Shown here: positions 1-34,788 of the stretch, in pieces
Position numbering within the stretch: the stretch's first letter is position 1
Layout: each line of letters begins with the position of its first letter
Assembly (NCBI RefSeq): GCF_000496735.2
Contig: NZ_AYLO01000162.1
Coordinates: 1 to 34,788, forward strand
Direction of reading: 5' to 3'
DNA: 34,788 nucleotides
From: Methyloglobulus morosus KoM1
Lineage (GTDB): Bacteria > Pseudomonadota > Gammaproteobacteria > Methylococcales > Methylomonadaceae
The notes under the pieces: model-generated
Database searches by the model: none
What the model was told of the DNA's origin: nothing
What the model saw: only the letters and a program-made list of their open reading frames with translations
Position numbers and translations under genes: made by a program

Positions 1-991
1 GCACTTCATCGGTACCTGTTTCGAAAGAGACTAATCGGTATGTTTTTGCTTGAAACTGTGATCGCTTTATATCATCAGTTTTTTTCAGGAAAGATTTAAT
101 TGTCTTGAATAATGATTGCGGCGGATTCATAAAATATAAATGCGTGCCTTCTACTTCCTGATAGTGAAAATACCCTTTAGTATAATTTTTCCATAATGAA
201 ATTCCTACAGGGTCTTTAATAAGCACATCGTTATTGGCTTGCAAGGCTAAAAGAGGACAAGTAAGCGCCGATTTACCATGCTCATGACTGTATGTTTTAA
301 TCAAGCCAAGATCACATTTGATCGCCTCATCAGGCATTGGTTTTACACCGGATTTTAAAGGGAGAATGATCTGGCTTTTCTCCAATATTTCACGGCAATC
401 CTGCATGGACATGTCGTTATCTATTTCATAAACAGGGGGCAACACTTTTAGGCGTTCAAAGACTTCTGGCGGAGAAACGGAGGATGGGATAAAGACTAAG
501 GGGGATAGCTGATGGTTTCGCTCAAGTTCAACCAAGGTTTCGTAAGCGATAATCCCCCCCATTGAATGTCCATACACAATAAATGGGGCATCACATAACT
601 GCACCATATGTTTTAGCAAATGGTCTATCAAGTGTCCCCAATCGGCTACATCGGAAGCCCCCATCAACCAAACTTCTAAATTCCCTTGCTGACTAAATGC
701 ATTTTTCCACGACCATGAAAGTGTTTCATTTCCAAAACCAAAGGGTAAAAATATAAACAACCGATACTCTGGATTATCAAGTTTATTGATACATTCGATT
801 TTCCTGTCGTCGTAGGCGACCTGATTCTGTAATGAAATTTTCTCTTCAATATCAAACATTGGAGAATCAGCCGATAGTTTATTTTTTCCGGCCTGTGAAT
901 TTATGAGATGCAGATATTTTTTTTCTGCTTCAACCTCAGAAAGCTCACCAACCAGCACCCTTTCCAACAATTTCTTGATTTGTTCGTTCAT
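1..991 (-). CDS. Type II-like thioesterase with N-terminal docking helices (partial, C-terminus off window)
   Basis: I translated this frame by hand; 330 residues are visible and the frame is still open at base 1. An alpha/beta-hydrolase thioesterase core covers about residues 75-305: nucleophile motif GHSMGG (Ser143), an acidic residue in QANNDV (Asp255) and EGTH (His284) form a plausible triad, as in RifR/GrsT-type thioesterases that release or edit chains on a PKS carrier domain. The first 30 residues (LLERVLVGELSEVEA) are not part of the hydrolase fold and resemble the helical docking motif of trans-AT synthases. The ATG overlaps the PKS stop as ATGA, so the two are translationally coupled. 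Residues after about 305 (RSQFQAKTYRLVSFETG) continue past the usual thioesterase end, so a further domain or a long tail may lie outside the window. Dedicated chain release or editing are both possible. Confidence 0.88.
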   Translation of the reverse strand, partial: MNEQIKKLLERVLVGELSEVEAEKKYLHLINSQAGKNKLSADSPMFDIEEKISLQNQVAYDDRKIECINKLDNPEYRLFIFLPFGFGNETLSWSWKNAFSQQGNLEVWLMGASDVADWGHLIDHLLKHMVQLCDAPFIVYGHSMGGIIAYETLVELERNHQLSPLVFIPSSVSPPEVFERLKVLPPVYEIDNDMSMQDCREILEKSQIILPLKSGVKPMPDEAIKCDLGLIKTYSHEHGKSALTCPLLALQANNDVLIKDPVGISLWKNYTKGYFHYQEVEGTHLYFMNPPQSLFKTIKSFLKKTDDIKRSQFQAKTYRLVSFETGTDEV

Positions 992-3480
992 CTCAAAAAT
1001 TCCGTTTTACCTTGCCTTACAATACGCAAAGCATCCTTAAAATTAACTTTGTTATCAAATACGGCCGATGCCACTTCATTGATCGATAACATGGGTTTGT
1101 CGAACCAATCAATATCGTTCTCATGCGACAGCGGATTTTGTGAATGTTTAGGTTTGAATTCAAATCCAGGTAATGCCGACTCGGTTCTTATCCGAGTTTG
1201 CCCAAAAATTTCGGCTTCCGATTGTATTAACCGAAGCACTGAATCTCTTTGATATTCTAAGAAATATTCAGTAATTGCATCTATCGTCCTATAATTAAGC
1301 AATAAAGTGCTATTAATATCAGAAAAATATTTATTTAACGTATTGATTACTTGCATGACCAATATTGAATCCATTCCATATTCTTCGAGGGATCGCGAAC
1401 TATCAATCTTGTCTTCAGGCATATGCAATATTGAAGCGGCAAGTTTTTTGAAATAATTTTTACTTTTCGTCCGCAAATATGTGGAAGCCGTATCCACTGA
1501 AGATATTTGCTGTTCAGACATGGGCAGAGTATCTGCCTTTAAGGTTTCATCGCCATCGTGCCCAGTAAAATCGGAAGCATTTATTCTGCCTAAAGGAAGG
1601 TGTACGGAAGCGCTATCAACCGAATTATTTTCCGATTTCACTATACGGTCATTAGCTATCCAATAACGCTCTTTAGTAAAAGGATATGTCGGTAAGGATG
1701 TGCGTTGTGGTTTTTTGTCGTAAAGCTTGCTCCAATCAACTGATCCGCCAATGACCCAATATTCGAGCAGATGATCGAAATTTTCGTTGACGATCCATGA
1801 ATTTACGATAACATCCTCCTCATCACTCAGGATATTTACTAGCTTATTTGAGTTATCTTCAAAACGCCGCACATACAATCCATCGATATTCTTTTCGTCA
1901 TTCACGAAAGCTTTCAGCTTTTGTTGAAGTTCTTCCCGAGTTTTTACTAAAAACCCAAGCCGTTGCCCCATTGCAGAACGACCTATTTGAAGGGTATACG
2001 CAATACGTTCAAGGTCAATTGAGTCTTTTTCCGAATGACCAAGGTAATCAACGAACTCTCTCGCAAGTGACTTGAGTCTTTCCCCCGTTTTTGCAGATAA
2101 CACGATTAGATAAGGCTTTTCATCAAGCCCTCTCCCATATAAATCTGTTATAACGGTTTCTGACCCAGCAGTATCGACATATTCCTCAATTACAACATGG
2201 GAGTTTGCCCCACCGAATCCAAAACTACTGACTCCTGCCCTGCGAGGTAAAATCGTGCCGTTGCTATCGCTTAGTTGATGCCAGTGCTGTGTGCCTTGCA
2301 CCACTTTAAACGGTGTCCCTTCCAATTGGATGTGGGGATTAAGTTCTTCGAAATGGCATTGGCCTGGAAGTGTTTTGTTCTTAAGTGCAAGTATTGTTTT
2401 GATCATACCGGCAACACCAGCGGCGGCTTCCAAATGGCCGATATTGCCTTTCACTGATGCAATTCCACAATAGTTTTCTTGTTGGATCGATTGGCCTTGT
2501 TTAAAGGCACTTTTGAGGCCGTTGACTTCAATCGGGTCGCCCAGAGGCGTACCAGTCCCATGCATTTCAATATAATTCAACGTTGATATGTCTACGTTTG
2601 CTTTATTGCAAGCATCCAAAACCAATTCTGCTTGGGCTTTGGGATTAGGTACTGTGAGACTTGGAACTTTCCCGCCATGATTTACCGAAGTCCCCTTTAT
2701 AACGGCAAGTATTTCATCTTGATCTTTAATCGCCTTATCAAGTCGCTTTAACACCAAGATTCCCACTCCTTCCCCTCTTACATAGCCATTAGCTTTTTTG
2801 TCTAGGGGACTGATATTACCGTCAGGGCTGAGCATGCCCGCTTTACTGAATGAAATATATAAGTTTGGTGATATTAATGCGTTTACTCCACCCGCGATGG
2901 CCACTTCACACCCGCCTTGATTGAGGGATTGAATCGCCATATCCAAAGCAACTAGCGAGCTAGAACAGGCTGTATCGACTGCAATACTGGGACCTTTAAA
3001 ATCAAAGTAATAAGAAATTCGATTTGCCGAGATACTATGTACCCCACCAGTTGCAGAATAGGCTTCAACATCGCTATTCATTAGTAATTCGTAGTAGTCA
3101 TTTCCCGAAGTTCCAATAAAAACGCCTACTTTGTGATTTTTTGATAATTCTGTCGGCGCGTAACCGGCATGTTCGATAGCCTTCCATACAGACTGTAAGA
3201 GAATCCTTTGCTGGGGATCCATTAAAGCCGCTTCTCTGGGTGAAATATTGAAAAAAGAAGCGTCAAACTTATCTAGGTCATCTACAAAGCAACCCCATTT
3301 AATATTAGTTTTATTGGTTTCTGTGCTAGGGTCGCCATAATAGGATTTCCAATCCCAACGATCCTCAGGCACGTCTGAAACGGCCGATTCACAATTCACC
3401 AAGAGCTTCCAAAAAGAATCTAGGTCGGGTGCTCCAGGAAAAAGACAATCCATGCCGATGACAGCAAAGCCTGATTCATC
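988..3480 (-). other. PKS module 3: KS3-ACP5 and C-terminal docking helices
   Basis: KS3 is intact (C3868; EMHGTGT in place of the usual EAHGTGT; NIGHLE). No reducing domain lies between KS3 and ACP5 (S4401 in YGMDS), so the last extension should leave a beta-keto group. About 30 residues at the very C-terminus (INEVASAVFDNKVNFKDA) form predicted amphipathic helices of the sort that end trans-AT subunits, and they face similar helices at the N-terminus of the following thioesterase. Confidence 0.85.
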
Positions 3481-6400
3481 CAAATCTTGAGAAACCCTAT
3501 TCTCGATTGGCTTTTGGTAATCTGCCCTCGCCATTGTCTCATTTTCAATTTCTGTCGTTTGATCGGCATTAGGAATGCTTTTCTCTAATTCGATAGAAGA
3601 GGGTTTCTTTTCAACTTCAGAATCGTAACCCCTCTTACCTATACTTGATTTTGGAATAGCATTTTCCTGTTGTGTTGTTTCCGATATCAGCAAATTTTCA
3701 TAAAAGATCCCCATCTTTTGGCGATGTTCATCAAGTAAATAAGCATTTAATTTTTCTAAATTAGTATGCTCAAAAAATACCGCTGGGCTTATTTTTAGTG
3801 CGTATTTTTTGTTCAACATATTTGCCAATTTAGCCAAGACGACGGATTCAAATCCCAACGCCATAAAATCGCTTTGGGTCGAAATCTGCTCAGGTTTAAA
3901 TTTGCCTAGTTCAGCGACTAATCTTCTCGTATCTATGCTTAGTCTTGAAATTATCTGGTCAACCGTAATATTTATTGTTGATCGCTCTGGTACTTTCGAA
4001 ACATTTTTTTGTTTGATGCTTGGTTTCGAAAATTCTTTTTCTTTCTTGATGACCGCTATTTGGCTTCCCCCAAAATGTAAAGCTTCTTCTAAACAACCGA
4101 AAGCCTCAACTTTATCCAGCGGCAAACCGAATGAATCATCAAGCAAGCTTAAAACATCGTTGTCTTGACCCATTTGTCCCTCATTCCAAAACGGCCAATT
4201 TATCGTTAAAGACGAGCCATAACGGGCTTGTTGTTCGACTAATTTTTTCCGATGGGCTATAAACGCATCCATAAATCCATTAGCTGCGCCGTAGTCGCAT
4301 TGTCCTGGATTACCGAGTATCGCTGTAAGTGATGAAAAAACCAAAAAGAAATCTAATTGTTCGGACTGAGTAACTTGATCTAAGTTAACCGTGCCTTGCA
4401 GCTTTGGTCGCAAAACTTTCTGCAAGGAATCGATAGCCTTATTGGCCAATAGATTGTCTTCGAGAACCCCGGCACTATGAAAAACGCCATTGAGTGTCCC
4501 AAAACGCTGTTTCGCATCCGCGAACGCTTGCCCAAGCCTATCAAGATTACCAATGTCTACTTCCAGATATGCAATGTCGCTTGTAGTAGACGACGACTTT
4601 AGGTCTTGAATGAAAGATTCGCCTTCAGATTGCAGGGCTGAACGACCTAGTAAGATAAGGTTGACCCGATAATTCTGAACGAGATAACTGGCCAGAATTT
4701 TAGCAATTCCTCCCATACCACCGGTGATTAGATAAGTACCACCTTGTTTAAGGGCGCTAAGATGGAAACGGGTAAAAAGTGTATTGTCAATTCCGTCCAA
4801 AGCATGTAACCGCCAAATTAGGCGGCTATCACTATCTTGACCGTATTGAACCCAAGTGTTTTTTTCTTCAAACGAGTAAAGAAGCTCTTTTAAGGCATTG
4901 TCTTGCCATGCCACACGCTCGATCTCTTTTGCTTCGATTGACACGACCTTATGGGTAGTTTTTGGGTATTCCGTACCGATGCTTTGCAAAAAGCCAGTGA
5001 TACTTCCTTCAATTACCCACTGAGCAGTATTCGGTTCACACAAATTAACAAACAACTGCTTTAAGGTTTTTGTCGCGTGCAGAAGCGACTTATCGACATG
5101 AAATAACAAAGTTAGGGCTTGCTGGGTTTGCTCGGGCAATTCCAACATAGTCGCCTGATGTGTCGAATCCCATAAGTAGACTATATGGCTAACATCAATC
5201 TTTTTTTCGTCTAAAAAGCCACCTAATCTAGAGTAGCCCTGAGCATCTAGGCTATTGATATAAATTTTTCCAGATGCTTGTTGGTGGTCGATGCCATTAC
5301 CTAAGGCCACTTTGAGTACAGGTACTGCACCATTTAGACGTAACAATTTTTCGCTGAACTGTTCAAGCCTCTCATCATTATTTGAAACGACGACGATACC
5401 CGTTCCAAGCATCTCATCTTTACCTTTTACCTCGATAACTTCTTCGACCCATGCGGGGGAATAATAAGATAAGTCAAATGCTTGGCTTGGGGTCGTTATA
5501 TTTTGAATATGACCTGAGCTAAGATTCGTTTCCCTGAAAGAAATATTTTTAACTGCCAGCAAAATATTTCCATCACTATCAACCAAGGTGACATCAAAAC
5601 TACGAACGGGCTGATGACTGTAAGTCATCGTTTTTTTATCACAAGGTTTAACAAACGAGTAGAAAGTATCTGGTAGGGCAGAAAAAATTTCGATTTCTTC
5701 AATGCTAAACGGCAGAAAGAGCGCCCCTTCTTTTTGGTGTTCGCTTTCCAGTACATACAATGCCGTCTGTAACGCGCTGTCAAGGAGACATGGGTGAATA
5801 GTAAACTCCTTCCTTGCGTTTGAATTTAAAAAAGACGGGAGATGTATTTCCCCTAACGCATTATTTTCATTAAACTTAATCCAATTTACGCCTTGAAAGG
5901 CTTTTTGTAGGTTGAGCCCTTTACGGTGAAATAAGTCATAGACTTGATCGGACGACGTTTGTTGTTCAAAATCTTTTGCTATTTCATCTATTAGCAGCCG
6001 TTTATTATGTTCTAACCTATTTTTTGCTTCGTTTGCATCGAGATAAATACATTGTCCCTGTGCATAAATGGCGTGTTGACCATTAGCTTCCATGCTTGCC
6101 TGGAAATAATACTCGTCGTCCTCCATTGATAATTCAACCCAAATTTTCTTTGGTTCATCTTCTATGACAATAGGTTTCAGCCAAGTCAAATTAAAGAGCT
6201 TGTAAGGTTCAAATTTATCGTTACTTAAGGATGTCGCAGCTCGAAACATTTCAATATATGCAACAGCAGGCAACACTTTTTGGTTTCCAACAATATGGTC
6301 ATTCAGAAAAAATTCCGCACCCGTAAAAATGGAACTGAAACGCTGTTGAGTAAAGCTGGAATTATTTTCATGGACTAATGGATGCAGCGCAGAGTTACTG

Positions 6401-9400
6401 ACGGCTTTAATCGCTATGTCCTGGTTAACTTTTTGCGGTATCCAAAATCTTTCTTTCGCAAAAGGGTATACGGGAACACTGATCCGATGCGGGTGACTTT
6501 TTCCATAGAGCGTATTCCAATCAATACTGAACCCTTTAACCCATATATCGAGAAGCTTGTAGTATTTGCCTTTGTCGGTCCATGCTTGGATAAGGCTAGA
6601 CATATCCTCATCGTCCTCTTGAAAAACGGCCAAGGCAGTTTTGCTTTTTTCGACGTTACCCGAATAAAGGTGCGCAATTTTCTTATCATTATTAAGATAA
6701 GCTTTAAGCTTACTTTGCAGTTCTTCGCTTGAATTTACAAGAATGCCCAAACGTTCAGTCATTGCTTCCCGGCCGGCTTGTAACGTATAAGCCAAATCGT
6801 TCAAGGGCCCTGCCAAATAGCCCTGATCCAAAAAGTTGAGCAAATTTTCGGCTGCCATTCGAAGCCGTTCTTCATTTTTCGCCGACAGGAGAATCATGAA
6901 GTTTCCGTCCGCTTCAGGGTAACCACTGCCAGAATTATCACCCATAAACTCTTCCAGCAAAATGTGTGCGTTGGAACCACCCGCACCAAACGAACTTATT
7001 CCTGCCCGACGTGGGAAAGATTGAGATAAGCCATCAATAGTCAAGTTTGGCTGCTGCCACTGTGATAACTCACGTTGAACCTTGAAGGGTGTTTTCTCAA
7101 AATCGATATTTTGATTTAATGTGTCAGAATGGATTGATGGCACTAATTTTTTATGCTTCATCTGCAAGATAACTTTAGTTATCGATGCAATGCCAGCGGC
7201 TGCTTCTAAATGGCCGATATTAGATTTAACCGAACCTATGGCACAAAATTGTTTGTCTTTTGTCGATACCTCAAACGCTCTTTGTAATCCAGTTATTTCG
7301 ATTGGGTCTCCCAAAGGCGTACCGGTGCCATGGGCTTCTATATAACTGATTGTGCGTGGATTAATGCCCGCTTTTTCGTATACGTGTTTGATCATATTCC
7401 CTTGTGCTTTTGGGCAAGGGACAGTATAGCCATTGGTTTTGCCACCATGATTGATAGACGAACCTTTGATCACCCCATAAATCTGGTCGCCATCTTTAAT
7501 TGCTTCGGATAGCGGCTTCAATAGAATTGCGCCTACTCCCTCACCCGGAACATAACCGTCACCACCATCGCCAAAACTACGGCAAAGGCCGTCCGTAGAG
7601 AGAAAATGATTCTGCGACAAGAACAGGTATTTGCTTGAGTGGGCGGACAAGTTGACACCACCCGCAAGGGCGAGCTTACAATCGCCGCTGTTAAGGCTTT
7701 GACAAGCCAAGTGGACGGCCGTTAATGAAGACGAGCATGCGCTATCTATCGCTAGGCTCGGCCCCGAAAAATTCATAAAGTAGGACACCCGATTAGCTAT
7801 GCTGTAAAGTAAGCCACTGGGGGCAACGATGTTACCTTTTAAGGTTTCTTCAGTACCAATGGATTGATACGGTTGCCATAACGCCCCTACAAAAACGCCG
7901 ACTTGGCGATCCGATGAATTCAGCAATGTTTGCCGAGTGTAACCCGCATCCTCAAAAGTACCCCATGCAACTTCTAAAAATAACCTTTCTTGGGGATCGA
8001 TCAATTCCGCTTCACGCGGCGAAATATTGAAGAAGGCGGCATCGAACTTATCAATATCGTTAATAAAAGCGCCGCGTTTGCTATAAATTTTGTGTTGTTC
8101 GGGATCTGCGTCAAAAAGTTGGCTGTAATCAAACCGTGATTCCGGCATTTCGGTTACAGAATCAACACCCCGTTTGAGCATTTCCCAAAACTCATTAATA
8201 TTGTTGGCGCCTGGATAACGACCATCAACTCCAATAATCGCTATATCGTTCTCGACATAATGTTTAGGTTGGGCTTTATTTTGCTCGACATATGGCTTTT
8301 CTTGGTTATTTGTACGCAAGCCATCAGTCGCTCCATGCTTTACTGCTCTTTCGGAATCAACAGGTTCTTTAAAACTTTCAGTTGGTGCAACATGGCCATT
8401 GATATTAAACAGGCCGTATAATTTATCGATATGATTTTCGATAAAGTATTCGGCCAGTTCTTGTACATTTCGATATTCGAAGAATAAGGTTTTTGATAAC
8501 GAACCGAAATCGTCCTCGAATGATTTATTCAACTCAACAATCATCATCGAGTTAATCCCATACGCCTCAAAATCATCGTCTACCTCTATTTCGTCAGTCG
8601 TTAGGCCGATATGAGAAGACAGCAACTGTTTTATATATTTTTGAGTTTCCTTCAATATTTGGATTCCCGTAATATTTTCTGCACCTCGTGGCGATGAGGC
8701 ACTGCGCCCTATTAAAACCGATTGATTTTTCTCGATTCCCTGGCCTATATTTTTAGGCTCGTTGAGTTCGCTTTGAATTTTAGTATCATGGGTAGCCGAT
8801 TGGGACGTGGCCGTTCCGTTAGTTAAATCGAGTATTTGCTTTAATTTTTCGGCATGGTTTTCAATAAAGTATTCAGCTAATTCTTCAGTATTTCTATATT
8901 CGAAAAATAGCGTTTTAGAAAGTGAACCAAAATCATCCTCAAAAGATTTATTCAGCTCGACAATCATCACTGAGTTAATCCCATACGCCTCAAAAGGTTC
9001 TTCTTTGTCAATTTCATCAGCTGATAGACCAATATGGCTTGATAAAAGGTTTTTAATGTAATGATGCGTTGCTTCAATAAGGTTTTGGGCGTTTGTGCCC
9101 ATAACAGCTTTTGCATGCCCGAACGATTGCAGTTTCTGGTTTTCGATGGTGCTTTTGTTTTTTAAGGCCCGTATCGCGAAACCTTTTAAGCTGACCGCAA
9201 TCAATCCGTCTTCCCTGCAAATCAACAAGTCGAATTTTTTCAATTCGGCATTGCTTTTGTTACATTTCGAATAAACAATACAACGGTCAGTCACGGGGGC
9301 ATGGATCTCCAATTCATCAATTCCCATAGGGATGAAATGAGCGTTTTGGTTTTCGTCATCAAAGCGATTGCTAATCAAGGCCGTTTGAAACACGCCCGTC

Positions 9401-12400
9401 AGCATTGTAGGATGAAGGACATAATCATCCAGTGTATCTTTAACGCTGTTTGGCAACACAAGGGTTGCTAATGCTTCGCCTTTATTGAGCACTATTTTTT
9501 GCATTGGCATAAATGTTGGGCCGACGCGTAAACCTTCGGCAATGATCTGTCCGTATACTTCATCAGGTAATTGCACGGAAGGGCATCTGGAACGTACCGC
9601 ATTTAAATCGAAATAACGATCAGCTGCCGTGTATGTACCTACATTCTCACGACATGTCATCAAGCCGATGGCATGTATCACTTTTTCTTGGGCATCGTCA
9701 TAACTGACAATTTCATATTCATAAGCAGATCCTTTGCGAAAGACGTTTATGTAAGCAATAAAATCTTTATCCGGAGATGAAAGCTGGCGAGCCCAATAAT
9801 TGTTAGTTAACTTAACTATCGAGTTGTCGCCGAAAAGCAAGTCACCTGCTTGTCGCGCCATTTCAATATAGCAGGCTCCTGGCATGTTGTATTGATCTTC
9901 AACCACATGATCTTTCAAATAAAATTCAGAAGTATTAAATATTCTTTGGAATTGCATATCTGATAAGCTAGACCTGTCTACATCAATTAGTGTCGTATTG
10001 TGTCTGGCCATTATGGTTGCGCCCCTTTCGTTACAATGTTCATAAACACAGTCAATAAATTGGTTGATAGTGTCAATTTCAAAGAAAACAGTTGGTTTCA
10101 GTTCTATTTCGTATAAGTCATTTATATGCCTGACGATTGATACCATGGAATTAGAGTCTAATCCCAATTCCGACATTCTTAATTCACCGTCTATCTTTTC
10201 GGAAGGAATATCAAATAAATCCGAAAACTTTTTCTTGATTGCGGTTTCCACATTTTTTCTGACAATATTTTTCATTACCAACCCTTTGTTAGCGATTTGA
10301 TTTACATTTAGCGGAGGCATTATCCTTGTTTGATTTTCAATAGCTAAACATTTGGTGATTTTTTCATTATCTCCGTCTATGGCAACGAGATGCCCCAATG
10401 AATTCGAGTTTCTATAATAATCAGCTAGTTTTAAGCCATTCTCAAAAATATCGATGCCAAGGTCTTCTTCTAACGGTTTCATGCCGAATTCAGCTAACAA
10501 ATGCGCTTCTTCTTCTGGCGTGACTCGCATACCACCATGTGCCCATAGGGGCCAATTGATTGAGAGGCTGACCCCTGAACGCTTTCTCTCATTCGTTAAC
10601 TGATTCCTTAACTCCGCATAACTATCCAAGAAACTGTTAGCTGCGGCGTAATCCGATTGCCCTTGATTTGGCATTAAGGCAGCTATCGAAGAAAACATAC
10701 AGAAGAAGTCGAGTTCCTCGTCACACATTGTGGAATCGAGATTTAATAGGCCTTTTACTTTAGTATTGATTACCCGACTGAAAGAATCTTCTTTCTTCAA
10801 CAAAATATAAGCATCTTCGATAATACCTGCGGCATGAATTACGCCATGAATATCTCTATAACAATTTTTAATCTCAGAAAATACCTTTTTGAATTCATCT
10901 GAGTTGGTGATGTCTGCGCTGAAATAGGCGCACTTACCGCCGTACGATTGGATCGCAGCGACTTTATCTGCTATTTGGGCATTTAATGTAGAGCGACCAA
11001 TGAGCAATACAGTAGCATGGTATTTTTCAGATAAATATTTAGCGAATATATAACCCAAACCACCCGCACCGCCGGTAATCAGATAAACTCCGTTTTCCCT
11101 TAATATGGTAGGCGTTGCTTGTGAATAAAAATCTTCATTGGATAAATTAACAATTTTGCGCTCATGCCTTTGTCCATCGCGGTAACTTATTTCTTGCAGT
11201 TTGCAGCCATGATCGGTTGTAAATTCGGTTAAGGCGAGACGAAAAATTTCATCGAAATTCTGTGTATCTATTCCCATCGTATACAACTTCATATTGGGAT
11301 TTTCATACGCCAAAGTTCGGGCGAAACCTCCAACCAAAGCATGGTAAGGCATCATATTTACAACTTCTGATAAGTAGCAGTAGAGCAGTTTTATTTGCTT
11401 GTAAGCTCTTTTTGAGATAATTGCCTTTACTAATCGAAGCATCGCTGAGACTCCAAAATTAATCGGGTCGATGGCTGAATCCTTATTGGCATCAAAATTC
11501 CACAGGTAAAGTATGTTTTTTATATTGACTTCTTCACCCTTTAGGTATCCAGCTATTTTCAAGCAATCATCTGGGTTTCCTGGATCTATCTCAATTTGAT
11601 ACCTATTTATTAATCGATAGTGGCTGCCTGGATTGACCCAATACACTGCGCCCTTAACATTGGATATCTCCACGTTTTGTTGCAACTTGTTATCGGGGCT
11701 AAATACGATCAACTGATCAAGCGATCCGGATTCTTCCAACAATGCGGAATTTTGCCATTCTGAGCGATAATAAATATCAGCCTTATTATTTTCAGTATTT
11801 TTATGGGGTATTGTCCTGGTTTTTGTCTTCTGGTTATTGGAGCCTGGGTGTAGATTAATAGCCCTTTTAGTCAAGCCATTAATTTTTACCAGTAATTCCC
11901 CTTCTTTATTGCAAATGACTGCATTGAATTTGATTTCATCGTTATTCCAACTGTTTTCACTTCTGGCGTAACAATAACAATGCATCGGTATTGGCTTAAT
12001 AATTTCAACACTTTCCAGGTAGAATGGGACATATTGTTGGTCTCGACTGTTCGAACCCAAAAGGCTCAATGCGACAATAGTTTGAAAAACCCCGTCCATT
12101 AAACTTGGATGCAGCAAATAGTCATCAAAACTGCTTGCTATGACATCCGGCAGTATTAATTCTGAAAAACTCTCTTGATTGTTGTAATAACATTTTTGTA
12201 TGGCCTGAAAACTTGAACCATAATTTAGGCCGTTACTGAGAAACAACGGGTATAATTCCCGTTGTTGTATGTAACCACGGCATCTGCGTTTAATGGCTGG
12301 GATATCGATAGGGGTCAAATCCAATTTGTTTAAATCAAAATACCCAAGTTCGCCTTTACTATGCAGTGAATTGTCTTGCATAATCCGAAAATTACTGACG

Positions 12401-14568
12401 ATTTGTGAATTTGATTGATCGGCACTTGTTTTACTGTCCGAAAATTTGATGTTGACGCTAAGGTCTTTATCCTTAACGATTAAAGGGCTAACCCAATAAA
12501 TATTTCGGATGGTATTGATCGTTTTGCAATTGACATTTTTGCTATAAGCATCTCGGGCAAACTCCAAATAAGCGACACCGGGCAAAAGTTTTTCTCCCTG
12601 GACAACATGGTCTTTAATATAGAAATCATCAGGCCGTAAAGTTTTATTGAATAGCGTTTCGGCTGTTTTCGGATCTTTGTCTGGAATTGCCACAAATGAT
12701 GAATTATTGACACCCATTTTCGCAGAAACGACGGCCGCTGGTTTATACCAGCAACGCTTTTTCATAAATACATACGTCGGCAAAGGAATTCTCGAAGGGA
12801 TAAGGCCATTGCTATAAAAGTCTGCCCAATCCAATTTTGCCCCTTGAACCCATTTTTCTGACAAAATCGTTAATTCCATTTCTGGGCTAACGATCAAGAG
12901 TTGCGTCGTTTCTCCTTTTTTGATTTTTACGCTACCTTTGAAACACCCATCAATGGGTTCTTTATCGTCGATATAATCAGTTAGTTTTTCAATTAATTCC
13001 TTTTTGTTGCGTACTATAAGTGCCAGTCTTTCTGAAAACTGGTCTCGACCGACTTGCAGGGTATATGCAATATCTTTAAGACTAACCAATGAGTTTTCAG
13101 TGTTTTTATCCAACTTAGCCATATAAGAGATTAAGTTTTCTGCCTGATTTTTAAGGCTTTCTTTTTTCTTGGATGAAATTAAAATCAGTTGTGGAACCTT
13201 TTCACCGTTTTCTATTTTGCTTTGCGATTTTTCTGGCGATTCTTCCAGAATTATGTGCGCATTGACCCCTCCCATACCAAATGAACTTACTCCTACTCGC
13301 CGTGGGACAGGCTCTCCGTCGGAGTATTGCAGCGCATCCCATTCAATATTTCTATCAGCGATATAAAACGGACTTCGATCAAGATCGATATAGGGATTGA
13401 GTTGTTTAAAGTTCCGTAATGCAGGGATCATCTTTTGTTGCATCGCCATAATCGCTTTAATAATGCCGGCAATACCCGATGCGCTTTCGAGATGGCCGAT
13501 ATTAGTTTTTACGGAACTTAATGCACAATATGCTGAGTTATTTAACGACATTTTGAGGTACTTGCCGTCTTTCTCCTTAAAGGCTTTTTTCAGGGCGTTG
13601 ATTTCAATCGGATCGCCGAGCGGTGTGCCGGTGCCATGAGCTTCTATGTATGAAATCGTGGTCGGATCGATGTTGGCTTTAGCTAAAGCAGACCTGATAA
13701 CGTCCGCTTGGGCATCCACGGTGGGAGATGTTAAAAAATTTGCTCTCCCGCCGTGATTCACAGCTGAACTTTTAATGACGGCATGTATGTTATCCCCTGC
13801 GGCTATCGCCCGCTCAAGCGGTTTGATAAATAAGACACCAACCCCTTCCCCCCTCACATAACCGTTTGCTCCAGAATCAAAAGTCTTACATTGTCCATTA
13901 ATGGACAGCATCCCCGATTTGCTGTGCGAGATGAACATCGTAGGTGCCAGCAACGCATTCACGCCACCCACTAAAGCAGACTCGCATTCACCGTTGTTTA
14001 TGTCGCGCATCGCATTATGCAGGGCCACTAGGCTACTCGAACATGCAGTATCTATCGCCTCGCTTCGGCCACGAAAATCAAACAAAAATGAAAGTCGATT
14101 TGCAAGGATGGAATGAACAGTTCCTGTTGAGATAAATGGCGCAATTTCATTGCCCAATTCTCGCATTAATTCGCTGTAGTCATTTTTTGATACACCTGCG
14201 TAAACACCTATTTTTTTGCTAGCTAAACTTTCAACGCTATAGCCCGCATCTTCGATACTATGCCAAGCTGTTTCTAAAAATATTCGGTGTTGGGGATCAA
14301 TATATTCTGCTTCTTTAGGTGATATATTGAAAAATAACGGGTCAAACTTATCTATATCTTTGATAAACCCACCCCATTTGATATTCGTCTTATTACCGTC
14401 AGTACTTGGATCACCATAGTGCTCTTCCCAATCCCACCGATCATTAGGGATTACTGTTATACAATTTTTTGCTTGTACGAGGTTCTCCCAATATTGGTGA
14501 TAATTTTCGGCACCGGGGAAACGGCATGCCATTCCAATTATCGCAAACTCAATGTTTTTGTTTAACAC
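988..14568 (-). CDS. Trans-AT type modular polyketide synthase, 4526 aa, three ketosynthase modules
   Basis: Domain order by residue: KS1 6-445, DH1 625-920, KR1 935-1340, ACP1 1430-1510, DH2 1525-1815, ACP2 1825-1915, ACP3 1970-2055, KS2 2104-2545, DH3 2725-3020, KR2 3035-3470, ACP4 3535-3625, KS3 3697-4130, ACP5 4360-4450, C-terminal docking helices 4490-4526. Each KS keeps Cys (C176, C2278, C3868 in TACSSSL or SACSSSL), HGTGT and NIGHLE, so none is a decarboxylating or condensation-dead KS. No acyltransferase follows any KS, only the short linker ending in a PTYPF-type motif, so malonyl units must come from a free-standing AT that is not in this window. No methyltransferase or enoylreductase is present. 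The start is GTG at 14566-14568, 6-7 bases after AAGGTGG. There is no loading module: KS1 begins at residue 6, so the starter must be delivered in trans or by a protein encoded elsewhere. Confidence 0.97.
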   Translation of the reverse strand: MLNKNIEFAIIGMACRFPGAENYHQYWENLVQAKNCITVIPNDRWDWEEHYGDPSTDGNKTNIKWGGFIKDIDKFDPLFFNISPKEAEYIDPQHRIFLETAWHSIEDAGYSVESLASKKIGVYAGVSKNDYSELMRELGNEIAPFISTGTVHSILANRLSFLFDFRGRSEAIDTACSSSLVALHNAMRDINNGECESALVGGVNALLAPTMFISHSKSGMLSINGQCKTFDSGANGYVRGEGVGVLFIKPLERAIAAGDNIHAVIKSSAVNHGGRANFLTSPTVDAQADVIRSALAKANIDPTTISYIEAHGTGTPLGDPIEINALKKAFKEKDGKYLKMSLNNSAYCALSSVKTNIGHLESASGIAGIIKAIMAMQQKMIPALRNFKQLNPYIDLDRSPFYIADRNIEWDALQYSDGEPVPRRVGVSSFGMGGVNAHIILEESPEKSQSKIENGEKVPQLILISSKKKESLKNQAENLISYMAKLDKNTENSLVSLKDIAYTLQVGRDQFSERLALIVRNKKELIEKLTDYIDDKEPIDGCFKGSVKIKKGETTQLLIVSPEMELTILSEKWVQGAKLDWADFYSNGLIPSRIPLPTYVFMKKRCWYKPAAVVSAKMGVNNSSFVAIPDKDPKTAETLFNKTLRPDDFYIKDHVVQGEKLLPGVAYLEFARDAYSKNVNCKTINTIRNIYWVSPLIVKDKDLSVNIKFSDSKTSADQSNSQIVSNFRIMQDNSLHSKGELGYFDLNKLDLTPIDIPAIKRRCRGYIQQRELYPLFLSNGLNYGSSFQAIQKCYYNNQESFSELILPDVIASSFDDYLLHPSLMDGVFQTIVALSLLGSNSRDQQYVPFYLESVEIIKPIPMHCYCYARSENSWNNDEIKFNAVICNKEGELLVKINGLTKRAINLHPGSNNQKTKTRTIPHKNTENNKADIYYRSEWQNSALLEESGSLDQLIVFSPDNKLQQNVEISNVKGAVYWVNPGSHYRLINRYQIEIDPGNPDDCLKIAGYLKGEEVNIKNILYLWNFDANKDSAIDPINFGVSAMLRLVKAIISKRAYKQIKLLYCYLSEVVNMMPYHALVGGFARTLAYENPNMKLYTMGIDTQNFDEIFRLALTEFTTDHGCKLQEISYRDGQRHERKIVNLSNEDFYSQATPTILRENGVYLITGGAGGLGYIFAKYLSEKYHATVLLIGRSTLNAQIADKVAAIQSYGGKCAYFSADITNSDEFKKVFSEIKNCYRDIHGVIHAAGIIEDAYILLKKEDSFSRVINTKVKGLLNLDSTMCDEELDFFCMFSSIAALMPNQGQSDYAAANSFLDSYAELRNQLTNERKRSGVSLSINWPLWAHGGMRVTPEEEAHLLAEFGMKPLEEDLGIDIFENGLKLADYYRNSNSLGHLVAIDGDNEKITKCLAIENQTRIMPPLNVNQIANKGLVMKNIVRKNVETAIKKKFSDLFDIPSEKIDGELRMSELGLDSNSMVSIVRHINDLYEIELKPTVFFEIDTINQFIDCVYEHCNERGATIMARHNTTLIDVDRSSLSDMQFQRIFNTSEFYLKDHVVEDQYNMPGACYIEMARQAGDLLFGDNSIVKLTNNYWARQLSSPDKDFIAYINVFRKGSAYEYEIVSYDDAQEKVIHAIGLMTCRENVGTYTAADRYFDLNAVRSRCPSVQLPDEVYGQIIAEGLRVGPTFMPMQKIVLNKGEALATLVLPNSVKDTLDDYVLHPTMLTGVFQTALISNRFDDENQNAHFIPMGIDELEIHAPVTDRCIVYSKCNKSNAELKKFDLLICREDGLIAVSLKGFAIRALKNKSTIENQKLQSFGHAKAVMGTNAQNLIEATHHYIKNLLSSHIGLSADEIDKEEPFEAYGINSVMIVELNKSFEDDFGSLSKTLFFEYRNTEELAEYFIENHAEKLKQILDLTNGTATSQSATHDTKIQSELNEPKNIGQGIEKNQSVLIGRSASSPRGAENITGIQILKETQKYIKQLLSSHIGLTTDEIEVDDDFEAYGINSMMIVELNKSFEDDFGSLSKTLFFEYRNVQELAEYFIENHIDKLYGLFNINGHVAPTESFKEPVDSERAVKHGATDGLRTNNQEKPYVEQNKAQPKHYVENDIAIIGVDGRYPGANNINEFWEMLKRGVDSVTEMPESRFDYSQLFDADPEQHKIYSKRGAFINDIDKFDAAFFNISPREAELIDPQERLFLEVAWGTFEDAGYTRQTLLNSSDRQVGVFVGALWQPYQSIGTEETLKGNIVAPSGLLYSIANRVSYFMNFSGPSLAIDSACSSSLTAVHLACQSLNSGDCKLALAGGVNLSAHSSKYLFLSQNHFLSTDGLCRSFGDGGDGYVPGEGVGAILLKPLSEAIKDGDQIYGVIKGSSINHGGKTNGYTVPCPKAQGNMIKHVYEKAGINPRTISYIEAHGTGTPLGDPIEITGLQRAFEVSTKDKQFCAIGSVKSNIGHLEAAAGIASITKVILQMKHKKLVPSIHSDTLNQNIDFEKTPFKVQRELSQWQQPNLTIDGLSQSFPRRAGISSFGAGGSNAHILLEEFMGDNSGSGYPEADGNFMILLSAKNEERLRMAAENLLNFLDQGYLAGPLNDLAYTLQAGREAMTERLGILVNSSEELQSKLKAYLNNDKKIAHLYSGNVEKSKTALAVFQEDDEDMSSLIQAWTDKGKYYKLLDIWVKGFSIDWNTLYGKSHPHRISVPVYPFAKERFWIPQKVNQDIAIKAVSNSALHPLVHENNSSFTQQRFSSIFTGAEFFLNDHIVGNQKVLPAVAYIEMFRAATSLSNDKFEPYKLFNLTWLKPIVIEDEPKKIWVELSMEDDEYYFQASMEANGQHAIYAQGQCIYLDANEAKNRLEHNKRLLIDEIAKDFEQQTSSDQVYDLFHRKGLNLQKAFQGVNWIKFNENNALGEIHLPSFLNSNARKEFTIHPCLLDSALQTALYVLESEHQKEGALFLPFSIEEIEIFSALPDTFYSFVKPCDKKTMTYSHQPVRSFDVTLVDSDGNILLAVKNISFRETNLSSGHIQNITTPSQAFDLSYYSPAWVEEVIEVKGKDEMLGTGIVVVSNNDERLEQFSEKLLRLNGAVPVLKVALGNGIDHQQASGKIYINSLDAQGYSRLGGFLDEKKIDVSHIVYLWDSTHQATMLELPEQTQQALTLLFHVDKSLLHATKTLKQLFVNLCEPNTAQWVIEGSITGFLQSIGTEYPKTTHKVVSIEAKEIERVAWQDNALKELLYSFEEKNTWVQYGQDSDSRLIWRLHALDGIDNTLFTRFHLSALKQGGTYLITGGMGGIAKILASYLVQNYRVNLILLGRSALQSEGESFIQDLKSSSTTSDIAYLEVDIGNLDRLGQAFADAKQRFGTLNGVFHSAGVLEDNLLANKAIDSLQKVLRPKLQGTVNLDQVTQSEQLDFFLVFSSLTAILGNPGQCDYGAANGFMDAFIAHRKKLVEQQARYGSSLTINWPFWNEGQMGQDNDVLSLLDDSFGLPLDKVEAFGCLEEALHFGGSQIAVIKKEKEFSKPSIKQKNVSKVPERSTINITVDQIISRLSIDTRRLVAELGKFKPEQISTQSDFMALGFESVVLAKLANMLNKKYALKISPAVFFEHTNLEKLNAYLLDEHRQKMGIFYENLLISETTQQENAIPKSSIGKRGYDSEVEKKPSSIELEKSIPNADQTTEIENETMARADYQKPIENRVSQDLDESGFAVIGMDCLFPGAPDLDSFWKLLVNCESAVSDVPEDRWDWKSYYGDPSTETNKTNIKWGCFVDDLDKFDASFFNISPREAALMDPQQRILLQSVWKAIEHAGYAPTELSKNHKVGVFIGTSGNDYYELLMNSDVEAYSATGGVHSISANRISYYFDFKGPSIAVDTACSSSLVALDMAIQSLNQGGCEVAIAGGVNALISPNLYISFSKAGMLSPDGNISPLDKKANGYVRGEGVGILVLKRLDKAIKDQDEILAVIKGTSVNHGGKVPSLTVPNPKAQAELVLDACNKANVDISTLNYIEMHGTGTPLGDPIEVNGLKSAFKQGQSIQQENYCGIASVKGNIGHLEAAAGVAGMIKTILALKNKTLPGQCHFEELNPHIQLEGTPFKVVQGTQHWHQLSDSNGTILPRRAGVSSFGFGGANSHVVIEEYVDTAGSETVITDLYGRGLDEKPYLIVLSAKTGERLKSLAREFVDYLGHSEKDSIDLERIAYTLQIGRSAMGQRLGFLVKTREELQQKLKAFVNDEKNIDGLYVRRFEDNSNKLVNILSDEEDVIVNSWIVNENFDHLLEYWVIGGSVDWSKLYDKKPQRTSLPTYPFTKERYWIANDRIVKSENNSVDSASVHLPLGRINASDFTGHDGDETLKADTLPMSEQQISSVDTASTYLRTKSKNYFKKLAASILHMPEDKIDSSRSLEEYGMDSILVMQVINTLNKYFSDINSTLLLNYRTIDAITEYFLEYQRDSVLRLIQSEAEIFGQTRIRTESALPGFEFKPKHSQNPLSHENDIDWFDKPMLSINEVASAVFDNKVNFKDALRIVRQGKTEFLR
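3690..8270 (-). other. PKS module 2: KS2-DH3-KR2-ACP4
   Basis: KS2 is intact (C2278, EAHGTGT, NIGHLE). DH3 keeps the catalytic pair H2758 and D2930 (HPCLLDS), but the Gly of HxxxGxxxxP is Asn (HIVGNQKVLP). KR2 has GGMGGIA instead of the usual GGxGGLG at the cofactor loop near residue 3280, with the catalytic Tyr3426 in QCDYGAAN and LED in the B-type position. ACP4 carries S3575 in GFES. The module most likely performs one extension with reduction and dehydration, with some doubt over DH3 efficiency. Confidence 0.85.
8284..10023 (-). other. PKS segment: dehydratase-like DH2 followed by tandem ACP2-ACP3
   Basis: This stretch lies after ACP1 and before KS2 and has no KS or KR of its own. DH2 keeps the active-site His (H1554) but reads HVVEDQYNMP, with Asp where Gly is expected, and the catalytic Asp is Thr (HPTMLTG, T1724). 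It should therefore not act as a normal dehydratase. Loss of this Asp is known in enoyl isomerase (double-bond shifting) and pyran-synthase-type domains, and also in dead dehydratases; which one applies here cannot be decided by eye. ACP2 (S1866) and ACP3 (S2007) both read YGINS and are near copies. Neither shows the Trp-flag pattern of beta-branching carriers. Confidence 0.8.
10024..14568 (-). other. PKS module 1: KS1-DH1-KR1-ACP1
   Basis: KS1 condenses the starter with an extender; its catalytic residues are intact. DH1 has the full HxxxGxxxxP motif (H654) and the HPxLMDGxxQ motif (D825), so it should dehydrate. KR1 has the NADPH-binding GGAGGLG motif near residue 1162, the SS pair and Tyr1307 in QSDYAAAN; IED in the LDD position suggests a B-type reductase. 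ACP1 carries its phosphopantetheine serine at S1472 (GLDS). The expected product on ACP1 is an alpha,beta-unsaturated thioester. Confidence 0.9.
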
Positions 14569-14652
14569 GACCGACCACCTTAAGTGCTACTTGTATCTAT
14601 GTATTCAAATTCAACTAATCATTTGCTGGTTTTTATGAAAACCTAAAGCAGT

Positions 14653-14688
14653 ACGATACCGAAGCATCAACACGATGTTCGGTATCGT
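14653..14688. promoter_or_regulatory. Long stem-loop upstream of the PKS start
   Basis: ACGATACCGAA (14653-14663) is the perfect reverse complement of TTCGGTATCGT (14678-14688). Inside it CATC (14665-14668) pairs with GATG (14674-14677) after a single bulged G, leaving an AACAC loop. It lies 85 bases before the PKS GTG and about 110 bases after the preceding gene. No T-run follows on either strand, so a simple intrinsic terminator is not supported; an operator or a leader RNA structure is possible. Confidence 0.6.
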
Positions 14689-14799
14689 TGAAACAGAATC
14701 TACGGCAAACAACATTAAATTTAAGCCAAAATAAACGAAATATTATTTCTGGATTAGGGTTTCTTCTATTAAAAGTCATTGGAAAATCAACATGTTACC

Positions 14800-15555
14800 T
14801 CATTGAGCAGAGCTTTGACCGTTAGCAAACTTATGGAATTCGAAATAGCCCCAACTTAAACCTTTCCCCATTCAGGATGAGACACTTCACAATTGACTAC
14901 CAACCCCGTGCCAACAGGTTGATTTGGCCCTATTGATTGAAAATTAATAAAAATATCTTTCTTATGACCGCCGCGTTTAACTATGTAAACACCTTCAGCG
15001 GCAAAAACAGTCCCTGCGGGGACATGAGTGCCTTCAAATTCACCCCCTAAATCGAGACCGGCAGAATCCATAACGGCAACGATAAAGCCCCCTTCTAAGA
15101 TAGGAAATCCTTTGCTTGAATTATTCTCTTCCCCAGTCATCATAATTACCCGGTAATCCGTAGCCGGATCGGCTTCGAAGCCATTGAAAACCACCTTCGT
15201 ATCGGTAACGTCTATGCCAAAACGTTTAGAAAAAAACATAATTGCTGATTGACGTTTATTTTCGATTTGTTGATCGGTCAGGCCCAGCTCATTCTTAAAA
15301 AAGGACATTCCATTTCCGCCCATCAAACCATCCTTAAAAAAAAGTCCCATCAACCGAATCAAAGGGGCGGGTAGAACTAAAAGTCATCGCCTTGATCAGG
15401 TTGTCGGGGTCATGTTTATTTTGAGAATGTCCAAATTTTTCAAACTGAGATTCGTTATCGGCTGATACATTGAAAGAAAACACTAACAATGATGTCGCAA
15501 GCAACGTTAAAAGAGGTTTCATAATAGTTTTGATTGAAGGATATATTTTCGTCAT
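14800..15555 (-). pseudogene. Frameshifted paralogue of the downstream-facing secreted protein gene (unknown family)
   Basis: An AAGGA ribosome site precedes ATG 15555 and the product begins with a Sec-type signal (about residues 12-32, ending NVSA). The frame matches the neighbouring intact copy up to DSVDGTFF and then stops within a run of eight A on the plus strand (15336-15343, T8 in the message). Removing one T gives FFKDGLMGGNG, matching the paralogue's FFLDGLFGGDG. The frame then stays open to VSHPEWGKV, where adding one G at 14861-14862 restores GKGLSWGYFEFH, again matching the paralogue, and ends at TGA 14800-14802. With both corrections it would encode about 250 residues. It may be a decaying duplicate, a sequencing artefact, or a gene using slippage at T8. 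Confidence 0.75.
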
Positions 15556-15614
15556 ATAAAAAGTTCCTTTCTCACTTATTAAGTTGAAAATTTATATAGA
15601 AATGATTTCGGCAT

Positions 15615-15657
15615 AAAAACCCCGCCATTATTAATGAAAATAATAAATATGGCGGGG
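15615..15657 (-). terminator. Intrinsic terminator between the two paralogues
   Basis: Read on the minus strand, CCCCGCCAT pairs with ATGGCGGGG across an AT-rich interior (arms 15620-15628 and 15649-15657) and is followed directly by five U residues (15615-15619). It lies 40 bases after the stop of the intact secreted-protein gene, so that gene is probably a separate transcript from the broken copy beyond. Confidence 0.85.
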
Positions 15658-15696
15658 TCGTCTGTTCAATTTTGAAACAAAAGAGATATCTAATAC

Positions 15697-16494
15697 TTAT
15701 TTTTGTATCATTGTTTCTTCAATTCCAAGTCCAGGGAACGTCAGAACATTACGAACTTGGGAAGTAATTTGGCCATTTTTCAGGTTGTGGAATTCGAAAT
15801 AACCCCAACCCAAGCCTTTACCCCACACTGGATGGACAACTTCACAATTGATAACACCACCTGTACCAACAGGTTGCATCGGGCCTCTGGATTGGTAGTT
15901 TATGACGATGTCTTTACGTTCTTTACCGCGCTTAATAACATAGGTTCCTTCGGCAGCAAAAACAGTGCCGGCAGGTACATGAGTCCCCATAAATTCACCA
16001 CCTAAATCAAGTCCTGCAGGATCTGTTACAGCAACAGCAAATCCTCCATCAATAATGGGATAACCTTTACCTGGATTTTCTTCCCCTGTCATCATGATTA
16101 CCCGGTAATCCGCGCCCGGATCAATCTGGAAGCCTGTGAAATACACTTTTGGATTATTGACATCAATACCGAAGCGACTAGCATAAAAAGCAATTGCTGC
16201 ATTACGTTTTTGCTCAATTTGTTGATCAGTCAACCCAAGCACGTTCTTAAAAAAGCCCATGCCGTCACCACCAAACAAACCATCTAGGAAAAAAGTCCCA
16301 TCAACTGAATTAAATGGTCGCGTAGAAATGAAAGTCATCGCCTTGATCAGATTGTCAGGGTTGTTTTTGCCATGTGAATGGTTAGCGTGTTTATCAAAAG
16401 ATGATTCATCCAAAGCAGATGCGCTAAAAGATAATGCCATCATTAATGAGAAAAAAAATACTAAAAAAATATTTGTCAATCCTCTTTTTTCCAT
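15697..16494 (-). CDS. Secreted protein of unknown family, 265 aa
   Basis: I do not recognise this family. The N-terminus (MEKRGLTNIFLVFFFSLMMA) is a clear Sec signal, with cleavage plausible after SASA near residue 27. The mature part has a conserved block shared with the broken neighbour: GVD-type turns, YRVIMMTGEEN, GLDLGGEFxGTHVPAGTVFAAEGTY, a basic strand, then PVGTGxVINCEVxHPxWGK and a WGYFEFH strand. The alternation of polar and hydrophobic residues with many Gly turns suggests a beta-barrel or beta-sandwich, which is inference. There is one Cys in the mature part. The start is ATG 16494. Upstream lie AT-rich DNA and several dyads; downstream is a strong terminator. It could be a surface or periplasmic binding protein; no function is claimed. 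Confidence 0.8.
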   Translation of the reverse strand: MEKRGLTNIFLVFFFSLMMALSFSASALDESSFDKHANHSHGKNNPDNLIKAMTFISTRPFNSVDGTFFLDGLFGGDGMGFFKNVLGLTDQQIEQKRNAAIAFYASRFGIDVNNPKVYFTGFQIDPGADYRVIMMTGEENPGKGYPIIDGGFAVAVTDPAGLDLGGEFMGTHVPAGTVFAAEGTYVIKRGKERKDIVINYQSRGPMQPVGTGGVINCEVVHPVWGKGLGWGYFEFHNLKNGQITSQVRNVLTFPGLGIEETMIQK

Positions 16495-16621
16495 AATTAC
16501 TACCTCGTAAAATAAATGAATTTAAAAAAATTATAAAACCATCAATTAAAAAATAATATGTGGCGTTAATAACATGCGGTTACTAAAATAGACCCATGCT
16601 TCTTTATACGTCCTTGTTATA

Positions 16622-16652
16622 TTAATATATCTATTTGTTTTAGATATATTAA
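16622..16652. promoter_or_regulatory. Perfect 12-bp inverted repeat upstream of the secreted-protein gene
   Basis: TTAATATATCTA (16622-16633) and TAGATATATTAA (16641-16652) are exact reverse complements around a TTTGTTT spacer. The dyad lies about 130 bases before the ATG at 16494. A regulator site or an AT-rich hairpin are both possible. Confidence 0.5.
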
Positions 16653-16862
16653 AGCGGCCTACTGCCACGTACGAAATAAACCACCACTAAAGCTCATAGC
16701 GATTTTTTGAAATACTAACAAGATACATTACTTATAATGTCTCAAACTTAAACTGACATGAAGCATTATTAATGCTTTTAAAAATAAATGTCGAGTTACA
16801 AAAACATGGTTATATTTTAATTTTTTATTGCTAGGTTTAAGGGAAATATTTCACATATTTTT

Positions 16863-16878
16863 TGTGCAATATTTCACA
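16863..16878. promoter_or_regulatory. CRP-like palindrome
   Basis: TGTGCAATATTTCACA fits the CRP/FNR-family consensus TGTGA-N6-TCACA at 9 of 10 defined positions. It lies about 370 bases upstream of the secreted-protein gene in an AT-rich region, far for direct activation. A second AATATTTCACA half-site lies 23 bases away at 16845-16855. Confidence 0.35.
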
Positions 16879-18322
16879 AAAATCTACCTAAATTTAAGGT
16901 TATATCTTTATTTACAGGGAGATTTTTTAATTTTTTTAGCGTTCTCTTTATGTTCAGTTTAAAACAAGGCCAGTATTTTTAATGTAGTTTGTATATTACT
17001 GTTTTTACATCTATTTATCGAAGATAGTTAGCTTATTTGACTAAGTTTATAGATAGCATAAAAAGGCGATATTTCACGAACTAGAATGCAATAGATAGCG
17101 TTTTTATATATAGAACAATAACTTTATACACTTTTAAATATATAAAAAATTATAGCTGAAAGAACTTGATATTTTATTGGATGTCGAAAATAACGCTATC
17201 TAAAAATAGTAATCAATGAATTTCTTAAGCCAATAATAACAATAAATATTGTTTGAAAGAACGGCATTATTTGAAGCGAGACACTTCATATTTGAGACAA
17301 TTTTTTACCCAAATGTGACAAAGAATGATTTTGCCCGAACAAGCAGGAACTTGGTTACTTAATCTGACTGACATTTTGTAAGATATTTCTTGATTTGATA
17401 TGATTGATACCAATACACTAATATAGTGTGATATTGAATAAATACTATATTTTAAACAAGACAAAGAGAATATAACGCTTGAAAAATACTCTGTTAATGC
17501 CAAGTTTTTCCACAGCGGAAATATATCGGGCGCTAACAGGATACTCCGAATGAGGGTAACGCGTGGTCGTCCCGGTTTTTATGGTGAAGTATAATTTGGA
17601 AAACCTGAACTCGATCTTTAGCTACTGCAAACGGTTGGCAAAAATTAGCTTACGCATACCAAAATGCGTTGGTCGATCTTTGCCACACCGATGGAGCCAT
17701 CGGGAACCCGCCGACCAACCAAAAGGCGACTTGATTTCAGTTATGACAATTTTTCGTAACTACCTTTTTGGCCTTTCCAGCGCTCAATGCGTAAAATATC
17801 ATCCCCCCATTGTCACTGTCCTATTGTCACGTTCAAAGTAATTGGGAACACATTAACTTTTCATCTAAGTCGGTGTTGTCCTACCAAACACTAAGCCAAT
17901 CATCTAACGTCTCGGATATTGTCTCTCTTTTCGTATCGCTGCTGTATTTTTTGCATCCGTAAGCCCAAGATGTCGAGTATGCATTGACGCAAGAGCGAGT
18001 GGGTTTGTTTGGTCGAAATCATGGTTCTGTTGCCAGTATAAAACACGGCGGATAACCTGACTTCAGAACATATGAAACTTTCGCCTATGAATTACTACCA
18101 TTCGACTTAATTTTAGCTACCTTTTACAGGGGGAGTATCATTGGGTACATTACCGTGAAGTGGAACACTCCTCGTTCACGAGCGGTTAAGTTCCATGACC
18201 AGTCTCGATTATTCGGGTATCATCAAAGGTCATTGATATTTTAAAAGACCTTAGAGACTAACAATACGAACATACGAATTTCCTTAAAATCAAGTATTAT
18301 CATCTAAAATCATTGACTTAAA

Positions 18323-18889
18323 TTACATAAGATAACGTTTGAATGCGTAATCAATGCTCCATTTACCGGCACCACCAAACAGCAAAGGGAAAAACATTGT
18401 CAGAAAAATCAAGGGCAGTTTAAAATTACCAAAACCGGTGTCAGTGATAGCGTATCCTTGCCAAAAGTCAGACCAGTGCCGCAAGTCAGTAGGCCAATGC
18501 GCCACTTGGATCGCGACGATAGTTAAAATCATCAGCGCCAAAGAGAAAAACCGCGTCGCCAAGCCCAACGCCAAAGCAATCGAACCGATGATTTCAAGCC
18601 ACGTTGACATAATCCATAGTGATTCGCCTGATAGCAGGCTAAAAGGAAAAGGGAACACCATGTCGTTGAACCAGTTTTCGCCTTCATATTTCATGACCCC
18701 AGCCTCCCAAAATTCATACGCCAGGATAATGCGCAGCAAGAGTGGCGGCAATTGATCTGCTCCTCGGCTCAGGAACGTAGTGGTTTTTTGGTAGTCTGTG
18801 GCAACTTTTTTATAAATGTTATTGCATACACTGTTAGTGGCGCTGACGACTGAAGTTGATCTGGTTTTGTATGAGCTATTATCATTCAT
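18323..18889 (-). CDS. DoxX-family membrane protein of the metallophore operon (HvfD-type)
   Basis: The protein has 188 residues with about four hydrophobic helices: LPPLLLRIILAYEFWEAG, a central LEIIGSIALALGLATRFF, LALMILTIVAIQVA and PLIFLTMFFPLLFGGAG. The order and the GKWSIDY end are typical of the DoxX/DoxD family. DoxX proteins regularly accompany DUF692/DUF2063 metallophore operons; their exact role is not settled, with membrane redox or peptide handling suggested. An N-terminal extension of about 45 polar residues precedes the first helix. The ATG lies inside the end of the DUF2063 gene (8-bp overlap, 18882-18889), so it is translationally coupled. It is the last gene of the operon. 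Confidence 0.9.
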   Translation of the reverse strand: MNDNSSYKTRSTSVVSATNSVCNNIYKKVATDYQKTTTFLSRGADQLPPLLLRIILAYEFWEAGVMKYEGENWFNDMVFPFPFSLLSGESLWIMSTWLEIIGSIALALGLATRFFSLALMILTIVAIQVAHWPTDLRHWSDFWQGYAITDTGFGNFKLPLIFLTMFFPLLFGGAGKWSIDYAFKRYLM

Positions 18890-19694
18890 GGACTGTTCCC
18901 ACTATAATTTGCTGTTGTTTCAGGTTATTTAATATGTCACGACAAAATGTCAGGAATTGTACGTGATCGGAATGGCGCAATTCCAAAGCCAATTGTGTTG
19001 CGGCTTGTTCCCCCGTCCTGAAATTGTCCTGCAACAATTCGATTAAGCGCAATGTGGCGGGATTCGTCTCTATGAAATGGACGCCGTATTGTTCATCTCT
19101 CAAACCAATTAGGTGAGCGCTTTCTTCTTTATAATTAACGGTTTCCCATTCCTTCCAGTAAGTCCAGTTCTCATCTGATGGCATAATAGTTTGCACAGGA
19201 TAGTGATAATGTAACAAGTGCATCACCGGATTGAGTACTGGTATGGTTGCTAATAAGTCGGATGCGGCTGGTTTAGCAGCAATGGGGTTGTTTTGCGCAG
19301 TCTCCAACACCAATTCCATCCATTCAAAATGAGCCAATTCAGAGAAGAAGGCGGGCAAGGCCATGTCCGGCGTTTCATTGAGCAAATAATTGATGAACTC
19401 ATCTGGAATATCCCGGTATAGCGGCGATTCGCAGCAATGTTCTTTAATAAAGAGTTTGACCAATTGTTGCCATCGGTCAGATTCCAGCAATTCACGGCAA
19501 ACCGGGAAGCAAGCATCCAAGCTACCCTCAATCTTGTTGTACATCAGCTTGGCGTAAACACTGATGCGGGCGGGTAAAATAGCTGCTAAGGCTTCCGTTT
19601 CCACTGGATCGCGCAGATAATCGACAAATTTCCTTTGGTATCCAAAAAACTCGGGTTCGATGTTATGCAAGGCTAGCATTTCCGGTCGTGACAC
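18882..19694 (-). CDS. hvfC: DUF2063 partner of the MNIO enzyme (HvfC/BufC-type)
   Basis: The N-terminal half (residues 15-110) is a DUF2063 domain: YQRKFVDYLRDP, then ARISVYAKLMYNKIEGSLDACFPV, the usual helical region, and HFEWMELVLE near residue 130. The C-terminal half is the winged-helix-like HvfC region. In characterised systems this protein recruits the precursor peptide to the DUF692 enzyme and is needed for modification. The start is GTG 19694: an AGGAG ribosome site sits 6 bases upstream and overlaps the stop of the preceding gene; the in-frame ATG at residue 6 lacks such a site. It is 9 bases from hvfB and overlaps the DoxX gene. Confidence 0.92.
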   Translation of the reverse strand: MSRPEMLALHNIEPEFFGYQRKFVDYLRDPVETEALAAILPARISVYAKLMYNKIEGSLDACFPVCRELLESDRWQQLVKLFIKEHCCESPLYRDIPDEFINYLLNETPDMALPAFFSELAHFEWMELVLETAQNNPIAAKPAASDLLATIPVLNPVMHLLHYHYPVQTIMPSDENWTYWKEWETVNYKEESAHLIGLRDEQYGVHFIETNPATLRLIELLQDNFRTGEQAATQLALELRHSDHVQFLTFCRDILNNLKQQQIIVGTVHE

Positions 19695-19703
19695 AACTAA
19701 CTC

Positions 19704-20552
19704 CTACGCACTTTGTTGGACATGGCGGGTGTACCATAGATATTGTGATGTTTCAATTTGTTCGACTTCTTTAAGTAGGTCGGCTAAAGGAGGGATATTC
19801 ACATCCCGCTCAAGCAAAGTAGGGAACAAGCCGAATTGTTCGTAAGCCATTTCCAGCAATTGCCAGACTGGGTCAATCACGGCTTGTCCGTGAGAGTCGA
19901 TAATCAAATCGGGGCTGTCATGGTCATGACCCGCTACATGCCCATAGACAATGCGGTCTCCAGGAAGACCCAGCAGAAATTTGACCGGATCGTATCCGTG
20001 ATTAACGCTGTTTACGTAGATATTATTGACATCCAAGTGTAGCCAACAATCAGCTTCATCAAGTACAGCCCGAATAAAGGTCAATTCATCCATGTCTGCG
20101 ATGGGTGAAGAGACATAATATGAGGCATTTTCAATGGCAATACGCCGCTCTAAAATATCTTGGGTTTGCCTGATGCGTTGTGCGGTAAAGTACACAGCCT
20201 CTTCTGTAAACGGGATCGGGAACAGGTCGTACAAATGCCCACGATCAGCGCAGTAGCTCAAATGTTCGGTATATAGCCTAATCCGATGATCGGTTAAAAA
20301 CGACTTTATTCTCTTCAAAAAATCCAAATCTAGGGGGTCTGGACCGCCGATGGAAAGAGACAAGCCGTGGGCGACAAAAGGGTAACGCTCGGTAAACCAC
20401 CGGAAATCATTTGCTCGTTTACCCCCCAAGTCTATCCAATTTTCAGGTGAAACTTCAAAAAAACTAATGAGAGGTGGAACCCCGGCCATCAACGGGAGCA
20501 TAAGCTCCCGCCGAAGACCTAGCCCGGCTCCGTCAAGTTGGATTCTGGTCAT
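19704..20552 (-). CDS. hvfB: DUF692 multinuclear iron oxidase (MNIO) modifying the metallophore peptide
   Basis: This is a TIM-barrel DUF692 enzyme of 282 residues, the family of MbnB, TglH and HvfB/BufB. It uses an iron cluster and oxygen to oxidise cysteines of a precursor peptide into oxazolone/thioamide or thiooxazole groups. Candidate metal ligands visible in order are FFEVSPENW (E33), AHGLSLS (H62), TEHLSY (E96/H97), IENASYY (E141), LDVNN (D174), HVAGHDH (H205, H209, H211), DSHG (D219/H221) and LERD (E248), as expected for an active enzyme. The chosen start is ATG 20552, preceded by AAGGGA at a good distance and 19 bases after the precursor stop; an upstream in-frame ATG at 20621 would overlap the precursor gene and add non-family residues. 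Cytoplasmic. Confidence 0.94.
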   Translation of the reverse strand: MTRIQLDGAGLGLRRELMLPLMAGVPPLISFFEVSPENWIDLGGKRANDFRWFTERYPFVAHGLSLSIGGPDPLDLDFLKRIKSFLTDHRIRLYTEHLSYCADRGHLYDLFPIPFTEEAVYFTAQRIRQTQDILERRIAIENASYYVSSPIADMDELTFIRAVLDEADCWLHLDVNNIYVNSVNHGYDPVKFLLGLPGDRIVYGHVAGHDHDSPDLIIDSHGQAVIDPVWQLLEMAYEQFGLFPTLLERDVNIPPLADLLKEVEQIETSQYLWYTRHVQQSA

Positions 20553-20571
20553 GACGGGATTCCCTTGTCGC

Positions 20572-20907
20572 TTATTTTGCTTTGGCAGGTGCCGCTGGAG
20601 CCATGCTGCCGCTACAACCACCTTCCTTCATTTTCATTTTGTTGGCACCGCATTTACCTTCGCCACACTTGCCTTCTTTTGCTTTCCCAGCGGCAGCGTT
20701 GCAAGCACCTTCTTTCATCTTATTGCCACATTTGCCATCACTGGATTTGCCTTCAGCACTTTTGTCTGCTGTAACTTCGGCCATTTGTGTAGCAGTGGTG
20801 ACTTTTTGCAACGCAAACGGATTTTCTGTAGCTTGTGCCACCTGTGATGCCAATAAAGAAACGGCTATGGCACTACTTAAAGAAGTGATCAATTTTGTTT
20901 TATTCAT
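20572..20907 (-). CDS. hvfA: HvfA/bufferin-type RiPP metallophore precursor
   Basis: The precursor has 111 residues: a Sec signal (about 1-26, ending AQA), then ENPF, a feature of this group, then a Lys/Gly/Glu-rich tail. Five cysteines lie at 60, 69, 81, 86 and 98. Two are in exact EGKCG cores (78-82 and 83-87), one in DGKCG, and the others in EGACN and EGGCS. EGKCG is the motif whose Cys is oxidised by the adjacent MNIO enzyme in Haemophilus HvfA and Caulobacter bufferin, giving a copper-binding peptide that is exported and protects against excess copper. There is an AGGAAA ribosome site before ATG 20907. It leads the hvfABCD operon. The mature peptide would act in the periplasm. Confidence 0.92.
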   Translation of the reverse strand: MNKTKLITSLSSAIAVSLLASQVAQATENPFALQKVTTATQMAEVTADKSAEGKSSDGKCGNKMKEGACNAAAGKAKEGKCGEGKCGANKMKMKEGGCSGSMAPAAPAKAK

Positions 20908-21329
20908 GATGTGAGTTTCCTGTAGTTTATTTATGTAGAAAGTTTTCGACAGGCCGGATGCTTGTCAGTGGTAAGGTTAGTTGCAATGCCTGCTTCTAAC
21001 GGCGATTAGTCGAGTGTAGGATCAATTCCTTACAAATAAATTTGGGTAAGGTAAAAAATATATTGGCTTTAACAACACGTAAAGGCCATTTGAAACTGGA
21101 TATTTCAAGTTTTGAGGAAAAGTTCTATTGATGAGCTGTTTCTTATAATTTCGACTACCTAATTTTTGTAGTGACTTACCCAGTATTCTTTTCGGAAAAA
21201 GACCACAAACATCTCTTGGTTTTATTTTTTGTTACAAATGTAAGGTTTTTGTCTTCATACGACTAAATCCATACAAGCTATATACAATATAGCAATTAAA
21301 TATGTGGGATATAAATTCCAGTTCGATAA
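20908..21329. promoter_or_regulatory. Divergent regulatory region between hvfA and the NarL-type regulator
   Basis: This 422-bp intergenic region must hold the promoters of both flanking genes. Toward hvfA a GGAAT (complement of 21025-21029) is followed after 12 bases by CGACTAA (complement of 21006-21012), which loosely resembles an ECF-type promoter with a leader of about 95 bases; this is weak. Near the regulator start there is a perfect dyad (listed separately). No ORF of note. Confidence 0.5.
21277..21293. promoter_or_regulatory. Perfect dyad just upstream of the NarL-type regulator
   Basis: GCTATATACAATATAGC has exact 7-bp arms around ACA and ends 36 bases before the ATG at 21330, where an autoregulatory operator would sit. 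Another short dyad, TTACA-AA-TGTAA, lies at 21232-21243. Confidence 0.45.
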
Positions 21330-22007
21330 ATGTCGGTTAAAAATAAAAATAGCAAAAAAAATCCGCCTAAGTCGGTGGTACTTGTCGATGATAAAGTCTT
21401 GTATCGGGAAGCCTTGGCTGGGCATCTCTCGAAACATTGCCTGAATGTAATTGGCGCATTTGGATTTCATGAGCTTGCATCAGATCCACTTAATGTCTTG
21501 CAACCAGATATTGTGTTGGGATCCCCTAATTTAAATGATGAAGGTGACATTCAACCCATCTTGTCATTGATAAAAGCTTCTAAAGAATGTCCGGTATTGC
21601 TTATCTCTCCGCCCTATTGTTCGAAACTCGTTTCAGAGCTAATCCATGCAGGTATTGCAGGGATTGTTTTGAAAACACAGCCTTTTAACATTTTACTTAA
21701 AGCAATAGAAAGGGTCATATCCAACGAGCTATGGTTTGATAGGGCCTTGATCACTTCCGTGCTTAAGAACTCAAGCTATCCAGGCCAATTTATGGTTAAC
21801 CAACATCATGGCCTGGGAAGTTTGTCAAAACGAGAAAGGGAGGTTGCCAACTTGGTAGCAAAAGGATTTAACACGGCATCTATTTCCAAAAAATTAAATA
21901 TATGTGAAAAAACTGTCCAGAATCATATTTATTCAATTTATGGAAAACTTGGGGTCAAAGATCGCCTCGAGTTGGCGAGGTTTGTCAGTGACAATGGCAA
22001 AGCTTAA
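21330..22007 (+). CDS. NarL/FixJ-type response regulator with a pseudo-receiver
   Basis: The protein has 225 residues. An N-terminal receiver-like domain (14-135) keeps the acidic pocket (VLVDD, D20/D21) and the conserved Lys (K115 in VLKTQP), but the phospho-acceptor position reads PDIVLGSPNLND: Ser65 stands where Asp is expected. The C-terminal LuxR helix-turn-helix (about 163-218, LSKREREVANLVAKGF and ISKKLNICEKTVQNHIYSIY) is intact. It is therefore probably not controlled by ordinary phosphorylation. No histidine kinase is nearby. It lies between, and diverges from, the metallophore operon, with the multicopper oxidase cluster downstream, so it is a candidate controller of either. The ATG has no clear ribosome site; no better start is in frame. 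Confidence 0.88.
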   Translation: MSVKNKNSKKNPPKSVVLVDDKVLYREALAGHLSKHCLNVIGAFGFHELASDPLNVLQPDIVLGSPNLNDEGDIQPILSLIKASKECPVLLISPPYCSKLVSELIHAGIAGIVLKTQPFNILLKAIERVISNELWFDRALITSVLKNSSYPGQFMVNQHHGLGSLSKREREVANLVAKGFNTASISKKLNICEKTVQNHIYSIYGKLGVKDRLELARFVSDNGKA

Positions 22008-22690
22008 CGGGATTTAACTTTATATCTGTCCACAATTTGTTAATTGTCTATGAATTTTATGCGGGGAACCCAATTAAATTTAACGACAAAGCCAGCTAGC
22101 CTCAACTCCTCTTATATCTGACCAATCAAATAGATACTCCATATTTCTAACCAAGTTCCTTTCAAATATTTACTCAGTGATTGGGTCAAATATCCCAAAT
22201 ATTATTAGGTAAAAACTGCCCAGAATAATGAGCTTTTTTACTCAAGACAGACATAAATTCAATATGTTAGTTTAATGATGTATGTAATTTAAGCAGTCGT
22301 TACATGCAATCAATAAAATTTTTGAGTGTCTGCTGATGCAACTAAGTTAGCCAACTGGGGGCTAGGATAAGCCCTATCAGAAAATACTGGCTATTGGAAC
22401 TTACATAAGAAAGTAATTTTTCACGGTATTTATGTGAATTCCTTCACGGAAACATAAATTGGCTTCTTCTACAAGAAGACAGATGCCTGACGATTAGGCT
22501 TTTGTTTGTATTGGGGGCATAAACTTAAGCGCATTAAGGAAGATGTTGTTCTCCCAAAAATTAGCTTGTAGCTTTCAATTTTAGGGTATCGCGCAAACCT
22601 TAAGCCTACATTAAAACTAACAATAAGACCGCCTTAAAGATTCTTAGTGATTTGAAAAGCGAATATTCACATATTAGAGAGGAAGTAAAA
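22008..22690. other. 683-bp upstream region of the multicopper oxidase cluster
   Basis: AT-rich with no ORF I can support. It contains ATTTATGT (22428-22435) and its exact reverse complement ACATAAAT (22452-22459), with a direct repeat TTCACGG at 22420-22426 and 22443-22449 woven through the dyad. This is a plausible regulator site about 230 bases before the oxidase gene. No recognisable terminator for the regulator gene is seen. Confidence 0.5.
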
Positions 22691-24451
22691 ATGGCAACAA
22701 GACGTGAAGTATTAAAGTTAGGGGCGATTGGGACAGGTATAACTCTCCTTGCACCTAAACTCGGTATGGCCGACCTGGTTTTTCCAGATGGCTTTCGCCA
22801 AAGTATTTTAGATAATCCAAGCCCTCCAGTAACACCATTTGTTGTACCGTTGAATGTCATGCCGATTGCTAAGGCAGTGCGCGAGAGTTTTTTGACAACG
22901 CCAGAAGGTGGCGGCACACCCGTCGATCCCCATCGTCATCAGCGTTTTAACGAATTTAAGCCTAAAAAATTTTACGTCAACTATATCGAAGAATTTCTAT
23001 GGCAGTACCATACCGATCCGCCTTATAACACTGGATCTTGGGCTTGGGGTTTCCGTGAGCCGGGCATGAAAACAGGTATCACGCCTGGCTTAACCTTCCA
23101 TGCAAAATATGGCGAACCAGTTTTTTTACGCCGTATAAACAACCTACCGCCTGTGGGTTCAGCGAATGTAGGTTTTGCGCTCCCAAGCACAACGATCCAT
23201 TTACATAATGGACATACAGCATCTGAAAGTGACGGCATTCCGCAAGATTTCTTCAATCCGGGTGAGCATTGGGATCATCATTACGCCAATTTTCCGGCCG
23301 GTTTTGATGAGCGTGAAATCATGACAACGCTCTGGTATCACGACCACCGTGAAAATTTTACTGCGCCAAATGTTTATGCAGGCTTGAATGGTTTTTATCT
23401 GCTTTTCGATGAAAAAGATGCTAATGATGAAACCAAATTAGGTACATTTCGTTTACCTAGTGGCAAATATGATGTTCCTCTCATTCTTCATGACTGCCAG
23501 TTTGATCAGAACGGACAGCCGGTATGGGATTTTTCCGATCCTACACCGACAACGGATCCGGCAACTGGTGAATATATCGGCAGTGAAATGTATACAACGT
23601 TCGGCATGTTGGGCGACCGTTTCACTGTTAACCGAATCATCCAGCCTTATTTCAAGGTCGAAGCACGTAAATACCGTTTCCGTGTCCTTAATGGTGGGCC
23701 GTCTAGGCTCTATCAACTGTACTTACAAAAAGAAGGTACCCCGGATAAATTTGATCCATTAGTTGTAATTTCTACAGATGGTAATCTGTTACCTGCACCA
23801 ATTGTAGCTGACCATATCAGGCTAGGTGTTGCCCAACGGCATGATATTATTATTGATTTTTCAAAATATCAGCCCGGCGACCAAATCTATCTGGTTAACC
23901 GGATGGAAATGCGCAGCGATGGAGCAGGTTGGTCCGGTAGGTTACTGGATCAAGGCGACCAAATCATGCGTTTCGACGTAATCGCGGCAACCGGCCCCGA
24001 CCCTAGTCGCATCCCTGCGAAAATGCGTGAACTTCCAGAAATTAGAATGGATAAAGTCAGAAGAGAACGGTTATTCGTTTTTGATTATGACAATGGCTTG
24101 TGGACCATCAATGGAAAATTATTTGATCCCAATCGCTCTGACGCGCTGATAGAACAAGGCAGCGCCGAAATCTGGACGTTCAGGAATGCCGGTGATTCCT
24201 GGATGCATCCTATCCATACCCATTTTGAAGAGTTCCAAATACTGGAAATTAACGGCAGACCGTTAGGTAAGGATGATGTTGATCGGGCCAGAAAAGACGT
24301 AATTATGCTTGGGCCAAACGAAGAGGTTAAATTTTACTCACGCTGGCGGGATTTCTTGGGCAAACATGTTATGCACTGCCACAATGTGGTTCATGAAGAT
24401 CATGCAATGATGATTCGGTGGGATATTGTTCCACCTGGGCAAGGCGATTAA
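22691..24451 (+). CDS. Tat-exported multicopper oxidase
   Basis: All four copper motifs are present (numbered from ATG 22691): HLHNGH (H170, H172), WYHDH (H217, H219), HPIHTH (506-511) and HCHNVVHEDHAM (562-573), which supply the trinuclear site plus the type 1 Cys563, His568 and Met573. It should therefore oxidise a substrate or metal ion and reduce oxygen to water. The N-terminus TRREVLKLG followed by a hydrophobic stretch is a twin-arginine signal, so it is exported folded with copper. The start is ATG 22691 with AGAGGAAG 6 bases upstream; a longer frame from 22652 adds residues before the Tat motif and lacks a ribosome site. The three-domain form resembles CotA/CueO-type oxidases; the natural substrate (Cu(I), Mn(II), Fe(II) or an organic) cannot be told. 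First gene of a likely operon with the next two. Confidence 0.95.
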   Translation: MATRREVLKLGAIGTGITLLAPKLGMADLVFPDGFRQSILDNPSPPVTPFVVPLNVMPIAKAVRESFLTTPEGGGTPVDPHRHQRFNEFKPKKFYVNYIEEFLWQYHTDPPYNTGSWAWGFREPGMKTGITPGLTFHAKYGEPVFLRRINNLPPVGSANVGFALPSTTIHLHNGHTASESDGIPQDFFNPGEHWDHHYANFPAGFDEREIMTTLWYHDHRENFTAPNVYAGLNGFYLLFDEKDANDETKLGTFRLPSGKYDVPLILHDCQFDQNGQPVWDFSDPTPTTDPATGEYIGSEMYTTFGMLGDRFTVNRIIQPYFKVEARKYRFRVLNGGPSRLYQLYLQKEGTPDKFDPLVVISTDGNLLPAPIVADHIRLGVAQRHDIIIDFSKYQPGDQIYLVNRMEMRSDGAGWSGRLLDQGDQIMRFDVIAATGPDPSRIPAKMRELPEIRMDKVRRERLFVFDYDNGLWTINGKLFDPNRSDALIEQGSAEIWTFRNAGDSWMHPIHTHFEEFQILEINGRPLGKDDVDRARKDVIMLGPNEEVKFYSRWRDFLGKHVMHCHNVVHEDHAMMIRWDIVPPGQGD

Positions 24452-24495
24452 AACGTCCTTTTACTCACTGAATTTGACAAGATATAGAGGTAGTT

Positions 24496-25164
24496 ATGAA
24501 CAATAAAAACCAAGACGTTTCAGCCCGGAATTCCAAAATGGGACTTAGAAAGTTGTTAGCGAAAGCTTTTTTACCACCACCTACCCAGGGGAGGGGGGGT
24601 AACCAGTTTCCTGAAGCTGTAGTTACTTCACACAACGGTAAAACCTATCGTTTTTACAGCGACTTAATTCGCGATAAAGTGGTGGTCGTGCATTTTATGA
24701 CCCTGGATAGCCAACAGCATTTTCCTTCATTGGCCCATCTTTCGCAGTTAGCCCAGCAGTTTTGGGATGAATTAGGTGAGAAGGTCAATCTGTATTCGAT
24801 CACCACCGATCCAGTACGGGATACCTCAGAAAGGCTCGCTGCTTATGCTGAAGTTCACGGTATTCCTGCAGGCTGGCATTTAATCCGTCCCTCAGAGAAC
24901 GATGTAAAAACGATCAGTAGTCGGTTTGCTAGACATTTACCCCAGCATCAACCGAAAGAAGGCTTTGATTTACGGATGGTACATTGCGGGAATGCCAAAA
25001 CAGGCATTTGGAGCGCTTTTGCCGCCGACGCGGAATCGGGCAAATCAGCAATGCGCGTGAGCGGATTGTACGGAGGTAGCCGTCCGAATGGTGAGCTTAG
25101 GCGTGCCGGCCCTGTGCTACTGAGCGAACAGCACAGAGACAAAACCAGCAACCGTGATGTGTAA
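24496..25164 (+). CDS. SCO/thioredoxin-fold protein lacking the CxxxC copper site
   Basis: The protein has 222 residues with the SCO fold pattern: FPEAVVTSHNGKTYRFYSDL, KVVVVHFMT, a peptide where CxxxCP should be, VNLYSITTDPVRDT, and MVHCGN near the C-terminal end. The motif reads SQQHFP (Ser72 and Phe76 instead of the two Cys), so normal copper transfer or disulphide chemistry is lost. The SCO His is retained (H163) and followed by Cys164. No signal peptide or membrane helix is evident, unlike ordinary SCO proteins, although residues 15-30 are amphipathic. It lies 44 bases after the oxidase gene with ribosome site AGAGG. A structural or regulatory role is possible; assignment to the SCO family rests on pattern only. 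Confidence 0.78.
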   Translation: MNNKNQDVSARNSKMGLRKLLAKAFLPPPTQGRGGNQFPEAVVTSHNGKTYRFYSDLIRDKVVVVHFMTLDSQQHFPSLAHLSQLAQQFWDELGEKVNLYSITTDPVRDTSERLAAYAEVHGIPAGWHLIRPSENDVKTISSRFARHLPQHQPKEGFDLRMVHCGNAKTGIWSAFAADAESGKSAMRVSGLYGGSRPNGELRRAGPVLLSEQHRDKTSNRDV

Positions 25165-25222
25165 TTATCTCCAGGCTACTAGCACTGGAGTTCCAGAAGT
25201 ATTTGAGGAACGGAGTTAAATT

Positions 25223-26827
25223 ATGATAAAGCAAAAATTTCGATACGGCCGTTTGCTATTTGCCATAACGGCTTCTTTGGGCGGAATTGCAGTTGCAAAC
25301 GCTGCCTGTGTACCTGTTAAGCCAAGGCCACCAGCACCTGCAGTGACGATTTCACCGGACGGCAAGACGACAACCGTAATAACCCCAGAGGGTGCATTTC
25401 CTCCACAGGACCCTTTTCTCCATCCGCCAGGAAGCAATCATCTACCAACAATCTATGAAAATTATTGTGATGGCAACGGTGTTGAAATCCTGAATACAGT
25501 CCCTTCGACACCCGAGCATCCTTACAATTTGCACCCGGATCCTGTTGTTTCGGAGATTGATAAAGCCTCTCCATCGGATGACTTAATCACCGCTTTCAAA
25601 CAGCTCACGAAAAAACCGGTTGACAAAGCAGCTATACAAAGGGCTATCGATATTCTGGAAGGCAACCCGATACCGGGCAGAAATTACAGCGGTCTCCCTG
25701 TACTCCACTATAAAGGCCCGGAAAAGGTGAAGGTTGTCACTCCAACTTTTGATAGCAATGGCATCAAAACTGGTGGGATAGTCGATATACACCAAATCTG
25801 GTACGGTGACCATATCGAATCGGATACGGCTTTTGTCGATCCTTCAGCTGTGTTGGACGTGCCATGGACTATCCGTTATACCGTCGACACCCTCAACCAG
25901 GGACACGAGGATTTTGCACCGATGGTCATGTACTTCGACGATCCGGCTCTGAGTCCTCCGGGGTCGCCCCCAATGCCCAATGTTATGTTTGACCAAACAT
26001 TTTTCCCTATGAACGATGGCACGCGTACCGTCTATGAAATCGCGATGGGGCAAGGGAAATATTACAATTTGAGTTATCATTGGGGTTGGCGCAAACACCC
26101 ACCAAGAGTACAGGTAACCGAAAACGCAAGAAAAAAAATTGGCGGTGTAAGTTTGCCTGAATTCGAAAGTAACGTTTTTGGCCCTCATCCATCCGCAAGT
26201 GAAGCTGAAAAGCTAGCGGCTATCGCCAAAATTGGCGATCTTGCGCCTGAAAAGCGGATGTGGAATACCCTGCAGGTTGCTAAGGCTAATGGTAGGGCAT
26301 CCGTATCTGATATTGTGGCGTTAAACCGTGCGTTTGACCAATGGCAAAATCGGAATAAACTACCGGATGGTGTGAAACTTGATCCAGATAGCGATTGGAC
26401 TTTATTTTTTGTTAACAATACCATTTACGGTGAAATTAAAGGCAACACGATTGGTGGGCATACCGAATACGATGGTTGGACGACCAGGGGTAAAACGGTC
26501 AAAATCAAACTCCTCAATGGCGACCATTTTGACCACGCCTACTTCAATATAGATTTTGGTGGCCGACGCGGTTGGGAAAACACCTTCCAATCCACCAAGG
26601 CAATTGGTGGGGCCGGTCAATGGTTTACTTTTGGTCGAGCTAACTGGTGGGTTAATGCAGGATTCCCTGTTATGATAATCACACCTCCTGCAACGGGTAC
26701 CGGTGCGAGTACAGTCGTGGGCGAACATAATGTTGTATTGACTATGAATTTCGAACCTTCCAGGCGTATCCGCTGGTATCAATTCGATCCATTCCATCAC
26801 GATACAGCGGTATGGTCGATTCATTAA
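25223..26827 (+). CDS. Exported protein of unknown family, 534 aa, in the multicopper oxidase operon
   Basis: I do not recognise this family. It has a Sec signal (about 1-28, ending VANA) followed at once by a Cys and a Pro-rich linker. The mature part is rich in His and aromatic residues: VDIHQIWYGDHIESDT, QGHEDFAPMVMYFDD, YHWGWRKHPPR, LLNGDHFDHAYFNIDFGG, EHNVVLTMNFEP and a C-terminus DPFHHDTAVWSIH. Several beta-strand-like segments suggest an extracytoplasmic beta-rich fold. Clustered His suggests metal binding, which is inference. Ribosome site GGAG before ATG 25223; 58 bases after the SCO-like gene. It is probably a partner or substrate-binding component of the oxidase. Confidence 0.85.
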   Translation: MIKQKFRYGRLLFAITASLGGIAVANAACVPVKPRPPAPAVTISPDGKTTTVITPEGAFPPQDPFLHPPGSNHLPTIYENYCDGNGVEILNTVPSTPEHPYNLHPDPVVSEIDKASPSDDLITAFKQLTKKPVDKAAIQRAIDILEGNPIPGRNYSGLPVLHYKGPEKVKVVTPTFDSNGIKTGGIVDIHQIWYGDHIESDTAFVDPSAVLDVPWTIRYTVDTLNQGHEDFAPMVMYFDDPALSPPGSPPMPNVMFDQTFFPMNDGTRTVYEIAMGQGKYYNLSYHWGWRKHPPRVQVTENARKKIGGVSLPEFESNVFGPHPSASEAEKLAAIAKIGDLAPEKRMWNTLQVAKANGRASVSDIVALNRAFDQWQNRNKLPDGVKLDPDSDWTLFFVNNTIYGEIKGNTIGGHTEYDGWTTRGKTVKIKLLNGDHFDHAYFNIDFGGRRGWENTFQSTKAIGGAGQWFTFGRANWWVNAGFPVMIITPPATGTGASTVVGEHNVVLTMNFEPSRRIRWYQFDPFHHDTAVWSIH

Positions 26828-26850
26828 CTAAATAAACTGCACTAAATTGT

Positions 26851-26987
26851 GGGTAAGCTGCACCGTTGTCGTGTAGTTTGCTACACAGGAAATGTCACGG
26901 ATGGCTTTTTTGGTAAGTTAGATTTAGGAACGAGGGTAAGCGGCGATTTGTTGTATGCTGCTTACCTTTTTTTATGGCGTGGTGGCG
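26851..26987 (+). promoter_or_regulatory. Leader with repeated GGTAAG elements before the SCO gene (possible attenuator)
   Basis: GGGTAAGCTGC (26851-26861) and GGGTAAGCGGC (26934-26944) are direct copies with one difference; a third GGTAAG is at 26912-26917. The arm GCTGCTTACC (26957-26966) can pair with either long copy. A separate hairpin GTGTAG-TTTG-CTACAC lies between (26871-26886). Because the last pairing makes a terminator, competition between copies could switch read-through. This is inference from complementarity alone. Confidence 0.4.
26935..26973 (+). terminator. Intrinsic terminator ending 14 bases before the SCO start
   Basis: GGTAAGCGGC (26935-26944) pairs with GCTGCTTACC (26957-26966) over 10 bp with one G-U pair and is followed by T7 (26967-26973). 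It would end the oxidase operon transcript, yet the SCO start codon lies at 26988, leaving no space for a promoter in between. Confidence 0.82.
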
Positions 26988-27677
26988 ATGAATTCACGAT
27001 ATAAGCAGTATTTGGTAATCGGTTTATTACTTTTATTTAAAGAACAAGCGTTTGCTGGGTATTTGCCGATGGCGGAATCGTCCGCCTCAACCAACCCAAC
27101 AGCAAATATATATTCGACAGCACAAACAGGCGGGGAGGGCAAAAATTCTTCGTTATATAGTTATAAAAACAGCCAAGCTACTTACGACATTCCTAGTGTG
27201 CAACTGCTCGATAAGGACAGCAAGAATATTGATTTCCGCAAATTGATCGATTACGGCGGTCCAGTCATGGTTCAGTTCGTTTTCGCAACTTGTTCTACGG
27301 TGTGTCCTATATTGAGCGCTTGTTTTTCCAGCGCCCAACCAGAACTCGAAAAGTTATCGGGTGGTTCATACCGCTTAGTTTCCATATCCATAGACCCCGA
27401 ACAAGATACACCGGAAAGGTTGACCGAATACGCCCAACGCTTTAAGGCCGGAAAAAACTGGTATTTCCTGACTGGTAGCCAGGGCGATATTGCAGCCGTG
27501 TTAAAAGCATTTTCTGCCACATACCAAAGCAATAATAAAATGTACCACCAGTCACTTACTTTGATGCGTCCACGGAAGGATTCAAATTGGACAAGAATTG
27601 AAGGATTGCTGGGCAAACAAGATTTCATCATGGAATATAAAAAAATGACTGGGTTGTCCAGCCAGGTTAAGAAATAA
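26988..27677 (+). CDS. SCO1/SenC-type copper chaperone
   Basis: The protein has 229 residues. It has an N-terminal signal or anchor (MNSRYKQYLVIGLLLLFKEQAFA), then the thioredoxin-like SCO domain with the copper-binding CSTVCP motif (C102, C106) and the conserved His (H187 in YHQSL), all intact. SCO proteins hold Cu and deliver it to oxidases (classically the CuA site) or reduce target cysteines in the periplasm. The start at 26988 is preferred: an in-frame ATG at 26955 lies inside the preceding terminator hairpin and precedes a worse signal. The ribosome site is weak (GGTGG). The cytochrome gene follows after 51 bases. Together they likely supply copper to, or exchange electrons with, the cluster's oxidase. 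Confidence 0.92.
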   Translation: MNSRYKQYLVIGLLLLFKEQAFAGYLPMAESSASTNPTANIYSTAQTGGEGKNSSLYSYKNSQATYDIPSVQLLDKDSKNIDFRKLIDYGGPVMVQFVFATCSTVCPILSACFSSAQPELEKLSGGSYRLVSISIDPEQDTPERLTEYAQRFKAGKNWYFLTGSQGDIAAVLKAFSATYQSNNKMYHQSLTLMRPRKDSNWTRIEGLLGKQDFIMEYKKMTGLSSQVKK

Positions 27678-27728
27678 TCAGTCGATGGCCTACCGCTCTA
27701 TTTTTCTGAATGGATAGAAAAAACTAAC

Positions 27729-29462
27729 ATGGTTTCCAGATCAACGGATAAGTCACCAACCAGAAATCGCAGGTTATTCGCTGCTTTTATGTTTTTATTG
27801 CTGCTTGTTGGCTTATGGGTAGGGCAGCGGACTTATCATTTTTTTCCTTTCGATAAGAGTAAGATAGGCGAACAAATTTACACGCTGGGCATTACCTCGT
27901 CCGGCGATCCGCTGGAAGGTCGGACTGAAGGTGACATTGAGTTTACCGATGCCCACTTTAATTGCGCCCAATGCCACCGCCATAGTGGTTATGGCTCCAG
28001 CGAAGGTGGCAACTTTGTGATGCCGATAACAAGCTCAAGCCTTTTTAACCCAAGGTCTTACAGCCGTACTGACCTTTTTAAAAAATTATTTACTGAAAGC
28101 CAATCTAAGCAGTTTTGGGCGCGAATGCGTTCTGCATATCAACGTCCCGCCTATACCGATGTATCGTTAGCCGCAGCCATCCGCGAGGGTATCGATCCAT
28201 CGGGTCGGAAACTGAGCCCTTTGATGCCCCGCTACAAAATGAACGACACTGACATGGCGGGATTGGTTAGTTATTTAAAAAAACTTTCTTCACAAAACGA
28301 TCCGGGCGTGGACGAGCATTCGCTTTATTTCGCGACGGTGGTCAGCAAGGATGCCAACGTCGATGATAAAAACGCCATGTTATCGACGATCACAAAGTTT
28401 TTCGAGTGGTTGAATTTGGCAACCAAAGGCAACCTGGATCACCCGAATTATTCAATGAATTATCGCTCTGACTTTCTTAAGTCGTTTCGAAACTGGGAAC
28501 ACAACACCTGGGAACTGTCCGAAAACCCTGATGAATGGCCTAAAGAACTGGCGGCCTATTATGAAAAAAAACCGGTGTTTGCACTTGTGGGCGGAATGGT
28601 AAAAGGCGATTGGACACCGATACATAAGTTTTGCGAAAAAAACCGCATCCCTTGTCTCTTTCCCATAACCGATTTGCCCGCCAACGAACAAGCCAGCCAT
28701 TACTCGATCTACTTTAATGAAGGGCTTCGATTGGAAGCAAAAACGATTGCCCAGTATCTTTCAAAAGATGATGTGTTGACAGAGCCAAGATCGATAGTGC
28801 AATTCTATTCGGATGAGGCGCAAGGGGAGATTCCAGCGAAGGTTCTTGAACAAGGTCTTGGCGCTAAAAAGGGAATCGTAACCGGAAGTATCCGTTTAAC
28901 AAACTTGGAAAATTTTCGCCAGGAATTATCCAATTATTTACAAAAGTATCCTCAAACCGACACCATTGTTGTCTGGCCTGGTACATTGGACGATGTCATC
29001 ATGACTGAACTCGAATCGCAAACAGGGTCAATCAAACGGGTTTTCCTGCCTTCGGCACTGGTGCCATCAAACCTGGATAAGTTTTCAGAAGATTTAATTC
29101 AGAAGCTGTATTTCAGTTATCCTTATGACCTGCCTTCGGTCTACCACCCCCATGCTTTTAGGGCAAGGGCATGGATGGACACCCGAAAGATACCTTGGAT
29201 CAATCCTAGGATCCAGCTTAATACGTATTACGCATTGTATCTATTGGAATATGGCGTTGAACATGTCGTAGAACATTTTTCGCGGGATTATTTAATCGAA
29301 TTTCTTGAGCATGAAGCGGAAGCTTCGATAAATCCTGGCGTATTCCCTCGTTTAAGTCTGGGACCTGAACAACGATTTGCCTCTAAAGGGGCTTATATAG
29401 TGCAACTGGAAAGTTCAGGAGAACAATTAATCAAACCTGTAAGTTCTTGGATTGTTCCCTAA
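27729..29462 (+). CDS. Membrane-anchored cytochrome c fused to a periplasmic-binding-protein-like domain
   Basis: The protein has 577 residues: a membrane anchor (16-33), a monohaem cytochrome c domain (about 45-190) with haem motif CAQCH (C79, C82, H83) and a likely axial Met in LMPRYKM (M166 or M171), then a domain of about 370 residues (195-565) with Rossmann-like halves: KPVFALVGGMVKGDWTPIHKFCEKNRIPCLFP, SIVQFYSDEAQGEIPAKVLEQGL and DTIVVWPGTLDDVIM. This pattern is that of type I periplasmic binding proteins of the branched-chain amino acid (LivJ-like) class. No transporter genes are nearby, so ligand sensing or docking of an electron partner is more likely than uptake. It faces the periplasm and closes the cluster. 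Confidence 0.88.
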   Translation: MVSRSTDKSPTRNRRLFAAFMFLLLLVGLWVGQRTYHFFPFDKSKIGEQIYTLGITSSGDPLEGRTEGDIEFTDAHFNCAQCHRHSGYGSSEGGNFVMPITSSSLFNPRSYSRTDLFKKLFTESQSKQFWARMRSAYQRPAYTDVSLAAAIREGIDPSGRKLSPLMPRYKMNDTDMAGLVSYLKKLSSQNDPGVDEHSLYFATVVSKDANVDDKNAMLSTITKFFEWLNLATKGNLDHPNYSMNYRSDFLKSFRNWEHNTWELSENPDEWPKELAAYYEKKPVFALVGGMVKGDWTPIHKFCEKNRIPCLFPITDLPANEQASHYSIYFNEGLRLEAKTIAQYLSKDDVLTEPRSIVQFYSDEAQGEIPAKVLEQGLGAKKGIVTGSIRLTNLENFRQELSNYLQKYPQTDTIVVWPGTLDDVIMTELESQTGSIKRVFLPSALVPSNLDKFSEDLIQKLYFSYPYDLPSVYHPHAFRARAWMDTRKIPWINPRIQLNTYYALYLLEYGVEHVVEHFSRDYLIEFLEHEAEASINPGVFPRLSLGPEQRFASKGAYIVQLESSGEQLIKPVSSWIVP

Positions 29463-29509
29463 GGGTTGGAGGCCATTTGAGATGTTCAAGCATGTTTATT
29501 GCACTGAAT

Positions 29510-30100
29510 TTAATTTTTAAAGAAGGCCACAAATAACAAATTGTCCACGATAACTTTAAGGGTATCGGAGTTTGGCTGTGTTTTATTGAAAAGCCGTAGC
29601 CCGAAAATGCCGGTCATCAAAAATTTAGCCAGTGATTCCGGTCGTTGGTGCGTGTTTAGTTGACCTAAAACCTGACATTCAACTAGCACGCCCTTCAATG
29701 CCAATTCAATTTCAGTAAACATTTGCTGCAAGCGCAAATTAATCTCTGCATCGTGCGCTGGAGTTTCGGAAAGAGTGTTGATTAACATGCACCCTTTTCG
29801 GTTTGGATCTGAACAAGATTCCTGGACAAGTTGATAAAAAAAGGATTCCAAACGCTTATTTGGTGATCCATCATCATGCAATACGCTAAACATGGCCGCC
29901 TTCATCGTGTCGAAATAGGCATCAAGGGCAGCCAAAAACAACCCCCGTTTATCTCCAAATGCCAAATAAAGACTCCCAGGCTTAAGCCCAGTGGCATCCT
30001 CCAAGTTTTTCATTGAAGTAGCCTGATAACCTTTTGACCAGAAAAGTTGGATAGCCTCTTTTAAAACTTGGTCGCGATCAAACGAAATTGGTCTTGCCAT
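29510..30100 (-). CDS. TetR/AcrR-family transcriptional regulator
   Basis: The protein has 196 residues. The N-terminal helix-turn-helix (about 8-55: DQVLKEAIQLFWSKGYQATSMKNLEDATGL, then GSLYLAFGDKRGLF) is typical of TetR regulators. The C-terminal ligand domain has RKGCMLINT near residue 103, with a Cys common to the ComR/AcuR-like branch. It is divergent from the SRPBCC gene, with dyads in the gap, so autoregulation and control of that neighbour are likely. It converges on the cytochrome gene, 47 bases apart. The ligand is unknown. Confidence 0.92.
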   Translation of the reverse strand: MARPISFDRDQVLKEAIQLFWSKGYQATSMKNLEDATGLKPGSLYLAFGDKRGLFLAALDAYFDTMKAAMFSVLHDDGSPNKRLESFFYQLVQESCSDPNRKGCMLINTLSETPAHDAEINLRLQQMFTEIELALKGVLVECQVLGQLNTHQRPESLAKFLMTGIFGLRLFNKTQPNSDTLKVIVDNLLFVAFFKN

Positions 30101-30385
30101 TTTACCGTGGCGTACTAGATGGGGATGGTGATTAGGGCTATCAAACTTGAAACGTACCGTCTCAATTAAGAGGCAAGGATTCCTTCGGTTTCCATATTTT
30201 AAAAAAAATCAACAAAGTAAGCTTTAATAATTATTGAATGATCACTCAAAAAAGTTGTAAGGTTTTTACGTTCGATGCTACTAACAAAATGTTCAATTGA
30301 TAATTTGAACCTGTTGTTGATTATAGTCTCAATTTTTTGAATTGAGACATTGAATTACCGAATTTATGGTACTTAAGGAGTTAAT
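30101..30385. promoter_or_regulatory. Intergenic region with probable TetR operators
   Basis: GTCTCAATT (30326-30334) and AATTGAGAC (30340-30348) form a perfect 9-bp dyad with a 5-base spacer, 38 bases before the SRPBCC start. The half-site GTCTCAATT recurs at 30159-30167, near the regulator's own start, in a weaker dyad (GTCTC/GAGGC). Two copies of the same half-site flanking a divergent TetR gene is the classic arrangement for TetR self-control. The regulator bound is inferred. Confidence 0.65.
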
Positions 30386-30817
30386 ATGCCACATTGTTAC
30401 CAATCCATCGTAGTTGAAGCACCACCCCATATTGTCTGGGAGATAATTAAAGATTTCCATGATTTTTCATGGGCAAGCAATGTAATTGAAACGTGCGAAC
30501 CCATTGGCGATAATAGCGGCACTGAAGTTGGTGCTAAACGTATACTGAACGGGGCGTTCCATGAGACTCTCCTTGAATGTAATGAAGAGGAACACAGGAT
30601 CCGTTATTCGATAGATGATGGTCCTTCGCCCGTATCGCCAAAAGAAGTTAAAAATTATATCGGCCAAATTTTACTCAAACCCATCACACTAAATGATGCC
30701 ACATTTGTCGAATGGTCATCCACTTGGACATCGAAATCCGATGAAGCGCGTGATTTCTGTCATCTAATTTATGTCATTTTATTAAAGGCACTAGCCAATA
30801 AGGTAAAAAACATTTGA
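30386..30817 (+). CDS. SRPBCC / polyketide cyclase-like protein
   Basis: The protein has 143 residues: YQSIVVEAPPHIVWEIIKDFHDFSWA at the start is the hallmark of the START/SRPBCC ligand-binding fold, followed by RILNGAFHETLLECNEEEHRIRYSI, FVEWSSTWT and a C-terminal helix. These small proteins bind hydrophobic ligands in a deep pocket; specific functions vary widely (MxaD-like, cyclase-like, lipid binding). It has a strong ribosome site TAAGGAG before ATG 30386, and a TetR operator-like dyad upstream. It is too far from the PKS genes (about 16 kb, opposite strand) to infer a role in that pathway. Confidence 0.88.
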   Translation: MPHCYQSIVVEAPPHIVWEIIKDFHDFSWASNVIETCEPIGDNSGTEVGAKRILNGAFHETLLECNEEEHRIRYSIDDGPSPVSPKEVKNYIGQILLKPITLNDATFVEWSSTWTSKSDEARDFCHLIYVILLKALANKVKNI

Positions 30818-31104
30818 ACGGCTTCCTTATTTTGCAATTGTCCACCGCATTATTGCGCTTCAGTATCTTTATGCTGATGCAGGGGCAATATAAGTTCACC
30901 AATCGAGACAATTCAGTCATAACTTTGAAGGTTTATTGATTTCCAGACTTGGTACCTTGTTTAAGGTGTGTCGAGAAAAGGAAGCCCAAATAGCTATTCA
31001 ATCCAGATCTTTACCTGCTCATTTTTATTTTTTCCATTTCCGTAAGTAAAAATGTGGACTAACGACCAATATGTGACATCAAGGTTTAAGTAAGGAATCC
31101 AACT
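30818..31104. other. Intergenic stretch without recognised content
   Basis: About 290 bases separate the SRPBCC gene from the coupled leader ORF. I see no ORF with a good start, no clear terminator and no dyad worth naming. Confidence 0.5.
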
Positions 31105-31176
31105 ATGTTTAATCGTTTAGATAAATTAAAACTGAATGACATTTCACAACTAAAACAAAATATTCCCAAGTTATAA
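31105..31176 (+). CDS. 23-residue ORF coupled to the methyltransferase gene
   Basis: MFNRLDKLKLNDISQLKQNI plus PKL, with an AAGGA ribosome site 8 bases before the ATG. Its TAA overlaps the AAGGAG that serves the next gene, 11 bases before ATG 31188. This geometry suggests translational coupling or a leader peptide. It has no Met or Cys run that would point to attenuation by an amino acid. It could equally be the remnant of a gene. No family known. Confidence 0.4.
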   Translation: MFNRLDKLKLNDISQLKQNIPKL

Positions 31177-31187
31177 GGAGAAAATTA

Positions 31188-32252
31188 ATGACCCTTCCAA
31201 CAGAACCGATCGGCAGCATCCCCAGACCTCCCGAATTGTTGGCTATGTTAAACCGTTACCGTAGCGGGCAGGCTACCTTGGATCAACTCAACAAAGCTTA
31301 CGACGATGCCTTGCAGGATACGGTCAAGCGTTTTGAGGAGACAGGCTCACCGGTGATAAGCGATGGCGAACAACGCAAGTCCAGCTTTGCAACTTATCCA
31401 CTTGAAGGCTTGGACAATATTGCCGAAGATGGCATTTCAATCCCATTTGAGGACGGTCATTGCCGACAGTTGCCGCGTCTCACTTCCGGCCCGTTCCGCT
31501 ATCAAAACTATGCGGCCAATTATCTGCAATCGGCACTGCAATACGCGAACGTCCCTGTCAAACAGGCAGTAATTTCCGCATCTGCGCTCAGTCTTCTCTA
31601 TCCAGAGCAAGGAGTCCCTAGGTATAGCCGTGAAAAGTTTATAAACGATCTGGTACATTTAGTCGGGGGGGATATTCGTCGCTGCCTGGATGCGGGTGCC
31701 CATAAGGTGCAGGTCGACTTTACCGAAGGGCGGCTAGCAGTCAAACTCGACCCGTCTAAAGCGTTGCTTCGGCAATTTGTCGAATTAAATAACCAGGTGC
31801 TCAATCTATTCAATCCTGAACAAAGAAAAAAAATCGGTGTACACACTTGCCCTGGAGGCGATCACGATTCTACGCACAGCGCCGATGTCGATTACGCCGA
31901 ACTGCTGCCAGATTTGTTCCAGCTCAACGCCGGTAACTTTTATGTGCAAATGGCCAGCGAGAAAGACCCGCGTCGGGTACTCAAAGTAATTCAACAATAC
32001 CTTAAACCAGGGCAGCGCATATTTGTCGGCGTTATCAATGTTATTGACAACGAAGTCGAAACGCCACAGTTGGTATGTGATCGAGTATTGATGGCTGCTG
32101 AGTACATTCCGCTGAATCAATTAGGTACAACTGACGATTGTGGATTCTCGCCTTTCGAAGATGATACGTCCACTGGACGGGAGATCGCTTTCGCCAAGAT
32201 TAAGGCACGGGTTCTTGGCACGCAAATGGCGGCTGAGCGACTGGGAATTTGA
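31188..32252 (+). CDS. MetE C-terminal-type (cobalamin-independent) methyltransferase
   Basis: The protein has 354 residues and consists only of the catalytic MetE barrel; full MetE is about 750. It starts PTEPIGSIPRPPELL. Zinc ligands are HTC (H219, C221), an acidic residue near MASEKDP (E258) and DDCGFSP (C318), followed by a typical C-terminal helix. VDFTEGRLAV and GVINVIDNEVETP match the short 'core MetE' relatives, which transfer methyl groups to a thiol (homocysteine or another), with the donor often a corrinoid or an alternative rather than folate. Ribosome site AAGGAG at 31175-31180. The precise thiol and donor are unknown. Confidence 0.9.
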   Translation: MTLPTEPIGSIPRPPELLAMLNRYRSGQATLDQLNKAYDDALQDTVKRFEETGSPVISDGEQRKSSFATYPLEGLDNIAEDGISIPFEDGHCRQLPRLTSGPFRYQNYAANYLQSALQYANVPVKQAVISASALSLLYPEQGVPRYSREKFINDLVHLVGGDIRRCLDAGAHKVQVDFTEGRLAVKLDPSKALLRQFVELNNQVLNLFNPEQRKKIGVHTCPGGDHDSTHSADVDYAELLPDLFQLNAGNFYVQMASEKDPRRVLKVIQQYLKPGQRIFVGVINVIDNEVETPQLVCDRVLMAAEYIPLNQLGTTDDCGFSPFEDDTSTGREIAFAKIKARVLGTQMAAERLGI

Positions 32253-32761
32253 CGATGCTTCTGTTTGGTCGGTTTCTCACTATGCGTAATTTATTCTAGG
32301 CTAGAAGACATAGCCAAGCATTAGATCCGCGATAATCGATATAACGATTTTCAATACATGTAACCCTATGAAGCAACAACGCCAGGAAAAACGTAAACCT
32401 ATGGGTGTCGCCGCTGTATCCTACTCTGCTAAGTATACCTATAACCACCATTACTTAAATCATTGTAGTCATGGTCAAACCCCCTATTGCTCGAAGCGTC
32501 ATTTGTTAGGCTGTAAGCCATCATGAATAAACCCGAACTCAATGCGATAAGAATCATCGTGCGCTAAACAACTAGAAAGTATAATTTTTATTTCCTGCTC
32601 AGTGCCAGTCATTGCGCCGGAACCAAGGCGGAAGCGGCCAGCCATGTACAACCAAGGGACATCCAGCAAATGATACCAATCATTCAAATGTCGGTTCCTA
32701 TATCTGTAAGGAAAGAAGGGGTTATGCGACTAATCCATATACGTTTATTTTAGAGCAAAAT
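32253..32761. other. Intergenic region containing a possible small minus-strand gene
   Basis: About 510 bases between the methyltransferase and the DUF547 gene. The only frame with protein-like composition is the 62-codon minus-strand ORF listed next. A plus-strand frame from 32368 lacks a ribosome site and looks like chance. No terminator or dyad stands out. Confidence 0.5.
32499..32687 (-). CDS. Possible small protein of 62 aa, unknown family
   Basis: The product begins MNDWYHLLDVPWLYMAGRF and continues with RLGSGAMTG, CLAHDDSYRIEFGF and a C-terminal GLQPNK. The amino-acid make-up and codon choice look like a real protein rather than chance. A weak AGGAA lies about 12 bases upstream of the ATG. 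It diverges from the DUF547 gene. I do not recognise it; it could also be the end of a broken longer gene. Confidence 0.35.
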   Translation of the reverse strand: MNDWYHLLDVPWLYMAGRFRLGSGAMTGTEQEIKIILSSCLAHDDSYRIEFGFIHDGLQPNK

Positions 32762-33502
32762 ATGAAGCAAAAGATTACCTTGTTGGGTATTATGATGCTG
32801 TTTTTGTCGGGCAATACACTTGCTTTAGAACCAGACTGGTCTTCTTACAAGGCGGTTTTAGGTCATGTCAAACCCGGGTCGAAAAACGGCGCTCCTCTAA
32901 TGCTAATGGATTATACGGCCATCAAGTCCGATGGCAGTCTTGATAAAGCTTACCTGGAACTTTCGGCTTTTAAACTGGGACGCTTGGCCAGCCGTGAAGA
33001 GAAACTGGCTTTTCTACATCAATGCCTACAATATCCTGGCATTGAAAATGGTCGCGGATCATATGCCTATTGAAAGTATAAAGGATGTTGGAAATTTGCT
33101 CAGTCCCGTATGGGATAAACTTGCAGGAGAACTAGGCGGACAAGAGGTAACGCTTGGGGAAATTGAGCTCAAAATCCTGCGCCCGATGGGGATCCACGAA
33201 TTCATTTTGCGATTATCTGTGCCTCTGTAAGCTGTCCAGACCTTCGTAATGAACCTTACACGGCGATTCAACTCAATAAGCAGTTGGACGAACAAGCCAA
33301 GAACTTTTTGGGCAACGCGGAAAAGGGTCTGAAAATCGAAAAAGATTCGCTTCGCGTTTCGCAAATCTTCGATTGGTTTGAAAAAGATTTTGCCGTCAAA
33401 GGTGGTATTAAAGCGTTTATTAAAAACTACAAACCCGATGCACCTGACTTAAATATCAAAGCCAATTTGCCTTATGATTGGGACGTTAATGGGTTGAATT
33501 AA
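32762..33502 (+). pseudogene. DUF547 protein gene with two compensating frameshifts
   Basis: From ATG 32762 there is a signal peptide (MKQKITLLGIMMLFLSGNTLA) and then DWSSYKAVLGHVKPGSK, typical of exported DUF547 proteins. After EEKLAF an extra T in TTTT (33010-33013) throws the frame off and it stops at 33071-33073; in the +1 frame the conserved FYINAYNILALKMVADH, WDKLAGELGG and EIELKILRPMG continue. A missing G in GGGG (33188-33191) then needs correction to give GDPRIHFAIICASVSCPDLR, after which the original frame resumes to TAA 33502. Corrected, it would be about 246 residues, a normal length. It may be a recent pseudogene or a sequencing error. DUF547 genes accompany arsenosugar and sulfur-related clusters; their function is unknown. 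Confidence 0.82.
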
Positions 33503-33630
33503 CAGACAATTAACGGAAACCGGAATTAGCTCAACTATTGGCTTTATCAGTGAATTTGGCAAAAACCCTAAGTTTGGCATCCTCTTTACATTACAATAAA
33601 AAAGGATGTTTAAACAGAGGGCAAGTTCAA

Positions 33631-34197
33631 ATGACATATGAATTATCAACGCCAGACCAATGGCTAGAATTGTATGGTGATGCACTGTATCGGTATGCGA
33701 TTACCAGAGTCAGGGACCCTGATCTTGCTGCCGATCTGTTGCAGGACACCCTGTTGGCAGCATTAAAAGCCAAGGACAACTTTATGGGGCAAGCCAGTGA
33801 GCAAACCTGGTTGACCGGCATATTGAAACACAAAATGATCGACTTTTTTCGTAAATCGAGCCGAGAGAAGACCGATACGATGGGGGATGAAGTCGCAGAT
33901 TATAAAAATGATAGTTTTTTTGACGAAAAAGGCAGTTGGCGAGTCGACTTGTCAGTCTGGTCAAAGCCTGACAAAGCTCTGGAGCAAGAGGAGTTTCTGG
34001 CTGTTTTGCAACGATGTGTCGACAAGTTGCCGCAAAAAATGTCGCAAGTCTTTATTTTACGGGAGCTAGACGGGATGGAGAGCGAAGAAATATGCGATGT
34101 GATGGCTATTTCCTCGCTTAACAATTTTTGGGTCATGCTGTCAAGGGCGAGGGTGCAGTTGCGTCATTGCCTTGATATGAACTGGTTCAACCAGTAG
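33631..34197 (+). CDS. ECF-type RNA polymerase sigma factor
   Basis: The protein has 188 residues. Region 2: WLELYGDALYRYAITRVRD, DLAADLLQDTLLAAL and TWLTGILKHKMIDFFRK. Region 4: LPQKMSQVFILRELDGMESEEICDVMAI with SSLNNFWVMLSRARVQLRHCL. No other sigma domains are present, so it is an extracytoplasmic-function sigma. The start is ATG 33631, after AGAGGG; a longer frame from 33538 adds residues that do not belong to the family. The next gene, 10 bases on, is its likely anti-sigma factor. Its regulon is unknown, with the flanking DUF547 and ArsM-like genes the first candidates. Confidence 0.93.
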   Translation: MTYELSTPDQWLELYGDALYRYAITRVRDPDLAADLLQDTLLAALKAKDNFMGQASEQTWLTGILKHKMIDFFRKSSREKTDTMGDEVADYKNDSFFDEKGSWRVDLSVWSKPDKALEQEEFLAVLQRCVDKLPQKMSQVFILRELDGMESEEICDVMAISSLNNFWVMLSRARVQLRHCLDMNWFNQ

Positions 34198-34207
34198 GAA
34201 TGGAGTC

Positions 34208-34474
34208 ATGTTAACGTGTAAAGAAGCGAGCTTTCTCGCCTCAAAAGAAATGGACGGTACTTTGTCCTGGCGTGAAAAAATGGCTTTGCGGCTACATGTT
34301 GGCATGTGCGATATGTGCAGGCGTTATCTGAGAGACCTTAAAAGGTTACGTGTCATGATGCGTAGGGCAGGTATCGTAGGCCAAACACTTTTGCCGACAA
34401 CTGCAACATTATCGGAAAAAGCGCGTGAACGTATCAAACAGGCTCTTAATAACGCCGCACAATTTCATAAATAG
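34208..34474 (+). CDS. Small zinc-binding anti-sigma factor (zf-HC2/ZAS type)
   Basis: The protein has 88 residues. LTCKEASFLASKEMDG, then ALRLHVGMCDMC gives the HxxxCxxC zinc motif of ZAS anti-sigma factors, followed by a helix rich in Arg (YLRDLKRLRVMMRRAG). There is no membrane segment, so it is a soluble, probably redox- or metal-responsive anti-sigma. GGAG precedes ATG 34208; it is co-transcribed with the sigma gene. Confidence 0.9.
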   Translation: MLTCKEASFLASKEMDGTLSWREKMALRLHVGMCDMCRRYLRDLKRLRVMMRRAGIVGQTLLPTTATLSEKARERIKQALNNAAQFHK

Positions 34475-34683
34475 CGCAAGCCTGACCCCCTTGTGATCGG
34501 GCTCAATGTCCCTCGTAAGCCCCTTTCTTTATCCCTTTAAAGTAAGTTCCCCTATGGGGCGTTGGTATTGGGGAAGTTAAAAACTAAAGGGCAAGCTGAT
34601 AACTATCCAATTAAAAAAATAGCCTGTTTGTAAGGTTATGCAATGTTTTTCGACATAATAATTAAAAATATAAAGAGAACCAT
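34475..34683. other. Intergenic region before the ArsM-like gene
   Basis: 209 bases with no ORF. A tiny CCCC-TAT-GGGG stem (34549-34559) lacks a T-run. The second half is AT-rich and could hold the promoter of the next gene. Confidence 0.45.
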
Positions 34684-34788
34684 ATGACCGATACCGCTAT
34701 CCGCGAAACAGTGCAAGACTATTATGGGAAAGTCCTGCAATCCAGCCAGGACTTGAAGACCAGCGCCTGTTGCACCTTGGATGCCATG
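34684..34788 (+). CDS. arsM: ArsM-like arsenite methyltransferase (N-terminal 35 residues only)
   Basis: The frame starts at ATG 34684 after AGAGAA and stays open to the window end. The visible part contains TVQDYYGKVLQSSQDLKTSA followed by CC and TLDAM. YYGKxLxxxxDLKTSACC is the N-terminal signature of ArsM-type S-adenosylmethionine methyltransferases, whose Cys residues bind arsenite. The SAM-binding domain lies outside the window, so the call rests on this motif and on a DUF547 neighbour, a combination seen in arsenosugar loci. Confidence 0.62.
   Translation, partial: MTDTAIRETVQDYYGKVLQSSQDLKTSACCTLDAM

Follow-up and report, generated by a model that had tools for sequence, protein, structure and literature searches.

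A probable ioxABCDE (iodide oxidase) cluster in the methanotroph Methyloglobulus morosus KoM1, and two lineages of its relatives

Examination of contig NZ_AYLO01000162.1 of M. morosus KoM1 (34,788 nucleotides; this whole stretch is called the window below) reveals five genes, all on the forward strand and separated by intergenic gaps of 44, 58, 160 and 51 bp. They code for a Tat-type multicopper oxidase (MCO) homologous to IoxA (22691..24451, 586 aa; Pfam Cu-oxidase_2, E 1.6e-17), a SCO-family IoxB homologue without CxxxC (24496..25164, 222 aa; SCO1/SenC, E 8.9e-6), an IoxC homologue with a signal-like N-terminus and no Pfam match (25223..26827, 534 aa), a canonical SCO homologous to IoxD (26988..27677, 229 aa; SCO1/SenC, E 7.6e-19) and a membrane-anchored fusion of cytochrome c with a binding-protein domain, homologous to IoxE (27729..29462, 577 aa; Cytochrom_C and Peripla_BP_6). 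The order A-B-C-D-E is that of Iodidimonas muriae (L060) and Roseovarius sp. A-2 (L100), with identities to the two of 59/63% for A, 28/29% for B, 50/47% for C, 40/36% for D and 37/41% for E. The arrangement is far beyond chance, as the same order recurs in loci titled from several phyla. A preliminary description made from the letters alone had already recognized one extracytoplasmic oxidase cluster of five genes in this order, and had seen neither transporter nor terminal oxidase; no ORF of 90 aa or longer from about 20.9 to 30.1 kb codes for either. Sites resembling promoters or terminators did not exceed their frequency in shuffles. We consider the cluster to be probably ioxABCDE, orthologous to the IOX (iodide oxidase) cluster of Iodidimonas and Roseovarius, with iodide as the predicted substrate in the methanotroph too.

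Iodidimonas genomes carry ioxABCDEF, with a third SCO1/SenC protein encoded by the terminal ioxF (available text of PMC9415286). The iox genes of this genus, whose enzyme was purified from strain Q-1 and whose locus is represented here by I. muriae, resemble those of the window in the order A to E, in SCO1/SenC domains at B and D, in a Tat-type MCO with an IoxC partner, and in identities of 28-59%. The window differs in having no adjacent ioxF, no gsp gene among its named ORFs, a gammaproteobacterial methanotroph as host, and adjoining hvf genes. It holds no third SCO match, and three more PF02630 genes lie elsewhere in the host genome. Among the loci listed, a second match to the window SCO after the cluster was seen only in L060 and L063; as no ioxF turned up in the locus of Roseovarius A-2, we do not treat this gene as defining for iox. 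The one GspE match over the cut-off in the host genome (668.2 against 630.25 bits) is on a different contig.

The first gene had been read as a complete Tat-exported MCO, and this reading holds: R4 and R5 of the Tat motif are kept across the aligned relatives, as are the copper ligands H170, H172, H217, H219, H506, H509, H511, H562, C563, H564, H568 and M573, with the His, Cys and Met ligands present in all readable members of the 73 aligned and all four copper-binding regions recognizable. The motif points to export by the Tat route, with release of the enzyme from the cell predicted at most. IoxA shares MCO domains and ligands with CotA, bilirubin oxidase and CueO, but is set apart from them by its dedicated IoxC partner and by scores far below curated thresholds (for the NCBIfam CueO equivalog 132.9 bits against 525, for PhsA 168.6 against 950; copper_res_A gives 25.4 of 478.95). 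Since IoxA is 59-63% identical to its nearest characterized relatives, a change of substrate is possible. One alternative reading is a laccase-like activity, or Mn(II)/Fe(II) oxidation, directed at phenolics, humics or metals, with the binding domain of IoxE taking up an aromatic ligand. In keeping with it, bilirubin oxidase and CotA are the nearest solved structures by sequence, the IOX of strain Q-1 also oxidizes ABTS, syringaldazine and other phenolics (available text of PMC9415286), and structural matches of IoxE in Foldseek include 4ey3 and 4evs, which carry hydroxybenzoate. As IoxC and the D-E pair track the lineage of the known iodide oxidizers, however, we regard this reading as improbable.

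The two SCO-family proteins differ in that the canonical SCO1 signature, CxxxC plus a distal His, is present in IoxD and missing in IoxB. IoxB had been described as a SCO-like protein without cysteines; it does lack CxxxC, but has a single cysteine, Cys164, at a position where 1 of 71 aligned sequences has Cys. CxxxC occurs anywhere in just 3 of the 68 IoxB members listed (L038, L093 and L098; in L098 its placement at the site of the motif is doubtful). The family match of the window protein exceeds its cut-off (SCO1-SenC, 26.1 bits against 22.8). That IoxB mostly lacks the SCO copper motif is new relative to the published descriptions we found. Its N-terminus reaches a hydrophobicity maximum of 0.40, with no obvious signal peptide, and because it has no signal of its own it is perhaps exported together with IoxA; its most likely role would be that of a folding or assembly factor. 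The reading frame of IoxD opens at 26955, and the start Met at 26988 is kept in 44 of 45 members. In the numbering of this frame, C113 and C117 are found in 47/47 and H198 in 49/49 readable aligned members, and 45 of 47 unaligned members have CxxxC. This agrees with its earlier description as a canonical SCO and likely copper supplier.

The 534-residue protein is, by homology, IoxC, the second protein in purified IOX. Its description as belonging to no family stands as far as sequence families in Pfam and the PDB are concerned, but the protein is already known under this name (available text of PMC9415286), and "His-rich" applies mildly (18 His, 3.4%, against 3.9% in IoxA). Pfam searches with the window protein returned no family, a PDB profile search matched 0 of 177635 sequences, and phmmer and NCBIfam gave chance-level matches; GLEYA was matched in 1 of 58 relatives, at a marginal E of 0.0074. 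The export signal was judged by eye. In the structural model (pLDDT 90.1), residues 102-303 compared with a CuA domain give Z 5.1 and rmsd 3.1 over 118 aligned residues by VIA, and residues 389-534 compared with copper nitrite reductase give Z 3.4 over 98, where unmatched models typically reach Z 7-8. The best Foldseek E is 2.8e-5, but with a TM of 0.14. Common descent with the MCOs is not claimed, because a profile comparison of IoxC with IoxA (hhalign) gave a probability of 14.7%. As modelled, IoxC may be a cupredoxin-like protein with conserved histidines, at weak structural scores, a proposal that is likewise new relative to the descriptions found.

IoxE combines Cytochrom_C (78-186) and Peripla_BP_6 (277-564), both over cut-off, as the preliminary description had it, behind a helix modelled at residues 11-36. 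C79, C82 and H83 are found in 42/42 and M166 in 48/48 readable members. The C-terminal part has the fold of LivK-type periplasmic binding proteins (best Foldseek E 1.4e-14), from which IoxE differs by its fusion to cytochrome c and by its surroundings: a Pfam search of the flanking genes showed no permease or ATPase gene. No published description we found presents IoxE as a fusion of cytochrome c with a binding-protein domain. The functions of IoxC and IoxE are called unclear in the available text of PMC9415286. One might suppose that IoxE takes up a small ligand or metal, whose electrons it hands on through haem to the MCO, with IoxC as the bridge, and the invariant CxxCH and axial Met, the well-matched binding-protein fold and the company that the D-E pair keeps with A, B and C would fit such a relay. 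Yet IOX is described as consisting of at least IoxA and IoxC, requiring O2 and containing Cu and Zn (available text of PMC9415286), no haem subunit is named there or in the available text of PMC5928188, and a whole lineage of relatives has no IoxE. The earlier claim that electrons run from ligand to haem to oxidase, taken as a necessity, finds no support here, and a relay of this kind has only a slim chance of being right. We favor for IoxE a most likely role in copper reduction or loading, or in ligand sensing.

The relatives were gathered by a pattern-based contig scan (the best 80 of 91 stretches with a relative, equal to 79 distinct loci), in which gene calls are homology matches on six-frame ORFs. 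L018 (contig of L043), L020 (contig of L096) and L027 (identical twin of L026) were excluded from the counts. Of 83 IoxC copies, 19 lack 2.8 kb of upstream and 11 lack 2.6 kb of downstream sequence. Among the listed loci with enough sequence, an IoxA-type oxidase lies at most 3 kb upstream of 63/64 IoxC copies and IoxB is present at 61/64, while D and E are present or absent as a pair (both in 44/72). The co-occurrence expected of all five families is thus borne out, with few exceptions, for A, B and C, whereas D and E come and go together. The possibility that the five genes are unrelated neighbours was rejected on the grounds of synteny. In the IoxA tree, which has no CotA or CueO outgroup, the window falls with I. 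muriae and Roseovarius A-2 on a side of 35 rows (SH-aLRT 99), comprising 32 five-gene loci plus L024, L025 and L097 on contigs that end too soon. The IoxC tree likewise joins the window, I. muriae and Roseovarius A-2 on a side of 45 rows (SH-aLRT 99; 41 five-gene loci, 4 cut copies), and the five- or three-gene state changes just twice on it, cut copies excluded. The alignments comprised 58/62 non-redundant IoxC references (A2; L018, L019, L021 and L055 left out), 34/35 IoxE (A3; L018 left out) and 20/47 IoxA (A4); the IoxC tree and the lineage and CusBA counts omit L137, L139, L140, L141, L143, L144 and L145, which repeat named loci (7/14 regions). There are two lineages, one of five genes (ABCDE) and one of three (ABC), a division absent from the published descriptions found. 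The latter includes Nitrosomonas, in which an operon with IoxA and IoxC homologues was noted as unknown (PMC12335899): like the window it has A, B and C in order, but it lies in the other lineage, has no D or E, and is followed by CusBA in all three loci with enough sequence. Roseovarius A-2 shares all five genes and their order with the window (63% identity for A and 47% for C); it is alphaproteobacterial, and no response-regulator relative or hvfB-type gene was found in its locus.

The distribution of ioxC is patchy: it occurs in one of eight genomes of the genus (the window's own), 14/201 of the family (its own included, two with fragments), 5/369 of the class sample and 3/398 of the phylum sample; plasmid records gave no match to the 534-aa protein. 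In the class sample, with at most three candidates scored per genome, the five genomes whose IoxA-profile score is at least 690 bits are the same five that carry IoxC; 12 others score 206-525 bits. The surroundings of the best of these, G082, which lies outside the family, were read and show an A-like MCO and an IoxB-like protein without IoxC. Hosts of iox include methanotrophs of two classes (Methylobacter and Methylocystis by record name) and Acidobacteriota loci. In M. morosus itself the genome encodes three members of the methane/ammonia monooxygenase A family, and the organism shares a family with Methylobacter luteus; M. luteus and M. marinus each have the complete set of five iox genes. 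The apparent presence of iox in methanotrophs is new relative to the descriptions found.

Divergent from iox lies a hvfX-hvfC-hvfB-hvfA gene set for a copper-binding RiPP metallophore (18323..20907, reverse strand; NCBIfam). HvfX (118.3/80 bits, score/cut-off), HvfC (225.2/142) and HvfB (405.8/360) all reach equivalog level, whereas the HvfA precursor has a KCGExKCG domain (27.9/19.5) and falls below its equivalog cut-off (27.3 of 95). Several methanotroph loci again have hvf genes close to iox; within the family the check covered 12 of the 14 IoxC-bearing genomes (all but G774 and G795, with fragments); these copper-RiPP neighbours, too, are new relative to the descriptions found. They are possibly a copper-handling neighbour of iox. 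Methanotrophs handle much copper, and the linkage to copper genes would also suit a copper role, in which IoxA and IoxC oxidize periplasmic Cu(I) in the manner of CueO, together with the HvfA peptide, and iodide oxidation is a side activity. The sister ABC lineage is tied to efflux genes in a like sense (CusB in 15/25, CusA in 14/25; the L092 CusB has a heavy-metal-binding domain). The window, however, belongs with Iodidimonas and Roseovarius A-2 to the lineage in which CusBA occurs in 0/42, and the CueO and copper_res_A scores given above argue against such a function, which we consider unlikely, if the least so of the three alternatives to iodide oxidation.

We propose, as the most likely arrangement, an extracytoplasmic complex of IoxA and IoxC that would oxidize iodide to I2/HOI and, at the trinuclear copper site, convert O2 into water, with IoxD as the likely supplier of copper. 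Homology, gene order, phylogeny, motifs and models come from the present analysis, and the activity of enzyme containing IoxA and IoxC from papers on relatives. Production of IOX is raised by Cu (available text of PMC5928188), and a similar oxidase has a role in terrestrial Rhodanobacter denitrificans according to a review (available text of PMC10643221). We found no published report of iodide oxidation by a methanotroph; for M. morosus we infer it from cluster homology, and the gene-for-gene match suggests that some methanotrophs may take part in the iodine cycle. More tentatively, and with less than even confidence, aerobic methanotrophs might be unrecognized iodide oxidizers making I2/HOI, and the ABC core might be the older state, an oxidase module of two subunits that later divided into one branch with DE for iodide and another with CusBA for metal defence; the Nitrosomonas homologues would then belong to the second. 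If so, copper from the host's own systems, including hvf-type RiPPs near iox, would feed iodide oxidation, methane oxidation would be tied to the iodine cycle where methane and iodide co-occur, as in natural-gas brines, and I2/HOI could serve methanotrophs as a chemical weapon. The identity of iodide oxidizers bears on seawater iodate renewal, radioiodine mobility and iodine emissions, and the host range is here widened to methanotrophs of two classes and Acidobacteriota loci. The two lineages predict different functions, which bears on whether the ammonia-oxidizer homologues are iodide oxidases, a question in PMC12335899, and concrete motif and structure hypotheses are now available for IoxB, IoxC and IoxE.

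A gene for a LuxR-type response regulator (21330..22007, forward strand; GerE, E 1e-17) lies upstream of ioxA and is possibly a regulator of iox. In L023, L024, L136 and L138 a relative of it likewise stands upstream of ioxA and shares its strand, and in L022 one lies about 6 kb downstream of ioxE.

Five reading frames lie on the forward strand at the positions first proposed, separated by gaps of 44-160 bp; four of them match in Pfam a multicopper oxidase (22691-24451), two SCO1/SenC proteins (24496-25164 and 26988-27677) and a cytochrome c/periplasmic-binding-protein fusion (27729-29462). The remaining product, a 534-residue protein (25223-26827) described initially as His-rich and of no family, indeed matches no Pfam family, but comparison identifies it as IoxC, and its histidine enrichment is only mild (3.4%). 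It is present in 5 of 369 genomes of the class, the window's own included, and in 3 of 398 genomes of a phylum sample. One pattern-based scan of GTDB species genomes, with an alignment of five IoxC copies as query, yielded 79 distinct loci from the best 80 of 91 relatives, and these included Iodidimonas muriae and Roseovarius sp. A-2. IOX, an iodide-oxidising enzyme purified from Iodidimonas sp. Q-1 and also studied in Roseovarius sp. A-2, contains in both strains IoxC and the multicopper oxidase IoxA. In Iodidimonas genomes the cluster reads ioxABCDEF; IoxB, IoxD and IoxF are SCO1/SenC proteins, and the functions of IoxC and IoxE are described as unclear in the available text (PMC9415286). 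The five window genes follow the iox order A-B-C-D-E, and their products are 59/63% (IoxA), 28/29% (IoxB), 50/47% (IoxC), 40/36% (IoxD) and 37/41% (IoxE) identical to the counterparts in I. muriae and Roseovarius A-2. This matching order and these identities indicate that the window carries ioxABCDE, a system already known as a kind, here with useful new detail. No ioxF adjoins the window cluster, in contrast to that of Iodidimonas; the same query found none in the Roseovarius A-2 locus either, which like the window has five iox genes.

Wherever the 73 aligned IoxA sequences are readable, they keep the Tat arginines and copper ligands. The IoxC model (mean pLDDT 90.1, built from 58 sequences) gave multicopper oxidases as best Foldseek matches (Fet3p, E 2.8e-5, TM only 0.14). 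VIA-align gave three placements: CuA and rusticyanin cupredoxins for residues 102-303 (Z up to 5.1, rmsd 3.1, 118 aligned), CueO-type oxidases for 163-534 (Z up to 4.5, rmsd 8.4) and copper nitrite reductase for 389-534 (Z 3.4). All are below the Z of 7-8 that the tool names as typical of models with no clear match. Because of these scores, and because a profile comparison of IoxC with IoxA found no relationship, a cupredoxin-like IoxC is a lead from modelling rather than a result. Candidate metal ligands are H292, H525, H526 and the C-terminal H534, which every readable IoxC copy keeps.

IoxB, thought at first to be without cysteines, has one in the window (residue 164) but does lack CxxxC, as do 65 of 68 members. 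An RRx[FLM] motif stands near the start in 47 of the 68 frames. With start sites taken as the frames give them, a clearly hydrophobic signal is missing from IoxB of the window, M. luteus, M. marinus, Methylomonas sp. WSC-6, I. muriae and Ferruginivarius (15-residue maximum 0.15-0.75 versus about 1.4-2.2 in most others); possibly these copies are carried out along with IoxA. In IoxD both cysteines and the histidine are conserved, and IoxE keeps CxxCH and the axial Met, with an N-terminal helix in its model and a binding-protein part of LivK-type fold.

The first three genes are the most constant part of the unit. Among 83 IoxC copies, 64 had at least 2.8 kb upstream; within 3 kb upstream on the same strand, 63 of these have an IoxA-type oxidase and 61 the SCO-like IoxB. 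IoxB was not found in L034 and L055, and L054 has neither gene. The D/E part is less constant: of the 72 copies followed by 2.6 kb or more, 44 have both SCO and fusion, and the fusion alone was detected in two more. In the class set of 369, exactly the five IoxC-bearing genomes reach 690 bits with the IoxA profile; the next best, G082 (524.5 bits), is without IoxC. In its locus (L135, 5826-8270) an IoxB-like protein accompanies an IoxA-like oxidase; by eye, the IoxB-like protein retains two cysteines where the motif lies, which may make the locus an outgroup for tracing the loss of the IoxB copper site. Record titles among the best 80 of 91 relatives name Pseudomonadota, Acidobacteriota, Nitrospirota and Planctomycetota, though some placements may be binning errors because many records are MAGs. 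Within the window's family, 14 of 201 genomes have IoxC, the window's own among them and two holding fragments. They span 11 of 29 genera; in the window's genus 1 of 8 genomes has it. IoxC is thus a patchy, accessory trait there.

A quick IQ-TREE of IoxC (82 rows) places the window with Iodidimonas and Roseovarius A-2 in a 45-row side (SH-aLRT 99), of which 41 rows have all five genes and 4 lie on cut contigs; on the IoxA tree (66 rows) the window again groups with these two. Leaving out cut copies, the five-gene and three-gene (ABC) states require only 2 changes, and between the lineages stands a group of mostly acidobacterial rows, 8 of them five-gene and 2 three-gene; the midpoint root is arbitrary, so the tree does not order the states by age. 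Where at least 5 kb follows a fusion-less copy, CusB is found in 15 of 25, CusA in 14 and neither in 10, versus 0 of 42 five-gene copies with either. Pfam confirmed CusB/HlyD and an AcrB-type pump, with a heavy-metal-binding domain in L092. Nitrosomonadaceae loci sit in this CusBA-linked branch: all have C, and L021, L082 and L086 also A and B (L085 is cut before them). CusBA follows in L082, L085 and L021, the contig of L086, a tree neighbour of L021, being too short to show it. Where readable, then, CusBA takes the place of D/E, unlike the ABCDE of the window; whether Nitrosomonas homologues have the operon is left open in the available text of PMC12335899. Tandem sets also occur: Ferruginivarius sediminum (L051, 7274-20216) has one with D and E and an ABC set near the end of the stretch examined, and a gammaproteobacterial MAG (L072, 4257-13756) has two ABC sets followed by CusBA.

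The IOX of the relatives is an extracellular, O2-using enzyme with Cu and Zn and comprises at least IoxA and IoxC (PMC9415286), and it is boosted by copper (PMC5928188). By analogy, IoxA/IoxC of the window would most likely convert iodide to I2/HOI and O2 to water, with IoxD loading copper, IoxB helping assembly and IoxE serving copper reduction or ligand sensing. The haem relay of the preliminary description is possible, though this reading can do without it. None of the papers listed by the literature searches reports iox in methanotrophs or a lineage linked to CusBA, and a term search of the available main text of a 2025 study of 97 Methylobacter genomes and MAGs gave no iodide, iodine or multicopper (PMC12810054). 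IoxA relatives in Gammaproteobacteria and Nitrospirae are mentioned in PMC9415286, and part of the findings, the anatomy of IoxB and IoxE included, may already be in print.

Three genes of PF02461, the AMO family, to which pMMO-A belongs, occur in the window's genome (4.14 Mb, 183 contigs); given these, and because the genomes that carry the M. luteus and M. marinus iox loci are of the same family, the host is most likely a methanotroph. On the upstream side of ioxA, a LuxR-type response regulator (21330-22007, forward) is accompanied by the divergent hvfXCBA genes (18323-20907, reverse), named for a RiPP metallophore of the oxazolone/thioamide kind that binds copper. By eye, the position of the usual phospho-acceptor in the regulator reads Ser (in PDIVLGS), and its M. 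luteus relative (L022) keeps Asp. Three more HvfB-type genes occur elsewhere in the genome. An hvfB-type gene lies within about 10 kb of iox in 4 of the 12 ioxC-bearing family genomes examined, namely the five-gene G000, G909 (hvfABCX after ioxE, same strand) and G838 and the three-gene G908, versus about 0.16 expected by chance at 1-4 genes per genome (Poisson P about 3e-5, a post hoc and optimistic figure as the genomes are related). Across 99 loci such a gene appears in seven, one a repeat; the six distinct loci are all methanotroph, two of them Methylocystis. The hvf-iox link thus concerns a minority of iox loci, mostly of methanotrophs, in both lineages. A Methylobacter MAG (L032) has an hvfA-like precursor at the contig edge (326-691, reverse), about 5 kb from its ABC set, whose maturase would fall past the contig end. 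In Methylocystis sp. KS32 (L037, 8579-8992) ioxA may be broken or misassembled, since only a short piece was found as one open frame.

Elsewhere in the window, a 4526-aa polyketide-synthase-like megasynthase, recognized by eye, occupies 988-14568 (reverse) and is followed at 14856-16494 by two tandem similar proteins without NCBIfam match. At 32612-33230 (forward) a DUF547-like gene appears split over two overlapping frames, being either frameshifted or a draft error.
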